Shown here: piece by piece, positions 1-64,000 of the stretch | Position numbering within the stretch: position 1 is the stretch's first letter | Layout: every line of letters starts with the position of its first letter | Source: a bacterium | GTDB taxonomy: Bacteria > Eisenbacteria > RBG-16-71-46 > CAIMUX01 | Length of the DNA: 64,000 nucleotides | Assembly (NCBI GenBank): GCA_030431975.1 | Contig: JAUIHP010000021.1 | Coordinates: forward strand, 1-64,000 | Reading direction: 5' to 3' | Notes under the pieces: model-generated | Seen by the model: the letters and a program-made list of their open reading frames with translations, nothing else | Database searches by the model: none | Told to the model about the DNA's origin: nothing | Made by a program: the position numbers and the translations under genes

Positions 1-276
1 CAAAAGGGCGGGTGATAGGTCGAGTAGATCGCCCCGGGTGACGGAGTTCGGTCGGTCATGCTCGGAGAACTGCGAAACCCGTTCCCGAACGTCACCAATC
101 CTCAGGCCACAACCTTTCTGATTCGCATCAATCGCTGTATCAGATCGCCACCTTGGGATCCCTTACGAAGAGCGAGTTGCAGCCGGGCCCCTCGCCGTTC
201 ACAACGCTGCCGCCCGGCGCGGGGGATCCATCCCTCCGACTTGATTCATTCGAGTTTCGAGAGAGGAGACGGAGAA
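1..276. other. Left-edge non-coding stretch
   Basis: I see no supportable gene here. A reading frame runs open from position 58 into the first secreted protein, but its amino-acid content is Arg/Pro-rich and does not look coding, and a signal peptide begins only at 277. The stretch probably holds the promoter and leader of that gene; no convincing -35/-10 pair was found. Confidence 0.5.
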
Positions 277-2043
277 TTGAAAACACATCGTTTCATCACA
301 CTTCTGGGAGCGGTCGCAGCCTGCAGCTTCGGCGCCCACGTTTCGTACGCCTGTGGCCCCGGATCCAGCGGATCACCCACCGCATCTGTGATCCCGGGAG
401 ATCCTTACGGTCAACAGAGCGCGCTCGAGGAATGCGACGAGGTCATCACGCACGGCCAGGCCGGCGTCGCCGCCGTCGCCGCCTACTTCATGGAACTCGC
501 TCCCTTCGACCCAAGCTACGAAGCCATCTGGGAAGGCGCTCTCGACTGGATCGTGGCCACCGCCGAACCGCAGACGGTGGGCGTGGCCTGGCCCTGGGCC
601 TACTGCGATGGAGAGTCCCAGGAACTCAGCTACATCATCACGATCTGGAATGCCGAGGTTCTTTCCCGCGGTTACCTTCTCAACGGAAATGCCGACTACC
701 TTCCTCTCATCGATCAGGCCTTGGCCTGGGTCGACTCAGAGAAGCATGAACTGATCCCCGAGACCTGCATCTGGATCGAGGAAGTCGAGAATCACGAGTT
801 CAGCTTCACAGCGCTCTTCGGAGTGGCGTCGTTTCTCAAGTACAACCTCCAGATCTACCGGGCCACGGGCCGGCAGCTGGCCGCCGACCTGGCTCACTGC
901 TCAGCCCAGGCGCTTGTCGACGGAAAGACCGTCGATCCACTCGGCGTTTACTGGGGCGGAACTCCGCACACCGGATTTTGCGGTGGTGGATCGGGCATCA
1001 TCGAGGCCTTGGTCGAAGCGGACCAGCTCTTTGGCGACACCCATCCCCAGTACGGCGCCACGGCCAAGTCCGCGCTCGACTATCTGATCGCGACCTCGGA
1101 CGATTCGGAGGCTGGACTGAAGTGGGGTGTCATCGCCACCGACCCGTCGATTGCCGACGCCAAAATCGGGCGTGGTGTCTCCGCCGTCGGACGTGCCTTC
1201 CTTGCCGCATACGACGCCTATGGTGATGCGACCTACTTCAATCATGCACTGGGCGCGGCGGAATGGGTTCTTTCCCAGGCCGAAAGTCCGGTCTCCACCC
1301 AGCTGAAATGGGCGGACGGCAACCCCGACAACGGAACCACCTTTCGAACCGGTTGGTGTCGGGGAACGACCGGCGTCGCACACTTCCTCTACGACGTGAC
1401 CCAGGCGGGCGGACCGAAGATCTATGGTCGAGCCGCAGCCAAGGCGGCAAACTTTCTCGCTGCGGCCCAGGTTTCGACTCCGAGCGGTCCGGTCATGGTC
1501 TCCTATGAGGGCGCCGACCACGTAACGACGGACTTCATCTGGGGAATGGCCGGTATGGTCAATCCGATCTGGCAACCGCTGGGAGGTTTCGCTTCACGTC
1601 CTCCGCTCAGCGACGTCGTCCAGAACGCGGCCGACTGGTACATCGCGAACAAGATCGACGACAACGGCCAGTTCCGTTGGCCCTATACCGCCGTCGTCGG
1701 CCCGGGCCAGATAGACCAGCGACCTGCGTCACCGAAGACTCCGGACGTCTTCGACGCGCGGCTTCTTTCATCGAGCCACAGTGACGGCTACGAGATCGGC
1801 TTGCAGTGGCAAACGGAGGCTCCGGCCGCCGGCTCTCTGCAGTACGACGTCTTTGACGTTCGGGGACGGCGGGTCGCGGGCGGAGACATTGGCAATGCCC
1901 AACTCCAGGCGGATGCGGGAACGTTGAGCTTCCGCTGGGATGGGAAGGACGCGAACGGACGAAAGCTGGCCCGGGGTTCCTACGTCCTTTTGGTTCGTTC
2001 GGCCCAGAGTGAGCACCGAATGAAGGTTGCCGTTCTTCACTAG
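277..2043 (+). CDS. Secreted LanC-like six-hairpin protein with C-terminal FlgD-like domain
   Basis: This is a 588-residue secreted protein. I chose a TTG start at 277 because a purine-rich ribosome site (gaggagacggag) lies just upstream and the next residues form a signal peptide ending VSYA. Residues ~35-480 are helical and rich in Gly/Trp/Cys. They carry the motifs GFCGGGSG (Cys ~235) and GWCRGTTGVAHF (Cys ~361), which resemble the WCxGxxG zinc-site signature of LanC cyclases and related (alpha/alpha)6 toroids. The last ~90 residues are a FlgD-like Ig module (VFDVRGRRV, then WDGKDANGRKLARGSY). The family assignment is by motif; a glycosidase-type (alpha/alpha)6 barrel is an alternative. 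Lanthionine synthesis is unlikely for an exported protein with no lanthipeptide genes nearby, so the substrate is unknown. Confidence 0.65.
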   Translation: MKTHRFITLLGAVAACSFGAHVSYACGPGSSGSPTASVIPGDPYGQQSALEECDEVITHGQAGVAAVAAYFMELAPFDPSYEAIWEGALDWIVATAEPQTVGVAWPWAYCDGESQELSYIITIWNAEVLSRGYLLNGNADYLPLIDQALAWVDSEKHELIPETCIWIEEVENHEFSFTALFGVASFLKYNLQIYRATGRQLAADLAHCSAQALVDGKTVDPLGVYWGGTPHTGFCGGGSGIIEALVEADQLFGDTHPQYGATAKSALDYLIATSDDSEAGLKWGVIATDPSIADAKIGRGVSAVGRAFLAAYDAYGDATYFNHALGAAEWVLSQAESPVSTQLKWADGNPDNGTTFRTGWCRGTTGVAHFLYDVTQAGGPKIYGRAAAKAANFLAAAQVSTPSGPVMVSYEGADHVTTDFIWGMAGMVNPIWQPLGGFASRPPLSDVVQNAADWYIANKIDDNGQFRWPYTAVVGPGQIDQRPASPKTPDVFDARLLSSSHSDGYEIGLQWQTEAPAAGSLQYDVFDVRGRRVAGGDIGNAQLQADAGTLSFRWDGKDANGRKLARGSYVLLVRSAQSEHRMKVAVLH

Positions 2044-2070
2044 TAGCACGTTGGCAGCTACAGTAGCGGG

Positions 2071-2667
2071 GTGCCGATCGACTTGTCCGATGCACGAGCG
2101 GCGGCCCCCGCTCTTCTCGGAGCCGTTCTCGTCCGCGAGAAGGCCGGGTGTCCCACGCGCCGCGCCCGGATCGTGGAAACGGAAGCCTATCTACCCAACG
2201 ATCCTGCGTCCCACTCCTTCGGCGGAGAGACGCGGAGAAACGCGACCATGTTCGGACCCGCGGGCAACGCCTACGTCTACCGCATCCATCGCGTCGTCTG
2301 TTTCAACATCGTGACCGGCGAGGCAGGAACGGGAGAAGCGGTGCTCATTCGTGCGGTCGAGCCGCTCGAAGGTCGGGCCGAGATGGAGGCCGCGAGAACC
2401 CGGGCCACGGTCGGACGATCCCGTCCCTGGAACTACGACCTTTGCAACGGGCCAGGGAAGCTCTGTCAGGCTCTGGATATCGAACTGAGTCATGACGGAG
2501 CCCCGCTCATTGGACCGGGACGAACTCCATCAGACTCGATTTCGTTGCAGCCGGCGCCCCACGCGGCCCGGTTCCGAAGCACGGTTCGGATCGGAATCTC
2601 CAAAGCGAAGGAAGAGAAGTTGCGCTTCGTCCTGCCGGACTCGCTCTGGCTGTCCCGCAAACTCTGA
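2071..2667 (+). CDS. mpg: DNA-3-methyladenine glycosylase (AAG/MPG type)
   Basis: This is a 198-residue cytoplasmic base-excision repair enzyme of the AAG/MPG family, which removes 3-methyladenine, hypoxanthine and other alkylated or deaminated purines. Family signatures are visible: the early ALLGAVLVR segment, the catalytic-Glu strand RIVETEAYL, ASHSFGGETRRNATMFGPAG, AYVYRIH, and EAVLIRAVEPLEG. Length is normal for the family. The start is a GTG at 2071 with only a weak ribosome site, 27 bases after the upstream stop. The stop lies 3 bp from the stop of the convergent photolyase gene, so two DNA-repair genes face each other tail to tail. Confidence 0.93.
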   Translation: MPIDLSDARAAAPALLGAVLVREKAGCPTRRARIVETEAYLPNDPASHSFGGETRRNATMFGPAGNAYVYRIHRVVCFNIVTGEAGTGEAVLIRAVEPLEGRAEMEAARTRATVGRSRPWNYDLCNGPGKLCQALDIELSHDGAPLIGPGRTPSDSISLQPAPHAARFRSTVRIGISKAKEEKLRFVLPDSLWLSRKL

Positions 2668-2670
2668 AGA

Positions 2671-4203
2671 TCAGTTTCGCCGACAACGAAGCCGGATGCT
2701 CGCCGCCTGCTTCTCAATCTGACCCCGCTCGCCGTCGGACTTTCGATCCAGGTTGCGCAGTTGAAGTCCCATACGCGTGTTCTTCTCCAGTCGCTTCCGG
2801 TGACGGTCGAGAAAGTCCCAGTAGAGCGTCGTGAACGGACACGCGTCCTCGCCGACCGACTTTGCCGGATCGTACGGACACGAAGAACAGTAGTTGCTCA
2901 TTCGCTGGATGTACTTCCCTGTCGCCACATACGGTTTGGAGGCCATGAGGCCGCCGTCGGCAAACTGCGACATACCGATGACGTTGGGTAGCTCCACCCA
3001 CTCGACGGCATCGACGTAGACGGCCAGATACCATTCGTGGATCTGCTTCGGTTCGACGCCAAGCAACAGCGAGAAGAGCCCGGTGACCATCAACCGTTGG
3101 ATGTGGTGCGCGTAGCCGTACTTGAGGGTCTGTCCGATCGACTCCGCCAGACAGACCATTTCCGTGTCGCCTGTCCAGTAGAAGTCCGGAAGCGGCTCCT
3201 TCGCCTCGAGAGCGTTGCGCTTTCCGTACTCCGGCATGAACTCCCAATAGATGCCGCGAACGTATTCTCTCCAACCCAGAATCTGGCGGATGAATCCTTC
3301 GGCGGACGGCAGCGGGACATCACCGTTTCGGTACGCAGCCTCCGCCGCTTCGACGACTTCTCTCGGCCGAAGCAGTTTCAGGTTGAGGGCTGCCGATAAG
3401 AGCGAGTGATACAGGAAAGGCTGATCGGTCCACATCGCGTCCTGGTGACGTCCGAAGTGCGACAACCTCTGCTGGATGAAGTCTCGGAGGAGTCGCAAGG
3501 CGTCGGGGCGCGTCACCGGCCAGTCGAAGTTTTCGAGCGATCCGGGATGCTCGGGGAACTGCGCCTCCACTTCCTGCAGGACCTTCTGGGTTACAGCATC
3601 GGGAGGAAACGAGAGCGGAGACTTGATCTCCGGGGGTCCTTCCTTTCCGAAGGAGTCCCGATTCTTCTCGTCGTAGTTCCAGCTGCCCCCAACCGGTTCA
3701 TCTCCGTCCATCAGAACATCGAAGCGCTTGCGAAGCTCGCGATAGAAGTACTCCAGCCGGAGTTGCTTCCGACCCCGGGCATGTTCACGAAAGTCCTGTT
3801 GAGTACAGAAGAAGTGGTCGTCCACTACGACCGTCAACGGGACACCGTGGTCCTCACAGGTGGCTTCGATCGAGGACTGCACTCGATGGTCTCCGAACTC
3901 CAGTACCCGTAGTTCCTGCGGGTCTTCCTCGCGAAGAGCACGGGCCAACTCGGAAGAGAGGCCACCGCCGTTTTCCGGATCGGAAAGCTGGCGGTAGATA
4001 ACCCGGAACCCTTCGTTGATCCGGTCGTCCCGAAAGTGTCGCATCGCCGACAGAAACAGCGCAGAGCGATTCTTGTGACTCCAAACGTGGGTCGATTCCT
4101 CACTGGCTTCGATCATCAGGAGCGCGTCGGAATCACGGTTTGCTTCCCGTAGAATCGCCGATTCCGGATCCAACTGGTCTCCGAGAATGAGGAGCAGGTT
4201 CAC
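2671..4203 (-). CDS. Fe-S bacterial cryptochrome / (6-4) photolyase-related protein
   Basis: This 510-residue flavoprotein belongs to the FeS-BCP group (deoxyribodipyrimidine photolyase-related proteins such as CryB and Agrobacterium PhrB), which bind FAD and a [4Fe-4S] cluster and can repair (6-4) photoproducts. It opens with the Rossmann strand LLLILGDQLD. The segment CLAESIGQTLKYGYAHHIQR supplies the first cluster Cys and the His-His pair typical of the group. YCSSCPYD and GEDACPF supply the other three cluster cysteines. The length matches the family. It overlaps the upstream SDR gene by 4 bp (ATGA) and is the last gene of a five-gene leftward operon. Photoreceptor versus repair function cannot be settled from sequence. 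Confidence 0.93.
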   Translation of the reverse strand: MNLLLILGDQLDPESAILREANRDSDALLMIEASEESTHVWSHKNRSALFLSAMRHFRDDRINEGFRVIYRQLSDPENGGGLSSELARALREEDPQELRVLEFGDHRVQSSIEATCEDHGVPLTVVVDDHFFCTQQDFREHARGRKQLRLEYFYRELRKRFDVLMDGDEPVGGSWNYDEKNRDSFGKEGPPEIKSPLSFPPDAVTQKVLQEVEAQFPEHPGSLENFDWPVTRPDALRLLRDFIQQRLSHFGRHQDAMWTDQPFLYHSLLSAALNLKLLRPREVVEAAEAAYRNGDVPLPSAEGFIRQILGWREYVRGIYWEFMPEYGKRNALEAKEPLPDFYWTGDTEMVCLAESIGQTLKYGYAHHIQRLMVTGLFSLLLGVEPKQIHEWYLAVYVDAVEWVELPNVIGMSQFADGGLMASKPYVATGKYIQRMSNYCSSCPYDPAKSVGEDACPFTTLYWDFLDRHRKRLEKNTRMGLQLRNLDRKSDGERGQIEKQAASIRLRCRRN

Positions 4204-5777
4204 GAGCGGCCGAGAGGTTGGGGCGGACTGGAATGAGCCACTTCATTCGGGATCGTTCCCGATTCGAAGCTTTCGGCTGTCCTTTGAATGCCGCGCAGCA
4301 TCCCGCTGAAAACGATGCCGTGTAGAGGCAGCACCAAGTACCAGTAGAGCAGTCCGAAGAGGCCCTTGGGACGAAACCGCGCGGTTTGGGTGAGCCGGGT
4401 CCCGGTCCTGCCTCCGGCTGTGTTGCCGGTTGTGTTGCCGGTTGTGTCGTCGGTTGTTTCGCCGGTGGTCTCGGGTTCCAGTCGAAACTCGAGGAGAGCC
4501 TCGCCGGGAAGCTTCATCTCCGCGCGAAGGGACAGGCGCTCATTCTTGGTCACGTTCGTAACGCGCCAGAAGTCCAAGGCTTCCCCGTAACCGACCCGCT
4601 CCGGATCCCGGCGTCCCCGCCGCAGGCCCGGGCCTCCCACCATTCGGTCGATGAATCCGCGCACCTTCCAAAGCCAGTCCGAAGCGTAGTAACCATTGCC
4701 GCCTCCGATGCGGACGACGGCGCGAAACGTAGATTCGGCGGGTGCGCCGACCGTGACCGTCCGTTCGTCGACAAAGACCTTTCCGCCTGCCCAGTCGGGA
4801 TCTCCAGGAATGGGCCCGGCACTCGACCACACGGTCTGCACGTCGGAAAGGCGCTGTCGTCGCAATGCGAGACGTATCGCCTCACGAACGGTTAGTAGTT
4901 GTTGCGGCATGAGACGCGCGGCGTCGTCATTCCGGCAGACGACCCGATTGCGCAAGCCGTCGGCCAAGGGACGGGCCAGTTTGGAACTGACCGGCGTGAT
5001 GAGATGAATCCAGAGAGAACTGAGTTTGGGGCTGAGGACAGGAACCGGAACCACGATCCGGCGTGGGAGTCCGAGTTCCTCCGCCATGACTTCCATGATT
5101 CGCTGATAGCTCATGACATCCGGCGAACCGATGTCCAGAGTGCGTCCGGCTGTTTCCGGAACGTCGAGGCAAGCCACCAGGTAGTGGAGCACATTGCGAA
5201 TTCCGATGGGCTGACAGTCGGTACGAACCCACTTCGGCGTGATCATCGCAGGGAGGCGTTCGACCAGATAACGAAGGATTTCGAAGGAAGCAGAGCCCGA
5301 TCCAATGATCATGGCGGCGCGAAACACCGTCACCGGAGTCGATCCGGACGCGAGGCAGGCCTCGACTTCGCGACGGGACTGAAGATGTTCCGACAGGTCG
5401 GCGCCGGTTTCTCCCAGGCCTCCCAGATAGATGATGCGCTCGATTCCGCTCCGCTCGGCCGCCTCGGCAAAGCCTCGGGCCATCTGACGATCCTGCTCCC
5501 GGTAGTCGCCGCCCGCGGAGACCATGGAGTGGATCAGGTAGAAGGCAGCGCCACAACCGCGGAGGCCGGACTCCAAACTGCCGGTTTCGGCGAGGTCTCC
5601 CTTGACGATCTCCACGCGGGGATCCGTGGCCCAGGGATGTCGCAGTAGTTTGGCTGGGGATCGGACCAGGCAGCGAACGCGGAAGCCGCTGTCCAACAAC
5701 TCGTAGACGAGACGGCCACCGATATAGCCGGAAGCTCCCGTGACGAGAACCGGCTTCGAGCGCGGATCGATACTCAT
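4200..5777 (-). CDS. NmrA-like SDR oxidoreductase with C-terminal DUF2867
   Basis: The protein has about 525 residues. The N-terminus KPVLVTGASGYIGGRLVYELL is an NAD(P)-binding TGxxGxxG fold, followed by an atypical SDR (NmrA/YbjT-like) domain to about residue 300. The remainder (SDWLWKVRGFIDRMVGGPG region) matches the DUF2867 domain that usually follows this SDR type. A Thr-rich insert around 4416-4475 is encoded by five 12-bp tandem units. I start at the ATG at 5777, but a TTG at 5831 overlaps the upstream stop as TTGA and would add 18 residues, so coupled initiation there is possible. This SDR-DUF2867 family is often found next to FeS cryptochromes; its substrate is not known. Confidence 0.85.
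   Translation of the reverse strand: MSIDPRSKPVLVTGASGYIGGRLVYELLDSGFRVRCLVRSPAKLLRHPWATDPRVEIVKGDLAETGSLESGLRGCGAAFYLIHSMVSAGGDYREQDRQMARGFAEAAERSGIERIIYLGGLGETGADLSEHLQSRREVEACLASGSTPVTVFRAAMIIGSGSASFEILRYLVERLPAMITPKWVRTDCQPIGIRNVLHYLVACLDVPETAGRTLDIGSPDVMSYQRIMEVMAEELGLPRRIVVPVPVLSPKLSSLWIHLITPVSSKLARPLADGLRNRVVCRNDDAARLMPQQLLTVREAIRLALRRQRLSDVQTVWSSAGPIPGDPDWAGGKVFVDERTVTVGAPAESTFRAVVRIGGGNGYYASDWLWKVRGFIDRMVGGPGLRRGRRDPERVGYGEALDFWRVTNVTKNERLSLRAEMKLPGEALLEFRLEPETTGETTDDTTGNTTGNTAGGRTGTRLTQTARFRPKGLFGLLYWYLVLPLHGIVFSGMLRGIQRTAESFESGTIPNEVAHSSPPQPLGRS
4416..4475. repeat. Five 12-bp tandem repeats inside the SDR gene
   Basis: Five units of 12 bp based on ggttgtgttgcc lie end to end with a few substitutions. 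Read on the minus strand they encode a Thr-Thr-Gly-rich linker within the DUF2867 part of the protein. Similar 12-bp tandem arrays occur in non-coding DNA elsewhere in this window. Confidence 0.85.
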
Positions 5778-5827
5778 GCTCTTGGCTTCGACCCGTTGGC
5801 GAATTCGGATGCGCCCCGGCCTCTTTC

Positions 5828-7162
5828 TCAAGGCGAGATCACACGGGCCGGAACATAATTCCTCACGTACTGAATCAGATCGTCAAAGTAGTCGTGGTAC
5901 CCAAAGGCCTGCATCTCGAGGATCGCTTCCCCGTTTGTCCAACCGTGAGCCTCGATTCGGTAGAGAGCGGCCATCATTCCCGTCCGGTCCTTCCCTTGCG
6001 CACAGTGGAAGTAGAGGGGGCGTCTCGTTTCATCCCCAACCAACCGCAGAAACTCGTCGACCTGTTCCGGCTGTGGTGGACTGGACCAGAGAAACGCGGT
6101 CAACGGGATCGAGTGGTACTCCAGGCCCAGATCTTCCGCGAGCTCTCGTTCGGAGTCGCCGGAGGTCAGATCGATGACGGTGCGGAAACCGCGCCGGCGG
6201 AGTTCCGTCAACCCGTCGCGGCCGGGCCGGGCGCCGCGAGCCAGAGTCGGTTCGAGGTAGGCGAAGTCGTCGATTCGCGTGGTCCGATCTCGGCGCGCCC
6301 AGTCCCAAGGAGCCAACGCGTCCCGACCTGGGTCCGCGAGTTGTGCCGAAACCCAAACTGGGTCATGGTCGCTGACGTCTTCACTGTCCCGGACCACCCC
6401 AGCCGGCGGTTTCGCGGCCAGATCGAATCCGCGGAGAAAGATATGATCGACACCGAAGATCTTGGTCGTCGCTCCCAACCCGCGTGTCGGCCAACTGAAG
6501 CCGTCTTCCTCGAGGACGGCGCCGATCCCTCCCGAGTTGAAGTCGCCGCCGATGACGGCCGGTCCGGGATGTCCGCGGGCGTCGGCGAGTACGGTTTCCA
6601 GCTGCTCTCGGCGCCCCCCGGGTGACACCTGAATGGGAAGCGACAAGTGCACGCTGTACGCTCGCACCCGTCTCCCGTTCACGTCGACGGTGGCGGCAAG
6701 AGCGATCCGCCGCGTCCCTCCAATGAACGCGGAATGCGGGAGCGGAATCTTCTCGACTCCGAGGATCGGATACGGCGTCAGAACCGCATTGCCAAAGTCA
6801 CGGCCTGTCTTTCGGGAAACGGAAGCAGGAGCGTAGGCCCAGTTCATCTGGAGAGCCTCGGCGAGTTTCCGCACTCCCTGCCCGTCCATTTCCTGCAGGA
6901 GCAGTAGATCAACATCCCGCAACTGCGGATGCTCCCGAAGCACACGGGCGGCAGCGTCCACCTCGAGGGCATGCTCTATGTTGAAAGTGACGATGCGAAG
7001 GCCGGACTTCGTTGGAGCACTCGCTTGCCGCTGAACGGAGAAGGACGCGATCGGTCCGGATGGGTCGGTGTAGTTGCGGGTGCCGGCACAACCGACCAGC
7101 AGGACCAGGAACGGTAGGAACCAGGAAACGTGTGGGAAGCCCCTTGCCGCCGCGCCGGACAC
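5828..7162 (-). CDS. Lipoprotein: EEP phosphodiesterase fused to a tyrosine/dual-specificity phosphatase
   Basis: This 444-residue predicted lipoprotein starts at a GTG at 7162, six bases after the previous stop. The leader ends in the lipobox LLVGC. Residues ~45-275 form an endonuclease/exonuclease/phosphatase (EEP) fold with VTFNIEHA, LLLLQEMDG, VIGGDFNSG and SDHDP catalytic motifs. Residues ~290-444 form a cysteine phosphatase domain with a P-loop HCAQGKDRTG (Cys387, Arg393). Both active sites look intact. It is anchored outside the cytoplasm, so extracellular phosphoesters or inositol/lipid phosphates are plausible substrates; this is inference. It sits in an operon with a small holin-like protein upstream and the SDR downstream. 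A fusion of these two phosphatase classes is unusual. Confidence 0.88.
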   Translation of the reverse strand: MSGAAARGFPHVSWFLPFLVLLVGCAGTRNYTDPSGPIASFSVQRQASAPTKSGLRIVTFNIEHALEVDAAARVLREHPQLRDVDLLLLQEMDGQGVRKLAEALQMNWAYAPASVSRKTGRDFGNAVLTPYPILGVEKIPLPHSAFIGGTRRIALAATVDVNGRRVRAYSVHLSLPIQVSPGGRREQLETVLADARGHPGPAVIGGDFNSGGIGAVLEEDGFSWPTRGLGATTKIFGVDHIFLRGFDLAAKPPAGVVRDSEDVSDHDPVWVSAQLADPGRDALAPWDWARRDRTTRIDDFAYLEPTLARGARPGRDGLTELRRRGFRTVIDLTSGDSERELAEDLGLEYHSIPLTAFLWSSPPQPEQVDEFLRLVGDETRRPLYFHCAQGKDRTGMMAALYRIEAHGWTNGEAILEMQAFGYHDYFDDLIQYVRNYVPARVISP

Positions 7163-7167
7163 TGCGA

Positions 7168-7527
7168 CTAGTCTTTCTTCTTTTGGTCCGGCTTCAGGAT
7201 CGCCCCGAGAAACCAGGAAACCGCGCTCATGATGAGTGCTCCCAGAAACGCCGATCCGAATCCTTCCACATAGAATCCGGAAACGAGAGTGGACCCGAGC
7301 GCGAAGAGAACTCCGTTGAGGACAAAGTAGAAGAAACCCAAGGTCACGATCGTAATGGGAAGCGTCAGGATGACGAGGATCGGCTTGAGGACGGCATTGA
7401 GAAAGCCGAGGACGATCGCTGCGACCAAAAGGGTTGGGACGGACTGGATGGACACCCCTGCGAGCAGATAGGAGGCGACCCAAAGGGCCACCGAACTCAC
7501 GAACCAGTGTACGAGGAGACGTTGCAT
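7168..7527 (-). CDS. Phage holin family / DUF-type four-TM membrane protein
   Basis: This 119-residue integral membrane protein has four hydrophobic segments (WFVSSVALWVASYLL, TLLVAAIVLGFLNAVL, ITIVTLGFFYFVLNGVLFAL, FLGALIMSAVSWFLGAI) and a lysine-rich tail. The pattern, with a Pro-rich LKPILVILTLPITI loop, is that of the mycobacterial four-TM holin superfamily IV (PF04020), which is widespread outside phages and has no established role there. The ATG at 7527 is 7 bases after the stop of the DTW gene and the stop is 5 bases before the next start, so it is an internal operon gene rather than a phage relic. Confidence 0.88.
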   Translation of the reverse strand: MQRLLVHWFVSSVALWVASYLLAGVSIQSVPTLLVAAIVLGFLNAVLKPILVILTLPITIVTLGFFYFVLNGVLFALGSTLVSGFYVEGFGSAFLGALIMSAVSWFLGAILKPDQKKKD

Positions 7528-7534
7528 ATCGTGT

Positions 7535-8227
7535 TTACCCCAGAAAGAACTTCCTTGTTTCCCACTTCTTGGACGGTGTGCGTTCCGATGCCGGTCGGTA
7601 GGGCCGCCGACGGTAGCCGCCGCGATTCGGATCCGAGGCGCACTCCATCTGCTGTTTGACGAGGGCGTCGAGCACATCCAGAAGTACCCGGTGAGCACCG
7701 TCGGTATTCTCCTCCCCGACCCGATCCGCTTCTTCGATGACCCGGTGAACGGACTCGATCGTAGAAAGACAGAGTTCTCCGGGTTGTTGTTTGATGCGGA
7801 AGCGGGACGGAGCGGCGGGATCGATGGAAAGCCGCGGAAGGTTCCGAAGATTGGCGCTTCGCGTCAGCATCGTCTTTGCCGAAGGCCACGTAGCATCCAG
7901 GACGAGCACCTGCAGGGGCTTCACGGCCGGTGCGCTGACCCGATGTTCCAGCTTTCGCCCGCCGGGATAGAGGAGTACGGACTCGTAGCGCGAATCACCC
8001 AGGATCTCCGCGATCCGCGAGTCGTTCGAAAAGTCGATCCCGACCCGGATTTCACTGTTGGGCAGGCAGGCGCGGGTCAGGCGGCCGGTCCCGACCTTCT
8101 GCTTCTTGGCTTCCTTCGGGTGCATGAGCAGGACGAAACGTGTTCTCGTCGCAACGCGGCGAATGACGGGACACAAACAGAAGTCCTGCGGCCGCCAGCA
8201 AGTCCAGCAACGTTGTCGAGGAGTCAT
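7535..8227 (-). CDS. DTW-domain protein (tRNA-uridine aminocarboxypropyltransferase family)
   Basis: The protein has 230 residues. The start CWTCWRPQDFCLC gives the four zinc-type cysteines expected of the family; next come LLMHPKEAKKQKVGTGRL, the signature LVLDATWPSAKTML (the D-x-T-W motif), and LSTIESV. The characterised member in E. coli, TapT/YfiP, transfers an aminocarboxypropyl group from SAM to uridine in tRNA (acp3U). The ATG at 8227 fits the domain start; only a weak ribosome site precedes it. It is the first gene of the five-gene leftward operon ending in the photolyase. The target tRNA position here is unknown. Confidence 0.9.
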   Translation of the reverse strand: MTPRQRCWTCWRPQDFCLCPVIRRVATRTRFVLLMHPKEAKKQKVGTGRLTRACLPNSEIRVGIDFSNDSRIAEILGDSRYESVLLYPGGRKLEHRVSAPAVKPLQVLVLDATWPSAKTMLTRSANLRNLPRLSIDPAAPSRFRIKQQPGELCLSTIESVHRVIEEADRVGEENTDGAHRVLLDVLDALVKQQMECASDPNRGGYRRRPYRPASERTPSKKWETRKFFLG

Positions 8228-8360
8228 CGCGTGCTCTTGATCAGTTCCCTGTCGCAGCAGAATTCGGACGACTCGCGCCCGTTCCGGCTCAGTGTACTGC
8301 GATCGACGCGAACCGACGAGGGCAAGGGACAAACTATCTCCGACCTTCAGAACAGACCTG

Positions 8361-9296
8361 TCATGTCACTGGAGAAGAGAGAAACGCTTCGAACCGCTGG
8401 CTCAGTCCCGACGCATCGAGGCCGTACGCCCGGTCATGGTCCTCGGCCGTCCCGTACCGTCGGTGCTCGACCTTGGGAACGCCGATACTGAGAAGCCGGT
8501 GCGGCAGGTCGGCAAGGGCATCGGCCACCTCTGCTGCAGAAGTTCCCTCCATGTAGGGTTCCACCAGGAGCACCGCAGCCGCGGTAGGACCGGACTCCGC
8601 AACGACCGACCCGATCCTGTTGCGAAGTGTCGCCGCGTCGAACGGGCGCACGCATTGCGCATAGAGGACATCGAGTGGCAGGTCGGCGGCCGCCTCGAGG
8701 ACCGGATCGAGCATCGGGCCGACCGCAACGACCGTGGCGCGCGCTCCAGACCGCTCCCGCACGACCTGGAAACGATCACTCGAGGAGACTCGCGAGGTCG
8801 CGTTGGACGTCTCCGAGAGTCGGATGTAAACCGGATCCAAGGTCGCGATCTCCCGCCGCAGAATGTGCTCGACCTCGTCGGGGTGGCCGGGGACATGAAT
8901 CCGCATTCCCGGCAGCGTCGAGAGCAGCGCAACGTCACCGGGAGCATGGTGGGTGCGACCGCCGGCCGCCCAGTCGTAGCTGGCCCCGACGGAAACGAGC
9001 ACCGCGCCCAGCCCCTGGTGGCAGATCGAAATTTTGATCTGCTCAAAGGCTCGCTCGACCAGAAACGGCGCGTAGGTGTGAAGGATCGGACGGAAGTCCT
9101 CCAGGGCCAGGCCGGCGCCGACCCCGATCATGACTTGTTCCCGAATACCCACGTTGAGGACACGCCCGGGATGGCGCTGAATCGCCTCTCGAAAGCGATC
9201 CACTCCAATGTCGGCAAGCACCAGCGCGACATCCTGACTTTCGGCGAGCAGTGTTGCGGCCGCATGACTGAAACGTTCCCGCATGGTCGGACTCAT
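8361..9296 (-). CDS. Transketolase C-terminal subunit (pyrimidine-binding and C domains)
   Basis: The protein has 311 residues and is the second half of a split transketolase. It begins MRERFSHAAATLLAES and has VLNVGIREQVMIGVGAGLAL (the Glu that activates thiamine diphosphate), ERAFEQIKISICHQGLGAVL, and the GASYDWAAGGRTHHAPGDVA loop, followed by the transketolase C domain (VVAVGPMLDPVLEAAADL). Its ATG overlaps the stop of the N-terminal-subunit gene by 4 bp, so the two are translationally coupled and should form an alpha2beta2 enzyme for two-carbon ketol transfer in the pentose phosphate pathway or a related sugar. The exact sugar specificity is unclear. Confidence 0.9.
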   Translation of the reverse strand: MSPTMRERFSHAAATLLAESQDVALVLADIGVDRFREAIQRHPGRVLNVGIREQVMIGVGAGLALEDFRPILHTYAPFLVERAFEQIKISICHQGLGAVLVSVGASYDWAAGGRTHHAPGDVALLSTLPGMRIHVPGHPDEVEHILRREIATLDPVYIRLSETSNATSRVSSSDRFQVVRERSGARATVVAVGPMLDPVLEAAADLPLDVLYAQCVRPFDAATLRNRIGSVVAESGPTAAAVLLVEPYMEGTSAAEVADALADLPHRLLSIGVPKVEHRRYGTAEDHDRAYGLDASGLSQRFEAFLSSPVT

Positions 9297-10069
9297 CTCG
9301 CGCCCCCATTCTTTGCTTCCACTTCCGCGATGACTACAAGCGGGCGATCCTCACAAACACCGGAGTTTCTGAATGACCGGGGATCGCTCGAGGAGGCAAT
9401 GGAACCCTCGATCGAAGATGAGTTCGTCCTGAAAAACGCCGCCTCGATCTCATCGTGATCTCGTCCCGAGACCTTCCGCACTTCCCACCCCTCGACTCGA
9501 AAGCGCTCCCCGATTCCTCCGGGCCAACCGAGGCTGGCCGACCGGTTGTCGATGACGACGACATGGAGTTGGCCCAATCCCCAACGCCCGGCCAAGGCGA
9601 TCGCTTCGTGGTTGCTGCCCTCGTCCAACTCGGCGTCACCGACCAGCACGAAGACGCGTGGTTGCCGGTCCCCCCGGGCGCGAAGTCCGGCGGCCACACC
9701 GACAGCCATGGGCAGGCCGTGCCCCAACGAGCCGCTGGAAATCTCGACTCCCGGTACGAGCCTTCGGTCGGGATGGTGGCCGAGGCGTGAATCGAACCGC
9801 CCGAAAGACGGGAGTTCCTCCGGATCGAGAAATCCCTTCTCGGCCAGCACGGCGTAGTAGGCCATCGGACCGTGTCCTTTGGACAGGAGGAACCGGTCCC
9901 GTTGCGGAGCGTCAGGATTCTCCGCGTCGACGCGAAGCACGCGGTCGTAGAGCGTCCAGATCACATCCAACGTCGACGTCGCGCTGGGCTCATGCTTCTC
10001 CGCTCCGGTCATGAGCGTTAGAAAGCGGTCGAGGCTCGGGGGTCTGTGGTCTTGTTTTGAAGTCTTCAT
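9293..10069 (-). CDS. Transketolase N-terminal subunit (TPP-binding)
   Basis: This 258-residue thiamine-diphosphate-binding half has RFLLSKGHGPMAYYAVLAEKG, LGHHPDRR, VEISSGSLGHGLPMAVGVA, and the TPP/Mg motif GDAELDEGSNHEA ending VVVIDN. The usual GHPGGSLS segment near the N-terminus is replaced by EKHEPSATST, which argues against a standard ketopentose enzyme. I start at ATG 10069. A possible -10 lies only about six bases upstream, which would make the transcript nearly leaderless; an ATG at 10096 is the alternative. It is transcribed divergently from soxR with a dyad between them. Confidence 0.88.
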   Translation of the reverse strand: MKTSKQDHRPPSLDRFLTLMTGAEKHEPSATSTLDVIWTLYDRVLRVDAENPDAPQRDRFLLSKGHGPMAYYAVLAEKGFLDPEELPSFGRFDSRLGHHPDRRLVPGVEISSGSLGHGLPMAVGVAAGLRARGDRQPRVFVLVGDAELDEGSNHEAIALAGRWGLGQLHVVVIDNRSASLGWPGGIGERFRVEGWEVRKVSGRDHDEIEAAFFRTNSSSIEGSIASSSDPRSFRNSGVCEDRPLVVIAEVEAKNGGAR

Positions 10070-10082
10070 GAGTCCATGATCG

Positions 10083-10104
10083 GACTTAAAGTTCACTTTA
10101 ACTC
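10083..10104. promoter_or_regulatory. MerR/SoxR-type operator dyad between soxR and the transketolase pair
   Basis: A 10-bp inverted repeat (gacttaaagt / actttaactc, 9 of 10 complementary, 2-bp centre) lies between the divergent genes. On the minus strand a TTGAGT box (10106-10101) and a weak GATCAT box (10081-10076) are separated by 19 bp, the long spacer that MerR-family activators such as SoxR correct by bending the DNA. The dyad sits inside that spacer. The half-site differs from the enterobacterial CTCAAG core, so the site is assigned by position and symmetry. Confidence 0.6.
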
Positions 10105-10136
10105 AAGGACTTTGACGACTTTTTCGTGGGATCGCA

Positions 10137-10592
10137 ATGACCAGGAATGCTCGGGAGGAATTGCTCACCGTCGGAGAAGCCGCCGCACGGTGTGGCGTCG
10201 CCGGCTCGGCGATTCGGTACTACGAGTCGATCGGCCTCATTCCCGCGGTACGCACCGCGGGGAACCAGCGGCGCTTCCATCGCTCCGTCATTCGCCGGAT
10301 CTCCGTCATCCGCGTGGCGCAGAGCCTTGGCCTGACTCTGGAAGAGATCCGGACCGCATTGGAGGAGCTACCGGAGTCGCGGACTCCGACGAAGAAGGAT
10401 TGGGCACGACTGGCCTCGTCGTGGCGGGACGTCCTCGAGAGCCGGATCCGCACCCTCGAGCACCTGCGCGACGACCTGACCGGTTGCATCGGCTGCGGAT
10501 GTCTCTCCCTGAAAGCCTGCTCGCTCTTCAACCCGGATGACCGCGCCGCAAAGAAGGGTCCCGGCCCGCACTTCCCCGACACTTCGGAGTGA
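10137..10592 (+). CDS. soxR: Redox-sensing transcriptional activator SoxR
   Basis: The protein has 151 residues. It has a MerR winged helix-turn-helix (LTVGEAAARCGVAGSAIRYYESIGLI, then RTAGNQRRFHR), a dimerisation helix, and the SoxR [2Fe-2S] ligand set CIGCGCLSLKAC (Cys117, 120, 122, 128) followed by LFNPDD, as in SoxR proteins. The cluster is oxidised by redox-active compounds and the oxidised protein activates its target promoter. There is no soxS nearby. The only adjacent target is the divergent split transketolase, which would link the redox signal to pentose-phosphate metabolism; this regulatory link is inferred from the operator position. Confidence 0.94.
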   Translation: MTRNAREELLTVGEAAARCGVAGSAIRYYESIGLIPAVRTAGNQRRFHRSVIRRISVIRVAQSLGLTLEEIRTALEELPESRTPTKKDWARLASSWRDVLESRIRTLEHLRDDLTGCIGCGCLSLKACSLFNPDDRAAKKGPGPHFPDTSE

Positions 10593-11091
10593 CACCCGGC
10601 CTTGCTGCGCTGGCCGTCCGATCGCCGATGCAAAAGCGGAACCAGGCCGCCGGCACGTGCAGCTCAACAAGAATTGACAAGACGTCCCCCATCCCGCACT
10701 TCGTTTGACTTGACAGAGACCCGTAACCCTTTACGCACCAGACGGATAGTAACTATCTGGTTGAAATTTTGGCATACTGAGACATAAGATATACGGGCCG
10801 TTGCTGGAGGCTTACGTGCGGGGTACGGAAGTATTGGGAGTTCTGGCGGTCCGCGCCGGTTGGGGTACGTGAGTCGTACGAGCCGCCGGCCCAAGCCCAC
10901 TCTTCTTTGGATTCCAATCCACCTCACTCTCTTCGAGCGCTGCAACTGTCGGGACTCGTGACCCATCGATGCGGCTTGGGGATGCTGCAGGTCGACGAGC
11001 TTCGTTCGGGGATTCCTTCCCGAACTTGCCGCCCATGGTTTCGGGTTCCCGTTTAGGTCGGTCAATCAAAAGCCATCGGAGATCACACGAC
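10593..11091. other. Intergenic region and long leader of the 1011-residue surface protein
   Basis: No gene is visible in these ~500 bases. They contain an imperfect palindrome (gatagt-a-actatc, about 10744-10756) just before a good promoter. If that promoter is used, the mRNA leader of the next gene is ~300 nt, with a GGCGG/CCGCC-bounded segment near 10845-10890 that could fold. I recognise no known riboswitch. Confidence 0.4.
10761..10790 (+). promoter_or_regulatory. Sigma-70-type promoter candidate
   Basis: TTGAAA at 10761-10766 and TAAGAT at 10785-10790 are separated by 18 bp in a locally AT-rich patch, which stands out in this GC-rich DNA. It points toward the large surface-protein gene starting at 11092. 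A small palindrome at about 10744-10756 lies immediately upstream and could be an operator. Confidence 0.5.
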
Positions 11092-14000
11092 ATGCTGAAA
11101 CGTACCTCAGGCCGGATAGCGCTCGCTCTCGGGGCGATCGTTATGCTGGCGCCTTCTTCTGAAGCTGCGAACATCAGTTGGGCCGCTGCCGCGAGCGGTG
11201 TTTGGAGCAATCCCGCAAACTGGTCACCGGCTCAGGTTCCCGGCCCCGGTGACACGGCTTTCATCAACGTCACCGGAACCTACACCGTCAGTCTCGACGG
11301 GCCGGTCACCGTGGACGCCGTCAACGTGGGAACGCTCACCGGTTCGCAGACTTTGCGGACGATCAACCACAGTCTGACGATCACGACGGGAAACTCAACG
11401 GTCTCCAATGAGGGAACGCTCGACATCCAGAACGCAACGGTCGACGGCGGTGGAACGATCCTGAACACCACCGGGGCCGTGGAGCTGACCGACGCGACGA
11501 TCGACTGCAACCTGACCAACGCAGGGCTTCTCGATACGGATGGCGCAACCGCCATCAACGGTACGTTCACCACAACGGGCTCCGCGATCTCCCGCGTGAA
11601 CTCCGGAACTCTCACGGTCGCGAACAGCTTTTCGAACCAGAACCAGTTCCAGATGTTGACCGGAGGCACCGGCCTGACCGTTACCAGTGGTTCCTTCACG
11701 AACAACGGCATCCTCCTGTGCAGCGGACCGGCTCCGGCAAGGGCCCTGGACGTCAATCTCGTCAACAACGGGACGATGACCGTGGCCGCCGGCGTCGAGC
11801 TCACGCGCGCCGACGCAGCTCACGTGAACAACGGAACGATCAACTGCTTCGTCGGTGACTTCAATGTCAACCAGTCCGGAGCTACCCCGAGCTTCGCCAA
11901 CGACGGCATTCTCTTCGTTTCTTCGGGACGGATCTTCAGCTGCGATGCCGGTACGTTCACGAACGGATCGGCGGGCGCCGTCCGCGGTGAGGGACTCTTC
12001 GACTTCACCGGCTGCACCCACCTGAGTTCCGGTGAAACCGCACCAGGTTCGGGAACGGCCCTCATGACCCATGCCGGCGACTTCACCCAGGACGGAAGCG
12101 GCTCTCTTGTCATCGAGATCGGCGGCCTGGGAGCCGGCTCGGACTACGACCAGCTTGCCATCGTCGGTGACGCCACCTTTGACGGAACCCTCGACGTTTC
12201 GCTGGTCGGTGGGTTCATTCCGACCGCAGGACAGACCTTCGACATCGCGACGTTTGCGTCTTTGACCGGTGATTTCTCCGATCTCTCCAGTCTCGACGTT
12301 GGTGGAGGAATCTTCTTCACTCCGCAGATCAGCGGTTCGACCTACACGCTGCTGGCAGAGCAGGATCCGGACAACGTCTCGCCGGTCGATCCGGGCGTCT
12401 GCATCACGCCGGCCAGCCCGACCCTGACCATTGACATGGACTTTACCCGCCTTGACGTTTCGCAGGTGCGCGGCTACAGCGTCACCTTCGAGGTGACGGG
12501 CGGACTCGAACTCGTCGATGGACTCAACAGCATCGTCGAAGGCGCGTTCCTCTCCGGCTTCTGCGGGGGTGGCTGCACCGCAGTGCAGAAGATCGACAAC
12601 GGCGGTGGGTCCTACACCTTCGACGCCACGATCCTGGGCGCCAACTGCGGCCCGGACACCGGCGGTACGCTCTTCACCGTCGAGGTCACCGATGCGGCGG
12701 GTGACGGCACCGGCGACATCAACGTGACGGCAGTCGACGTCCGTGACTGCAACAATCAGCCCGTCCCCGGTGAGCCCGGAGCGGGCATCACCATCGACAT
12801 CGATCTGACCGCTCCGACCCAGCTTGCGCTCGCCGCCGCCCAGGTCAAGACGGGCAACGACACGAGCGGAACGACCGGAATCCAGGTCGACCTCACGGGC
12901 ATCGAGGCCCTGCACACCGTCGAAGTCTTCCGCAAGGGATTCGGCGACTACCCGACCTACGCTGCGGGCTCCGTTCCGACGGCTCCGGCGTCCCCGGCCG
13001 ACGCCATCACCGAAGGTTGGACCCTGACCAGCCTGACCACCGCCTCCGGCGTCGATGAGCCGGCCACGCGCGACTTCTACTACTACGTCGGTTTCCAGAC
13101 GTCCGCGTGCGGCGTCGTGACGCCTGTTTCGAACGTGACCGACGGCGCGCTCAACTACCATCTGGGAGACACCTCGGACGGAATCACCCAGGGCCAGGGC
13201 GACAATGCGGTCGGCACCGTCGACCTCAGTCTCCTCGGCGGAAACTACCTGTCGGGCAACGTCCCGGCGGTGGCTTACCTCGACTTCGGTCCGACGGAAG
13301 ACTTCACTCCGGACTCCCGCCCGACGCCGGACGGTGTCATTGGGTTCGAGGAACTGATCCTCACCGGAATCAACTTCAACCAGGTCAGCCTCAACGAACC
13401 GCTCGACCCGGTGGCCGGAAACCTCACGAACGAGGCTCCGAAGCTTCGGATGTACACGGCCGAGGGTCTCAGCAAGATCACCGCTCGCGTCGTCCTCGAG
13501 GGCAACAAGAAGAGCGTCAAGGGAGTCCACTCCCTTATCGAGTACGACCGTAGCCAACTCGAACTCATCGACGTCACCTACGGCCGTCTGCTCGATCAGA
13601 CCTTCACCAAGCATGTCGACGTCGCCGAGGGCCTGGTCCTCGACGCCGTGGTCATGGGCCGGAACCAGACGCTCAAGGGCTCGGGCGACCTCGCCGTCCT
13701 CGAGTTCCGCGTGCTCGAGATGGGTGCACGTCCTGAGCTGGCCGAAGCCGATCTGCGTGACAACGCCAACCGCCGTCTTCTCGACAAGAAGACGACGCCG
13801 ATTCGGAACGAGACCACGCCGGATGCGGACCGCACGACGGAGATCCCGAGCGTGACCCAGTTCCTGGGTGCTCGTCCGAACCCGTTCGCCGCACACACGG
13901 ACATCGCGTTCCGTCTGGCCCAGCCGGGTGAGGTCCGCGTCGCCGTCCATGACATCAGCGGCCGCCTGGTTCGCTCTCTGGTCAACGGTAGCCTCGCTGC

Positions 14001-14127
14001 GGGCGAGCATCGGATGAACTGGGACGGAAAGAACGACCTTGGTCGGGAGATGCCGGCCGGCGTCTACGTCATGTCGTTCCAGGCGCCGGGACTCAAGGAG
14101 ACGAGTAAGATCCAGATCGCGCGCTGA
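11092..14127 (+). CDS. Large secreted beta-helix/cohesin-like protein with FlgD-like C-terminus
   Basis: The protein has 1011 residues. I start at ATG 11092, after ggag and before a signal peptide ending SSEAA. Residues ~25-430 begin with the GVWSNPANWSPAQVPGPGDTA motif seen in autotransporter-like strand repeats and continue as Asn/Gly/Thr-rich beta-helix sequence. Around residues 450-600 there is a Cys-containing beta domain of cohesin style (VRGYSVTFEVTGGLEL). Residues ~770-890 form a second cohesin-like sandwich (KSVKGVHSLIEYDRSQLEL). The end is a FlgD-like module (ARPNPFAAHTDIAFRL, then DISGRLVRSLVNG and WDGKNDLGREMPAGVY). It is probably a surface adhesin or scaffold; no partner dockerin was recognised. 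Confidence 0.72.
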   Translation: MLKRTSGRIALALGAIVMLAPSSEAANISWAAAASGVWSNPANWSPAQVPGPGDTAFINVTGTYTVSLDGPVTVDAVNVGTLTGSQTLRTINHSLTITTGNSTVSNEGTLDIQNATVDGGGTILNTTGAVELTDATIDCNLTNAGLLDTDGATAINGTFTTTGSAISRVNSGTLTVANSFSNQNQFQMLTGGTGLTVTSGSFTNNGILLCSGPAPARALDVNLVNNGTMTVAAGVELTRADAAHVNNGTINCFVGDFNVNQSGATPSFANDGILFVSSGRIFSCDAGTFTNGSAGAVRGEGLFDFTGCTHLSSGETAPGSGTALMTHAGDFTQDGSGSLVIEIGGLGAGSDYDQLAIVGDATFDGTLDVSLVGGFIPTAGQTFDIATFASLTGDFSDLSSLDVGGGIFFTPQISGSTYTLLAEQDPDNVSPVDPGVCITPASPTLTIDMDFTRLDVSQVRGYSVTFEVTGGLELVDGLNSIVEGAFLSGFCGGGCTAVQKIDNGGGSYTFDATILGANCGPDTGGTLFTVEVTDAAGDGTGDINVTAVDVRDCNNQPVPGEPGAGITIDIDLTAPTQLALAAAQVKTGNDTSGTTGIQVDLTGIEALHTVEVFRKGFGDYPTYAAGSVPTAPASPADAITEGWTLTSLTTASGVDEPATRDFYYYVGFQTSACGVVTPVSNVTDGALNYHLGDTSDGITQGQGDNAVGTVDLSLLGGNYLSGNVPAVAYLDFGPTEDFTPDSRPTPDGVIGFEELILTGINFNQVSLNEPLDPVAGNLTNEAPKLRMYTAEGLSKITARVVLEGNKKSVKGVHSLIEYDRSQLELIDVTYGRLLDQTFTKHVDVAEGLVLDAVVMGRNQTLKGSGDLAVLEFRVLEMGARPELAEADLRDNANRRLLDKKTTPIRNETTPDADRTTEIPSVTQFLGARPNPFAAHTDIAFRLAQPGEVRVAVHDISGRLVRSLVNGSLAAGEHRMNWDGKNDLGREMPAGVYVMSFQAPGLKETSKIQIAR

Positions 14128-14167
14128 TGACACCACGGTCCTTTTCGCGCGGACCGAACACGTGAGA

Positions 14168-14203
14168 GAACACCGGGATTCAAACGAGTGAGTCCCGGTG
14201 TTC
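14168..14203 (+). terminator. Strong intercistronic hairpin
   Basis: A perfect 11-bp inverted repeat (gaacaccggga / tcccggtgttc) with a 14-nt loop lies between two surface-protein genes and ends 10 bases before the ribosome site of the next one. A smaller hairpin (cggtcc/ggaccg) lies just upstream. There is no T-run, so attenuation or mRNA stabilisation is as likely as termination. Confidence 0.6.
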
Positions 14204-14221
14204 CAACACAAGGAGGTACGA

Positions 14222-15061
14222 GTGTTCCAGCGAGCTTTGATCGTCACCCTCGTGGCCGGACTCCTTTCAGTAGCGGCATCTGTGTCGCAGGCCGGTGGAG
14301 TCGACGAGTTCAACGCCTTCCTGCTCCCGGAACTGAGTGCGGTCGAGATCGGAGACACCGTCATGGTGACCTTCGAAGTCGACGAGACCGCCCAGCAGTT
14401 CAACGCTTACGAGGTCACCCTCCAATGGGATCCGGCCGTCGTCGAGTTGCTTTCCGTTTCGGAGGGCAGCCTCTTCACGAGTAACTGCGGCAACCGTTTC
14501 TTCCAACAGGTCGGGGCTGCAACCGACTCGACGATCACCTACTCCCACGTCCTGCTTTGCAACGGAGTCTCAGTGGACGGCCCCGGGGTTCTCAGCACCT
14601 GGGAGTTCCGCGCCGTGGCCGACGGCTCTTCTGACGTCCTCCTGGCATCCGACCCGGATCGCACCTTCTTCGACGCAGGGCTGTTTGTCTGGCCAAGCCA
14701 TCCGACCTACCCTCGGCAGGTCATCTTTCACAACGCCGTTATCGAAGTCGGTGACGTGACGAATGTCGAGCAGATCCCGCCGGCGCTTTCCCAGGAACTG
14801 GGCCTTCGCCTGGTCCCCAATCCAGTGACCGCGGACTCGCAGATATGGTTCCGCCTTGGATCCGTCGGTTCCTCCGAGATTCGTTTCGAGATCATCGACC
14901 CGGCCGGTCGAAGAGTCAGAGAGTGGAGCCAATCGGCTCGATCCGTAGACGGCTGGCAGCAGGCAGACAATGTTCGTAAGGAACTTCCCCGAGGAACGTA
15001 CATCCTACGGGGTCGGTCTGCGGACGAGGTCTCGAGTCTGAAGTTCCAAGTCGTCCGGTAG
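14222..15061 (+). CDS. Secreted cohesin-like domain protein with degenerate FlgD-like C-terminus
   Basis: The protein has 279 residues. The GTG start at 14222 follows a near-perfect aaggaggt at 5 bases; the leader ends SVSQA. Residues ~25-185 form a cohesin-like beta sandwich (VGDTVMVTFEVDETAQQFNAYEV, ALQWDPAVVELLSV style strands, two Cys pairs). The C-terminal ~85 residues (LRLVPNPVTADSQIWFRL, IIDPAGRRVREW, ELPRGTYIL) are a diverged FlgD/T9SS-type tail lacking the WDG core. It follows the larger cohesin-like gene across a strong hairpin and may be its partner on the surface. Confidence 0.7.
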   Translation: MFQRALIVTLVAGLLSVAASVSQAGGVDEFNAFLLPELSAVEIGDTVMVTFEVDETAQQFNAYEVTLQWDPAVVELLSVSEGSLFTSNCGNRFFQQVGAATDSTITYSHVLLCNGVSVDGPGVLSTWEFRAVADGSSDVLLASDPDRTFFDAGLFVWPSHPTYPRQVIFHNAVIEVGDVTNVEQIPPALSQELGLRLVPNPVTADSQIWFRLGSVGSSEIRFEIIDPAGRRVREWSQSARSVDGWQQADNVRKELPRGTYILRGRSADEVSSLKFQVVR

Positions 15062-15063
15062 TT

Positions 15064-15143
15064 TCCACAGGACCGTCAAGACGGATGCCCGGGACGTGCC
15101 GGCTCCGTCGAGACGGCTATCCGGAAAGTACCGGTCCTGTGGA
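15064..15143 (+). promoter_or_regulatory. Structured leader upstream of the pentapeptide-repeat gene
   Basis: A perfect 12-bp inverted repeat (tccacaggaccg / cggtcctgtgga) encloses 56 nt that contain further complementary segments (gacgga/tccgtc). This predicts a long closing stem with internal branches. It lies 3 bases after one stop and ~75 bases before the next start. No known riboswitch class was recognised. Confidence 0.5.
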
Positions 15144-15217
15144 GACGGCCTTCCCTCATCGGAACTCAAGAAACGGCCGGAACTGGCCGATCGAGTCGCT
15201 GAAGGGAGGAGTTTCTT

Positions 15218-15580
15218 ATGGGAGTTCCCCAGATCAAGTCCGAGGATGACCTGTATGCCGCTCTGCGGGACGGTCATCGCATTCAAGAGTTCAATCAGCG
15301 TGTGGCCAAGGGCGAGGAAACCGACCTGACCGATTGTGACCTTCGCGGCTGCGATCTTCGTGGCTGGGTCCCAGGTTCCCTCGACCTGAGAGGATGCTAC
15401 TTCCGTAACGCCGACCTGCGAGGCGTCGATCTCAGCCAGTGCAACCTCGATGGTGCAAGCTTTCACGAGGCGCGTATCAGCGGGGTCTTCTTCCCGGCGA
15501 GTATCTTCGCCGCCGAGATCGAGATGTCGGTCAGTCGGGGTACACGCGTTCGTCACCAGGCGGTAGACAAAGCAGCCTAG
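15218..15580 (+). CDS. Pentapeptide-repeat protein
   Basis: The protein has 120 residues, with a strong ribosome site (aagggaggag) 6 bases before ATG 15218 and no signal peptide, so it is cytoplasmic. Residues ~45-95 contain about eight A/C-D/N-L-x-G pentapeptides (TDCDLRGCDLRG, LDLRGCYFRNADLRGVDLSQ, CNLDGASF), enough for two coils of a quadrilateral beta helix. The N-terminal ~35 residues are helical. Known members include DNA-gyrase-protecting mimics, but this one is too short to place. It stands between surface-protein genes and ends at a two-hairpin terminator. Confidence 0.85.
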   Translation: MGVPQIKSEDDLYAALRDGHRIQEFNQRVAKGEETDLTDCDLRGCDLRGWVPGSLDLRGCYFRNADLRGVDLSQCNLDGASFHEARISGVFFPASIFAAEIEMSVSRGTRVRHQAVDKAA

Positions 15581-15603
15581 TAGGCCTGGACCGATCTCCC
15601 CAT

Positions 15604-15674
15604 CGAAGCCCGGTTCCCGTGGGCTTCGAGATCCGCACCCATGGACGGCGGCCCCTGTCGCCGTCCTTGTTTGT
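15604..15674 (+). terminator. Tandem hairpin transcription terminator
   Basis: There are two hairpins in a row. The first is cgaagccc/gggcttcg (15604-15611 with 15621-15628). The second is ggacggcg/cgccgtcc (15643-15650 with 15659-15666), followed by ttgtttgt. The second has the form of a rho-independent terminator for the pentapeptide-repeat gene. Confidence 0.8.
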
Positions 15675-15792
15675 CCAATCTCCAATCCATTAGACTCTGA
15701 ACATCGCTTGTTTCAGTGACCTGGAAGCCTAGTCCTCCCTTCGAGGCCTCGCCCAGCTCACGTCGGCCCACGCACTCGAAGAGCAGCACCCT

Positions 15793-17865
15793 ATGAAGCC
15801 GTTTCGTTCGTTCCGTCCAGTGTGCGCGATCATCCTCTCCGCCGGTGCCTTTTCGCAGGTCGCCCCGTCCCCTGCCGCAGCCGCCGCCGCGGAGATCTGG
15901 ACGGCCTCGTCGGGCTTGACGACGATCCACTTCAACACCGACATCATGAGCAGTATGGGACTGAGTCTGGCCGAGGTTGTGGAATCGAGAGGAATCGAGT
16001 CGGCTCCACAAGCACAACTTCCGGCCATGGAGGGACCCGGCTGGCAGTTCCGATTCGAGGGTAGCGACCTCCGCTTCCCGGTCGACCGTGGAAGGGTCCG
16101 GTGGAGCGAGGACTGGACCGGGTCGTTGAACCACGTTGGACAGTTCGCGTTTCGAACGGTCGACGATGGACAACTGTTCTACGTGGAAGACTTCATCGTA
16201 CAACCGGCCGACCATGCGTCCATCGGACCCCGCTTCGAGGTCACCGACAGCTATGGCCTTCCGGTCTTCGAGATGGTTGACGGATACCTCGGCTTCTATT
16301 CCGAAGACTCCAGCCTTCAGGGTGTCACCTTCGACCTCACCCTCAGTTCCGAGTTCGCACAACGGATGGGAAGCACCCGTCTGGCCGGACGTACCGTCGG
16401 AACGGTCGCCCTTCGCGCGCATGCACAATGGCTGCACGGTGACTCACCGGAACTCTTGACCCGTCCAGCCGTCGGAGACACCTGCCTGAACCGGGACATC
16501 GCACTCGGCGCACTCAATCGCATCGAGTACTGGAATCGTTCGGGCAGCTATCCCAACGGAGTCCTCGCGCTATCCATGGCCACGACTTCCTGCAACCTCG
16601 GCGAGTGCGATGTCGAGTGGGAAGCGCCGATGGCCGTCGACCATCCCGGAATTCTCATGTCCCTTTACCGGATCGATACGGCCGGAGTGCTCGAACAAAT
16701 CGGGATCAGTGAAACCAAGCACGCCTTCTTCGCCCTTTCCGGCAACCAGTGCGGCGACTGCCCGGAACCCAGCGACGGCACGTACCTGGCTGTCGGCTGT
16801 TCGGACACCTACAGCGTGAGCGCCAACGCGGATCGCAACTACCTCGCTCCCCGCGATGAATGGCTGGCCTACACTGCGTCGTGGGACTGCTTCGCCTCTC
16901 ACTTCACGAACGGCAACCCTGACTGCGAGCGCGTTCACGGCGGCAGCGGACATGGTCCGATCGACCATCGACTGCAAGTGTCCGAGGCCGAGCTGGCCGA
17001 CACTTCCGCTGCATATTTCTACGAGGCGAGCTACCTCGTGCGGGGCGACATCGACAAGTCCAACAACATCGGATGGCAGCCGACCTCGTTCGAACGGGAC
17101 GGCAACGACTATCTCTTCGACGGCGAAACGACGGTCGACGTCAACATCGGTCCGCTCCTCGAGACCTGGGGCGACGTGCATGAGTGGGTCAGTTTCGAAG
17201 ACGACGGATCCGTCCTGGTCGCAACGAAAGTGATCGAACCTGCGGTTGGACAGGTGCGGCTCGAATACGCCATCCTCAACTTCGATGCTGACCGCCAGAT
17301 CTTCAAGGTCAGCATTCCCGTCGGCTCCGCAAATCTTTCCAGCATCGGCTTCAACGATCCGAACCTCAACGTCCTCGACGACTGGAGCGCCGTTGTCAAC
17401 GAAGGAAAGATCACCTGGACGACGACGAACAACCCGCTCTCGTTCGGTCAAATGTTCAACTTCCGCTACTCCTTCCCGGGAGAGGCCGAGGATGGGCAGA
17501 TCGAGGTCAGCACCGTCATGGGGGGTGCGGAGACGAAGCTGGTCAACTCCAAGGTCCCGTCCACTGCCTCGAGCGCTCCAGGTACGCCGCTCTCACTACA
17601 ATTGGGACACACACCGAATCCGCTCAGCAACATCTCGACCATCCGGTTCGAGCTTCCGAACTCCACTCCCGCGAGCCTGCAGGTCTTCGACGTCAGCGGT
17701 CGGCGAGTCCGGTCCCTGATCGATGGCCTCTTGCCTTCTGGCCCCCAACGCGTCGAGTGGGACGGCCTCGACGACGGCGGACTACGGGTCCGGTCCGGGG
17801 TCTACTACTACCGACTGCAGGCGGGCCCCCAGACCGAGGCCAACTCGATCACCGTCATCGACTAG
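15793..17865 (+). CDS. Secreted protein of unknown function with FlgD-like C-terminus
   Basis: The protein has 690 residues with a signal peptide ending AAAAAAE. I do not recognise the main body (residues ~30-600). It is rich in Trp, Asp and paired cysteines (CNLGECDVEW, CGDCPEP, CFASHF..CERVHGG), which suggests a disulphide-stabilised beta structure, possibly a carbohydrate- or cell-wall-binding exoprotein. The last ~85 residues are a clear FlgD-like module (TPNPLSNISTIRFEL, VFDVSGRRVRSL, VEWDGLDDGGLRVRSGVYYYRL). It is preceded by a terminator and stands as its own transcription unit. Confidence 0.65.
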   Translation: MKPFRSFRPVCAIILSAGAFSQVAPSPAAAAAAEIWTASSGLTTIHFNTDIMSSMGLSLAEVVESRGIESAPQAQLPAMEGPGWQFRFEGSDLRFPVDRGRVRWSEDWTGSLNHVGQFAFRTVDDGQLFYVEDFIVQPADHASIGPRFEVTDSYGLPVFEMVDGYLGFYSEDSSLQGVTFDLTLSSEFAQRMGSTRLAGRTVGTVALRAHAQWLHGDSPELLTRPAVGDTCLNRDIALGALNRIEYWNRSGSYPNGVLALSMATTSCNLGECDVEWEAPMAVDHPGILMSLYRIDTAGVLEQIGISETKHAFFALSGNQCGDCPEPSDGTYLAVGCSDTYSVSANADRNYLAPRDEWLAYTASWDCFASHFTNGNPDCERVHGGSGHGPIDHRLQVSEAELADTSAAYFYEASYLVRGDIDKSNNIGWQPTSFERDGNDYLFDGETTVDVNIGPLLETWGDVHEWVSFEDDGSVLVATKVIEPAVGQVRLEYAILNFDADRQIFKVSIPVGSANLSSIGFNDPNLNVLDDWSAVVNEGKITWTTTNNPLSFGQMFNFRYSFPGEAEDGQIEVSTVMGGAETKLVNSKVPSTASSAPGTPLSLQLGHTPNPLSNISTIRFELPNSTPASLQVFDVSGRRVRSLIDGLLPSGPQRVEWDGLDDGGLRVRSGVYYYRLQAGPQTEANSITVID

Positions 17866-17871
17866 CGTCCT

Positions 17872-17932
17872 TGGACACCGGACACCGGACCGGACGCCGG
17901 ACGCCGGACGCCGGACGCCGGACGCCGGATGA
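17872..17932. repeat. Short tandem repeat of ~7 bp (ggacgcc)
   Basis: After the stop of the preceding gene the sequence runs through ggacacc units into at least four ggacgcc units in a row. It lies in the 218-base gap before the HTTM gene. It may be replication slippage; no coding role is visible. Confidence 0.8.
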
Positions 17933-18083
17933 GGGACGGTAGAATCGGTTGGGTCCGGTCCGACCTCGAACCCTTCGTTCATCGTGTAGACTCCACCCGT
18001 AGCGAATCACTTGGAAAGACGCCGAAAGGCATAGTTTCTCGAGGCGGGTCCCGCACTAAGCGCCCCACCTTGGCGCGAGTTGC

Positions 18084-19553
18084 ATGGGCAAAAACAAACG
18101 AGACAAGAATCCTCGGACGGTGGAAGCCGGGAACAAGTCCCGGCCGGAAACCGGGGGCGCCCAAGCGGAGACGCAGGCGGCAAGCTCCGGGGGCCCTGAG
18201 GGTTCGGGTTGGAAGAGTTACCTGACCGCTCCGGTCGACATCGCCTCCACCGTCGTTTTCCGCTTGGCCTTCGGCGGCATTCTCCTCGTCGAGATGTTCC
18301 GCTTCTTTGGCTTCGGCTACATCAAGTCGCTCTACATCGATCCGGCTTTCTACTTCCCTTTCTACGGATTCGACTGGGTCCGGCCCTGGCCGGCTCCGGT
18401 CATGTACGCCCACTTCGTCGTTCTGGCCGTGGCAGCGATCTGCATCGCGAGCGGGCTCTTCTACCGGGTCGCGACCTGGGTCTTCTTCGTCGGATTCACG
18501 CACGTCTTCCTCATCGATCAGACCCGTTACCTCAACCACTTCTACCTGATCTGCCTTCTGGCATTTCTCCTGGCCTGGATCCCTGCGCATCGGGCTTTTT
18601 CTTTGGACGCACTGCGCAATCCAAAGCTCCGCTCGGATGTCATCCCGCTTTGGTCCCTGCTCCTGCTCCGCTTTCAGATGGCCATCGTCTATGTCGGGGG
18701 CGGGGTGGCCAAGATCAATCACGACTGGCTCCGCGGAGAGCCGATGCGGCTATGGCTCTCCCGCGAAGTCGACACTCCGGTCATCGGACCGCTGCTGGGG
18801 CACGCGCTCTCGCCCTACTTCTTCGCGTATGGCGGGCTCGTCTACGACCTCGTCGTTCCCTTCCTTCTGCTTTGGAAGAAAACCCGCGTTCCGGCGTTTC
18901 TGGTCACGCTCTTCTTTCATCTGACCAACTCGCAGCTCTTCGATATCGGAATCTTCCCCTGGTTCATGATTCCGGCGTCGACCATCTTCTTTCCCCCCGA
19001 TTGGCCGCGCCGATGGCTTGGGAAGTACGGTCGCACGAGTGCTGCACTCCCCGGACTTCCCTCATGGAAAGCGGCGATCTTCGGTCTCTACGTGGCGGCC
19101 CAGATTCTCGTTCCGTTTCGACACTTCCTCTATCCGGGCCGGGCGGCATGGACGGAGGAAGGCGCCAAGTTTGCCTGGCGAATGAAGCTCAACGAGAAGG
19201 GCGCGGATATCGGGTTCCATATTCTGGATGCGAACGGGCAACCCCTGCAGGGAGAACTCCCACGCTTCTCCCTGACCCCGACACAGATGCGGTTGATGGC
19301 GGCGACTCCGGAGATGATCGTCCTCGGCGCCAATCACATCGCCGACGTCCTCCACGAACACGGCTTCGAGGATGTCCAGGTTCGCGTTCGTTCGCAGGTC
19401 ACCCTCAACGGGCGGGCGCCTCAGGACCTCGTCGATCCCGAGGTGGATCTGGGTTCCGTCCGACGGTCCTTACGGCCCGCGCCCTGGATCGTGCCGCTGA
19501 CGACAGAGCTAGGAACCGGAAGCCCGTCGGAGACGATGTCGGGGCCGCGCTGA
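18084..19553 (+). CDS. HTTM / vitamin K-dependent gamma-carboxylase-like membrane protein
   Basis: The protein has 489 residues: a hydrophilic N-terminal tail (~45 residues), at least seven membrane segments between residues ~55 and 350, then a ~110-residue periplasmic or luminal part. The HTTM/VKGC family features are seen in DQTRYLNHFYLICLLAFLLAW, LRFQMAIVYVGGGVAKINHDWL and HLTNSQLFDIGIFPWFMI. The eukaryotic enzyme uses reduced vitamin K to carboxylate glutamates; bacterial members are common but mostly uncharacterised. A Lys in the GVAKINHDW segment is retained. The substrate is unknown. Neighbouring secreted, acid-rich proteins are conceivable targets, but that is speculation. Confidence 0.85.
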   Translation: MGKNKRDKNPRTVEAGNKSRPETGGAQAETQAASSGGPEGSGWKSYLTAPVDIASTVVFRLAFGGILLVEMFRFFGFGYIKSLYIDPAFYFPFYGFDWVRPWPAPVMYAHFVVLAVAAICIASGLFYRVATWVFFVGFTHVFLIDQTRYLNHFYLICLLAFLLAWIPAHRAFSLDALRNPKLRSDVIPLWSLLLLRFQMAIVYVGGGVAKINHDWLRGEPMRLWLSREVDTPVIGPLLGHALSPYFFAYGGLVYDLVVPFLLLWKKTRVPAFLVTLFFHLTNSQLFDIGIFPWFMIPASTIFFPPDWPRRWLGKYGRTSAALPGLPSWKAAIFGLYVAAQILVPFRHFLYPGRAAWTEEGAKFAWRMKLNEKGADIGFHILDANGQPLQGELPRFSLTPTQMRLMAATPEMIVLGANHIADVLHEHGFEDVQVRVRSQVTLNGRAPQDLVDPEVDLGSVRRSLRPAPWIVPLTTELGTGSPSETMSGPR

Positions 19554-19645
19554 CGCGCACGGTTGCAACGCACAGTCGCAACTCACCGTCGTCACGCCGC
19601 CACTCCTGATCGCAGCCCGGACATCTCCCGCTCACGTTCGCACAG

Positions 19646-22600
19646 TTACCGCATTCGAACGACCCGACCATCCAGAAGAATCTGACTCCCTCGCCGAACC
19701 TGGTAAAAGTAGATGCCGGGCGACACGCGGTGACCCGCTGCGGTTCGTCCGTCCCAAACGGCATCGTAGGCGCCGGCCTCTCGACTGGATCGGGCCGTCA
19801 GCCGCTGAAGATTACGACCGGAGGCATCGAAAATCCGAACCTCAGGCGCATCGAAGCCGACGCCGCCGTCGGTCGGCACCTGGATGGCGAAACGCACCTG
19901 GTCAACGAACGGATTGGGAAGCGTGTGGATCGAGACCGCTGCATCGGAGCCTTCCACGAAACCCGGCGCCCGGCCCGTTGCGTGTTCGCGAGTGGCATCC
20001 CACGGGAGGCGCGGAACTACATCAGCATCGCGAACCCCCATCGCGAAACGCCCGCCGTCCGACTGCCATTCGATAGAGAACGAGAAGCGGTCTTCTCCTG
20101 TTTCCGTTTCACGGATCATTCGCGCGGTGAACGCCGGATGACCGGGAGGAGTTCCGCCGAACTCGTGGTAGAAGTCGAAGGCGTAGCACTCTTCGATCAG
20201 GACGTCCGCAACGGTGTTCGTTGCCGTCGCAATCTCCCATCGTCCGACGTCTTCCTTCGGAGGCAGAACGACACTGCCACCTTCCGGGATCACATAGTTC
20301 GACCCACCGACCTGAATGACGATCCGGCCGTCGCTGACGTTGGTCACCCGGGTCCCGAGGTCGGTCTCCATGGGTGCGATCCCGAGGACGGCCTCCGTTC
20401 CCGGAATCAGACGGTGCGAGGAAGTTCGCTGCAGCTTGGCGGCGCCGCGGGTCTCGGGCGCCTGACCGTCCGGCACCGGAAAGATGTCGACATCTACGTC
20501 GCCGGACAAGGTCGTGAAGGCCCCTGAGAATCCGTAGGTTTGCCCATTGGACACGAGGCCCGGCTCATGAAGATGGTAGGAGCGTCCATTCCGGTAGGGA
20601 TTGATCGTGTGTTGCGCCAGCTGGGCGCAGCTCCCGAGGGCCAGATTCATCAGGTCGATGCCCGTGCGCCCATAGCCGCCGCCATGCGGAGTGCCCAACG
20701 TCGCGACGTAGGCATTCTCCCCCTGGTGCGAGGCGCTGAATGCCGTCGCCATTCCCGCACCCTCGGTCCAACCACGCTTCAAACCGTTCGCACTCGAGAT
20801 GCTGTTCCGCATCGCCGCCAGGAACCAGTTGTCCAGGTACCAGAGGGACGGCTGTTCGTCCGGGAGTTGACGTTGGATCTGCACCTGAACGAGATTGGCG
20901 TACTCCGAGAAAAGCGGATTCTCCTGCGCCGCCTTGGAAAGCAGGTAGAGATCGTAGGCAGAGGTGTAGTGATCCTCGGCGTCATCGGGATCTTCCCAGG
21001 CATTGAAGACACAGGGCCGATCGAAGTAGGTGTTGAGCATTCCGAGTTGTGCTGCTCGCTCGTTCATTTCTGCCTTGAGAAGCGTCTGCGCGCCGGACTC
21101 CTCGCCGGGGTAGAGAAAGTCGGCCAGTGTGAGAACGGCATCCCCGCCAAGCTCCATCAACGCAACACGAATCAGATCGACGTAGCGGATCGTTTCCCCT
21201 TCCTCGAGGTAGTTGTGCCCGGGAGACAACTCGGCCGCCCATTCCGGCACGATGACCGGGTGGTTTGCGGAGACATACTTCGGATCGGACGGAGACAGCT
21301 GCGTCCGCTCGCAGGCAATGAGTGCGGCCATGATGATCGAGGCGTTGGCCATCGGAAGTTCGTCGAAGAGTTTCTGCGAGAAGATGAAGTCACCGTCGCA
21401 GTCCACGGCGAGAGCGGAGTGGCAGTGGTAGTCCTGCGGCTGCCGCCACGGCGCCACGATGTGCACCATCCCTTCCCGTGCCGCCGAGACGGCGAGGTTC
21501 CCGCGACCCGACCCGTCAAAGTCTCCGATGACACCGGCCGAACCCAGTTCGTCCCGCTCTTCCGTTCGGTCTCCCAGAAGCTCCTGCCCGAAGTGGGTGT
21601 AGTAGCCGTGTGACCCGGGACCGGAGGGCCCGCCAAAGAGCAGCAGCCAACTCCCCGAGTCTTCGTGGTTCGTGTCGAAGCCGAAATCCAAAGGCGTTCC
21701 CACGAAGAGATCGTCGCTCAGGGTGTCGCCGCCGAACTTGCCGGACGCAAGGACGAGTCCGAACTGGTCCGACCAGTAGTTCGAACCCTGATACATGCTC
21801 TGGTCATGAACGGAGGTTCGGGAGAGGTCGGGACCCGGCTCTGCACCGCGAATGGTGTGGAAGCGTCCGGCCCACTCAAAGCCGTTCACTTCCGCTCTGG
21901 GCTCGCCGATGACGAGCGTCTCGAAGACGCCGGGACCGAAGAAACTACCCACGGCCAGGGACATTCCGAACGCGGCTTCCGGTGTCGCTTCGTCCGTCAT
22001 ACCAGCGTCGAGGTAGATGGCGGAGCTGGTCGACGGACCCTCCGCGGTGCCCCGAAGAACGAAGCACGCGCCTGCGTAGGAATCGATACCGACCGTACGC
22101 CGCGGGGCGCCGACCACCAGTTCACGCGCGGTGTTGCCGGCAAGGTTTCCGCTGGCCAGGGCCCAACCGAAACGGTCCGCCTGCGAGGAGAATCCCAGGC
22201 TACCTGGGCCGATGATGCGCGTTTCGCCGAAAGGCCCGAAATCCGTGCCGTCGACGATGAAGATCTGCCCGCCTCTTTCCGCGGTGTTCCCCGGGGAAGA
22301 CACGACCAGGTCCTGGTGAATGTCATTGTTGAGGTAGTCGATGAGGAGCGCGGCGCCGAAGAGTTCATCAGAGAGGCTGACCCCGCCGAAATCTTCCTGG
22401 ACGAAGCTCGGACCGGGAACGAGTCCGTCTTCGGATCCAAGGAAGAAGTAGATCCGTCCCGCGTCGGCGCGTCCGTTCACATCCTCCCACGGAGCAGCCA
22501 CGATAAGGTCGTCGAATCCGTTCCGGTTCAGATCGGCCGCCGCCAGGGCATAGCCAAACTGGGCTTCTTCTGTCGTACTGACACCGAATTCGGTGGCGAC

Positions 22601-22915
22601 ATGGACGGTGGAACCGACGTGAGTCAGTCCATGCTCGGAACCCCAGCTCACGACCACCGCTCCGGCTCGTTCGACCCCGCTGTCCGATGCAAACGGAGCG
22701 CCCGAGGCCAAGTCCTCGACTCCGTCTCCGTTGAAGTCGCCCGCGGCCAGGGCCCCGCCGTAGCGTTGGAAGAAAGTGCGGTCACCGGCCGCTTCGATCC
22801 CCTTTCGGATGATCGAGAGATGGGCGTCCGCCGTTTGGAAGGCGGCCGGAATCAGAGCGAGACCGAGAAACCCGGCGCAGATGGACCGGGTGCAATCGAG
22901 ATGGGAGCGTGACAT
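19646..22915 (-). CDS. Secreted FG-GAP/S11-peptidase-like pseudoenzyme with FlgD-like tail
   Basis: The protein has 1089 residues. GGAGG lies 4 bases before ATG 22915, and the signal peptide ends TADA. Residues ~45-490 hold seven or so FG-GAP beta-propeller repeats (AAGDFNGDGVEDLASGAPF, AAADLNRNGFDDLIVAAPW). Residues ~495-800 align with D-Ala-D-Ala carboxypeptidases of family S11, but the catalytic SxxK reads SIIM (526-529, Lys replaced by Met) and the SxN position reads GGD. It is therefore probably inactive. The close paralogue at 52219 keeps both. The C-terminus is FlgD-like (IFDASGRNLQRL, WDGRTAAGHRVSPGIYFYQV). It may bind peptidoglycan or act as a structural partner. Confidence 0.82.
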   Translation of the reverse strand: MSRSHLDCTRSICAGFLGLALIPAAFQTADAHLSIIRKGIEAAGDRTFFQRYGGALAAGDFNGDGVEDLASGAPFASDSGVERAGAVVVSWGSEHGLTHVGSTVHVATEFGVSTTEEAQFGYALAAADLNRNGFDDLIVAAPWEDVNGRADAGRIYFFLGSEDGLVPGPSFVQEDFGGVSLSDELFGAALLIDYLNNDIHQDLVVSSPGNTAERGGQIFIVDGTDFGPFGETRIIGPGSLGFSSQADRFGWALASGNLAGNTARELVVGAPRRTVGIDSYAGACFVLRGTAEGPSTSSAIYLDAGMTDEATPEAAFGMSLAVGSFFGPGVFETLVIGEPRAEVNGFEWAGRFHTIRGAEPGPDLSRTSVHDQSMYQGSNYWSDQFGLVLASGKFGGDTLSDDLFVGTPLDFGFDTNHEDSGSWLLLFGGPSGPGSHGYYTHFGQELLGDRTEERDELGSAGVIGDFDGSGRGNLAVSAAREGMVHIVAPWRQPQDYHCHSALAVDCDGDFIFSQKLFDELPMANASIIMAALIACERTQLSPSDPKYVSANHPVIVPEWAAELSPGHNYLEEGETIRYVDLIRVALMELGGDAVLTLADFLYPGEESGAQTLLKAEMNERAAQLGMLNTYFDRPCVFNAWEDPDDAEDHYTSAYDLYLLSKAAQENPLFSEYANLVQVQIQRQLPDEQPSLWYLDNWFLAAMRNSISSANGLKRGWTEGAGMATAFSASHQGENAYVATLGTPHGGGYGRTGIDLMNLALGSCAQLAQHTINPYRNGRSYHLHEPGLVSNGQTYGFSGAFTTLSGDVDVDIFPVPDGQAPETRGAAKLQRTSSHRLIPGTEAVLGIAPMETDLGTRVTNVSDGRIVIQVGGSNYVIPEGGSVVLPPKEDVGRWEIATATNTVADVLIEECYAFDFYHEFGGTPPGHPAFTARMIRETETGEDRFSFSIEWQSDGGRFAMGVRDADVVPRLPWDATREHATGRAPGFVEGSDAAVSIHTLPNPFVDQVRFAIQVPTDGGVGFDAPEVRIFDASGRNLQRLTARSSREAGAYDAVWDGRTAAGHRVSPGIYFYQVRRGSQILLDGRVVRMR

Positions 22916-23035
22916 CGATCCTCCGTAAGTGACCGGGCCCGTGGCCCGTTACCGGGGGCAAACCCCGTTCACTTGGGAGGAACGTCAGGAAGGCGGAAAG
23001 GTGCACAAATCCAGCCCAGCTGTGGCCTCAGGACA

Positions 23036-23560
23036 CTAGAAGAACGTGCTCTTGATCTGTCCCCAGGAAGAGGAAACGACCGGCAGGATCCCGCACGGCA
23101 ACGGGTCGCAGACGGTGAATCGGCCGAGGAAATCCCCGCCCTCTTCGTCGCAGTCGACAGGGACCTTGAGTTCGCAGTCCTCCCCGAGGCAGCAGGCGCC
23201 GGCGCAGGGATTGACGTCGCACGGAACATCGTGGCCGAGAAAGCTTCCGCCCAGTTGCACGCAGTCCCGTTGAGCCTGGGTGAAGCACAGTCCGTCGAGC
23301 AGGCAGCAGGCTCCGGGCGCCTGGGCCCCAGGGTCGTCCCCTGCGAGGAAGGAGATCGAATCGTCGTCAGGATCCGGATGGAACGGGGCTTCAGACGACG
23401 GGCTGCCAGCGACCCCATCGGCAAGCGCCACACGGAAATCAACACTCGTTAGCACGACGATGGCCAGACCCGAGAGAAGGGCAAGACCACTGAGCGTCTT
23501 GCTCCGGTTTGAACGCGAGATCAAGGAACCCGTCTTGCACCGGCTTGAGCGAGAGTTCAT
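23036..23560 (-). CDS. Secreted Cys-rich protein with two GACC-type domains
   Basis: The protein has 174 residues. I chose ATG 23560 because aagagg lies 6 bases upstream and a basic N-region leads into a hydrophobic helix (LSGLALLSGLAIVVLTSV) ending VALA. The mature part carries two copies of a Cys pattern, GACCLLDGLCFTQAQRDC..GG..LG....C..NPC and GACCLGEDCEL..DC..EGGDFLG....CDPLPC. This is the small disulphide module common in planctomycete and FCB secreted proteins, function unknown. It lies 112 bases upstream of the S11-like gene and just downstream of the large subtilase, all in one direction. Confidence 0.7.
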   Translation of the reverse strand: MNSRSSRCKTGSLISRSNRSKTLSGLALLSGLAIVVLTSVDFRVALADGVAGSPSSEAPFHPDPDDDSISFLAGDDPGAQAPGACCLLDGLCFTQAQRDCVQLGGSFLGHDVPCDVNPCAGACCLGEDCELKVPVDCDEEGGDFLGRFTVCDPLPCGILPVVSSSWGQIKSTFF

Positions 23561-23683
23561 GGGAAGCCTCTTGCGTTGTGATCGCATCGTTTGAGTCAAC
23601 CTCAGGTTGTTGGAGATGAGCTTGGTGCGAGGGAAGCAGCCCGACGCCGTGTGCAATAACGCCGGACCGCTCCCCCCTGGCAT

Positions 23684-26623
23684 TTACCGAACGACGACGA
23701 ACTTCTCCGTGGTCGTGGACGACCCTGCCTGGAAGCGCAGGAAGTAGACTCCGTGACCGAGACGGCGACCGCGGTCGTCGGTGCCGTTCCAGTCCAGGCT
23801 GTACTCGCCGGCGGAGCGCGGGGCGTTGACGAGTTCGCGTACCATTCGTCCCTGCAGGTCGTAGATGGCCGCGTGGGTCTTGACGTCGCCCTGCGAGGCA
23901 ACATCCGGAGCGATGACGTACTGAAGTTTCGCGCCGTGACGTATCGGTTTGTTCCCGACCAGACGTCCCATCGTACGGACACCTTCGACCAAGCCGGTGA
24001 CCGGCCCCGCCAGGCTGACCTGGCCCTCGGGACCGACGATTTCGGCCCAGTAGTAGTAGGTCACGTCCGGAGTGACGTCCCGGTCGAGGACTTCCAACAG
24101 CCCACCCTCGGTCAGCATCGGTTCGCTGCTGAGGGGAGTGCGCTCGGAGGGATCCCGGGTGATCGAGCGGGTGACCCTGGCCTCGATTTCCCGGCCTCCC
24201 CCAGCGTGCATGGCCACGCGAATTCCCTGCGCTTCGGGCACGGCACTCATATGGATATTCTCGACGGAGGCCGCGTTCGGTCCGATCCAAAGAGTCGTGG
24301 TTTGAGTTTCGATGAGAACCGCCGGCAGCAGGTCCTCTGTCACCTGGACGTAGCCGCTCGACGCTCCCGGCTCGTCATAAACGAAGAGAGAGAAACTCGT
24401 GATCCGACCGAACCGGTTGACGAACCCACCCTCATTGACGCTCAGGAACCAAGGCGTGATCGAGGTCGCCGGGAGGTAGGCTTCCACTCCTTGCTGAGCT
24501 GTCAGACCCTGGGACCAGTAGTGCTCGAGGTAACCGATCGTCGCGGTGATGGCATTGGCCGGTTCTATCGTCACCACGCTATCCGCATCCGATGCACCCG
24601 GGCCGAACTCGGAGTACTCGGCATTCTCCGGATCCATGGCGGAACTCACACCGATGCTCGTCGTCAGGTCGTTGTCGACGGCGTTGTGAACGATCGAGTA
24701 GTTGACCGAGACAACGAACGGCGGATCGCCCAGTGTCACCGGGACCGGCAGTTCGAGGTTTTCCCCACCCAGATCGTCGATCCAGGCCAGTTGATACCAG
24801 TAGGTGTTCCCGAGCTGGAGGCCGTCACCGTCAACATAGGTGTAGTGGGTCCGGTTCCCGTCGTTCTGAATGATGGCGTCACCGACGGAAGGAATGGCCG
24901 TCCCGCCACTGATCAAGGCGAAGGCTCCCGGGGCGCCGTCCACGTCATCCGCCCGGTAGACGCGGAAGCCGCCATTGGCGTACTCACGCTGCGTGACCCA
25001 GTGGAAGTCGACTTCGAGATCCGCATCGCGGGCGACGGGATGAAGCTGAACGACCTGAACGCCGTCGGCCGAGTTCATCACTTCCTTGGCCGCTGCGTAG
25101 GTATCGACCAGTCCCCATCCGCAAGCCGGGTTGTAGTTCGGGTCGATGCCGAAAGGATCGTTGGGACGTGCTTCCTTCTCGGTGCCGATGAAGTGCGTTG
25201 CCGTGTTTCGCAGAATCGTCCGTACAGCGAGTTGATCCAGGCCCGGGTCGAGCTGCTTGAGAAGCGCACAGACACCGGCCACGTGCGGTGTCGCCATGCT
25301 CGTTCCCGACAGCTTCTTGTAGGCCTCACCTTCGGAGAGAAAGTCACCGTCGGCCGACATGGTTCCGGAGCCCGGGGCCACGACCGAAGGCTTCATCTCG
25401 TCGAGTTGGTCACCGTCACCGTCGTCGGTGCGCGGACCTTCGTTGGAGAAACCGGTCACGAGATCGTCGGACGAGACGAAGGTCTGATTGTGAAGCGTCG
25501 CGCCGACCGCAATGCTCTTGTCAGCCGCGGCAGGAGAGGAAATGTGATCGATGGCTTCATCGTTACCGGTCGCGATGCAGACGATGAGTCCGGCGTCGGC
25601 GGCCGCGTTGATCATCTGCGATCCGGCGTCGGTTCCGTCCGAGGCGTCGACACCACCGAGCGAGAGGTTGAGAACATCGATCCCGGAATAGATGAGGTCA
25701 TCCCCGGTCAGTCCCCAGTCGTTGGTCATGTTGTGAATGCACCACTCGACACCATCGGCGGAACCGAAGCCCAGCCCGGCGTCCGAGAGGACCTTGCAGT
25801 CGACCAGCCGCGCCTTCGGCGCCATCCCCCGGAAGAACTCGTTCTCTCCCCCGGTTCCCATCACCGTCCCCGCCACGTGCGTACCGTGATAGCTGGAAGC
25901 CTCGGAGCCGTGGTCCTGCGGGTTCATGCTCTCATCCAGCCCAGTGTTGAGGAGCGGATCGCCGAGATAAAACTCTCCCCCGCCGAGAAACTTGCCGTTC
26001 AATCCTTCATGACCAGGAAAGCCGGGATTGATGATGTCGACGTCATCGTTGACGCCGGTGTCGAGGATCCCGACGACGACACCGGTTCCGTCGAGTCCGA
26101 GGTCTTCGGTACTGGGAAAGAGATCGTAGTCCTGGGCACGAACCAAACCCCGGGAGTCACGAGCTCGAACGACGCGGGCACCCCAGTGGTTCAGGGGGTA
26201 CATCATCGGGATCGACTCGACTCGCGCCACATCCAGGAGACCCGCAGCGGCCTCGAGCTGGGCAAAGCTTCCGCGTGCACGGATGTAGTCGATGTATTCG
26301 TACTTCTTGAGACCGGTCAGGCCCAGGCTCCGGAGCGTTTGCACGTCGCTCTCGGTCGGCTTCCGATCGAAACCGACGTAGACGCCGTATTCCAGCAGGG
26401 AACCTTCGTCGAAAACAGCGATGGACCGTCTCTTCTCGAGGTCGCCGCCCTCGTGCGCCGCCGCCAAGCCGACCGCTTCCACGCGTTCGATTCGGTCATC
26501 GAGACCATTGACGTCCGTGTCATGCATCCACTTTCGTTCCATGGAGTGGACTGTCCCTGCAGACACTCCGAGGCCAATCACCGCGGCGGCCAGACCCAGC
26601 ACAGTACTCTTCTTCATCATCAC
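23684..26623 (-). CDS. Secreted subtilase (S8) with FlgD-like C-terminus
   Basis: The protein has about 979 residues. GGAGG precedes GTG-ATG-ATG; initiation may be at the GTG (26623) or, with better spacing, at one of the two following ATGs. The signal peptide is followed by a propeptide-like region to ~165. The catalytic triad is intact: Asp188 (GILDTGVND), His246 (HGTHVAGT), Ser442 (GTSMATPHVAG), with the oxyanion Asn in ATGNDE. A long acidic insert near EGPRTDDGDGDQLDE resembles Ca-binding loops. Beta-sandwich domains fill 500-890 and a FlgD-like module ends the protein (AIYDLQGRMVRELVN, WNGTDDRGRRLGHGVYFLRF). It may act as an extracellular maturation protease or effector. Confidence 0.93.
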   Translation of the reverse strand: MMMKKSTVLGLAAAVIGLGVSAGTVHSMERKWMHDTDVNGLDDRIERVEAVGLAAAHEGGDLEKRRSIAVFDEGSLLEYGVYVGFDRKPTESDVQTLRSLGLTGLKKYEYIDYIRARGSFAQLEAAAGLLDVARVESIPMMYPLNHWGARVVRARDSRGLVRAQDYDLFPSTEDLGLDGTGVVVGILDTGVNDDVDIINPGFPGHEGLNGKFLGGGEFYLGDPLLNTGLDESMNPQDHGSEASSYHGTHVAGTVMGTGGENEFFRGMAPKARLVDCKVLSDAGLGFGSADGVEWCIHNMTNDWGLTGDDLIYSGIDVLNLSLGGVDASDGTDAGSQMINAAADAGLIVCIATGNDEAIDHISSPAAADKSIAVGATLHNQTFVSSDDLVTGFSNEGPRTDDGDGDQLDEMKPSVVAPGSGTMSADGDFLSEGEAYKKLSGTSMATPHVAGVCALLKQLDPGLDQLAVRTILRNTATHFIGTEKEARPNDPFGIDPNYNPACGWGLVDTYAAAKEVMNSADGVQVVQLHPVARDADLEVDFHWVTQREYANGGFRVYRADDVDGAPGAFALISGGTAIPSVGDAIIQNDGNRTHYTYVDGDGLQLGNTYWYQLAWIDDLGGENLELPVPVTLGDPPFVVSVNYSIVHNAVDNDLTTSIGVSSAMDPENAEYSEFGPGASDADSVVTIEPANAITATIGYLEHYWSQGLTAQQGVEAYLPATSITPWFLSVNEGGFVNRFGRITSFSLFVYDEPGASSGYVQVTEDLLPAVLIETQTTTLWIGPNAASVENIHMSAVPEAQGIRVAMHAGGGREIEARVTRSITRDPSERTPLSSEPMLTEGGLLEVLDRDVTPDVTYYYWAEIVGPEGQVSLAGPVTGLVEGVRTMGRLVGNKPIRHGAKLQYVIAPDVASQGDVKTHAAIYDLQGRMVRELVNAPRSAGEYSLDWNGTDDRGRRLGHGVYFLRFQAGSSTTTEKFVVVR

Positions 26624-26714
26624 TCCTCCGTCCCCGCCCGAGGTGACTGCGTGGTCCTGAGATCGGAGTCGAGGGACGCGTTGGCGCCTCTCGACGGTTC
26701 CCGACCGGTACCTG

Positions 26715-26753
26715 ATCGCCGGATCCGTCCCCGGGGGGATCGGATCCGGCGAT
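26715..26753. promoter_or_regulatory. Perfect 13-bp hairpin in the leader of the large subtilase gene
   Basis: atcgccggatccg (26715-26727) and its exact complement (26741-26753) flank a 13-nt loop, giving a very stable stem ~92 bases upstream of the subtilase start. There is no T-run on either strand, so it is unlikely to be a simple terminator. Confidence 0.6.
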
Positions 26754-26975
26754 ACCTGGGTCTAGGGAGATCCCTGATCGGGATCAGACTCACAACTATG
26801 GGTTTCGAAGCACGGGCCGCCAGGGACCCTCGGTGAGTCGTTCGCGAGGACGGAGATTCCGTACACGTTTCTCACAACTTTTGCGGAACCGACTTCGAGG
26901 AGAGAAAACGGTGTGGAGATCCGGCAGACGGACCGGGACGCATAACCCGGATGGATGCGACAACATCGTCGTGGG

Positions 26976-27028
26976 ACGGGAGGCTCAGCGGGTTCGGGAG
27001 GTTCAGCGGGTTCGGGAGGTTCAGCGCG
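26976..27028. repeat. Three 18-bp tandem repeats
   Basis: Three near-identical units (gttcgggaggttcagcgg type) lie end to end, close to the stop codon of the smaller subtilase gene. They do not belong to a supported reading frame. Confidence 0.85.
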
Positions 27029-27046
27029 AACGCCGGGGGCTCGGCC

Positions 27047-28603
27047 TTATCGGACGATCACGAAACGAAGCGGTCCGGTGACCCGGCCGCTCCTTTCCGG
27101 TTTCGCCCAGTACGTCCCGGACGGAACCCGCTTTCCCTCGGAGTTCAATCCGTCCCAGGTCCACCCCGAACCGTCATCCTGCAGGCGCCGCACGATCCGA
27201 CCGGCGGCATCGAGGACGAGAAGTTGATCGGAGACCTTGACATCGCGACCTTCGGCGGATGCAACTCGGAACGATACGACCGAGCCGAACAGAGAGGGGT
27301 TCGGTGCGGCCAGAAGCTGCTGTCCTGGATGGTCCCATCCTGGGCCCGAGACATCGGACGCGACCAGAGTTTCTTCCCATGTTCGAAACGCATCGACACG
27401 TCCAGATCCCAGGCGATCCAGATAGGGTTGGTTCTCGGGAATGTCGTAGATCTCGACAACGCCGGCCGTGGCCACTTGCTGAACCTCTTCACGGTTCAGG
27501 TTGGGATCGACACTTCGGATCAAAGCAAGCTGTCCGGCAATGAAAGGCGCGGCGAACGATGTTCCCTCGCCGACGGCATACTGCCCGTCATGAAACGGAC
27601 CATACACCCCGACCCCCGGCGCTGAGATGGACACCGTCGGGTGGTAACTAGAGAACGTCGCCCGCACGTCGGCCGAGTCGAGTGCGGCAACGGAAAGGAC
27701 AAGTTCGTCGCTCGCCGGGTAGAAGGGCGGGTCTTCCGTTCCATCGTTCCCGGCCGCCGCCACCAGGTGCACCCCGGCATCCGCGGCGTACTCGAGTTCC
27801 CTGCGAAGCACCGAAGACTCGCAGGACAAACCCAAACTCAGATTGATGACGTCCGACCCGTGATCCACCGCGTACCGGATTCCCTTCGCGACATCAAAGG
27901 TCAGGCCGCGGCCCTCGTCGTCCAAGACGCGAATGGGAAGGATCTCGGCATCGGGGGCCATCAAATGAATCATTCCAGCGACCATCGTGCCGTGCCCCGC
28001 GGCGTCATCGGTGAGTCCGTCGCCATCCTCGTCCAACTCTGAGGCCTCGTCGTCCGGATCGGTATCATCGTCCACGAAGTCGTATCCCTCGTCGGAAACG
28101 GAACCGACCAGCGCTTCGTGGTCCGCTTTGACTCCGGTGTCGATGACCGCGACTCGAACACCGGCGCCCGTCGTGTGGACATGGGCCGGACCCAACTGGA
28201 TGCGTTCGGAGATGCTTTGATCGACATACTCTCCGAGACTCCCGCCGACGGCGCCGACCATCATCTGCTGCACGCCTTCGGGGGTTTCGCTGCGGAAGGC
28301 AAATTCAACTGTCCGGACCAGGGGATCGAGTTCGAGCAGCCCAATGACCTGCTCCGGGGTGAGCCAGAGGGGCAGTCCCATGAGGTAGGACGGATGGAGT
28401 TCGTCGACGACCCAGACTTCGTAGGTCGATTCCAGCGATTCGATCAGGGCTCCGGTTTCCAGCGTCAGCTGTATCAGATCGAGTTCGTACTCACACTCTT
28501 CGGCGTCGGCAGGAACGGCCATAGCCAAGCCCGCAATGAAGATGCAGAGTCCGGCCCATCCGGCCAGGAGCGGCCGTCGCATTGTGAAGCTCGTGGGATT
28601 CAT
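27047..28603 (-). CDS. Secreted subtilase (S8) of the CHAT operon, FlgD-like C-terminus
   Basis: The protein has 518 residues. The ribosome site (aggaag) overlaps the stop of the CHAT gene, only 10 bases upstream, so it is cotranscribed and probably coupled. A signal peptide ends PADA, followed by a ~110-residue propeptide-like region. The triad is intact: Asp155 (AVIDTGVK), His204 (HGTMVAGM), Ser349 (GTSFAAPF), with Asn in AAGNDG. An acidic loop DDDTDPDDEASELDEDGDG suggests calcium binding. A short FlgD-like module ends the protein (VLDAAGRIVRRL, WTWDGLNSEGKRVPSGTYWA). As the terminal gene after a caspase-like protease, it is the likely executing protease of the set (inference). Confidence 0.93.
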   Translation of the reverse strand: MNPTSFTMRRPLLAGWAGLCIFIAGLAMAVPADAEECEYELDLIQLTLETGALIESLESTYEVWVVDELHPSYLMGLPLWLTPEQVIGLLELDPLVRTVEFAFRSETPEGVQQMMVGAVGGSLGEYVDQSISERIQLGPAHVHTTGAGVRVAVIDTGVKADHEALVGSVSDEGYDFVDDDTDPDDEASELDEDGDGLTDDAAGHGTMVAGMIHLMAPDAEILPIRVLDDEGRGLTFDVAKGIRYAVDHGSDVINLSLGLSCESSVLRRELEYAADAGVHLVAAAGNDGTEDPPFYPASDELVLSVAALDSADVRATFSSYHPTVSISAPGVGVYGPFHDGQYAVGEGTSFAAPFIAGQLALIRSVDPNLNREEVQQVATAGVVEIYDIPENQPYLDRLGSGRVDAFRTWEETLVASDVSGPGWDHPGQQLLAAPNPSLFGSVVSFRVASAEGRDVKVSDQLLVLDAAGRIVRRLQDDGSGWTWDGLNSEGKRVPSGTYWAKPERSGRVTGPLRFVIVR

Positions 28604-28613
28604 AGCTGGCTTC

Positions 28614-31562
28614 CTATTGTATCACGGCACCGGTTTTCGAACGCGGAGAGACTCCTCCCATGACAGAGAAGGGAGCCCAGTGCCACGGGTGGGAGAATCG
28701 GTCCCGAACCCGAAGCGTTCCGGACCGGTGTCCTTCGACCGGGCCCTTCCCTCCGCAGATCGCAGCATAGAATCCCTCGGCGAAAACAGAGGACGCACCA
28801 TCCTCGACTTCCCAGAGTGAAGCCACGATGTTCCGGGCTCCGGCGTGCAGAAAGCCTTGTCCCAATCCGGTCCATTCATCGGCAACCACAACACGCCCTT
28901 TCCCGCTGGAACACGCCGTCAGGACGACGGTCGCGCCGGAAAAGTCGGCGTCTTCCAAGTCGTGGACAAAGAGCGGTCCGTCCGCCAGTTGCAGGGAACT
29001 GAAGGCGGGATTCCGAACCCGCAGCTGACCGTGGGTCGCCAGGTGAAGCAGTCCGCTTCGACCGCCCTCCTCCAGGATCTTGGACCGCGTCGGCGCGGGA
29101 TCGATCACCGGATCCCAGGATGCGCTTCCCGCCGCGAAGAGCGAAGCCACGGTTTCGAGTTCACGCTCCACGTGTGGAATATCCGGCTGTGAAAGTCCGG
29201 CGATCCACGCACGGCGCGAGGGCACGTCGCCTTTCCGGTGCGACTCGAGCCAAACCCGAGCACTCGGAACCGTCGACACCGTTCCGTGATCGACGAGAAA
29301 GCGATGTCCATCGAACAATGCGTGAAAGGGAATGCGATGTCCCGGCCCGTGAGGTGCGATCATCCAGGTTTCGACCTCAGGCGGAGCGCCCAGCGGTCTC
29401 CAGAGCCGGTCGTACAGATCCCGGAGACTGGCCAAAGTCGAACGGACCATCGGATGAGCACTGGAGAATGGATCGCCTTCGTAGCCCATTTGGCCTTCCG
29501 AGTCCGTCGGCGACTGCGATGCCGACGCCCCACCCGACTTGCGTGGGAGGTGGAGTCGACTCGCGTTCTCGAGCGCGGCAGCTCTCCACTGAAAATCCAG
29601 CTCGTCGGCCAAGCGACGAATCTCGGGAGCGGACGCCGACGGCAACTCGACTCGAAAAGTGTCGCCGTTGCCGGTTAGAACAAGGGCGAACGAGTGGTGA
29701 GCGCCAAGATGATAGGAAACGAGTCCCGCCTCCTTCGGCAAGGCCTCGGTCACGGCCTCCAACTCGAGAGATCCTTCGGGCCCGGAACCGGAAGCCAGCC
29801 AGGAACGCTCCCGGCTCGTCTGAAGTTCGCGTCGATAATCCGATTCCAACCCTTCGAGGTCTTCTCGAATGCGCACGGCCATCTTCCGCTCGGATTCCGT
29901 CCCGAGCTCCAACCGGGAAGCTCGCGCATGCGCCCAGCTCAGTTGGTCGCGCAACTCCCGAAGGTGCCCCTCCCTCTCGTACTTGGGTTCGGTCAAAGTG
30001 TGAAACGAATCCCAAGCCCGTTGTGCCCGGCCACGCTCCATCAGGGAAAAGAGCACCTCGAGCCGAGGACGCGAACGGGCAGCCTCGATTTCGACTCGAC
30101 GATCAAAGACGTGTCCTTTGTCCTGGAGGAATGCGAGCTTCGCTTCCTCGCCCGGGATGCGAAAGCGAATGGACTCGAGAAGCTCCACCGTCTTTTCCGA
30201 AGTCCGCGTCAGTGACCGTGTCTGTCCCAACGCGAGATAGACTTCGGCCAGGGTGTCGAGCAGGAGCAACGCCATTCCGGGATAGACGGTTGCATCCACA
30301 CGGGACAGCACTCCGCGCAAACGCCGGACCGTGCCCTGGCTCGCTCCGACACTCAGTGCGGCGCGTGCGAGTAGAGCCGTCGTCAGAGCCTCCCAACGAA
30401 GGAGGCCTCTCTTGCGGAACTCCCGAACGAGGACTTCCGCCGACTCTCTCGCAACGTCGGCCCGGCCTTCCGCCCAATCGACCTGGGCGGACACGAGTCG
30501 GCAGAGTAGCGATCGTGACTCGTTCTCTTCGGACAGGAACGCGCTTTGCGCCCGCTCGATTTCCTGCCGGGCGGGAGCGGAACGCCCTAGGGCCAGGTTG
30601 GCCAGGGCCAGGTGGTACCGGGCCAGTCCCTCGTAGTACACCATCCCTTCGTTTGCGTAGTCCTGGGCGGCGTCCCCGGCCAAGTGGGTGGTTTCCCGAT
30701 GGAGACCGAGCTCGTGATAGACCTCGGCACGACTGAGGATGTTCGCGGCCCGATAGGCGACATGCTCGGTCTCCTGGAAGTACTCCTGCGCGAGACCCAG
30801 GAGTCGAAGCGCTTCGCCGAAGTCGCCCGTTTGTTGGCGGACGAGGGCGGCGTTCATTCGGCATTGGGCCAACAAGAGCGTGAAACCGTTCTCGCGGCAC
30901 ATGGCTTCGGCGCGGGCGAACGCGTCGAGGGCTTCCTTCGGTTGTTCGGTTTGGGTCAGCGCCACGGCCAGGTTGATCTCGGCGCCGACCGAAGAGGGGT
31001 CCTTCCGGTTCTGTGCGCGAAAGATCTCCGTCGCCTTTCGGCACTCTTCCAAGGCGGCGTTGTGATCATCGCGCTGGAAATGCAACGTTCCCAGGTTCAT
31101 GGCCAGCTTGGCCTGGTACTCCTCGTTGCCCGAGATTTCCAGGGTCGTACGCGCCTGAGAGGCAGCCGCCAACGCCTCGTCGTAGCGCCCGAGCAACGTC
31201 AACACATGAACGAGAGCGGTTTGTAGCTCTCCGGAACGTGGCTCTTCCGGTGTGTCCTTCCATTCTCGAAGCGCCGAGCGAAAGTGTTCTTCCGCATCCT
31301 TGTAGGCTCCGGAAAAGAAAGCAGCTTCGGCAAGAGACCGGTAGCCCCATCCCAGCGCGACACGGTCCCCGGAACCTTTTCCGATGAGCAGAGCCTTCTC
31401 GGCCGCTTCGCGGGCCAGCCGTGCGTCCGTCCCGTGCTGAAGCGTGGCGCGGTTGCGCAACTCGCGGACTGCGTCGACGGGCGCAACGAGCCCCTGTTGG
31501 CAGAGAGATTCCAACTCGTCGACGGAAAGATGAGAAACGTCCGCGGTCACTTCCACTACCAC
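28614..31562 (-). CDS. TPR-CHAT caspase-like protease
   Basis: The protein has 982 residues with no signal peptide (cytoplasmic). The GTG start at 31562 lies 6 bases after the previous stop. Residues ~60-440 are tandem helical repeats of TPR type (ALVHVLTLLGRYDEALAAAS, NLGTLHFQRDDHNAALEECR, INLAVALTQTEQPKEALDAF). A helical linker follows to ~580. The CHAT caspase-like domain ends the protein with the dyad His844 (LHLATHGQ) and Cys884 (VLTACSSGKG), then LGQGFLHAGARNIVASLWEV. CHAT proteases cleave specific partner proteins when their sensor half is triggered, as in gRAMP/Craspase and bacterial gasdermin systems. Here the partners are not CRISPR or gasdermin genes but a sigma factor, a small beta protein and a subtilase. 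Confidence 0.92.
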   Translation of the reverse strand: MVVEVTADVSHLSVDELESLCQQGLVAPVDAVRELRNRATLQHGTDARLAREAAEKALLIGKGSGDRVALGWGYRSLAEAAFFSGAYKDAEEHFRSALREWKDTPEEPRSGELQTALVHVLTLLGRYDEALAAASQARTTLEISGNEEYQAKLAMNLGTLHFQRDDHNAALEECRKATEIFRAQNRKDPSSVGAEINLAVALTQTEQPKEALDAFARAEAMCRENGFTLLLAQCRMNAALVRQQTGDFGEALRLLGLAQEYFQETEHVAYRAANILSRAEVYHELGLHRETTHLAGDAAQDYANEGMVYYEGLARYHLALANLALGRSAPARQEIERAQSAFLSEENESRSLLCRLVSAQVDWAEGRADVARESAEVLVREFRKRGLLRWEALTTALLARAALSVGASQGTVRRLRGVLSRVDATVYPGMALLLLDTLAEVYLALGQTRSLTRTSEKTVELLESIRFRIPGEEAKLAFLQDKGHVFDRRVEIEAARSRPRLEVLFSLMERGRAQRAWDSFHTLTEPKYEREGHLRELRDQLSWAHARASRLELGTESERKMAVRIREDLEGLESDYRRELQTSRERSWLASGSGPEGSLELEAVTEALPKEAGLVSYHLGAHHSFALVLTGNGDTFRVELPSASAPEIRRLADELDFQWRAAALENASRLHLPRKSGGASASQSPTDSEGQMGYEGDPFSSAHPMVRSTLASLRDLYDRLWRPLGAPPEVETWMIAPHGPGHRIPFHALFDGHRFLVDHGTVSTVPSARVWLESHRKGDVPSRRAWIAGLSQPDIPHVERELETVASLFAAGSASWDPVIDPAPTRSKILEEGGRSGLLHLATHGQLRVRNPAFSSLQLADGPLFVHDLEDADFSGATVVLTACSSGKGRVVVADEWTGLGQGFLHAGARNIVASLWEVEDGASSVFAEGFYAAICGGKGPVEGHRSGTLRVRDRFSHPWHWAPFSVMGGVSPRSKTGAVIQ

Positions 31563-31568
31563 CGTTCT

Positions 31569-32198
31569 CTACATCTCGATGGGATCGATCCCCATGCGGG
31601 TGTCGCCCCAGAGAACCTCAACGCGGGCGAATCCAACGTTCAAGTCCGCAAAGGTGAATCGACCCGTGTCGGCGATCTCGACGGTTTCGACATGGCCGTG
31701 CTGAATGACCTTGGCCTGACGAGTGCTCTCGGCGCGATCGACGTGAGCGATGAACTGTCCATCGACGCGTCGCACCTCTCCTTCGCGGGACAACTGTAGA
31801 ATGAGCCGACCCGGCTCGAAGTCATAAAGAATGCTCTGCGGCCCGAGTTCGGCCGCCTGCGAGCGGGTCCCGGCCACGGCGCCACCCATGCTGTCGAGAA
31901 CGAGGGTTCCCTCCAATACGCGCGCGGCCCGCACGAAGGCATCGGCGGTCCACTCCCGCGCTTTCTCCACGAACGATCGCTTCGCTTGGGGAGACGGGTT
32001 CTCCATGGCCAGGGCCCGATCGAGTGCCTGGCGGGACCAGTCCGCTGGAGCCTGTTCCAAGGCGGGACCGAAAAGCCCTTCGAGGATGGAACGGTAGACC
32101 GCGACATCCTTTGTCGGGATCGGCTCGCCGGCCAGTTCGGCATCGGCGATCAGCCGTTTCAACTCAGCTTCCACTCGTTCTCGGTTCGGATCGGTCAT
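31569..32198 (-). CDS. Small soluble protein between ECF sigma and CHAT genes, possible sigma regulator
   Basis: The protein has about 209 residues, with start at ATG 32198 (or 32213, five residues more). It has no signal peptide, membrane segment or zinc-binding anti-sigma motif. The N-terminal half is helical (RVEAELKRLIADAELAG, WSRQALDRALAMENPS). The C-terminal half is predicted beta-rich, ending TGRFTFADLNVGFARVEVLW, which looks like a small Ig/carboxypeptidase-regulatory-type sandwich. It lies 6 bases from the CHAT start and downstream of the sigma gene across a hairpin. A role as anti-sigma factor or CHAT substrate is suggested by position only; I do not recognise a named family. Confidence 0.6.
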   Translation of the reverse strand: MTDPNRERVEAELKRLIADAELAGEPIPTKDVAVYRSILEGLFGPALEQAPADWSRQALDRALAMENPSPQAKRSFVEKAREWTADAFVRAARVLEGTLVLDSMGGAVAGTRSQAAELGPQSILYDFEPGRLILQLSREGEVRRVDGQFIAHVDRAESTRQAKVIQHGHVETVEIADTGRFTFADLNVGFARVEVLWGDTRMGIDPIEM

Positions 32199-32236
32199 CG
32201 ACCTGGGCTCCATCGTCCGTTGCGTTTGAAATGCTC

Positions 32237-32298
32237 GGAAGACGACTCCGAGCGATCGACGCCGGCCGCAATGGCGCCGACTCCCAAAGTCGTCTTCC
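32237..32298 (-). promoter_or_regulatory. 11-bp perfect inverted repeat between sigma gene and the downstream CHAT operon
   Basis: ggaagacgact (32237-32247) and its exact complement (32288-32298) flank 40 bases that are themselves GC-rich and foldable. It occupies the ~156-base gap between the sigma stop and the next gene. It could attenuate read-through or be a paired binding site; no T-run follows on the minus strand. Confidence 0.5.
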
Positions 32299-32354
32299 TA
32301 GCGAGTCGTTCGTCCGCGACCGCGTTTCGTACACCCCTATCGAAGTTTTTTGGT

Positions 32355-32948
32355 TCAGGCCCAGCCATTTTGACGGAAGACCTTCTTCATCCTCTCGAGG
32401 CAGCGTCCGCGGATCGGCCCGACACTTCCCGAGGAGATCCCTTCCTCCGCCGCCAGAGCCTCATAGTCCTTGGGCGGCACTTCCAGAAAGAGAGCCGAGA
32501 GAATCCGTTGGCAGCGCTCGCCCAGCGTCCCGAGCGCCAGTCGAACCTGGTACGTCCGCTCCAGAACGAGCCGTTCCGACTCGGGAAGTTCTTCCGCCGA
32601 CGGAAGGTCGAGCAACTGTTCGTCCTCTGGATCGGTGGCCCGCTCCCGCCCGATGGCCTGAGCCCGTTTCGCCCCCTGCCGGACAGCGATGCCGATAATC
32701 CACGAACTGAGCCGGTCGGGTTGGCGCAGGTTCTGCAGACTCGTAACGATGGCCGCAACCGTGATCTGGAAGGCTTCCCGCGTGTCGTCCTCCGGAAGTG
32801 AATAGCGACGCAGGCAGGAGTAGATCAGGTCCTGGTAGCGGCGCAGGAACTCCTCCCAGGCGGATTCCCGACGGATCAGACACTCGGCGATGAGGGTTTC
32901 GACTTCCCACTCGGACGGCGGGATCTGGTGCGGATCGACTTCATTCAT
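32355..32948 (-). CDS. ECF-type RNA polymerase sigma factor (CHAT-operon)
   Basis: The protein has 197 residues, with ggaag close to ATG 32948. The region 2 signature is AWEEFLRRYQDLIYSCLRRY, with EDDTREAFQITVAAIVTSLQNL and LSSWIIGIAVRQGAKR. The region 4 signature is LGERCQRILSALFLEVPPKDYEALAAEEGISSGSVGPIRGRCLERMKK. The SSGSVGPIRGRCLE helix is of the type found in sigma factors with GPxRxRCL in region 4.2, which I recall as often located beside CHAT-domain genes in other phyla. Its start is 88 bases downstream of the three-repeat lipoprotein gene. It probably drives the downstream protease operon. Confidence 0.93.
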   Translation of the reverse strand: MNEVDPHQIPPSEWEVETLIAECLIRRESAWEEFLRRYQDLIYSCLRRYSLPEDDTREAFQITVAAIVTSLQNLRQPDRLSSWIIGIAVRQGAKRAQAIGRERATDPEDEQLLDLPSAEELPESERLVLERTYQVRLALGTLGERCQRILSALFLEVPPKDYEALAAEEGISSGSVGPIRGRCLERMKKVFRQNGWA

Positions 32949-33035
32949 GCGCTTCCGATGGTATCACTGAAACCGCAGGAGCGCGTGGAAACGAGCGAGT
33001 CCGAATCGGAGTCCGAACTCGCTGGACGGATGCGG

Positions 33036-34184
33036 CTAGCCGATTTCGTCGCCGAGGATGCGGCGAAGATGTTCCCATTGCTCCGAAGTCAGGATGCTCT
33101 CCAGAGCGGTGACATAGCGGTTCGTGATCTGCTGCATGCGAGCCCGAGCCTCCTCGCCGGTCATCTCTCCGGAGGCCAGGGCCACCCGAACTTCGCGAAT
33201 GGCCTGAAGCCGGAACCGCTCGATCTCGATGACGGCGTGAAACTGGTCCTCGGAAAGTCCCAGCGCCTGAGCAATGCGCTCCCAACGGCGAAGGTCGACA
33301 TCATGGTCGGGGTCGACGTCGTCGTCACCTCCATCATCGTTCCCGTCGTCGGGATCCGTCGGGTCGTCGTCCGTCGGATCACCGTTGTCATCCGGGTCAC
33401 GCGGATCGTCGCTACCGTTTCGGATATCGAGCAGACGCCGCCACTGTTCCGCCGTCAGAATTTCCTGAAGGCGCGACTCAAAGCGGGCGCGGAGGTCCCG
33501 AATCAGGCGTCGCGCCTCTTCTGCACCGAGTTCGCCGGTTTCGAGGCGGCGATGCACTTCGCGGACACGATCAGCGGTGGCGGTTTCGGCCGTCAGAATC
33601 GCATCGAGTTGCGCATCCGTGAGTCTTAGGACGCGAGCGAGGCGATCCCAATACGCTCTGCTGGGGTCGGTATCGCCGTCCGAGTCAGAATCGTCTCCGT
33701 GATCCCCGTCCGGTGAATCAGTGTGGCCGTTGCGAAGTTCCTGCAAAAGGCGGTACTGCTCCTCGGTCAGAATCTCCCGAAGCCGGGTCTCGAAGTTTTC
33801 GCGGAGGGATCGCGCCCGGATCGAAGCCTGTTCGCGGCTGATTTCGCCGGCTTCATAGGAGCTGCGGAGCGCCTTCATCGCCTCATCCAATTCCTGATGA
33901 GCGTCACGCAGCGCGACCAGTTGCCTTTCGGACAGGCCCAACGCCTCGACGAGGCGGGACCACCGGTCCCCGGTTCCTTCGCGATCGGTTGCTGCGTCTT
34001 CGAAGGTAATCTGGGACTCGGCGTCGAAGAGACTGGTCATCTCCTCTTCCGTCAGAGTGGAGGCGCCCCTCGGTTCCGTGGGTCCGTCATCGGAACATCC
34101 GACCGCACCGAACATCATCGTCGCCGCGAGGGCGGTCGTCGCCAGGCCGTTCAGGATCCAGCTTGTCTTCAGGGGACGCAGCAT
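33036..34184 (-). CDS. Lipoprotein with three LTxxQ (CpxP/Spy-like) repeats
   Basis: The protein has 382 residues. ggagg lies 8 bases before ATG 34184, and the leader ends in a lipobox (GAVGC-SDDG). There are three copies of an ~80-residue helical unit, each ending with an LTxEQ motif: ILTEEQYRLLQELRNG, ILTAEQWRRLLDIRNG, ILTSEQWEHLRRIL. They are joined by Asp/Gly-rich linkers that would bind cations. Periplasmic LTxxQ proteins (CpxP, Spy, CnrX-type) sense misfolded protein or metals and often control stress sigma or two-component systems. The gene lies immediately upstream of the ECF sigma gene on the same strand, so it may be the envelope sensor of that set. A three-fold repeat is unusual. 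Confidence 0.8.
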   Translation of the reverse strand: MLRPLKTSWILNGLATTALAATMMFGAVGCSDDGPTEPRGASTLTEEEMTSLFDAESQITFEDAATDREGTGDRWSRLVEALGLSERQLVALRDAHQELDEAMKALRSSYEAGEISREQASIRARSLRENFETRLREILTEEQYRLLQELRNGHTDSPDGDHGDDSDSDGDTDPSRAYWDRLARVLRLTDAQLDAILTAETATADRVREVHRRLETGELGAEEARRLIRDLRARFESRLQEILTAEQWRRLLDIRNGSDDPRDPDDNGDPTDDDPTDPDDGNDDGGDDDVDPDHDVDLRRWERIAQALGLSEDQFHAVIEIERFRLQAIREVRVALASGEMTGEEARARMQQITNRYVTALESILTSEQWEHLRRILGDEIG

Positions 34185-34516
34185 CTTCGTTTCCTCCGAC
34201 GAATCCGAGTGAGTTGAGCCTGCGAGCAGCCCGCGGGGCCCATCCAGGATCGAATGCCATTGGGCTCGACCTGGCCGTTTGGGAGACCACTCCCAGTATG
34301 TTATCGACCCGATCCCGTACGAGTCCATGCTCGAATGAGGCGGTTCCCGAGTCCCGCGCCTCGTGCGGGGAGCCTGGCGTGGCCGTAAGTTGCGCGGGCG
34401 CGGACAGTGGAGACCAGACCAACCGGAGTGATATCATCGAATGGCTGTGGGGTGGACGATCATCCTGCGGCCATCGCCGCTTCCCCTCGCTGCTTCTGCT
34501 CAAGGAGGTTCCCGGA
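34185..34516. other. Divergent promoter region
   Basis: These ~330 bases between the divergent lipoprotein and M28 peptidase genes contain no credible gene. Promoters for both directions should lie here, but I could not pick convincing boxes. Confidence 0.4.
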
Positions 34517-35929
34517 ATGAGCCCTGCTTCCGCTCTCCGACCCACGCTTGCCGTTGTCGCGTTCCTGGCCCTGGGATCCTCACTCGCCGCCCGGACTGCG
34601 GAGGCCCACGACCCGCATCCGCCACACTCGGACGACCCGAGATTCCAATGCCGGTTTCATGTCGAGATCCCCAACAACGCAGTCTTCGCCAATCCTCCGG
34701 CTTCACACCGGGCGACCGACTTTGCGCCCGAAGTCGACGACATCGTCTCGGGGCTCACACTCCAGACTTTTGACGCGTTTCTACGTGACTTGTCCGGCGA
34801 GACCACCGTCTCGGTCGATGGAAAAGCCGTCTCCTTCGAAACCCGCTACTCGCTGAACACGGAGGGACAGGCTTCGTGGATCTATGTCTACGAGACGCTC
34901 GAAGCCCTGGGCTACGACGTGCGGTATCAGGAGTACTCGCGAAGCGGTTTTGATCTCCGGAACATCGTTGCGCGCATTCCGGGACAGGAAACGCCGGAAG
35001 AGATCTACGTCCTCGGCGGACATCTCGATTCGATTTCCGAACAAGCCGGAACCTTGGCTCCCGGCGCCGAGGACAACGCATCGGGAAGCGCCGCCGTCCT
35101 CGCCGCAGCGGTTGCACTTCTGGGACAGCAGTTTTCGTCAACCATCGAACTCGTTCTCTTCACCGGCGAAGAGCAGGGACTTTGGGGCAGCCAGGCCTAC
35201 GTCGCCGAAGCGCAGTCCGAGGGCCGGGACGTTCGCTCGGCTGTGACCTGCGACATGATTTCCGCCTGGAACGACGACTACGGAGTCCTCATCGAAGGCG
35301 AGGAGGATTGGGAGTCCCTGATGTTCCTCGTCGGAGACGCCGTCGACGAGTACACGACGATCTCCAGACAGTTTTCCTATTTCTCTTTCGGCAGTGATCA
35401 CGTTCCGTTCCAGAACGCGGGAATCCCTGCCATTCTCGCCATCGACCTCGATTGGGGTTCGTACGCGCCGTACCACCGAAGCAACGACACCTATGACAAG
35501 ACCGATCCGACACTCGGTCACAAGATCTCCCAGGCCTGCCTCGCCGCGGTCGCACAGCAGGCCGGACCTCTGGGTTCCTCTGCGGACGCGCCGACGCCTC
35601 CGATGACCGTTTCGTTGCATGCGCAGCCCAACCCCGTGGCGGGTCCTTTCGGGTCGGTCACCGTTCGGTTCACTTCCTCCGCTCGAAAGGAGACCCCATC
35701 CGGCGCGGACTCCCAGTCACCTGGGTTCCAGGGGACTCCTCGCGGGCAAGTCTTCGATGTCACGGGCCGGGAGATTCGTACCCTACAGCCCGCTTCTGTG
35801 ACGAACGGCTCTGCGTCGGTTCACGAGGTGACTTGGGACTTGAGGAACGCGGACGGGTGGACGGTGCGCCCGGGGCTTTACTGGGTTCGGATGGGTTCCG
35901 AAGCGACCCAGGTCGTCGTGCTCCCGTAG
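34517..35929 (+). CDS. Secreted M28 zinc aminopeptidase with FlgD-like C-terminus
   Basis: The protein has 470 residues. A perfect aaggagg lies 8 bases before ATG 34517, and the signal peptide ends AEA. The M28 domain shows all metal ligands: YVLGGHLDS (His), GAEDNASGSAAVL (bridging Asp), FTGEEQGLWGS (catalytic Glu pair), TCDMIS (Asp), YHRSNDTYDK (His). This fits the Vibrio/Aeromonas leucyl aminopeptidase group, which trims N-termini of extracellular peptides. A FlgD-like tail follows (VFDVTGREIRTL, WDLRNADGWTVRPGLYWVRM) with an Asp replacing the usual Gly-rich core. It is divergent from the lipoprotein-sigma set. Confidence 0.92.
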   Translation: MSPASALRPTLAVVAFLALGSSLAARTAEAHDPHPPHSDDPRFQCRFHVEIPNNAVFANPPASHRATDFAPEVDDIVSGLTLQTFDAFLRDLSGETTVSVDGKAVSFETRYSLNTEGQASWIYVYETLEALGYDVRYQEYSRSGFDLRNIVARIPGQETPEEIYVLGGHLDSISEQAGTLAPGAEDNASGSAAVLAAAVALLGQQFSSTIELVLFTGEEQGLWGSQAYVAEAQSEGRDVRSAVTCDMISAWNDDYGVLIEGEEDWESLMFLVGDAVDEYTTISRQFSYFSFGSDHVPFQNAGIPAILAIDLDWGSYAPYHRSNDTYDKTDPTLGHKISQACLAAVAQQAGPLGSSADAPTPPMTVSLHAQPNPVAGPFGSVTVRFTSSARKETPSGADSQSPGFQGTPRGQVFDVTGREIRTLQPASVTNGSASVHEVTWDLRNADGWTVRPGLYWVRMGSEATQVVVLP

Positions 35930-36082
35930 TGGGCTCACACGGACAGACCTGATCGCCCGACGACGGCGGCTGCTGCCGCGCAAGAATGCCGAATCGAGGT
36001 CAACGCCGGCGAACCTCGTACGGCCGTCTCTTTTGCCCGGGACGCCGGGGTTGTGAGACCCTCTTCGGGTCGCAACTGAACC

Positions 36083-36105
36083 GCGGGATCGATCGATGAT
36101 CCCGC
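36083..36105 (+). promoter_or_regulatory. Short hairpin just upstream of the 994-residue secreted protein
   Basis: gcgggatc/gatcccgc, an 8-bp stem with a 7-nt loop, ends 26 bases before the ATG. A weaker hairpin (cgaggt/acctcg) lies near 35995-36018. It is one of several hairpins placed shortly before secreted-protein genes in this window. Confidence 0.4.
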
Positions 36106-36131
36106 TTGTCCTCTCTTGGGGAGTCCACTTC

Positions 36132-39116
36132 ATGAGTTCCACGCGCGCTCGTTTTCGCACCGTTGTCTTTGTCACCGTTTCGTCCGCCGCCCTCGGCCTC
36201 CTTTGGATCAACCGGCACGATCCCGCCGACCGTTCGATCGCGTTCCAAATCGAGGACGTTCAGATCAACGAGTTCACAGCAAGCACGCAGAGCCGCGTCT
36301 CGCTGGATGTCGATCCCGAAGGCCGCGTGTTTGCAGCCTGGGACAGTCGTCGTCAGGAAGGCGGGACCTACGGAGTCCGCGGAAGGGTGCTGGACGGCTC
36401 CGGCGGATATCTTACCGCGGAGAGCCCGCTCAACACGACGACGGCTTCGATGCAGCAGGAACCCGCCGTCGTCTGGCTGGGCTCCGATCCCCTCGCGGCC
36501 TGGGTTTCTTTCGGACAGGACGGAGACGGTCGCTCCATTGTCGTCCGGGGCAGGTCCGGTGAGGAGTTCGTACTGAACGAAGAAACGGTCGGCGATCAAT
36601 CCGAGCTGTCACTCGCGAATCTAGGAGAAGAGACCGCAGTCGCCGTTTGGTCGAGCACGGACGGGCAGGGCCGCAGCATTCGCGGCCGCATGATCGATTC
36701 TTCGGGTCGCCCGATCGGTTCCGAATTCCCGATCAACGAAGACGTCACGTCTACGGTGAGTGCAGAGCGGACACAGCGTGCGGAATCGCAGTCGGTCATC
36801 CACCGCCTTCCCACGGTCGCAGCCTGCGCCGACCAATTCGTCGTGGCCTGGGACCGTTTCGACAACACCCTCGGCGATGCGGCGAAGTTCGAAGTTCGCG
36901 CCCGGGTCTTCGACCGCACCGGGCAGCCGCTCGGGAACGAGTTCGCGATCGGAGCCGGTGGCGTGGATGAAATCGAACCGTCCGCAGCCATGGACCCATC
37001 CGGAAACTTCGTCCTGGCCTGGATGCATCTGGACCCGGAAACCGAATACGACCCATACCACCAACGTTTCGACAAGAACGGCCGAGCACTTTCCGACCCG
37101 TCTCCCCTGGCTGAGAATGTCGCGGGGTGGCAGAGCGCGGTCTGCGTGGACCTGAACGACCGGGGAGAGTTCGTCGCGGCCTGGAACACCGTTGACGACA
37201 ACGGCGACTCGGACATCTGGGTACGCACCTTCGACGCGCATGCAGCTCCGCACGGAGCCGAACAAATCGCGACACAAACTCGGGATGGCCGTCAACTTCT
37301 GACCGGCCACCAGGGATCTCGCAGGATTGTCCTGGATGACAAAGGCAGAGTGACGCTGGGCTGGTCGGGCCAGGGACGCGGAGACGACGCGAGCGCGGCG
37401 CACGTTTCGATTCTCTCACCGGCGTCGCAGGACAGGTTCGAACCGCTGCAGAACTCCGGCGATTTCTCGAGCTGGATTACGACAGATCCTCCGGCCGGGG
37501 CGACGGACGAGCCCGTGGCGGCTCCGGTCTACGATCCGAGCACAACGGTCAACCTACCGCAGATCGTGGAGCACCGCGGCGGCGGTGACGTCGGCTTCAC
37601 CGGGATCACGGACACCGGATGGAATCCGCCCGACCCGCAGATCGCGGTCGGCAACAACCACCTGGTCTTGATGACGAACGGCGGGATCGCAGCGTACACG
37701 AAGGGTGGCTCTCTCCTCTGGTTTGACGGAATCGGGGGTGGAGGTGGATTCTGGGGCTCGGAAGGCGCGACCAGTTTCGTTTTCGATCCCGAAGTGCACT
37801 ACGACCCCTTTGAAGATCGATTCCTGGCCATGGCCAATGAGCGCTCCGGAGCGAGTTCGTTCTTTCTCCTTGGCATCTCGAGCACGGGAGATCCCACCGA
37901 TCCCTGGCACAAGTACCGTTTCAACGTCACCTCGATTGCAGATCGTGACATCGACTCTCCCAACATGTCGTTCGATGAGAACGGAATCTACCTTGGGGCC
38001 GACTTCTTCAGTCCGAATCGGTACCTCTTCTTCGGAATCGACAAAGCGTCCGTGCTGAACGGCGGCGCCCCCGTCACCGGTTCCTTCTTCCACAACGGTT
38101 CCCACTCTTTCGGCATGCCCGAACACCTGACGGATGAGGCGGACCGCGCCTACATGATCGAACACTTTGACGGGAACCAGTCGACGGTGCGGCTGTGGGC
38201 GATCGACGATCCGTCCGGGTCCCCGACCTCTCAGACCATCGACATCCCCGTCGACAACTATCTGGTCCCGGGTGTGGCCAAGTCTCGAGGCAGCTCGGTC
38301 AACATCATCCTCTTCGAGGCGCGGTTCTGGAGCGCAATGTACATCGACGGTTCGCTCTGGGCCTGCCACCACGTTCGTGTCCCGGGCGCCGTCACTCCAA
38401 AAGCCCGCTGGTACGAAATCGACATGAAGGGCTGGCCGACCTCCGGCATGACTCCTGCAGTCCGGCAGTCCGGCCAGATCGACGCCGGAGACGAGGTCTA
38501 CCTCACCTTCAACTCGATCGCAGGCGACGCGCAGGGCAACGCCTACATGGTCTTCGCCCGTTCCGGACTCGACGAGTTCTTCTCCATCGCCCGGACCTAC
38601 CGCTTGAGTTCGGATCCCTTGGGAACGATGCAGGGGCCGGACTTCATTCGCGAGAGCACCACCGCCTATCTCGGCGACCGTTGGGGAGACTACAGCGACG
38701 TTCAGGCGGATCCGGCCGAGCCCGGAAAGTTCTGGAGCTATCACGAGTGGGCAGTGAGCGCAGGCTCATGGTCGACTTGGGTCCAGTGTGAGACCCTGGC
38801 CAATCCGGCGAGCGTTCCAGGACTGGGTGACACAATCGCAGACGCACGCACGCTGCAGAGTGCACCGAATCCGTTCACGGACCGTACCGAGCTTCGTTTC
38901 CGTTCCGAGAGGGACGGGGACGTTCGCGCCCTCATCTTTGACGCCCGCGGCCGTCAGGTTCACGAACTTCAGCCGACGACAACGGATGGCTCGGGCTTCC
39001 TACGTTGGGACGGTCGCTTCGACGACGGGACGGCTGCGCCCGCAGGAATCTACTTCGCCCGCGTTCTCATCGACGGAACCGAAGTCGCCTCCGGGCGTCT
39101 CGTCAAAGTGGACTGA
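36132..39116 (+). CDS. Very large secreted protein of unknown function with FlgD-like C-terminus
   Basis: The protein has 994 residues. ggggag lies 8 bases before ATG 36132; a single N-terminal hydrophobic segment (TVVFVTVSSAALGLLW) acts as signal or anchor. Residues ~35-420 consist of repeating blade-like units with VAAWDSRR, AVVWLGSDPLAAWVS and FVVAWDRFDNTLGDA motifs, typical of beta propellers built from roughly 50-residue repeats. Residues ~430-890 form a second beta-rich domain (PQIAVGNNHLVLMTNGG, WGSEGATSFVFDPEVHYDPFEDRF, RWGDYSDVQADP), which resembles exported sialidase-like propellers. The end is FlgD-like (APNPFTDRTELRFR, IFDARGRQVHEL, RWDGRFDDGTAAPAGIYFARV). No catalytic function is assigned. 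Confidence 0.75.
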   Translation: MSSTRARFRTVVFVTVSSAALGLLWINRHDPADRSIAFQIEDVQINEFTASTQSRVSLDVDPEGRVFAAWDSRRQEGGTYGVRGRVLDGSGGYLTAESPLNTTTASMQQEPAVVWLGSDPLAAWVSFGQDGDGRSIVVRGRSGEEFVLNEETVGDQSELSLANLGEETAVAVWSSTDGQGRSIRGRMIDSSGRPIGSEFPINEDVTSTVSAERTQRAESQSVIHRLPTVAACADQFVVAWDRFDNTLGDAAKFEVRARVFDRTGQPLGNEFAIGAGGVDEIEPSAAMDPSGNFVLAWMHLDPETEYDPYHQRFDKNGRALSDPSPLAENVAGWQSAVCVDLNDRGEFVAAWNTVDDNGDSDIWVRTFDAHAAPHGAEQIATQTRDGRQLLTGHQGSRRIVLDDKGRVTLGWSGQGRGDDASAAHVSILSPASQDRFEPLQNSGDFSSWITTDPPAGATDEPVAAPVYDPSTTVNLPQIVEHRGGGDVGFTGITDTGWNPPDPQIAVGNNHLVLMTNGGIAAYTKGGSLLWFDGIGGGGGFWGSEGATSFVFDPEVHYDPFEDRFLAMANERSGASSFFLLGISSTGDPTDPWHKYRFNVTSIADRDIDSPNMSFDENGIYLGADFFSPNRYLFFGIDKASVLNGGAPVTGSFFHNGSHSFGMPEHLTDEADRAYMIEHFDGNQSTVRLWAIDDPSGSPTSQTIDIPVDNYLVPGVAKSRGSSVNIILFEARFWSAMYIDGSLWACHHVRVPGAVTPKARWYEIDMKGWPTSGMTPAVRQSGQIDAGDEVYLTFNSIAGDAQGNAYMVFARSGLDEFFSIARTYRLSSDPLGTMQGPDFIRESTTAYLGDRWGDYSDVQADPAEPGKFWSYHEWAVSAGSWSTWVQCETLANPASVPGLGDTIADARTLQSAPNPFTDRTELRFRSERDGDVRALIFDARGRQVHELQPTTTDGSGFLRWDGRFDDGTAAPAGIYFARVLIDGTEVASGRLVKVD

Positions 39117-39124
39117 CGCCGCCG

Positions 39125-39697
39125 GTGCACGGTGTAGGTGACGACGGCATCTCGACCCCGGACAACCGGGGTCGAGCCGACTTCCCCGCCGACTGGATCG
39201 AACCGATCTATGCCGATCTGCGACGTCTGGCCCAGCGGTACATGTCCAACGAACGCGGTGATCACACGCTTCAGGCCACGGCGCTCGTCCACGAGGCCTT
39301 TCTTCGGCTCTCCAACCTCTCGGTCGACGCGTCCGACCCCGCAGCCCTTCGCGGGTTGGCCGCCCGCACGATGAGGAATGTGCTCGTCGACCACGCGCGA
39401 CGCCGCGGCGCGGCCAAACGTCGCGGCGAAATCGAGACGAACGAGCTGGATGAAGAGCGAACCTCCGACCCGGTCGAAGACCCCGTCTGGGACGAGCTCA
39501 TCGCGCTGGATCAATCCCTGGAACGACTGGCGAAGTTGGATGAACGAAGGGCGCGCATCGTCGAGCTCCGATTCTTTGCCGGTTGGACAGTGAGCGAAGT
39601 CGCCGAACTGTTAGGCGTTTCTGTGCGCACGGTGAACTACGACTCCGCATCGGGATGCGAGTGGCTGCGGACGGATATGGGCCACGACGAAGCATGA
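39125..39697 (+). CDS. ECF sigma factor (Sigma70_ECF, kinase-linked type)
   Basis: The protein has about 190 residues. The only reasonable start in frame after the preceding stop is GTG 39125, though without a clear ribosome site. It has the ECF signature of the type paired with Ser/Thr kinases: YADLRRLAQRYMSNERGDHTLQATALVHEAFLRL, then LRGLAARTMRNVLVDHARRRGAAKRRG, and in region 4 LERLAKLDERRARIVELRFFAGWTVSEVAELLGVSVRTV. Its stop overlaps the kinase start (ATGA). In characterised neighbours the kinase phosphorylates and controls the sigma factor; the same is likely here. Confidence 0.9.
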   Translation: MHGVGDDGISTPDNRGRADFPADWIEPIYADLRRLAQRYMSNERGDHTLQATALVHEAFLRLSNLSVDASDPAALRGLAARTMRNVLVDHARRRGAAKRRGEIETNELDEERTSDPVEDPVWDELIALDQSLERLAKLDERRARIVELRFFAGWTVSEVAELLGVSVRTVNYDSASGCEWLRTDMGHDEA

Positions 39698-42303
39698 GCG
39701 TCGGCAAGGAGGAGAACCAAGTCCGCAGTACTTCCAGGCCCGAGTTTCAACCCACTGAGTCCGACTCGGAACGTTGGATCGCGCGAATCGTTGGAGCAGC
39801 CGCAACCCGGTACGTCGAGGACACCGACCCGGTCGTCGGTACAGACATCGGGCCATTCACGGTGCGGGAACGACTCGGCGAAGGCGGGATGTCGGTCGTC
39901 TATCTCGCGACGCAGAAGGACGACGTCTTCGATCGCCTCGTCTGCCTGAAGCTGATCAAACGGGGCATGGATACCGACGCGGTCCTGAGGCGATTCCAAC
40001 ACGAAAGGCGCATTCTTGCGGCCCTCGATCATCCGAACATCGCACGACTCTACGACGGAGGCACGACACCGGACGGCCGTCCCTACTTCGTCATGGAATA
40101 CGTCGACGGACAACACCTGCTCGGTTACTGCGACGCCCACGGTCTGTCCCTGAATCAACGCATCGATCTCTTCCGCGTCGTCTGCGATGCCGTTCAGTTC
40201 GCGCATCAGAACCTCGTCGTACACCGTGACCTGAAACCCGCCAACATCATTGTTACTTCGTCGGGCGTTCCGAAGCTTCTCGACTTCGGAATCGCGGCCG
40301 TCCTGCAGCCCGACTCCGGCACGACGTCCGAGACCACCGAGCCGCTCGGCTCCCGCGCGTTTCTGACTCCGGCCTACGCCAGCCCCGAGCAGGTACGCGG
40401 GCAACGTGTGACGACGGCCACCGACGTCTATTCGCTGTCCACCATCCTCTACCGGCTCCTTTCGGGAGCGCACCCGTTTCCGGCGGAATCCCGCGCCGAA
40501 CTGGAAGAAAAGATTCAGAAGGACTTGCCGGCTCCGCCAAGTCGGCATCGGGCGGCAACGGCGCCGCGACTACACGGAGACCTGGACCGCATCGTCCTGA
40601 AAGGGATGGCGAAAGATCCCGCCGAAAGATACGCCACTCCCCTGGAGCTTTCCGCGGATCTTGCGCGCTACCGACAGGGAATGCCGATCCAGGCGCGACC
40701 AAACTCCAGGACGGAGCGTTTCTTCAAACTGATCCGAAGAAACAAGCTCGCGACCGCAGCCGTTCTTCTACTGACGACCCTTGCGGTCTCGGCAACGGTT
40801 CAGTCCTTTCGGCTGGAGAGTGCGCGCCAATCGGCTCACACCGAACGCGACCGAGCACAGGAGACGGCAGCACTTCTCGCCGACGTTCTCGATGTGGCCG
40901 ACCCCAACGTCTCGTTTCGCGAGTCCCCACATTCCCCGCTCCTTGACTGGGGTGGGGGAAGCTTCACGCTCGAGGCTTGGATCCAGTGCTCGAGCGGCGG
41001 CCAAGGGTTGACCACGATTCTCGACAAGAGAGTTCCACCCTACCTCGCGTCCCGCGGCTTCTCCCTGTTCCTTTACGAAGGCCGTCTTGGGCTCCAGATT
41101 GCCGACGGCGAGAAGAAGTCATTGCCCGGCCAACAACAGGCGAGCACGAGCAACAACTACCTGGGAACGACGGATGTCTCGGACGGTCGGTGGCATCACG
41201 TGGTGGCCAGCGCCCGAAGAAACGAAGGCTCGGAGAAAGACGGCTGGATCGGACTCTTCGTCGACGGCCGACTCGATCGGGAGTTCGGCGGGGAGGTCGT
41301 CCGCTCCGGCTCGACCGACAATACAGCGCCGGTCCGGGTTGGACTGGAAAGTGACGGGTTCCACATTTCCAACCCGTTCCGAGGGGCGATTCGAGAGGTT
41401 GCCATCTATGATCAAGCCCTGACCCCTGCAGAGGTCGCGACTCGCCACCGCCTGGGACAGCGTGAACTCCACTCCCAGGGTGCGTACGTTTCCCCCGTTT
41501 CTGGATTGCCCGGCGAAACGATCCAAACGGCCCTGGTCGTCACCAATCCCGGCGGCGCCGAACGAACACTTCAGTGGACGGTCGCCGGACTCATCGGCCC
41601 CGGACAGAGCCGTCCGACCATCCCGACTCGTTTTTCTCCGGTCTCCGGAACACTGCACATCTTCCCGGGACAGAACGAGGGAGTTCAGGGTTTCGCCATC
41701 GAGCTTCCCGATGATCTCCCGGCTGGTCCGACACGGTTCGTCGTTTCGCTACAGGACGGCGCTTCCAGTGAACCGTGGCGCGTCTACGGAGTCGTCCACG
41801 TCCATGCCCGGGAGACCGATCGGGGTCAGGGTCAGAGTCAAACTCAGGATCCGACGAGCCCGAAGTCTTCGGACCGTCTCTCATTCCAAGGCGCATCGTC
41901 GAATCCATTGCGGGATTCCCCACCGAGCGGGCTTCGCGTTCCTGCCCCGCTCGATCTTTCCTTCGGGACCCGGCTGCGCACGAATGAGCGGTTCTCACGG
42001 GGCGCGATTCACTTCGGTGTTTCCAGCCGGCAGCCGATCGAGGTCGAGCTCGAGATCCGCGATATCTCGGGACAGGTCGTTCGCAACGTCCCGCTGGGCC
42101 CCTTGAGTGCCGGACAGCATTCGGTTCAGTGGGACGGAACCGGTCCGACCGGCGAGCGGCTCAAGAATGGGATCTACACGATTCGTATTCTGGGACGCGA
42201 CCACCTGGTGGCTCAGTGGGACGAAAGCGCCGGGGGCCTACGCCGGGCGCCCGCCGAACTGCTTCAGCAGAGAGTCGTCCACCTCCGTCATTCGGGCCCG
42301 TAG
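39694..42303 (+). CDS. Membrane Ser/Thr kinase with extracytoplasmic LamG and FlgD-like domains
   Basis: The protein has 869 residues. The start overlaps the sigma stop (ATGA). Residues ~50-330 form a complete Hanks kinase: GEGGMSVVYLA, LKLIKRG (catalytic Lys), VVHRDLKPANI, LLDFGIA, YASPEQV. One TM helix follows (~350-372, LATAAVLLLTTLAVSA). Up to ALLADVLDVADPN (~405) the sequence matches the usual TPR-bearing kinases of this class, but instead of TPRs it switches to a LamG lectin-like domain (GGGSFTLEAWIQC, GRWHHVVASARR, IREVAIYDQALTPAEV), then an Ig-like region and a FlgD-like end (EIRDISGQVVRNV, WDGTGPTGERLKNGIYTI). The extracytoplasmic half resembles the protein encoded just downstream. 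Confidence 0.9.
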   Translation: MSVGKEENQVRSTSRPEFQPTESDSERWIARIVGAAATRYVEDTDPVVGTDIGPFTVRERLGEGGMSVVYLATQKDDVFDRLVCLKLIKRGMDTDAVLRRFQHERRILAALDHPNIARLYDGGTTPDGRPYFVMEYVDGQHLLGYCDAHGLSLNQRIDLFRVVCDAVQFAHQNLVVHRDLKPANIIVTSSGVPKLLDFGIAAVLQPDSGTTSETTEPLGSRAFLTPAYASPEQVRGQRVTTATDVYSLSTILYRLLSGAHPFPAESRAELEEKIQKDLPAPPSRHRAATAPRLHGDLDRIVLKGMAKDPAERYATPLELSADLARYRQGMPIQARPNSRTERFFKLIRRNKLATAAVLLLTTLAVSATVQSFRLESARQSAHTERDRAQETAALLADVLDVADPNVSFRESPHSPLLDWGGGSFTLEAWIQCSSGGQGLTTILDKRVPPYLASRGFSLFLYEGRLGLQIADGEKKSLPGQQQASTSNNYLGTTDVSDGRWHHVVASARRNEGSEKDGWIGLFVDGRLDREFGGEVVRSGSTDNTAPVRVGLESDGFHISNPFRGAIREVAIYDQALTPAEVATRHRLGQRELHSQGAYVSPVSGLPGETIQTALVVTNPGGAERTLQWTVAGLIGPGQSRPTIPTRFSPVSGTLHIFPGQNEGVQGFAIELPDDLPAGPTRFVVSLQDGASSEPWRVYGVVHVHARETDRGQGQSQTQDPTSPKSSDRLSFQGASSNPLRDSPPSGLRVPAPLDLSFGTRLRTNERFSRGAIHFGVSSRQPIEVELEIRDISGQVVRNVPLGPLSAGQHSVQWDGTGPTGERLKNGIYTIRILGRDHLVAQWDESAGGLRRAPAELLQQRVVHLRHSGP

Positions 42304-42459
42304 GGCCTTGTCTCCGGACGTCGTCATCAACTCTCCGCGGCCCTCTTCGCCACAGCCTTAGCAGTCCCACGTTCTTTCTTTTTCTCAATCTCTCTTGCAC
42401 ATCATCCGGACGTTTCTCGCTCCCTGGACAAGCACCAGCTCAACCAGAGGAGAAAGACG

Positions 42460-44622
42460 ATGCGAAAGACTCTCAACGGCCGCGAGGCCGCTTCCACTTC
42501 CGAATTCGGCCGGCGTGGCCCCACACGGACGGCAATCTCGGGACGACCCCGCACGTACCGGTTCGTCGCCCTGATCGCCCTGTTTCTGTTGGTGGGACTC
42601 GATGCCCTTTCGATCTGCCAGGCACAAAGCGGAGAGATTCGCGGCCACGTCTTTCTGGACGGAAACTGCAACGGCGTCTTCGATTCCTGGGAAACCGGAC
42701 TCGCCGGATGGGACATCCGCCTTTCCGGAACTTCCAACGCGGTAGCCAACACCGACGCCACCGGTGCCTACTCCTTTGTCGGACTGGGTCCGGGGACATA
42801 TTCCGTGGCCGTCACCACGCAGCCCGGCTGGGTACTGACCGCTCCGGCCGGCGGATCCCACACCGTGAACCTGTCCGACGGAATCGCGGAAGACATCGAC
42901 TTTTTGAACTGCTCGTGTCCGATGGACGAACTACTTCCCCCACCTCCCTGCACGATTGCCTGGCTTCCCCTCGACGACGGAACCGGAGCCGTCGCGTCCG
43001 AAACGATCGGGGGTAACTTTGCCACTCTTCAGGGAGGGCCGAGTTGGGTGGCGGGAAGCGCCGCCGCCGCACTGCGATTCGCCTCAGGAGCCGACTTCGC
43101 GGAACTCGCATCGAGTCAGACCCCGTCTTTCGCATTCGGATCGTTCTCGATCTCTCTGTGGTTTCGATCCGACAACTCGGACGGACTCCGGCGCACCCTG
43201 ATCGACAAACGAAGTTCGACGGGAGGTCTCACCGGATTCCAGCTCTACATCGACAACAACCGGCTGGGTCTGCAATTGGCTTCCGCCGGCGCCTTCACCG
43301 ACTATGCGTCGTCCGGAACCGTGCTCACGGACGATGCGTGGCACCATCTTGTCGTCATCGTGTGTCGTGACCTGGATCCGGCCGGAGATGGAATCACCTT
43401 CTTCGTCGACGGAGCCCTCGATGCCCAGTGGTCGGCCACAGCCGTGTTGCAGGCCAACATCGACAACAACGTGCGACTCCGGCTCGGCCAGAACTCCGCC
43501 GGACTCCCGCCCGCCTTCGCACTGGATGCCACCCTCGACGAAGTTCTGCTCTACGACTGTTGCCTCTCGTTCTCGGAGGTCCTTCGAGTCATGGGAGGAA
43601 TCGCATCTGCGGACGCCCACCTTCCCTCGGCGGTCACGCCCTGCGGATCCACGGGCAAGATCCCTTTCCGCATCTGCAACTACTCCCCATTCTCGCGGAC
43701 GTTCACCTGGACCTTGGCCGGACGACCCGGCTGCGACGTGGCCGGACCAGAAGACTTCCAACCGTCTTCGGGAACGATCGTCCTTCCTCCGGGACCGGCC
43801 TGTCAGACCGTCCAATCCATCGTCCAGGTTCCGTCGTGGCTGACCGGAACCAACCTTTCGTGCTTTGAGTTGTCCGTTTTCGAACACGAGACCGCTCGGT
43901 GCTTCCGCGTTCCGACCGGAGTGCTTCGCGGTCCGGGATTTCTATGCCCCGACCCTGATCCTGCGATCTTCACACCCGTTCAACAGACGTTTCTCTTTTC
44001 CTTCGACATCGAGAACGGCACCCCCGACATGCTGACCGTCGAGTTGCAACTTTACCCGTGGTCATCCGAGAACGACGCCCCGAGCGGGTCTTTGGGGCTG
44101 GACGGTCTGCCTCCGGGAGAACCGATCGTCAGAACAGTCAAGATTCCACCGGAGGGAACCATTTCCGTCGGCGGTGAGGGGGAACTCGGCGACTTCGATC
44201 CGGCCGACGTCCAACAGATTCGACTCTTCGGAGACCTCTTCGGAGACGGAGTTCCCTTGTTGATGACGGACATTCCGGTCTACTCGGTCCTCGAGATCGA
44301 ACCGGCCGATGCGCCGGATCCTCCCAGTACCGTCCCGACGCCGTCGGTGGGCTGGAAGGCACTCCCCAATCCGTTTCGCGAGATGACCCGCGTTGAGATG
44401 GCGTCACCCGACTCCGATGTCGGATCCATCCGAATCGTCGATGCGTCCGGTCGCAACGTGCGCAGCCTGGACACGATGCGGACAACGGCCGAAGGCTCCG
44501 TCATCGAGTGGGACGGCCGTGATGATGCCGGAAGGGCAGTCGCAAACGGCGTCTACTGGATCCTTCCGACGTCCCCCTCGGAAAGTTCCCGGCCGGCGTT
44601 ACGTGTGATTCGCGTTCGCTGA
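42460..44622 (+). CDS. Secreted SdrD-B / LamG / FlgD-like protein
   Basis: The protein has 720 residues. gaggag lies 7 bases before ATG 42460, and a long N-region leads to a hydrophobic helix (VALIALFLLVGLDALSICQA). Residues ~57-150 match the SdrD B/CNA-B-like fold (GEIRGHVFLDGNCNGVFDSWE, TGAYSFVGLGPGTYSV). Residues ~165-375 are a LamG domain (FGSFSISLWFRSDNSDG, DDAWHHLVVIVCRD, LDEVLLYDCCLSFSEV). Residues ~395-620 are Ig-like, with paired cysteines. The end is FlgD-like (LPNPFREMTRVEM, IVDASGRNVRSL, WDGRDDAGRAVANGVYWI). It shares domain order with the extracytoplasmic half of the adjacent kinase and may be its ligand or its regulated product. Confidence 0.82.
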   Translation: MRKTLNGREAASTSEFGRRGPTRTAISGRPRTYRFVALIALFLLVGLDALSICQAQSGEIRGHVFLDGNCNGVFDSWETGLAGWDIRLSGTSNAVANTDATGAYSFVGLGPGTYSVAVTTQPGWVLTAPAGGSHTVNLSDGIAEDIDFLNCSCPMDELLPPPPCTIAWLPLDDGTGAVASETIGGNFATLQGGPSWVAGSAAAALRFASGADFAELASSQTPSFAFGSFSISLWFRSDNSDGLRRTLIDKRSSTGGLTGFQLYIDNNRLGLQLASAGAFTDYASSGTVLTDDAWHHLVVIVCRDLDPAGDGITFFVDGALDAQWSATAVLQANIDNNVRLRLGQNSAGLPPAFALDATLDEVLLYDCCLSFSEVLRVMGGIASADAHLPSAVTPCGSTGKIPFRICNYSPFSRTFTWTLAGRPGCDVAGPEDFQPSSGTIVLPPGPACQTVQSIVQVPSWLTGTNLSCFELSVFEHETARCFRVPTGVLRGPGFLCPDPDPAIFTPVQQTFLFSFDIENGTPDMLTVELQLYPWSSENDAPSGSLGLDGLPPGEPIVRTVKIPPEGTISVGGEGELGDFDPADVQQIRLFGDLFGDGVPLLMTDIPVYSVLEIEPADAPDPPSTVPTPSVGWKALPNPFREMTRVEMASPDSDVGSIRIVDASGRNVRSLDTMRTTAEGSVIEWDGRDDAGRAVANGVYWILPTSPSESSRPALRVIRVR

Positions 44623-44942
44623 CGAACTGAATCTCGGGCCGGGAGGGTTTCTAACCTTCCCGGCCGTCACTTGGTCCGTCACTTGGTCCGTCACCCGGTC
44701 CGTCACGCGGTCCGTCACGCGGCCCGACTCGTGGCCCGACTCCCAGCACCGCGCCAGGACCGACGGATGGGCCGACGCCCGGCACGACCCCAGGGCTGGC
44801 GCACCCGGCCATTCGCCTCACACGACTCCTTCTCGTCCGCCGCCCTTTCCGCCACTCCTTCCGTCGGTGTAGGGTTGCCCTCTGAGTTCCGCCTCGATCC
44901 ATCCGAGGTCTTGGCAAGGACAGCCCCCGGCGAGAAGGAGCG
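44623..44942. other. Gap with tandem repeats before the dihydropyrimidinase gene
   Basis: No gene is supported in these ~320 bases. The first third is a 12-bp tandem repeat; the rest leads into the dihydropyrimidinase ribosome site (aaggag) with no clear promoter. Confidence 0.45.
44666..44749. repeat. Seven 12-bp tandem repeats
   Basis: Units of the form gtcacttggtcc follow one another with gradual decay (gtcacccggtcc, gtcacgcggtcc, gtcacgcggccc, gactcgtggccc). The array lies in non-coding DNA after a stop codon. The period matches the coding array in the SDR gene. Confidence 0.9.
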
Positions 44943-46331
44943 ATGAAGATGGCCCTGCTGATCCAGAACGGCGAAATCATCACCGCCGACAGCCGCTACT
45001 TTGCGGACATCTACTGCGAAGGCGAAACGATCCAGGCCATCGGCCGGTCCCTCGACGTTCCCGATGGCACGGAAGTGATCGATGCCCAGGGAAAGTACGT
45101 CTTCCCCGGCTTCATCGACCCTCACGTACACATCCATCTTCCCTTCATGGGAACCTTCGCCAAGGACACGCATACAACAGCCAGCATCGCCGCTCTCCAC
45201 GGCGGGACCACGACCTTCATCGAGATGTGTTGCCCCAGTCGGCTGGACGATGCCCTCGAGGGCTACCAGCTGTGGAAGAACAAGGCCGAAGGCGCCAGTG
45301 CCTGCGACTACACGTTCCACATGGCCGTCTCGAAGTTCGACGAGAAGACCGAGGGACAGCTGAGGGAGATCGTCGACGACGGCATTCGCTCCTTCAAAGT
45401 CTTCCTCGCGTACAAAGACTTCTTCGGAGTTCATGACGACGAACTCTTCGCGACCCTCAAGCTTGCCCGCGAACTGGGTGTCGTCGTGACGGCGCACTGC
45501 GAGAACGCAGAGATGGTCGCGCAACTTCAGTCGCAGCTTCTGGCCGAAGGCAAGACCGGTCCTGAGTGGCACGAACCGAGTCGTCCGACGCGCGTCGAAG
45601 CCGAGGGGACAAATCATTTCGCGAGCTTCCTCGAAGTCACCGGCGCCACCGGCTATGTCGTCCACCTTTCCTGCCGCGAAGCTTTGGAGGCTGCGGCCGC
45701 GGCCAAGGCACGAGGTGTGCGGCTGTATGTCGAATCGGTCATCCCCCACCTTCTGCTCGATCACACCTACGCCGAGCGGGACGAGTTCGATGGCGCGCGT
45801 TGGGTCATGTCTCCGCCCCTTCGGTCTCACGAGAATCAGGCGGCACTTTGGGATGGACTCGATCACACCCTGGTCGACACCATTGCCACTGACCACTGCC
45901 CTTTCGATCTGAAGCAAAAGGACATGGGACGCGGGGACTTCACGAAGATCCCGAACGGAATTCCCGGCATCGAAGACCGGGTCAATCTGCTCTACACCTA
46001 CGGCGTCAGCCGCGGCAACCTCGACATCCATCGGTTCGTCGACGCCGCGAGCACACGCGCGGCGCGCATCTTCGGACTGACGCAAAAAGGCAGGATCGCC
46101 GTGGGCGCGGACGCGGATCTCGTCGTCTACGATCCGGAGTACCGGGGAACCATCTCCGCCGCGACTCATCATGTGAACAACGACTACAGCGGATTTGAGG
46201 GATTCGAAATCGACGGCCGTCCGTCCGTAGTCACGGTGCGTGGCCAGGTCGCCATTCGGGACGGTGAGTTCGTCGGGGACACGGATCGCGGTCGACTCAT
46301 CCGTCGAAAGGGCGAGGTCGCCACCTCGTAG
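44943..46331 (+). CDS. hydA: Dihydropyrimidinase / D-hydantoinase
   Basis: This 462-residue cytoplasmic amidohydrolase opens cyclic ureides such as dihydrouracil, dihydrothymine or hydantoins. aggag lies 2-3 bases before ATG 44943. The binuclear metal site is complete: GFIDPHVHIHLP (His-x-His), SFKVFLAYKD (carbamylated Lys), VVTAHCENAEM (His), VHLSC (His), ATDHCPF (Asp). TTFIEMCCPS and the substrate loop SPPLRSHENQ also fit the family. Length is typical. No other pyrimidine-degradation gene (beta-ureidopropionase, dihydropyrimidine dehydrogenase) is nearby, so the exact substrate is open. Confidence 0.94.
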   Translation: MKMALLIQNGEIITADSRYFADIYCEGETIQAIGRSLDVPDGTEVIDAQGKYVFPGFIDPHVHIHLPFMGTFAKDTHTTASIAALHGGTTTFIEMCCPSRLDDALEGYQLWKNKAEGASACDYTFHMAVSKFDEKTEGQLREIVDDGIRSFKVFLAYKDFFGVHDDELFATLKLARELGVVVTAHCENAEMVAQLQSQLLAEGKTGPEWHEPSRPTRVEAEGTNHFASFLEVTGATGYVVHLSCREALEAAAAAKARGVRLYVESVIPHLLLDHTYAERDEFDGARWVMSPPLRSHENQAALWDGLDHTLVDTIATDHCPFDLKQKDMGRGDFTKIPNGIPGIEDRVNLLYTYGVSRGNLDIHRFVDAASTRAARIFGLTQKGRIAVGADADLVVYDPEYRGTISAATHHVNNDYSGFEGFEIDGRPSVVTVRGQVAIRDGEFVGDTDRGRLIRRKGEVATS

Positions 46332-46334
46332 CTG

Positions 46335-46425
46335 GATTACCCGCGCGCTGAAAGCCACCCACTACTCTCGTACTGACAGCCGCGCACCGAAAACCACGCA
46401 CTGAGCCACGAACTGAAGGGCCACT
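46335..46425. repeat. Degenerate repeat of ~26 bp between hydA and the AAA+ gene
   Basis: About three diverged units share the pattern gccgcgc-ctgaaa-ccac-cact. The match is loose and the period irregular. Confidence 0.4.
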
Positions 46426-46459
46426 CCGAGTCTCTTTTGATCCCTCGAGGACCGTTCCC

Positions 46460-49400
46460 ATGGATACGTTATTCACTCCCATCCTGATCATGGCTCTGGT
46501 CACCGGACTCTTCGTCTGGTTGTCGCGCCGAAGAGAGCGAAGTGTCGCCGAGCTGCCGAACCCGACCCCGCAGGGACACACCGAACCCGTCTCGTTCGAC
46601 GGCATGGATTCGGGCGTCGTCGCAGAAGCACTGGGCGCGGTTTTTCAACGCGTCTCCCGACCTCAGGACTTCCTGGAGCAGGCCGAGTTCCAGGCTGCGG
46701 TTCGTTGGCTCGATCAGAACGTCGATGAAGACCGTGAGCTTCTGACCTACTACACCGGTGACCACATGCCGCTGGCCTGCGCCGCGCTGGAAACGCTGGC
46801 CCTCCGCAAGGGTGACAACCCGGAAATCGCCGAGCCGTTGCTGGAAAACGTCGGTGCGGTTCATCCCTGGAGTCGCGTTTTTGTCCTTCGCGTCCTGGAA
46901 GCGCGCGTCCCGGGGCCGCTCATCGGTCGGGTTCTTCTCGCTGTCGGGCCGGAGTGGGCCGAATTCCCGGTCGCACTGGAGGAACTACGCGCACTCATCC
47001 GCCGCCGGATGGCCGAAGGTGAGACGCCGAGTCTGGGTGAAGGCCTGAAGAGCGCACCGGTCGATCAGATCGAGACCTTGCAGGCCGTCCTGCTCAAAAG
47101 GCTCGACGCATCCGTGGCCGGCCCGTTGCAGAAGGAGATCGACGAGTTTCAGGACCAACTCATCGACACGTCTGCACTGGAGGAGGTCGGGTCCGTTGAC
47201 GGCAAGATCGACGACAACCACCCGGCTTCAAACCCGGACATCGTTCCCCACACGGCCATGACGGATCTGGTCGACGAACTCGTGCGCCGCATCTCGAGTA
47301 ATCCGCGACGTCCTCAGGTCGTCATGGGTCCCGCCGGAGTCGGAAAGTCGGCCACCATCTCCGTGCTCGTGGACCGGATTCGGCGGGACGGCTGGATCGT
47401 CTTTCGTGCGTCCTCCAGCCAACTGCTGGCCGGAACCGGTTTTGTCGGACAGCTGGAGGAGCGGGTCGGTCGTCTCATGCGGAACCTGGCCGCGCCGCGA
47501 AAGGTGGCCTGGGTCATTCCCAACCTCGGCGACTTTCTGATGGCGGGCTCACACCTTCACAGTCGCGTCACGATTCTCGACATGATTCGCCCGAACTTGG
47601 AGGCGGGACAACTGGCCATCATCGCGGAAGCCGACCCTTCCGGATTCGAAGCGGTCGTCCGGGACAATCCCAGTCTTGGACCGCTCTTTGACGTTCAACG
47701 CCTGGAGCCCGTCCCGCCGGAAGTCGCCGCCGAGCTGGCCCGGAAGTGGGCGGAGTCGCGCGTTCACATTGAAGATCCGACCATCGACGAAACGCAACGC
47801 ATGGCCGCGCAGTACCTGACCCACCTCGCCGCGCCGGGGGCTTTGTTCCTTCTTCTGCGGCAAACCGAGAAGCGACTCGCGCGCGACCGCGCGTCCACTC
47901 TCGGGCAGGCGACGACTTCCGGGCCAGCGTCCGATTCCGGTCGCGTTTCGGACTCCGGCGCCGATTCCGTCCAAGCGTCATCCTCCGAACGCGTCTCATC
48001 GCCCGAGCACATGGAGATCCGGGACGACGACATTCTGAACACGGTGGCCAACCTCTCCGGCCTCCCGATGCAAATTCTGGACAACCGTTCGAGTCTGGAT
48101 CTCGAAGAGACCGAGCGCTTCTTCTCCCGCAAGGTTTTGGGACAACCGGAGGCGGTCTCCTGTCTTTGCGACCGCATTGCCATGGTCAAAGCCGGCGTCA
48201 CCGATCCGACGCGCCCTCTCGGTGTCTTCCTGTTCGCCGGGCCGACGGGGACCGGAAAGACCGAGCTGGCCAAGGCGCTGGCGTCCTACCTGTTCCGTTC
48301 TCCGGACCGGATGGTCCGGCTCGACATGAGCGAGTTTCAAACCGGCGAGTCGCTCGACCGTCTGGTCGGGCAGAAGGACGGACCGGTCGCGACCCGCTCG
48401 CTCGTCGATCAGATTCGTGAGCAACCCTTCTCGGTCGTGCTTCTCGACGAGTTCGAGAAGGCTGCACCGCAGGTTTGGGATCTGTTTCTGCAACTATTCG
48501 ACGACGGCCGCCTCACCGACTCGCGCGGACGAACGGCCGACTTTCGTCACGCCATCGTCATCCTGACCTCGAACCTGGGAGCGGCCATCCCTGCGGGCCA
48601 GTCCGTCGGGTTCCACGGCGAAGGTTCACAGTCCTTCCGCGCCGGGGACGTCGAACGCGCACTCAGCGAAACCTTCCGCGCCGAGTTTCTCAATCGGATC
48701 GACCAGGTCGTCATCTTCCGTCCGCTTTCCCGCGCCATCATGCGGAAGCTCCTCGAGAAGGAACTCGCGGAGGCCTTCGAACGCCGTGGGCTCCGTCACC
48801 GGCAGTGGGCCCTGGAATGGGACGACTCGGCGATCGAGTTTCTGCTGGAGAAGGGGTTCACCGTGACGCTGGGAGCCCGGCCGCTGAAGCGAGCCATCGA
48901 GCGACATCTTCTGACGCCACTTTCCCGGACCATCGTCGAGCACCTCTATCCGAAGGGGGATCAGTTCCTTTTCGTTCGCGGAAAGGACGACCGGCTGGAG
49001 GTCGAGTTCATCGATCCGGATGCGGATGCGACGGACGCCGCCTACGCTTACTCGAGCGACACCTCCGGCGACTCCTCGAGCGGCACCCATAGAGACGCCT
49101 CGGGCGTGGCCCCGGACGGAGCGGCCGTCGTTCGCGAACCGGGAAGTCGCGCCGGGACCGCATCGCCCGGTGACGGGCCGTCCGCCCCAGCCTCCGGCCT
49201 CGGTCATGAATCGGAACTCGGCGACCTCCTGTCCATCCGTGCGCTCGTACTGCGTCCGCACCTCTCTCCGAAGGACCTGCCTCAACTGGAGCGAGAGTCG
49301 CAACAGATCGAAGAGCGCTACGAGGCGGGCGGCTACCACGAGATCAAGAACGACGCACTGGAGCAGCTTTCGAGGAAGGGATTCTGGGAGTCCCCGGATC

Positions 49401-50152
49401 GTTTCGAAGTTCTGGGGAGGATCGAATATCTGGATCGCGTGGAGTCCGGAATCAAGAGTCTGTCATCCATTCTCGAGCGGCTGGCCCGCGGCGCCGTCTA
49501 TCCGGGAACAACGGAAACGCGTTCGGCCCTGCCGCCGGAGCTGGTCACTTCCGTGGCCCAAAAGATCCACCTTCTTCGTGCAGCCCTGGACGGCCTGGTG
49601 CGCGACGAGGCCGCAGATGCCTTCCTGAGTGTGGAAGCCGGTCACGATGTCGGCGCTCACTCTTCCACATCCGGACCCGACGAAGGCGAAGTCGCATTCT
49701 CGAAAGAGGTCGCGCGAATGTACCGGCGTTGGGCGGAACACCGGGGAATGCGAATCGACGAGTTGAAATCGAAGGGCAACGCCGCGGACCGGGTCGTCTT
49801 TGCCATTAGTGGCTACGGAGCCTTCTCGCTTCTCCGAAACGAAGACGGTCTCCACGTTCTGGATCACGAGACGTCCTCGGGCCGGCCGAATGCCCGGCAG
49901 ACGGTCCGCGTTCGCGTGGCGCCACGCCCGGCTGCGTCCGCTTCGAACTCCCCCGCCGAGTACTACGAGCGCGCCGTCTCGGAGTTGGCCGGGTCGGATA
50001 CGCCCAAGGTCGTCCGGCGCTATTGGAAGGAACCCTCGCCTTTGGTGCGGGACCTGATTCGCGGTTGGAGAACCGGTCGCATCGATCAGGTACTGGACGG
50101 CCATTTCGATCTTTTCGATTCGGTTGACGAACCGACTACGGCCCACTCCTGA
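46460..50152 (+). CDS. Membrane-anchored ClpB-like double-AAA+ ATPase fused to a release-factor-like region
   Basis: The protein has 1230 residues. An N-terminal TM helix (TPILIMALVTGLFVWL) is followed by a helical-repeat region to ~260. D1 AAA has Walker A GPAGVGKS (290-297), but the Walker B stretch reads WVIPNLGDF, without the acidic pair. D2 AAA is intact: GPTGTGKT (594-601), VVLLDEFEKA (~659), a sensor LTSNLG, and a ClpB D2-small domain. After a Ser/Gly/Ala linker, residues ~925-1220 align with class-I release factors: a domain-1 helix pair (KGFWESPDRFEVLGRIEYLD), LSVEAG, ARMYRRWAEHRGMRIDEL, VFAISGYGAFSLLRNEDGLHVL, and the terminal RTGRIDQVLDGHFDLF. The SPF codon-reading motif and the whole GGQ domain are missing. 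It could be a ribosome-directed unfoldase at the membrane; the function is unknown. Confidence 0.9.
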   Translation: MDTLFTPILIMALVTGLFVWLSRRRERSVAELPNPTPQGHTEPVSFDGMDSGVVAEALGAVFQRVSRPQDFLEQAEFQAAVRWLDQNVDEDRELLTYYTGDHMPLACAALETLALRKGDNPEIAEPLLENVGAVHPWSRVFVLRVLEARVPGPLIGRVLLAVGPEWAEFPVALEELRALIRRRMAEGETPSLGEGLKSAPVDQIETLQAVLLKRLDASVAGPLQKEIDEFQDQLIDTSALEEVGSVDGKIDDNHPASNPDIVPHTAMTDLVDELVRRISSNPRRPQVVMGPAGVGKSATISVLVDRIRRDGWIVFRASSSQLLAGTGFVGQLEERVGRLMRNLAAPRKVAWVIPNLGDFLMAGSHLHSRVTILDMIRPNLEAGQLAIIAEADPSGFEAVVRDNPSLGPLFDVQRLEPVPPEVAAELARKWAESRVHIEDPTIDETQRMAAQYLTHLAAPGALFLLLRQTEKRLARDRASTLGQATTSGPASDSGRVSDSGADSVQASSSERVSSPEHMEIRDDDILNTVANLSGLPMQILDNRSSLDLEETERFFSRKVLGQPEAVSCLCDRIAMVKAGVTDPTRPLGVFLFAGPTGTGKTELAKALASYLFRSPDRMVRLDMSEFQTGESLDRLVGQKDGPVATRSLVDQIREQPFSVVLLDEFEKAAPQVWDLFLQLFDDGRLTDSRGRTADFRHAIVILTSNLGAAIPAGQSVGFHGEGSQSFRAGDVERALSETFRAEFLNRIDQVVIFRPLSRAIMRKLLEKELAEAFERRGLRHRQWALEWDDSAIEFLLEKGFTVTLGARPLKRAIERHLLTPLSRTIVEHLYPKGDQFLFVRGKDDRLEVEFIDPDADATDAAYAYSSDTSGDSSSGTHRDASGVAPDGAAVVREPGSRAGTASPGDGPSAPASGLGHESELGDLLSIRALVLRPHLSPKDLPQLERESQQIEERYEAGGYHEIKNDALEQLSRKGFWESPDRFEVLGRIEYLDRVESGIKSLSSILERLARGAVYPGTTETRSALPPELVTSVAQKIHLLRAALDGLVRDEAADAFLSVEAGHDVGAHSSTSGPDEGEVAFSKEVARMYRRWAEHRGMRIDELKSKGNAADRVVFAISGYGAFSLLRNEDGLHVLDHETSSGRPNARQTVRVRVAPRPAASASNSPAEYYERAVSELAGSDTPKVVRRYWKEPSPLVRDLIRGWRTGRIDQVLDGHFDLFDSVDEPTTAHS

Positions 50153-50189
50153 GCCGGAGAGTCACCAACGTCCCGGAGAGGTAGCTTCT

Positions 50190-51254
50190 GTGTCCCTGCC
50201 CTGGGAAAACGATCACGGCCTGTCACACGTGGAACTCGAGAGGGCTTTGACCCGTGAGTTGGACCTCCCAATGCAGTGGATCGCGGAGGGATGGGACTGC
50301 GATGTTCTTTCGTCCGCCGAGGATCCCGAGTGGTTGTTCAAAGTGCCGAAGCGAAAAGAGGTCGTACCGTGGATTGAAAAGGAGTCGAGGTTACTCCGGA
50401 TCATCGAAGAGTCCGGACTCGCTCTCGCACCCAGGGTTCGACCGGACTCACTGACACCGAAGGGTTCTCGCACTCCGAGTCTCACGAGCCAAGGCCTACC
50501 GGTCTGTCCGTATCCTTGGATCGCGATCTCGGTCGCGCGCGGTGTCTCTTTGAAGTCCATCCTCGACACAGCATCCGGCAGCCCCTCCCTCACCAAGTTC
50601 GGTCACTCCTACGGAGCCGCGATCCGTGAACTGCACGACCTCTCTTCGGCCGCGACGATAGCTGCGGACCTGGCAGAGTCCCTGGGACCGCGTCCCAAGG
50701 CTTCGTCCCATGGCGTGAATCATCTTCTTGCCGGAGCCCGACTCGCACTCCCGGCCTTGACCGAGTTCACTTCGGCGACCCGGAATCGGCTAAGTGAATC
50801 GATTGAGGCGATGGAACTCTGCGAACCTGTCTCCCTGGCTCCGGTCTTCGTTCACGATGACCTGTACCCGGAACACGTCTTCCTCGATCCCGACGCCGGA
50901 ACCGTCACCCAGTTCATCGACTGGGCCGACGCCGGTTGGGGAGATCCTGCAGCGGACTTCGCCGTCGCCGCATGGTCGTTGGGAAACGAGTTCCTGGACG
51001 CCGCACTCAGGGCGTATGGAAATACCACCAACACGAATGAAGACGCGCCCCACGTCGGTGATCGTCAAACTGAAAGCCAGAGAGCGGAATCCTTTCGAGG
51101 ACGGATTCGCCGGCTCGGCCTGGCTCTCGGCCTCTACGACATTCACCAAGGATTGAAGGGCGCGCCCAACATTTCCGTGTCGGAACGTAGGCGGGCTCTC
51201 CGGCGAAGAATCGACGAAGGCTGGCTGGATGACTACTCACCGCAGGGATCGTAG
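50190..51254 (+). CDS. Aminoglycoside phosphotransferase (APH)-like small-molecule kinase
   Basis: The protein has 354 residues. I chose GTG 50190 because ggagagg lies 8 bases upstream; an ATG at 50124 inside the previous gene is the alternative. It has the APH/choline-kinase fold: LFKVPKRKEVVPWIEKESRLLRII (ATP Lys), WIAISVARGVSLKSIL, the catalytic loop VFVHDDLYPEHVFL, and the metal loop TQFIDWADAGWGDPAADFAVAAW. It follows the AAA+/release-factor gene by 37 bases and is probably cotranscribed. The substrate is unknown; resistance to a translation-targeting antibiotic is one possibility but not shown. Its 3' end overlaps the convergent CAP gene by 22 bp. Confidence 0.88.
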   Translation: MSLPWENDHGLSHVELERALTRELDLPMQWIAEGWDCDVLSSAEDPEWLFKVPKRKEVVPWIEKESRLLRIIEESGLALAPRVRPDSLTPKGSRTPSLTSQGLPVCPYPWIAISVARGVSLKSILDTASGSPSLTKFGHSYGAAIRELHDLSSAATIAADLAESLGPRPKASSHGVNHLLAGARLALPALTEFTSATRNRLSESIEAMELCEPVSLAPVFVHDDLYPEHVFLDPDAGTVTQFIDWADAGWGDPAADFAVAAWSLGNEFLDAALRAYGNTTNTNEDAPHVGDRQTESQRAESFRGRIRRLGLALGLYDIHQGLKGAPNISVSERRRALRRRIDEGWLDDYSPQGS

Positions 51255-52012
51255 ACATTCCAAACGATGATCGCGGCCGTCGGCCACCACCGCTGAAAAG
51301 GGCCTCGGTACGGACCGCCAAAGGCGACGCCAATCCCCATCGATCCCTCTGCACCCCGCCGCCCGCTATTGTCGGTGAACGAATCCCACAGCAACGCGTG
51401 ACGGTGTCCCCAGTCCGAACCGGAGTCGTCATAGGTCCAGTCATAGATGGAACGAGCGATGACCTCGTCCGGGGTCGGTCCGCTCGACACGAACACGGAG
51501 AGGTTTTCCGCGATTCCGAGGAAGTCGTGGCAATCGCCGATCTCAGGCACGGCGTGGAGTCTGTCCCAGCTGTCCTCGTCGATGGAGTCGCCGTTCCAAT
51601 CCTGAACGTGACCCCATCGGTTCCTGGAGAGAAGCCACTCTGCATAACGGTCGGCGACCGATGACACGGCCGGGCTCAATTCTTCGAGCGGGGGCACGCC
51701 CCGAGCCTGACGCTCGTCGTTGATCAGGAACAACGCCTGCTCTTCGGGTTGCAGTCTCTCCCACAGTTTTTGCGAAGGCATTTCCAGATAAGGTAACTTG
51801 AGGCCGAGCTGCGCCGATTCTTCCGCACGCGCTCGATTGAAGGCGCTCTCGATCTCGATCACGGAAATCGAATCAAAATCCTCCGGTGTCCAGGGAATAT
51901 CATCCACGAGGTCCGGTGGATGCGGGCGGGCACTTGCGGACAGGGCCAGCCAAAGAGTGACTGCAAGGGCGCAGAAGTGAGCGCGAGGGTTGAGATTCAG
52001 CAGCCGTTTCAT
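51233..52012 (-). CDS. Secreted CAP-superfamily (SCP/PR-1-like) protein
   Basis: The protein has 259 residues, with ATG 52012 and a signal peptide ending SASA. The mature protein has a ~70-residue N-terminal region and then a CAP fold: FLINDERQARGVPPLEELSPAVSSVADRYAEWLLSRNRWGH (CAP helix 1 and His), GIAENLSVF, VIARSIYDWTYDD, and GHRHALLWDSFTDNSGRRGAEGSMGIGVAFGG (the second His and CAP2-type segment). Bacterial CAP proteins are extracellular and of largely unknown role. It is convergent with the APH-like gene. Confidence 0.85.
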   Translation of the reverse strand: MKRLLNLNPRAHFCALAVTLWLALSASARPHPPDLVDDIPWTPEDFDSISVIEIESAFNRARAEESAQLGLKLPYLEMPSQKLWERLQPEEQALFLINDERQARGVPPLEELSPAVSSVADRYAEWLLSRNRWGHVQDWNGDSIDEDSWDRLHAVPEIGDCHDFLGIAENLSVFVSSGPTPDEVIARSIYDWTYDDSGSDWGHRHALLWDSFTDNSGRRGAEGSMGIGVAFGGPYRGPFQRWWPTAAIIVWNVYDPCGE

Positions 52013-52218
52013 CGCTTCAGTGTAGACGATACGACGAGCTCCCGGCCTTTTCACTGCTGTCAGCCAATTCGGGAGACGCCTCTCCTTCCCAAGGTTTTTT
52101 GTGCGATTCGTCCCACCTCCCGGGTTCTCCCAGCGAACACCCGCTCCATCGGAGCGCTCGTCCTATGTGCCCGGACCTCTGACAAGGGTTCGGACCGGAT
52201 CTATCAGGGAGAAAGAAC

Positions 52219-55200
52219 ATGCACCCGTTGCTGCGCTGCGCCGCGCTGACTGCCGTCATGACCGTTGTCATCGCCGGCACGGCCGACGCCCACCTTTCCA
52301 TTCTTCGCCAGGGCAACGAAGTCCAGGGCGCGAACGAACCAGGGGACAAAATGGGAGCGGCCCTGGCCGCCGGAGACTTCAACGGAGACGGCTACGACGA
52401 CCTCGCCATGGGTTGCCCGGGAGAAGACGTCGGTTCCGTACAGGACGCGGGCGCAATCGTCGTGGCGCGCGGCTCCTTCTCCGGTCTCGACCATCAAGGC
52501 TCCTACGTTCTGACCGCGGACGATGCCAACAGCGTCGTCGAAGCCGGTGCCCAGTTCGGGTTCAGCCTTGCCGCCGCCGACTTCAACAACGACGGCTACG
52601 ATGACCTGGCCGTCGGCGTTCCCTACGAAGACCTGAGCGGTCAGGTCAACTCCGGAACGGTCTACTTCTTCAAGGGAACCGCTTCGGGGCTCCAAGTGTG
52701 GCGCGACCTCACTCCGGGCGGATTTGGCGCAGCGGTCGAGGTCGAGGACCGCTTTGGTTGGTCCCTGGCTGCCGAAGACTTCGATGGCGACGGCCGCGTC
52801 GACCTGGCCGTAGGCTGTCCCGGCGAGAACGGCAACACGGGCGCGGTCTACTACGCGACCGGCAGCATCATCGGACCTCTACCCGAGAGTATCTTCCTTC
52901 CCAGCGATCTGGGCTTCATCGACGAGACACAGGGACACTTCGGGCACTGCCTGGCCGTGGGCAATGTCATCGGCGATGCCCGTCCGGATCTGGTCGTCGG
53001 CGCCCCGTACCGAACTGCATTCAACCTGAGCAACGCAGGCGTCGGGTACATCATCCGCGGATCAGCCACGGATGGATTGCGCACGACGGGTGCAGTCAGC
53101 TTCACCGCGTTGATCAACGACAACGCGCAGTCGGGCGCAGCCTTTGGAACGTCTCTCGCCGTCGGAAACTTTCTTCCCGGCAGTTATGAGTCGATCGCCG
53201 TCGGCGAGCCCCGTCGTTGGACGGACTTCGACCGCGCGGGCCGGGTCCACGTCGTGGCCGGCGGAGCGGGCAACCTCGACTACGGCAGCGCATTCGCCTT
53301 CGACTCGGAAATCCTGGGCGTACAGTCCGCCGTCTACGACGAGTTCGGAGCCGTTCTCGAAGGTGGACGTTTCTGGGGCGTGAACGACGGCTATGACGAC
53401 CTCATCATCGGGACCCCGCTGAAAGGTGTGAGCTACGGATTCGTTCAGGTTCTCCTCGGGGGCGCGGCGGGTCTGGGCAACAGCGGTGGCTATTCCCTCT
53501 ACCAGAACGCAATCGGCGATGCTCTGGAAGCCAGCGACATCTTCGGTTCGGCATTCGCGCTCGGCCGCTTCGACGGATCCAACGATGTCAGCCTGGCCAT
53601 CGGTGCACCGGGTGAAGACGCCTCTGCCGGACAGGTACACGATTTCGCCCCGTGGAGGCAGGTGCTCGGACTCTCGTGTCGGACTTCACTGACCACCGAC
53701 TGCGACGGACAGCCCGTTTTCTCGCAGAAGCCCTTTCAGCGGATGAAGATCGCCAGCACGACGAAGATCATGACGGTGCTTCTCGCAGTCGAACGGACGC
53801 AGCTCCCAACCAACGACCCGCGTTACGTCGCGCCGGAAGCGCTCTATCTCGTCCCGGACTGGGTGGCGGACGACGTCCCTGGATCGCAGGTCCCGTTGGT
53901 CGAAGGCGAGATCATCTCTCTCGAGAACCTGATGTACAGCTGCCTTCTTCGCTCCGGCAACGACGCTGCCCATGCGATTGCCGACCTGCTCTACGGGCCG
54001 GGCTCGCCGGAAGAAACGGTTCCGCAGTTCGTCGCCGAGATGAACGCCAAGGCGTCGGCTCTCGGCATGTCGGGCACCCACTTCCACAACCCCGCGGGGC
54101 TCGACAATGAGGTGGTCACGGACGATCTCGGCGATCACTACTCCACCGCGTTCGACATGACTCTGCTTTCAAAGTTCTCCATGGAGAATCCGGAATTCGC
54201 CGTCATCGCCGGGACCCTCAATCGCCAGATGCTCCGTTTCTACCCGAATGGGTCCGAGACCTGGCGATGCGGCAATATCTTCGGCGGCGTTCTGCAGAAC
54301 ATGATCCAGCCGGCCTCGGGCATCAAAGGAGGCTGGACTCCGGGCGCCCAGGCTACGGGTTGTTTCTCGGCTGAGGGAAACTTCGGCCGCGTACTCGTGG
54401 GCACGTTCTACACCCCGGACGGGAGTCCGAACTACGTTCCGGATGCGGCCAATCTTCTCGCCCTCGGTCTCAATGAGTGCAGCAACTTCGGCATCTTCGA
54501 TCCCGCACTCTGGAACAACTGGAGCTACCTCCTGACCATGGAAGGTCTGTTCGCCGGCGACGGCAACAACTACCGACTGAGCTCGGAGTTCTTCGGCGAT
54601 GCCGACGAGATGCAGTTCACCTTGCAAAGAGTCGATAGCGATCCGGGACCGGCCACAGAGGCGATGGCCATCCTGACGCGGCGTAGTGATGTCGTTCTCG
54701 AGGGTGGCGTCGAGGCCATCCTGGGCACGGCTCCCTTCGAGCGCACGGGTGGAATGCGCATCTACAACAACGGAGAGGACATCGCTTGGCTCAGCATCCT
54801 CGCTCCTGACGGATCGACCTCCGAAGAGACGCTCGATCCCGGCGATTTCCTGGAGATTCCGCGCTACTTCGGCCCGACCGCCGAGCTTCGGTGGTCCGTG
54901 GCCAACGCGGACCCGACGGGTGGACCGGCCGCCGTCTTGGGAATCGAAGAGCAGTACGAATGGGGATTCGAGACGGATGAAGATGATCCCTACGCAGGCT
55001 GGACGGCTCGCGTCCGCAGAGATTCCTCCACCGGGCGGGACGACTTCGACATGGAGATCCGTTGGCAGGGCCCGGACGCGGGCGAGTTTGCGCTACTCGT
55101 TCATGAATCCGACGTCGTGGTCTCGGCGCCGGACTTCGAACCGCCGCTCGACGAACCGGCCAACCTGAGAGTTCTGTCGGCCGCGCCGAACCCGTCGTAC

Positions 55201-55440
55201 GGTGACGTCGCCCTACGCTTTTCGCTGAGTGAGTCGGCCGAGGTGGATGTTCAGATCTACGACGCCTCCGGACGCAAGGTTCGCTCGTTGCTGAACGGTT
55301 CCAGAACACCGGGCGCGTGGAACGTGGTGTGGGACGGCCGCAACGATGCCGGACAAGCCGTCGCGCCGGGAGTCTACTTCTACCGGGTTACCGCCGGCGA
55401 GGAAGCGCCGGTCGGGGGCAAGCTCATCCGAGCGGAGTAG
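52219..55440 (+). CDS. Secreted FG-GAP / D-Ala-D-Ala carboxypeptidase (S11) with FlgD-like tail
   Basis: The protein has 1073 residues. agggag lies ~7 bases before ATG 52219, and the signal peptide ends TADA. Residues ~40-490 are FG-GAP propeller repeats (AAGDFNGDGYDDLAMGCPGEDV, AAADFNNDGYDDLAVGVPYEDL). The S11 penicillin-binding domain follows with SxxK STTK (513-516), SGN (579-581) and KGG (703-705, in place of KTG). After beta domains the end is FlgD-like (APNPSYGDVALRFSL, IYDASGRKVRSLLNG, WDGRNDAGQAVAPGVYFYRV). It should trim peptidoglycan pentapeptides outside the membrane. It is a full-length paralogue of the inactive protein at 19646. A propeller-S11-FlgD order is rare. Confidence 0.9.
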   Translation: MHPLLRCAALTAVMTVVIAGTADAHLSILRQGNEVQGANEPGDKMGAALAAGDFNGDGYDDLAMGCPGEDVGSVQDAGAIVVARGSFSGLDHQGSYVLTADDANSVVEAGAQFGFSLAAADFNNDGYDDLAVGVPYEDLSGQVNSGTVYFFKGTASGLQVWRDLTPGGFGAAVEVEDRFGWSLAAEDFDGDGRVDLAVGCPGENGNTGAVYYATGSIIGPLPESIFLPSDLGFIDETQGHFGHCLAVGNVIGDARPDLVVGAPYRTAFNLSNAGVGYIIRGSATDGLRTTGAVSFTALINDNAQSGAAFGTSLAVGNFLPGSYESIAVGEPRRWTDFDRAGRVHVVAGGAGNLDYGSAFAFDSEILGVQSAVYDEFGAVLEGGRFWGVNDGYDDLIIGTPLKGVSYGFVQVLLGGAAGLGNSGGYSLYQNAIGDALEASDIFGSAFALGRFDGSNDVSLAIGAPGEDASAGQVHDFAPWRQVLGLSCRTSLTTDCDGQPVFSQKPFQRMKIASTTKIMTVLLAVERTQLPTNDPRYVAPEALYLVPDWVADDVPGSQVPLVEGEIISLENLMYSCLLRSGNDAAHAIADLLYGPGSPEETVPQFVAEMNAKASALGMSGTHFHNPAGLDNEVVTDDLGDHYSTAFDMTLLSKFSMENPEFAVIAGTLNRQMLRFYPNGSETWRCGNIFGGVLQNMIQPASGIKGGWTPGAQATGCFSAEGNFGRVLVGTFYTPDGSPNYVPDAANLLALGLNECSNFGIFDPALWNNWSYLLTMEGLFAGDGNNYRLSSEFFGDADEMQFTLQRVDSDPGPATEAMAILTRRSDVVLEGGVEAILGTAPFERTGGMRIYNNGEDIAWLSILAPDGSTSEETLDPGDFLEIPRYFGPTAELRWSVANADPTGGPAAVLGIEEQYEWGFETDEDDPYAGWTARVRRDSSTGRDDFDMEIRWQGPDAGEFALLVHESDVVVSAPDFEPPLDEPANLRVLSAAPNPSYGDVALRFSLSESAEVDVQIYDASGRKVRSLLNGSRTPGAWNVVWDGRNDAGQAVAPGVYFYRVTAGEEAPVGGKLIRAE

Positions 55441-55479
55441 GGACGTAGGCGCGTCGGCACATCGCAAGGGTGTACCTCT

Positions 55480-57516
55480 TCACTCCACACGAATCGGCTG
55501 GCGGGCCAGGACGCCTTTGTCCCGGCCCGTCACGTAGCGGATCTCGTACTCGCCGGGCGTGTCCGGTAGCTTGATCGACAAAGGGTTGCCTTCCCTCGGA
55601 TAGCTGTAGGTCTTGTATTTGTTATCGGGGGAACCCATCTCCGCGATGGCAATGAAGTCACTTTGGTAGGCAGGGCCGGACCAACGAACGGAAACCTTCG
55701 TTCCCACCTTTCCGGATGCGGGTCCCTCGACCGTCGCGGTTAGTGGAGTCAGCTCGATCGTCGCGCGAGCGAGAACTTCCTTGGATTGACTGAGGACGTA
55801 GAGAATCTCGTGTGGCCCCGGCGTCATCGGCAGCTTTAGCTCAACGGGGCTTCCATCCCGCGTGTAGGAATAGGTCTTGTAGGAGCTTCCCTTGCTTCCC
55901 GGATCGGCCGCAGCAATGTAGTCGCTCTGATAGTTCGGGCCCGTCCACTGAACTTCGATGGTAGCGCCGGCCGGCGCGGAAGACGGAGACTGCACCGTTG
56001 CGCTAACGGAGGTTCCCTCGACGACCGTGGATGCCAGGATCTCTCCCGACTGACCGGTGATGTAACGGACTTCCCACTTGCCGGGTTCGGCCGGCAGCCG
56101 AATCTCGGCCGGACTTCCATTCTTCGTGTAGGAGTACGTCTTGTACTGCTTCCCCTTCGATCCGATCTCGGCGAGGGAGATGTAGTCGCCTTTGTTGTCG
56201 TTTCCCGTCCACTCCACATCGATGTGGGATCCGGCCGGTGCGGAAGCGACCGTCACCACGGTGGCTCCGACCGCAACGGCTTCGACGTCGGCCCGGGCCA
56301 GCACCGTCGGAGGGGCTGCGAGGACATAGCGGACTTCGTACTTCCCCGGCTCATCCGGAAGTCGAAACTTCAAAGGGTTTCCCTGTGTCACGTACTGATA
56401 CCGGAGGTAGCGCCGATCCTCCATCTCCGGCTCGGCCAGGGCAACGTAGTCGCCTTTGTTTTCCGGCCCCGTCCAGTAGACGACGACATCGGTGCCTGCG
56501 CCGGAAGACTCCGGAGTGACCCGAACTGTCGCCTCGAACTCCGCGTCGAACACGACGGTCACGGTCTTCCGCACCTGACCCGGGCGAACCTCCACGGTTT
56601 TCGCCGCGGCGGTTTGTCCACCTTCACGTGTGGCCGAGACGTCATAGACGCCGGCCGGAACCTCCGCCTCGACAGGACCGACTCCGGTTGCCTCGAAGAG
56701 AACGTCTCCCCCGCCCGCCTGCTGCACCGTCCAATCCAGACCGTCTTCGATGACCGGTCCGTCTTCGAGCACGGTTGCGCGTAGAAAGAAACTGGAGGTC
56801 GCCGTGACTTCCTCCACGACGGTCTGCTGTAGCGCATCCGAAAGCTCATCCGCGTTTGCCGCCGTCAGGAAACGCCCGCCCGTGTTCGACGAAAGGCACT
56901 CGAGCTGAGCCAGGGCGTCGACATCGGTGACGTCGAAGCCGATGACGTGGGCGGTGAACTGCACGCCGGACTCTTCCAACGAGGTTCCGACTTCGCACGG
57001 GTCGAGATCACAGGTTTCGATTCCATCGCTGACCAGGATGACCGTGGCGGCGTTCTCGGTGTATCTCAGCGCCTCCGCTGCTTGCAGGACCGAGGCCGAA
57101 AGCGGCGTCTTCCCCTTCGGGTTCAGGCTCTCGACCGCTTGTCGGATGGCGTCGCGATCCGAACCGACCGCGGCCAGGAGTTCGATGTCCGCGCAGTCGC
57201 CCTTTCGATTGTGCCCGTACGCCATGAGGCCGATGCGGCGCTCCGTTGGCAACTGATCGAGCAGGTCCCCGATGACGCGCCGAGCGATGGCGATCTTCGG
57301 TTCACCGTCGATCTGCCCCCACATCGACCCGGATGCGTCGAGGACGACGATGACGTCCTCTCTCTCCGCCCCTTCCGACCCCATAGGAGTCAAGGCGGCG
57401 AAGAGAAACGCAAAGAGAAGCGTGAAGAGAGAAAGGCGGCGCCAAGTGGCCGGAAGACAGGCAGTCTTGTTCAGCTCAAGGTTGGCGGGACGTACGGCGA
57501 GTCGGAAGCACGGCAT
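55480..57516 (-). CDS. Secreted VWA-domain protein with four WTGP/YKTYSY repeats
   Basis: The protein has about 678 residues from ATG 57516 (an ATG at 57579 would add 21). A signal helix (LFTLLFAFLFAALTP) precedes a von Willebrand A domain with an intact MIDAS (VVLDASGSMWGQ, KGKTPLSASVLQ, ILVSDGIETCDLDPC). A carboxypeptidase-regulatory-like beta domain follows (~230-330). Four repeats of ~85-90 residues each carry VxWTGPxxxxDYIAxAExGSxxxxYKTYSY, a GNP/GSP turn, then LPxxPGxYEVRYVxxxxxxVLA. The later repeats are most alike, suggesting recent duplication. It lacks the FlgD tail of its neighbours. A role in adhesion or cell-surface assembly is inferred. Confidence 0.85.
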   Translation of the reverse strand: MPCFRLAVRPANLELNKTACLPATWRRLSLFTLLFAFLFAALTPMGSEGAEREDVIVVLDASGSMWGQIDGEPKIAIARRVIGDLLDQLPTERRIGLMAYGHNRKGDCADIELLAAVGSDRDAIRQAVESLNPKGKTPLSASVLQAAEALRYTENAATVILVSDGIETCDLDPCEVGTSLEESGVQFTAHVIGFDVTDVDALAQLECLSSNTGGRFLTAANADELSDALQQTVVEEVTATSSFFLRATVLEDGPVIEDGLDWTVQQAGGGDVLFEATGVGPVEAEVPAGVYDVSATREGGQTAAAKTVEVRPGQVRKTVTVVFDAEFEATVRVTPESSGAGTDVVVYWTGPENKGDYVALAEPEMEDRRYLRYQYVTQGNPLKFRLPDEPGKYEVRYVLAAPPTVLARADVEAVAVGATVVTVASAPAGSHIDVEWTGNDNKGDYISLAEIGSKGKQYKTYSYTKNGSPAEIRLPAEPGKWEVRYITGQSGEILASTVVEGTSVSATVQSPSSAPAGATIEVQWTGPNYQSDYIAAADPGSKGSSYKTYSYTRDGSPVELKLPMTPGPHEILYVLSQSKEVLARATIELTPLTATVEGPASGKVGTKVSVRWSGPAYQSDFIAIAEMGSPDNKYKTYSYPREGNPLSIKLPDTPGEYEIRYVTGRDKGVLARQPIRVE

Positions 57517-57613
57517 GTGGAATGAACCTCTCAGAGCAGGGGTACCGCTGATGGATATCGTTCGACCGGGGCAGATCAAACGAAGATACCCGAGTCCTGC
57601 TATCTAGCAGCAC

Positions 57614-57871
57614 TCATCTTCGACTATTCGAGGTATCCATGGGTGGATTGGCGAGGAGGTTGTCAACAACGCTTCGGGGAATCAGGGTTCGCCTTCCTAG
57701 CCGCGTACACAGGATGTGCCCGGAAGCAATCGCGTTGTAGATCGTATGACGACCCACCCGCAGCAGATCAGCTACCTCCTCCACCTTCAGGACGGCAGGT
57801 CGGGAGCCGGGCTCACCGGCCCCGGAGCCGGGACCGAGGATTCGGCAGAAACGGCTAGATCGCCGATCCAA
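57614..57871 (-). CDS. Excisionase-family helix-turn-helix protein
   Basis: Up to 85 residues, but the domain itself starts near residue 28: LKVEEVADLLRVGRHTIYNAI, then ASGHILCTRLGRRTLIPRSVVDNLL. This is the MerR-like winged HTH of excisionase (Xis) and DNA-binding prophage or plasmid proteins. The ATG at 57871 lies inside the preceding small gene in another frame; a GTG closer to the domain is possible. It marks the left end of a region with mobile-element content and may control excision or transcription of that island. Confidence 0.75.
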   Translation of the reverse strand: MDRRSSRFCRILGPGSGAGEPGSRPAVLKVEEVADLLRVGRHTIYNAIASGHILCTRLGRRTLIPRSVVDNLLANPPMDTSNSRR

Positions 57872-57963
57872 TCCAAGGCGGCGTCAACAACGTCGTGGAG
57901 GGCGGCCCGGAGTCGGTCGGCTGATGCCTTCTCCCGGCCCACACTCGTCTCTGATCGATTCAT
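57787..57963 (-). CDS. Small hypothetical protein upstream of the HTH gene
   Basis: The protein has 58 residues: a charged helix (REKASADRLRAALHDVVDAALDWIGDL) and a Pro/Ala/Ser tail. It overlaps the HTH gene start by 85 bases in another frame, an arrangement common for small helper genes next to excisionase-type regulators. I do not recognise the family and the protein could be spurious. A hairpin repeat lies ~70 bases upstream. Confidence 0.45.
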   Translation of the reverse strand: MNRSETSVGREKASADRLRAALHDVVDAALDWIGDLAVSAESSVPAPGPVSPAPDLPS

Positions 57964-58033
57964 TGGTCTCGCTCCTCCCACCTCCGGGCCCGGAGGCTGC
58001 GAATCTTGGCACCGTATGAGCCTAGCGATACAG

Positions 58034-58105
58034 CACGAGAACACCAGAAACACACCTCCCTGATGTCTTCGTGGGGCGGGCTGTACGAGCGGCCCCAACA
58101 CTACG
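58034..58105. repeat. Hairpin repeat, copy 1
   Basis: A 14-nt imperfect inverted repeat (58034-58047 and 58060-58073) encloses a 12-nt loop, aaacacacctcc. Similarity to copies 2 and 3 continues about 30 bases beyond the right arm (gggctgta...cccca). Read on the minus strand, the loop shows ggaggtgtgttt, which is Shine-Dalgarno-like. It lies 65 bases downstream of the RES gene stop and ~70 bases upstream of the small gene start. Confidence 0.75.
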
Positions 58106-58137
58106 CGATCGTTGCTCTCCGACATACCTGCGTCCGA

Positions 58138-58689
58138 TCAGCCCCGCTGCTCTGGTTCGCCTTCCTCAGAGGATTCCTCCTCGTACGACGAATCCGTGGC
58201 GATGTCTTCACCCTCACCGAAGAACTCAGCGGGGACAGCCGTGGGATCATTGGGGTTCCAAAGGTGCAGGTTAAGACCGCCTGGATTCTTGGTGCTCTCG
58301 TACATGAGTCCGCTGACTGTCGCGCCTGACTTCTCGATGAGATCGCTCTTGAAACCCTGGCAGTATGCGTATCCACCGCTCTCCTTCGGCGCTATCAGGT
58401 TTTCCCGTTCCTCTGGATGGTCCGCACCGTACTCCACAGCGTCAAAAACCGTGTATTCGATTTCATTCATTCGGTAGAGCTTCTTGCCGGCGAGCCGATC
58501 CTCACCTACTTCTCTGCGCGCTGTTTGCTCGCCGCTCGCGATGTAGACGCCGGTCGTACCATATCGATTGTCTCCGTAAGGGTTCGACGAATACGGTCCC
58601 CACGTCGGTCCCTCATCCCCTAGGCGCACGAACTTCGCATCGATGGAAATCTTCTTGAGGTACTTGTTCCAGTCCTTCACCTCGCACAT
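58138..58689 (-). CDS. RES-domain protein (NAD-degrading toxin family) with acidic tail
   Basis: The protein has 183 residues, with a strong ribosome site (gggagg) 4 bases before ATG 58689. The three RES landmarks are visible: Arg22 (KFVRLG), Glu60 (YGTTGVYIASGEQTARRE) and Ser132 (GLMYESTKNPGGLNLHLW). RES toxins degrade NAD by phosphorolysis and are usually paired with an Xre/MbcA-type antitoxin; none lies next to this gene. The C-terminal ~30 residues are strongly acidic (EEFFGEGEDIATD, EEESSEEGEPE). Lone RES proteins also occur as effectors of other defence modules. The fold call rests on motif spacing, so confidence is moderate. Confidence 0.68.
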   Translation of the reverse strand: MCEVKDWNKYLKKISIDAKFVRLGDEGPTWGPYSSNPYGDNRYGTTGVYIASGEQTARREVGEDRLAGKKLYRMNEIEYTVFDAVEYGADHPEERENLIAPKESGGYAYCQGFKSDLIEKSGATVSGLMYESTKNPGGLNLHLWNPNDPTAVPAEFFGEGEDIATDSSYEEESSEEGEPEQRG

Positions 58690-58775
58690 TGGCCCTCCCT
58701 TCTCTCGACTCAACGGCCGATGCGAAAAGCAATCTCTTCCAACTACCCGAAACACCGGGCGCCCCGCGAGTACAC

Positions 58776-58845
58776 CACGAGAGCATCAGAAACACACCTC
58801 CCTGATGTCCTTGAGGCTGGACCTGCAGGAGGAAACACACTCGCC
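58776..58845. repeat. Hairpin repeat, copy 2
   Basis: Arms at 58776-58789 and 58802-58815 flank the same 12-nt loop aaacacacctcc. The six innermost base pairs (catcag/ctgatg) are perfect here. It lies ~87 bases upstream of the RES gene start. Confidence 0.75.
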
Positions 58846-58958
58846 ACGGATCGTTACCCTCGGACAAGATTCCACCTGACGCCGCAGATGCGGGGCACGA
58901 GCGTTGCGGCCAGGGGCGGGAGACGATGATCCGACGCCGGCCCGGGGAGGGAACACCG

Positions 58959-59183
58959 ATGGGTGAGATTAGACTTATCTGGAAGCTCTGCAAATCGTGC
59001 CGCTCCGGCAGATGTGACTGCTACTTGTACGCTAACCGTGAGATCGGATCTCAGTTCGACGCCGGAGGCTGGTTCAAGCCGGTGGAGCTTCGCCGCGTAC
59101 CGTGTCCACCCGTCCACGCTGGCTGTTTCTGCCGCGCTTCGCGGGCGCGAATCAGCGCCCGCCCCGGGGGACCTGGAATCTGA
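58959..59183 (+). CDS. Possible small Cys-rich protein
   Basis: The protein has 74 residues. ggggaggg lies 8 bases before ATG 58959. It contains several cysteine pairs (LCKSCRSGRCDCYLY, CPPVHAGCFC) of zinc-ribbon spacing, then an Arg/Pro-rich tail. It lies between hairpin repeats 2 and 3, on the opposite strand from the neighbouring genes. I do not recognise it, and the coding status is uncertain. Confidence 0.35.
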   Translation: MGEIRLIWKLCKSCRSGRCDCYLYANREIGSQFDAGGWFKPVELRRVPCPPVHAGCFCRASRARISARPGGPGI

Positions 59184-59207
59184 GCAGTGGCGTGCCTGGA
59201 ACTCCAT

Positions 59208-59278
59208 GGCGAGAGCACCAAAAACACACCTTCCTCGTGTCTTCGTGGTTCGGGCTGTAGGAACCTCCCCATCACTTC
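59208..59278. repeat. Hairpin repeat, copy 3
   Basis: This is the most diverged copy: arms at 59208-59221 and 59234-59247, with loop aaacacaccttc. The right flank (ttcgggctgta, then ctccccatcact) matches copy 1 best. It lies ~100 bases downstream of the TM/coiled-coil gene stop. Confidence 0.7.
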
Positions 59279-59348
59279 AAAGTAGTTAGTGTCAGACATG
59301 ACCGCCCTTTGGCGGTCGGCAATCCGGCCCTCAGAAACACGGGCAACC

Positions 59349-60113
59349 TCATTGTTCTCCCGTGAGCGAGTTGTCCGCAGGCAATCCCACCGTCCACTGC
59401 AATAGAGCATCTTCCTCTCTCGGGAGCACCACGTCTCCCAAGATCGTCCGACGTTGCTCGTCGTTGATGAAGAAGGTCAGAAAGAACTTCGCAATGACGC
59501 GATCCGCGGCCAGGTCCGAAAGCGGTAGCGCAAAACTCGTGAATGCGACTTCTGAGTACTCGTTCAGAAAAGTGGTCGGCCGCCCGGCCGGAAGTTCACC
59601 GGTCTTGGTCGAAACCCACAACTCCGTTCGTGACAGCTCCCCAACTGGCGCTGATCGCGCTGCCCGGCTCGCGTAGAATGCAATCCGCTTGGCCGGATCG
59701 CCGCTCCGGTGGTTCAGAAAAAGGTGTGGCCCGGCACCGACCATGATCTTGGTCGGGCCGGGTACCCGGGCTAACTTCCATGGACCGTTCACGTCGAACG
59801 CTAGCTTCGCCTCGAACTGCCGCACGGTGGATTTCGTCCGATCTGCTTCGGACTTCAGGGAGTCGACCTCGGTGGCCAGTTTCGCGAAGGCTTCGGCCTC
59901 GGCACCAGGATACTTCTGGAGTGCGAGAGCGCGGAAAGGGGCGAGCTGGATCTCAAGCCGTTGTATCTCCAGCGCCTGGTTGTCCACCTTGTCGCGCAGA
60001 TGCCGGTTCTCCGGAACGAGAAAGAATACCGGGATCAGAGCGACCACGATGGCGGCGATTCCGCCGACAATGGTCTGCTGGACAGTTGCTTTCTGATACC
60101 AACGTTGGGCCAT
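59349..60113 (-). CDS. TM-coiled-coil protein next to CBASS
   Basis: The protein has 254 residues. One TM helix (~13-33, IVGGIAAIVVALIPVFFLV) is followed by a coiled coil (~38-105) containing EIQRLEIQLAPFRALALQKYPG and EAFAKLATEVDSLKSE, a stretch recurrent in bacterial membrane proteins of unknown role. The C-terminal ~145 residues are probably beta-rich (GPTKIMVGAGPHLFLNHRSG, SEVAFTSFALPLS). It is 110 bases downstream of the Cap15 effector gene on the same strand, so it may be a third gene of the CBASS locus or an unrelated island gene. No enzymatic motif was seen. Confidence 0.7.
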   Translation of the reverse strand: MAQRWYQKATVQQTIVGGIAAIVVALIPVFFLVPENRHLRDKVDNQALEIQRLEIQLAPFRALALQKYPGAEAEAFAKLATEVDSLKSEADRTKSTVRQFEAKLAFDVNGPWKLARVPGPTKIMVGAGPHLFLNHRSGDPAKRIAFYASRAARSAPVGELSRTELWVSTKTGELPAGRPTTFLNEYSEVAFTSFALPLSDLAADRVIAKFFLTFFINDEQRRTILGDVVLPREEDALLQWTVGLPADNSLTGEQ

Positions 60114-60223
60114 TAGTTTGCCGGGGCTCCACTCACTGCGTTCACACGCTCTTGATCAACGCCAGATTATGACGACCTGCAAGCAAGACTTAGTTAAGTC
60201 AACGATCCCACCGGAGACCCAAA

Positions 60224-60859
60224 TCAATGGCACTTCCCCTCCGTGAATGCATTGTCTGCGTCGTCGTAGTTGGAGAAGACAACAGTCTTGTGACTGGCGA
60301 AGACCATCGATCCGCGGGTGTTGCGATCGGTCCAGTAGTGCCCTTCGAGGGTCTTGGGTGGATGGCCTTGGACCTCAAGTAGCAACGCACCGAAGTGGAT
60401 CTCGCTGCGGTGACGAACGGCGACTCTAGGCTTGTTCGTGTACACTCCGAGGATGCGGAATACACCATCCTCTGCCTGAACGATGCGCTCCGCGACGAGC
60501 TCTGAGCTCGATTCCTTCGTCATCAAGCGCATGCTCAGAGCCGAGAAAGTTTGGCGCACCGCCATGTAGCAAACATCCGCCCCCGGAGATTCCCCGGTCT
60601 CTGGGTCGCTCCAATCCGTCTGGAGGGTGACCTGCCATGTGCCGCAGAGAACGGGCCGTCTGGCGAACCAACCGTTGATCCACCTGTGCTTCCAGAGCCA
60701 ACGATCGAAGACACCGAGTGCGACGAGGAGCACGGGGGGCACGGCGTTGAGCCGCGGGAGCCAGGCGAGTCCGACGGCGACACCGTCAATCAGGAGCAAG
60801 ATGCTCCAGACAACGCCGACGAGGAAGACGATCGAGACCAAGTGAAGGCGGGAGATCAC
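60224..60859 (-). CDS. cap15: CBASS membrane effector Cap15 (two-TM plus beta-barrel domain)
   Basis: The protein has 211 residues. The GTG start overlaps the CD-NTase stop (GTGA). Two TM helices (~8-26 and ~37-53) are followed by a compact beta-rich domain: LCGTWQVTLQTDW, CYMAVRQTFSALSMRL, FRILGVYTNKPRVAVRHRSEIH, GALLLEV, LEGHYWTDRNTRGSMVF. This matches the SMODS-associated 2TM beta effector family (Cap15), which binds the cyclic nucleotide through the beta barrel and then disrupts the inner membrane. It is the only clear effector of this CBASS operon. Confidence 0.88.
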   Translation of the reverse strand: MISRLHLVSIVFLVGVVWSILLLIDGVAVGLAWLPRLNAVPPVLLVALGVFDRWLWKHRWINGWFARRPVLCGTWQVTLQTDWSDPETGESPGADVCYMAVRQTFSALSMRLMTKESSSELVAERIVQAEDGVFRILGVYTNKPRVAVRHRSEIHFGALLLEVQGHPPKTLEGHYWTDRNTRGSMVFASHKTVVFSNYDDADNAFTEGKCH

Positions 60860-61764
60860 GATTGGCTCTTTACTCCCACGTAGTCCCAGACCGTGTTAAC
60901 GAAGGCGTGAGCCTGGTCGCGGGTCCAAGGTTGCGAGCTGTGGAAGAGATACTTGATGGCGTCGACCTCGCACCATTCTCCGCAGAGTGACTGATCATTG
61001 GTCTTCTGCCAGAGGAAACGCAGCACGGACTGAACGCGCGCTTCCCACGTGGAGTGCTCAAAGCACCAGTCTGGAGTATTCCAGACGAGACATTCAACCA
61101 GGTAGCCAGGAACGGCGTGGTCCAGCTCGACGCGGAGCTTCTTCAGGATACGTACCATCCCCTTGAAACGCTGATGAGTCGATGTGTTCTTGGACACGCC
61201 GTTCTCGTAGTGAAGGGGCGTGTGTGGCCAGTAGTCGACAAGCCGTTCGGGGTAGTTCTCGATCCGGTGGTGGCTGTTGTCTGGGATGAGAGCTACGCCG
61301 GCGCGGTAGCCGCCGCTTTCCCAGTACCGCCTGAACTCAAAAACGGGGACGACGTCGGCCTCCACCTGCGAGGCCGAAGCTTTGATGTCGAACGCCTTGT
61401 TGCCACGCGTCACCGCTGAGCGTCCGAAGTGCGCAACGAGGGCTTCCTCCAGCTCGTTCTTGAACTGCGAGTACTTGTAGTCGACGCTGTGGTTGCCGAA
61501 ATCGGCGTTCACCCTACCGGCCGGGTAATGCGAGAGGAAGTATTCGTAGAGCATTACCCCGACATCGACGTCGCTGTCCTGACGGACGTTGACGCGATTG
61601 CGGAACGAGCCCTGAGTGAAGACCAGGATCTTCCTGGATTGCAGCTTCGGGCTTTGGCGGATGGCGGTGCGAATTGCGCCGATCACCCTCTCGCAACGCT
61701 CCTGCTCGGTCTTGCTGGGCGACTGAGCCCAGAAGGAGAACGAACTCTCCCAATCTCGTGTCAT
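60856..61764 (-). CDS. cdnA-like: CBASS CD-NTase (SMODS nucleotidyltransferase)
   Basis: The protein has 302 residues. I chose ATG 61764 after gaggggaaag because family members begin just before the FWAQSPSKTEQERCERV helix. The nucleotidyltransferase site is complete: Gly-Ser at 52-53 (TQGSFRN), Asp65 and Asp67 in RQDSDVDVGV, and the third Asp137 in VEADVVPVFEF. CD-NTases are activated during phage infection and make cyclic di- or trinucleotides that trigger effectors. Cap15 follows with a 4-bp overlap. No HORMA/TRIP13 or E1/E2/JAB genes are present, so this is a minimal type I CBASS. The product nucleotide cannot be predicted here. Confidence 0.93.
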   Translation of the reverse strand: MTRDWESSFSFWAQSPSKTEQERCERVIGAIRTAIRQSPKLQSRKILVFTQGSFRNRVNVRQDSDVDVGVMLYEYFLSHYPAGRVNADFGNHSVDYKYSQFKNELEEALVAHFGRSAVTRGNKAFDIKASASQVEADVVPVFEFRRYWESGGYRAGVALIPDNSHHRIENYPERLVDYWPHTPLHYENGVSKNTSTHQRFKGMVRILKKLRVELDHAVPGYLVECLVWNTPDWCFEHSTWEARVQSVLRFLWQKTNDQSLCGEWCEVDAIKYLFHSSQPWTRDQAHAFVNTVWDYVGVKSQS

Positions 61765-62370
61765 AGTCGCTTTCCCCTCGTTACGATCGGGTGGTAGTTC
61801 ATCTGTGAACCTCCCCGGAGACTCATTTGCCATCGCCACCGTCGCTTGATTTCGCCGCTGATGCATCACGGGAGAGGGCTTCGACCTTCCGCTCCCGGCA
61901 CCACTGTCTTGGTCCGTCGTGCGGCGGTGAATGTGCCCGGTCCGGGGCAGAACAGGGGAGCGGGGACCACGGAGGACACGCCGCACGAAGCGTGCCAAAT
62001 GGACTAGGGCAACTCTGAAGCATTGATTTCAAAGGGGTTACAGCTACGCTATCTAACGGGACGGGAGAGACTGACAGCAAAACGCTTCAAAACGAAACGG
62101 GGTTGGCGTTCCAAGATAGAACACCGGAAGCGCGAACGGATCTCTTATCTGCGCCATCGTCGGGACAGCCGGACCGCTATGTCGTGAACAACAACGATAG
62201 CTGACGCGCGGACCTGGGCTACCCGCGTCACCACCAGATCAGCGGGGGCCACCTCTATGCCACCGATTGGAGGTAGAGCTGTCCCTACGAGGAGTTCTGC
62301 CACGGTCGCAGGAGCGGGAGATCAACCCCGAACCAGACTGAGGAGAAAACGCATGCAGGTTACCAAACGA
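61765..62370. other. Unassigned gap upstream of CBASS
   Basis: I see no gene or known RNA in these ~600 bases. The left part upstream of the CD-NTase presumably holds its promoter. Composition is less GC-rich than the rest of the window, with an A-rich patch near 62085-62100. Confidence 0.4.
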
Positions 62371-62739
62371 CTATGAGCAGTCGCCCAGCCCCATCTTCGC
62401 GAGTCCCCGGCGCAAGTAGGTGCCGAGGGGGGCTTTCATGACGTAGCTCACCGCCCCTTCGCCCTGTTTGGACCGTGCCTTTCGGACGAGACGTTCGAAG
62501 TCCCCGGCTTTCTCGTTCGCATCACCGCGCCCGATCCACATCAGCGCCGTAAGCTCGCAGAGTTCGTTCTTCGAGAGCGCTTCCACACTCTGACGCCAGG
62601 CTGCCCGCTTTGGGTCTCTTAACCTCGTTAGAACGTCTTTCGAAAAGATGGGCACCGCGACGGGTGGGCCGGATCGCCTCGGGTTGCAGGCTTCAGCCAG
62701 GTCAGCAATCTCCAGGACGGTTTTCTCACTCAGGTTCAT
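62371..62739 (-). CDS. DUF3775 protein
   Basis: The protein has 122 residues, with ATG 62739. The family pattern is visible: a helical N-terminus (SEKTVLEIADLAEA), then VEALSKNELCELTALMWIGRGD (the DUF3775 core), then YVMKAPLGTYLRRGLAKMG at the end. Short DUF3775 proteins are scattered among proteobacteria and mobile regions with no known function. It stands alone between the CBASS locus and the recombinase remnant. Confidence 0.8.
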   Translation of the reverse strand: MNLSEKTVLEIADLAEACNPRRSGPPVAVPIFSKDVLTRLRDPKRAAWRQSVEALSKNELCELTALMWIGRGDANEKAGDFERLVRKARSKQGEGAVSYVMKAPLGTYLRRGLAKMGLGDCS

Positions 62740-62799
62740 CTCGCTTCGCCTCGCATCCAAACAGGTGATCTCACGGGTCAGCTGATGCTTGCACCAGGG

Positions 62800-64000
62800 C
62801 GCCATCGAAGTCAACGCTATGCACAACATACGTCCCGGCCGATGGACATTGAGCGTAGCAGCGACCGCGACCGAGCCGAGACAGTAGGTCGGACAGAAGT
62901 CGGAGAGGACAGAGGCGCGGCCCGGAGACCATCGACAGAGAATCCCCCCCGTGATCTTGATCGATCCGGTTGGGTCCTCCCCGGACCAGAATTCGGTCCT
63001 TCTGACGCCGGTTGTCCCTCCTTACCGGACACCACTTCTCTCCCACCATCGGCGGCGAGTGCTTCTGTGGGTGGGCGTCGTCAAACTGTTGCTCGTCATT
63101 GCTCCCACCGAGATCGCATCGGGTCTGCTCCAACCAGAGGGCCCCAGCCGTACCCGGTACTTGGCGGTGGGAGGTCGGCAGTGGATCTTGTCAGGTTCCG
63201 CGGGCGGCTTGCACCTGCCTTGGAAGTTCTCGCAGCTAGGCATTGAGGTCGTTTCCGTATCGGAGCGCAACGCGTCCCATCCGGAAACGGGGTTCAAGGC
63301 CATCATGAATGGTGAGTACGTCCGGCAAACCAGCAAAGCTGTTCGCCGCTCCATGCTCTCCAAAGCGAAACGTGGCGAGCTGATCAATGGCCCCGGTCCG
63401 CGGGGCCACAGTGGGAGGAGCAGGGCGACAAGAAGGTTATGGTTCCGGACTACCCGGATGCGGCTTCGATCCTCAGGGCGTTCGAACTGGCTGATCCCCA
63501 AGGAGAGGCCGCGTCGATGAACAGGATCGCCAAGTATCTCGGCTGCGACCGGGCCCTACTCTACCTGCTTAGCAACGAGACATACATTGGCACGTACCTT
63601 TGGGGACAGCGTGGGCGGCGGCGAAACCCTCGACGCTACAACCACGTTACCGATGAAGGATGCGCCTACATCCTGAATCATCATGAACCCATCGTCCCTG
63701 ATGACCTGTTCCAGCGTGTCCAGGCGAGGCTCAAAGAGAACCAGTTCGGAAGCAAGGGTGGGCGAACAAACTACGGAACGCTCACGCTGAGCGGACTTCT
63801 CGTGTGCGAAGGATGTAACCGAAACCCGACGCCTGCAGAGTTCACGGAAGCACAAGTCGACCCCGCGCGTCTACGGCTACGCTTGCCGCTACGACAACTG
63901 CCCCCGGCCAACAGGTGAGGTAAGTACTCGAGGGGTGGTGAGGAAGATTCTAGATCTGACGTTGGTGCGGTTGAGCGAGCCCAACTTCGCCGAGATCCTC
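62800..64000 (+). pseudogene. Frameshifted large serine recombinase (runs off the window)
   Basis: Pieces of one large serine recombinase occur in different frames. The catalytic-domain remnant is at ~63225-63430 (QLGIEVVSVSERNA, KAIMNGEYVRQTSKAVRRSM, KAKRGELINGPGPRG). The recombinase domain follows at 63430-63830 in another frame (VPDYPDAASILRAFELADPQ, LLSNETYIGTYLWG, HEPIVPDDLFQRVQARLKEN, LSGLLVCEGC). The zinc-ribbon continuation at ~63867-64000 is in a third frame (VYGYACRYDNC). The N-terminal catalytic Ser segment is not readable, although a DxxRF-like piece is seen near 63185. At least two frameshifts make it a decayed gene, unless the assembly has errors. The start coordinate is approximate. 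Confidence 0.75.

Follow-up and report, generated by a model that had tools for sequence, protein, structure and literature searches.

The 64,000-nucleotide stretch of DNA analyzed here (the window) comes from a member of the Eisenbacteria and carries four consecutive genes on its minus strand. In the direction of transcription, these encode an ECF sigma factor of 197 amino acids (positions 32355 to 32948), a small protein of 214 amino acids that is proposed below to be an anti-sigma factor and protease substrate (31569 to 32213), a caspase-like TPR-CHAT protein of 982 amino acids that is proposed to be both sensor and protease (28614 to 31562), and an exported S8 subtilase of 518 amino acids, the proposed output gene (27047 to 28603). 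The intergenic gaps, in this order, are 141, 6, and 10 bp. The original prediction for this DNA had described four collinear genes with short gaps flanking the CHAT gene, and both the open reading frames and the two gaps were recovered as it had placed them; the 141-bp gap between the sigma factor and small-protein genes was absent from it. The gene identities it had proposed also held in profile searches, in which the sigma factor matched TIGR02937 (sigma70-ECF; E = 2e-15), the third protein matched CHAT (PF12770; E = 1e-44, 153.5 bits against a curated cutoff of 24) together with TPRs, including TPR_12, and the fourth matched Peptidase_S8 (PF00082; E = 2e-43). Both sets of catalytic residues that it had reported as intact are present, namely, the CHAT dyad of His844 and Cys884 and the subtilase triad of Asp155, His204, and Ser349.

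The subtilase has a hydrophobic N-terminal signal and a weak FlgD-like C-terminal domain, and export was found for 17 of the 18 relatives in which it could be tested. In a PADLOC search, the CHAT and small proteins matched no defense family, and the matches of the subtilase were weak only. Upstream of the sigma factor gene and on the same strand, a gene encoding a lipoprotein-like product with three Spy/LTXXQ-like repeats (33036 to 34328, minus strand) ends at a distance of 87 bp; it is not found beside related copies of the operon.

Sigma factor and its putative expression signals

The region 4.2 signature of the window sigma factor is GSVGPIRGRCL, the last eight residues of which are encoded at positions 32397 to 32420, and the form GP[TI]RxRCL is common to 10 sigma factor homologs that were aligned with it. 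Directly before the ATG lies an extended -10-like element, TGATACCAT (32946 to 32966, minus strand). This placement of a housekeeping-like extended -10 was seen in the window sigma factor gene and its close relatives, and of 94 sigma factor genes, 10 had the pattern TGnTAnnnT ahead of an in-frame start, against 0.5 expected. The same arrangement occurs in 6 of 155 genes of the genome from which the window derives, two of the six being sigma factors of this type. Judged from these sequence patterns, transcription from a housekeeping promoter probably begins at the start codon and yields a leaderless message, which fits constant expression of the sigma factor combined with posttranslational control.

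The 141-bp gap that follows the sigma factor gene (32214 to 32354, minus strand) can form a long hairpin, with 15-nucleotide arms at 32288 to 32302 and 32233 to 32247 that are 93% complementary (-56 kcal/mol; z = -2.35). It is possible that this hairpin controls the ratio of sigma factor to anti-sigma factor. An ECF-type promoter of the form GGAAC-N-CGTC, suggested by a site before a second subtilase gene, was considered and rejected; the window contains 13 matches where 11.7 would be expected, which is chance level. A second ECF sigma factor (PF07638; E = 8e-41) is encoded 6 kb from the first and directly precedes a Ser/Thr kinase that has both LamG and FlgD-like domains (39125 to 42303, plus strand), a pair that represents a different type of ECF regulation.

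Conservation of the operon

Genome contigs were scanned with nothing but the sigma factor region 4.2 pattern GS[IV]GP[TI]R[AG]RC, which recovered at least 577 relatives, and the best 80 loci were kept. The sigma factor, small-protein, CHAT, and S8 genes were found in order on one strand in 43 of these 80 loci (the best 80 of at least 577), a count in which mild ascertainment bias is possible, as the seed alignment consisted of sigma factor homologs that mostly adjoin CHAT genes in related genomes. Among the 64 of the best 80 loci with at least 3.8 kb of downstream sequence, the most constant neighbor was the CHAT gene (53 of 64), followed by the small-protein gene (50 of 64) and the subtilase gene (45 of 64). 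Some loci (L037, L050, and L051) had the sigma factor and the small protein without a nearby CHAT gene. The original prediction had called for a neighborhood search of this kind, and it was not refuted on this count, as the operon was found to recur in at least seven phyla, including Eisenbacteria, Chloroflexota, Acidobacteriota, Planctomycetota, Armatimonadota, Actinomycetota, and Pseudomonadota. Cultured bacteria, for example Chthonomonas calidirosea and Geodermatophilus, are related to two of the loci with these genes (L067 and L121). The same prediction had pointed to similar neighborhoods in other phyla for which no mechanism had been worked out, which proved right; the context of the ECF54 group, discussed below, takes up one sentence in PMC8999054, and a literature search that was largely without subscription journals found no paper working out the mechanism of this operon.

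The window's own genome (6.19 Mb) contains 10 CHAT genes and 10 homologs of the window sigma factor, 7 of which bear the GP[TI]RxRCL signature. In six of these seven cases, a CHAT gene follows downstream at a distance of no more than about 4 kb and on the same strand, compared with a chance of about 0.3% per sigma factor as estimated from gene density. Six sigma-CHAT modules are thus present in the genome, and those on C3, C17, and C28 include a small protein and a subtilase as well. Evolutionary distances of the sigma factors, small proteins, and CHAT proteins are correlated (r of about 0.79), a value that shared ancestry alone could give; the congruence of trees within this genome is based on only five paralogs. 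Elsewhere in the genome, two CHAT genes (L028 and L029) adjoin genes for zf-HC2-like proteins with TPR-like tails, and a third (L035) has as neighbors the genes for a small protein that is TPR-like and for a sigma factor in the opposite orientation; these loci suggest further CHAT-sigma variants. The two annotated neighborhoods of plasmid-borne CHAT relatives (Caballeronia and Azospirillum) were without the operon, so a CHAT protein need not come with this set of genes; a third plasmid record bore no gene annotation.

TPR-CHAT protease

Within the third protein of the operon, the TPR region spans residues 77 to 340, approximately, and the CHAT domain spans residues 711 to 969. The codons for the catalytic histidine (29031 to 29033) and cysteine (28911 to 28913) specify residues that are conserved in 70 of 70 CHAT proteins, which implies selection for catalysis. 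The CHAT profile matched the solved structures of Csx29 with E values of about 1e-16 and that of separase (5fc2) with an E value of about 1e-5. No SAVED domain match was found in the CHAT protein.

The relationship to separase raised the option of cleavage after an arginine at P1. An apparent match was noted initially between an invariant arginine of the small protein (Arg117) and a conserved aspartate of the CHAT domain (Asp921). The S1 aspartate of separase (Asp2151/2070) aligns instead to CHAT column 925 (separase Cys + 41; Csx29 K670, PMC9729208), which holds alanine in 27 of 50 sequences and serine in the window protein, and the common residues of which are not acidic. The P1-Arg-binding aspartate is therefore not conserved here, and the separase analogy was rejected, leaving a cut at Arg117 without homology support.

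Small-protein family

An AlphaFold model of the window small protein (pLDDT 82.8) contains an N-terminal helical domain that is zinc-less (approximately residues 1 to 104) and a C-terminal beta-sandwich (approximately residues 126 to 208). The protein itself matched no Pfam family. Its relatives were more informative: the zinc motif HxxxCxxC lies near the N terminus in 22 of 61 of them, and the zinc-type members have ligands at H6, H31, C35, and C38, the same spacing as in ChrR. When a profile of the zinc-type N-terminal domains was compared with solved structures, the top matches were anti-sigma factors, namely, RsiW (E = 1.3e-7), ChrR (3e-5), RslA (2.5e-4), and DdvA (4e-4). A profile mixing zinc-type and zinc-less N-terminal domains gave the same four structures (RsiW, 1.6e-6; RslA, 6.5e-5; ChrR, 1e-4; DdvA, 1.1e-4), and the whole-family profile, matches of the beta domain aside, matched RsiW (6e-6) and RskA (0.005). 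The presence of an anti-sigma domain in the small-protein family is thus well supported by profile comparison.

The window protein is a divergent, zinc-less member of this family, having no cysteine at all and thus no zinc ligands. Alone, it scored 6.8 bits against the zinc-type profile (E = 0.34), which is not significant; together with two close relatives, it reached an HHalign probability of 80% over 53 columns. A Foldseek search with its modeled helical domain returned no anti-sigma factor among the matches. The window copy probably has the anti-sigma domain. The claim in the original prediction that the small protein holds the sigma factor accordingly gains strong support from this domain at the level of the family but less so for the window copy, which alone does not match the zinc-type profile significantly.

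The C-terminal half matched PF13620 (CarboxypepD_reg) in 7 of 66 members, and Foldseek matches of the beta domain were to generic Ig/FN3-like folds only. Between the two domains, in a loop modeled with low confidence, lies Arg117 (codon at 31863 to 31865, minus strand), which is present in every one of the 66 members. It is a candidate recognition or cleavage site, and it could also be structural. No Csx30 chain was among the solved-structure matches of the family, a comparison that covered structure profiles only. Among the structures that did match is chain B of PDB 8rot and 8rw5, a 991-amino-acid CHAT domain-containing protein in which residues 5 to 47 match the anti-sigma profile and the CHAT domain occupies residues 833 to 973; it is apparently a natural fusion of anti-sigma and CHAT parts.

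Proposed mechanism and alternatives

We propose that the operon encodes a CRISPR-free switch in which the small protein holds the sigma factor and an activated TPR-CHAT protease cuts the small protein, freeing the sigma factor; we put the probability of this reading at roughly 0.55. The N-terminal anti-sigma domain of the small protein would bind the ECF sigma factor and keep it inactive, and the TPR part of the protease would sense an intracellular cue. On activation, the CHAT domain would cleave the small protein, with the loop that joins the anti-sigma and beta domains as the most likely site. What is left of the anti-sigma part would then be lost, and the sigma factor would be free to drive expression of its regulon. 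An output role is probable for the exported subtilase, and the CHAT gene may be induced as well, which would give positive feedback. The cutting step is suggested by the logic of the operon, by the invariant catalytic residues, and by the precedent of Csx29 and Csx30. The original prediction had drawn a circuit from trigger through CHAT activation, cleavage of the small protein, and release of the sigma factor to expression of proteases, and overall this circuit is partly supported. In the window's own genome, which is 97% complete, there was no match to PF03787 and no Cas7-11 or other RAMP protein, so CRISPR RNA is not likely to be the trigger.

The four genes might instead comprise an ordinary sigma/anti-sigma pair that is released by another signal or by a housekeeping protease, with the CHAT and S8 proteins as effector proteases made under control of the sigma factor. 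Such an arrangement, which we regard as unlikely, would be in keeping with the anti-sigma domain of the small-protein family, with the export of the subtilase, and with the loci that have the sigma factor and small protein but no nearby CHAT gene. It sits poorly with the position of CHAT as the most constant neighbor of the sigma factor (53 of 64 loci, from the best 80 of at least 577) and with a small protein that is soluble and has an additional conserved beta domain and an invariant loop arginine; moreover, Csx29 and Csx30 show that a direct cutting route exists.

The explanation published for the ECF54 group is that the proteases may degrade the sigma factor itself and so keep it off, with no anti-sigma factor involved. 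It was proposed from a genomic context of CHAT, subtilase, and carboxypeptidase genes (PMC8999054, a review), and the window operon likewise has CHAT, subtilase, and carboxypeptidase-like genes adjoining an ECF sigma factor gene. By this description of the neighborhood, rather than by the ECF54 group model, the ECF54 context is very probably the operon type described here, and the carboxypeptidase is probably the small protein, 7 of 66 members of which match PF13620. The family of this middle gene has an anti-sigma domain, and the exported subtilase has no access to the sigma factor. Degradation of the sigma factor is consequently improbable as the mode of control, and the description of ECF54 as lacking an anti-sigma factor looks wrong.

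Partner switching, in which the CHAT protein would bind the beta domain of the small protein and free the sigma factor without cutting, is equally improbable. TPR proteins commonly work by binding, and the binding of Csx30 to Csx29 is independent of protease activation (PMC10028731), but a mechanism of binding alone leaves the invariance of the catalytic histidine and cysteine in 70 of 70 CHAT proteins unaccounted for. Accidental adjacency of unrelated genes, for which nothing more than their adjacency at a single locus could speak, is excluded by the conservation of the ordered four-gene set at 43 of the best 80 of at least 577 sigma-seeded loci and in seven phyla.

Relationship to known systems

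The closest worked example for the protease-released switch proposed here is type III-E CASP, in which Csx30, a binding partner and inhibitor of an ECF sigma factor, is cut by the TPR-CHAT protease Csx29 (PMC10028731). CASP/Craspase (Cas7-11, Csx29, Csx30, and CASP-sigma) and the window operon both encode a TPR-CHAT protein, a two-domain holder of the sigma factor (putative in the window), and an ECF sigma factor together; the catalytic dyad is common to both, and the CHAT profile matches Csx29 chains. In contrast to CASP, no Cas7-11 or other RAMP protein was found in the window's own genome, the window protease scored 39.8 bits with the Csx29 model against a cutoff of 300, and the operon has a soluble protein of the anti-sigma-domain family in place of Csx30, plus an exported subtilase. 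Two type III CRISPR systems offer further comparisons. CalpL/CalpT/CalpS frees an ECF sigma factor when its protease is triggered and cleaves an anti-sigma factor (PMC11417357), which is the release logic proposed here with another protease; that protease is of the SAVED-Lon type and is switched on by cyclic oligoadenylate, whereas the window has a TPR-CHAT protein and no CRISPR component. In SAVED-CHAT, too, a protease of the CHAT family takes part in a proteolytic cascade (PMC11229360), but the proposed sensor part of the window protein is TPR rather than SAVED. Separase is related through its CHAT domain and differs at the P1-Arg-binding position, as described above. The zinc and nonzinc anti-sigma factors RsiW, ChrR, RslA, and RskA share the N-terminal anti-sigma domain with the small-protein family, and HxxxCxxC is found in part of that family; unlike them, the small protein is soluble, ends in a beta-sandwich, and is encoded next to CHAT, and the window copy is without zinc ligands.

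The anti-sigma domain of the middle gene, its likely identity with the ECF54 "carboxypeptidase," the phylum range of the operon, and the parallel with CASP are new here, and they turn a one-line remark on the neighborhood of a sigma factor group into a testable circuit of sigma factor, likely holder, protease, and output. A broader reading, which we offer tentatively, is that the TPR-CHAT/anti-sigma/ECF sigma switch is widespread and independent of CRISPR, occurring across seven or more phyla and frequently with several copies in one genome, and that the CRISPR CASP cassette (Csx29-Csx30-CASP-sigma) was recruited from such switches. If so, sigma factors released by a protease and run by relatives of caspases would be a general bacterial signaling route, of which the CRISPR version is one recruited branch. 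The small protein would then be the likely natural substrate of a large CHAT protease family, and these sigma factors could no longer be viewed as acting without an anti-sigma factor. The presence of several copies in one genome suggests that sensors operate in parallel and respond to different inputs.

Other features of the window

Three further features of the window were noted. A protein of 1,220 amino acids (46490 to 50152, plus strand) has the unusual combination of Clp-type AAA domains (AAA_2 and ClpB_D2), an AAA_16/STAND-like region, and a C-terminal PCRF (release-factor) domain (E = 1e-9). Two similar proteins, encoded at 19646 to 22915 (minus strand) and 52219 to 55440 (plus strand), have FG-GAP repeats, an S11 D-Ala-D-Ala carboxypeptidase domain, and an FlgD-like tail. 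An HTTM protein that resembles vitamin K-dependent gamma-carboxylase (E = 1e-90) is encoded at 18120 to 19553 on the plus strand.

Follow-up and report, generated by a model that had tools for sequence, protein, structure and literature searches.

How does a receptor kinase come to carry, in the place of its usual sensor, a half that resembles an exported protein? In the stretch of bacterial DNA analysed here (the window, 64,000 nucleotides), a single open frame (39694-42303, +) encodes an 869-residue receptor kinase fused to a LamG/Ig/FlgD module. The features of this gene and of the genes that adjoin it are as follows:

39005-39697, +: gene of an ECF-type sigma factor (longest frame, true start not fixed; PF07638, E 1.4e-40; TIGR02999)
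39859-40635, +: protein kinase domain, residues 56-314 (Pkinase, E 4.7e-43, over the curated cut-off)
40747-40803, +: the only membrane helix, at residues 352-370 (hydropathy peaks at 1.76 in a 19-residue window; positive residues lie towards the kinase)
40804-40908, +: kinase-family linker helix ending in ADPN (homology to TPR-type kinases up to residue 405)
40908-40909, +: fusion point, inside the LamG domain (alignments with a TPR kinase and with LamG relatives)
40909-41439, +: N-terminally truncated LamG domain (Laminin_G_3 match at residues 418-582, E 3e-16, 60.3 bits against a cut-off of 27.6; alignment with relatives)
41491-41898, +: Ig-like region with approximate limits, as found after LamG in secreted relatives (alignments)
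42031-42189, +: FlgD_ig domain, residues 780-832 (E 2.1e-15, over the curated cut-off; FlgD chains in the PDB match at E 2.6e-7)
42169-42300, +: displaced tail, which spans 44 residues between GxY and the stop (spacing count)
42460-44622, +: neighbouring secreted SdrD_B-LamG-Ig-FlgD protein, related to the module of the kinase (Pfam; 33% identity to kinase residues 407-672)

An earlier note on this DNA had proposed that the protein switches abruptly, after the ADPN motif that follows the membrane helix, from kinase to LamG/Ig/FlgD, that the same order occurs in the 42460 protein and that the module replaces a TPR sensor. All three proposals were borne out. The switch lies within one open frame and appears both in the Pfam matches and in the alignments with TPR-type kinases and with the 42460 protein. 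Kinase-family homology stops at residue 405 (base 40908), where in the BLAST alignment the TPR kinase continues with ADPARGPQVTARELLDQG and the 869-residue protein turns to VSFRESPHSPLLDWGGGSFTLEAW. From there, residues 407-672 align with the 42460 protein (E 2.9e-18), which itself matches SdrD_B, Laminin_G_3 and FlgD_ig; in the secreted relatives, the same Ig-like region stands between LamG and the FlgD_ig tail. The alternative that the downstream half is a divergent domain typical of kinases failed on this homology to secreted LamG/Ig/FlgD proteins, and a divergent TPR in the place of LamG was ruled out by the clear LamG match together with the absence of any TPR match at E 1. TPR_12 occurs in 104 of the 116 related kinase halves that were scanned with Pfam (loci L149, L090, L092, L103 and L110 were omitted for size or as a duplicate). 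TPRs are the rule in this kinase class, yet other sensor modules occur; the periplasmic TPRs that define a TPR receptor kinase after its membrane helix are absent from the 869-residue protein.

The LamG domain of the kinase is incomplete. The Laminin_G_3 match begins at profile position 13, and the alignment with eight related LamG proteins shows that the first ~55 residues found in these relatives are missing, and with them the N-terminal strands of a complete LamG beta sandwich. The relatives have 54-60 residues before the VSFRES column, whereas the kinase has 16, which belong to its own linker. As the N-terminus of LamG is missing, the join must fall inside the domain. By eye, the stretch LDVADPNV of the kinase resembles FDGVDDNALV in the LamG of a secreted relative (L022), a likeness that may have aided the join.

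A join inside a domain is also what would be expected if an assembler had blindly linked the kinase of one molecule to the secreted-protein gene of another, and the resulting domain order is unique in the sequences searched. However, the join is in frame, G+C is even across it, GC3 is 0.72 before and 0.70 after it, and the sister secreted gene lies directly downstream. Nor did the source genome yield a shared stretch of a length that could have misled an assembler: the 211 bases around the join have no second copy there, the best other match being 20 bases at 95% among short chance matches. This absence speaks against a repeat-driven misjoin within the source genome, although not against a misjoin with another species. 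An assembly error at the join is unlikely, and we give such a chimera very little weight.

To see how widespread the fusion is, we collected 128 related kinase frames from the source genome, a GTDB scan and the phylum. Of these, 121 extend at least 100 residues past the kinase region, giving 120 distinct C-terminal halves (L149 duplicates L003); 25 of the 121 are cut by a locus boundary and are only partly visible. LamG and FlgD profiles matched none of these halves. A search of 47 genomes of the phylum with the LamG-Ig segment returned 19 places, three of them in the source genome: the kinase, the 42460 protein and one gene on contig C1 that has no kinase in its frame. The other 16 lie in nine genomes and were fetched as 15 loci; the LamG frame was re-found in 14 of them (locus L254 gave no match), and none of these frames also encodes a kinase. 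Among the LamG genes recovered from the 46 other genomes of the phylum, none is joined to a kinase. The GTDB scan with the whole protein yielded 80 loci of 471 confirmed candidates, and the two that match past residue 430 are TPR kinases; an Acidobacteriota kinase that matches residues 21-513 (L046) and looked like a second kinase-LamG fusion was rejected as an ordinary TPR kinase. In four genomes of other groups, 38 LamG places and about 150 listed of 243 kinases, whose positions were compared by eye, shared no frame. A literature search for kinases with LamG gave nothing useful; such proteins may already be listed by Iyer et al., who surveyed the sensor domains of kinases. The further kinase-LamG-FlgD proteins that the earlier note had suggested searching for were thus not found, and the order is a singleton in the sequences searched, among which other phyla are covered little.

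Kinases do lie near two of the 16 LamG loci examined (L160 and L161), a proximity that may be due to chance, the genome being kinase-rich. On contig C1 of the source genome, L161 holds a sigma factor (QPTA motif) and kinase pair, the C-terminal sensor half of which appears propeller-like by eye. Divergent from this pair lies a second secreted LamG-FlgD gene, a frame of 1549 residues; the arrangement occupies 8908-13554 (-) and 13545-16928 (+) of L161. At the kinase locus itself, scans for promoters and terminators stayed at chance level, and no promoter-like site was found. The next gene is dihydropyrimidinase-like; around its counterpart in genome G001, no other neighbour is shared.

Next, we focused on the FlgD_ig tail, which the earlier note had described as one otherwise seen on exported proteins. 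The source genome encodes parts of a type IX secretion system, with PorU matches of 540 and 456 bits and a SprA match of 490 bits (all three over the cut-off) and 15 PorV-family matches, eight of which are over the cut-off. These eight PorV-family and two PorU matches are located on contigs C5, C8, C15, C22, C28, C35, C41 and C55. Matches of the kinase's tail led to 80 places in the source genome, a subset of its FlgD_ig tails, of which 77 are distinct; after one that we read as flagellar FlgD (L169) was set aside, 76 remained. All 76 end 21-27 residues after the GxY motif: by script, 74 end at 21-26 residues, 56 of them at exactly 22, while L217 and L236, which the script read wrongly or failed to pick up, end at 27 and 22 by eye. 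In the 42460 protein, a count by eye places the end of the tail 24 residues past GxY. This near-fixed spacing makes the FlgD_ig tails look like type IX C-terminal export signals in this lineage, by analogy with Porphyromonas gingivalis, where the export signal is reported to be the last 22 residues, comprising the last two strands (PMC4804311). No paper that connects FlgD and type IX secretion turned up in a literature search. The distance from the FlgD_ig tail motif to the C-terminus could offer an easy means of cataloguing proteins that the source genome probably exports. Two further frames upstream of the kinase, at window positions 34163-35929 and 36096-39116, have FlgD_ig-like tails, with matches that are both below the Pfam cut-off; one of them also has an M28 peptidase domain.

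The tail of the kinase departs from this pattern, with 44 residues after GxY. If an insert of 18 residues and the last four residues are taken away, exactly 22 remain (GIYTIRILGRDHLVA + QRVVHLR, by eye), and the ancestral tail of the module was therefore probably normal. At the insert lies an imperfect 20-nt direct repeat (42123-42142 and 42210-42229, 85% identical, 87 nt apart and in frame), which hints at a local duplication. The description of the tail in the earlier note thus stands for the domain, but the domain is altered precisely where the exported ones are near-invariant. Judged by spacing and not by export, the kinase lacks an export signal in its last ~22 residues. It also lacks a cleavable N-terminal signal peptide, as windows with hydropathy above 1.6 start only at residues 351 and 352, after the kinase domain. 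The tail probably no longer functions as an export tag, although it may still work, as the terminal strand QRVVHLR is present.

That retained strand, an FlgD_ig match over the cut-off and a secretion system in the same genome would all fit a tail that has kept its contact with the type IX machinery on the periplasmic side, with the kinase reporting secretion traffic or being clipped or pulled by the translocon. The P. gingivalis CTD protein PorA has been linked to PorXY-SigP signalling (PMC7712824). We nevertheless consider this improbable. The kinase breaks the spacing kept by all 76 non-flagellar tails in the sample, and a membrane-anchored protein could not simply be exported. At a threshold of E 0.01, moreover, the C-terminal part of the PorU profile picks up the tails of the 42460 and 36096 proteins and leaves that of the kinase unmatched. 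The PorU profile search scored 51 of 193 candidates, and the absence of the kinase tail from those results carries no meaning.

Because the only membrane helix has its positive residues on the kinase side, the kinase domain should be cytoplasmic and the remainder of the protein periplasmic. This bears on the proposal in the earlier note of an extracellular, lectin-like sensor. The homology to LamG holds, but the domain is truncated and the module is most likely periplasmic, as one helix anchors it and we see no route across the outer membrane. Taken literally, the proposal would make the protein a lectin-like receptor outside the cell whose surface tail still works, and it agrees with the LamG and FlgD_ig matches. 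It is at odds with the truncation of LamG, the displacement of the tail and the membrane anchor that separates kinase from module, and we regard it as extremely improbable.

Does the module still have a function? The fusion could be a recent deletion product in decay, in which the sensor was lost and the kinase is tied to a misfolded remnant on which no selected function rests. The missing LamG residues are consistent with this, as are the loss of the cysteines of the relatives (one in the module against 15 over the length of the 42460 protein), the disturbance of the tail next to an imperfect repeat and the lack of any relative with the same domain order. A LamG domain truncated in this way might not fold. 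Structure models decide nothing here, as the model of the module is weak (mean pLDDT 54.6) and the control model of a complete relative, the 42460 protein, is weaker still (40.7); a fold search returned generic beta-rich chains only, with low TM-scores. On the other hand, the frame stays open for 464 codons beyond the join, GC3 is equal on either side, LamG and FlgD_ig score well over their Pfam cut-offs and the kinase residues are intact. No orthologue of the kinase was found. Decay after fusion is a real rival to the reading we prefer, though we think it rather unlikely.

The intact half of the protein is accompanied by a probable target. The stop of the sigma factor gene overlaps the start of the kinase gene (ATGA, 39694-39697), and its sigma domain (~39194-39679) matches TIGR02999 (Sig-70_X6) at 148.8 bits against a cut-off of 126.15. 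Among 74 related kinase loci that extend 700 nt or more upstream, 35 have a sigma gene just before the kinase. Region 2.2 of the sigma factor contains a QATA motif (HTLQATALVHEA), in which the threonine of QxTA replaces the acidic DxxD; this reading comes from a comparison by eye with the consensus given in PMC13147305. In the kinase, K86, E104, D179, N184 and D197 are kept, at positions that are invariant or at least 90% conserved among relatives. These counts come from the kinase columns alone of an alignment in which the 42460 row is misaligned.

The reading we favour, with somewhat more confidence than doubt, is an inner-membrane receptor kinase with a periplasmic sensor that came from a secreted protein, lost or disabled its export tag and acts on the adjacent sigma factor. 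An in-frame fusion would have given the kinase its C-terminal half from a secreted LamG-Ig-FlgD protein like that encoded just downstream; lost in the process would have been the TPRs and, from the donor, the signal peptide and the initial LamG strands. The donor's FlgD_ig tail would have been a type IX secretion signal. Because the last strand pair of this tail has since been split by the insert and extended, the protein would now be retained in the periplasm. In sigma/kinase pairs that have been studied, the kinase phosphorylates its sigma factor and the phosphosite is a conserved threonine in the consensus QTTA; the kinase PknS is phosphorylated in cells when its periplasmic part is removed, but not at full length (PMC13147305). 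By analogy with PknS, the LamG/Ig/FlgD module may restrain the kinase, or activate it upon binding. The state of the kinase would be altered by a ligand or partner of the module, perhaps related surface proteins in transit to the outside, and the kinase would then phosphorylate the QATA threonine and render the sigma factor active. The secreted sister protein encoded at 42460 is a candidate partner by position only. A bolder version, which we hold only as a speculation and think improbable, is that the former type IX cargo serves as a sensor that reports, via the adjacent sigma factor, on the traffic or assembly of exported relatives such as the 42460 protein.

If confirmed, this arrangement would link sigma-factor phosphorylation to surface-protein modules. 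The locus offers a snapshot of a receptor gaining a new sensor, in which a single join within a domain would make exported cargo serve as the periplasmic half of a kinase, with an altered export tag. Although seen in one genome only, it may show how bacteria convert exported proteins into sensors.

With the ECF43 sigma/kinase pairs PknS-EcfK of Xanthomonas citri and PknT-EcfP of Vibrio parahaemolyticus, the locus shares an adjacent ECF sigma gene and a threonine in region 2.2 (PMC13147305, PMC8999054). As in an ECF43-type pair, the sigma gene is adjacent and the QxTA threonine is recognised by eye; the kinase, with its catalytic residues kept, may be active and phosphorylate the sigma factor. 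Like PknS, the protein is a membrane kinase with a C-terminal half that is periplasmic (PMC13147305, PMC8999054), a location that is predicted here. Unlike PknS, which has three periplasmic TPRs (PMC13147305), it would carry a module derived from a secreted protein. That module resembles the secreted SdrD_B/LamG/Ig/FlgD_ig proteins of the same phylum (the 42460 protein, L022, L023 and others) in its LamG domain, Ig-like region and FlgD_ig tail, whereas those proteins have a full LamG and no kinase in frame. Like type IX CTDs, the tail is an Ig-like domain at the C-terminus, and the genome that encodes it has PorU, PorV and SprA matches. In contrast to them, its terminal hairpin has an insert and an extension, and the protein has a membrane-helix anchor and no N-terminal hydrophobic stretch. 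A parallel for the variety of such sensors is offered by the kinases of Planctomycetota (PMC11032199). The words LamG, laminin and concanavalin are absent from the main text of that paper, but these kinases too have many accessory domain groups, with C-terminal WD40, TPR and rare accessory domains, and about half of the 105 groups are reported from a single protein of a single species.
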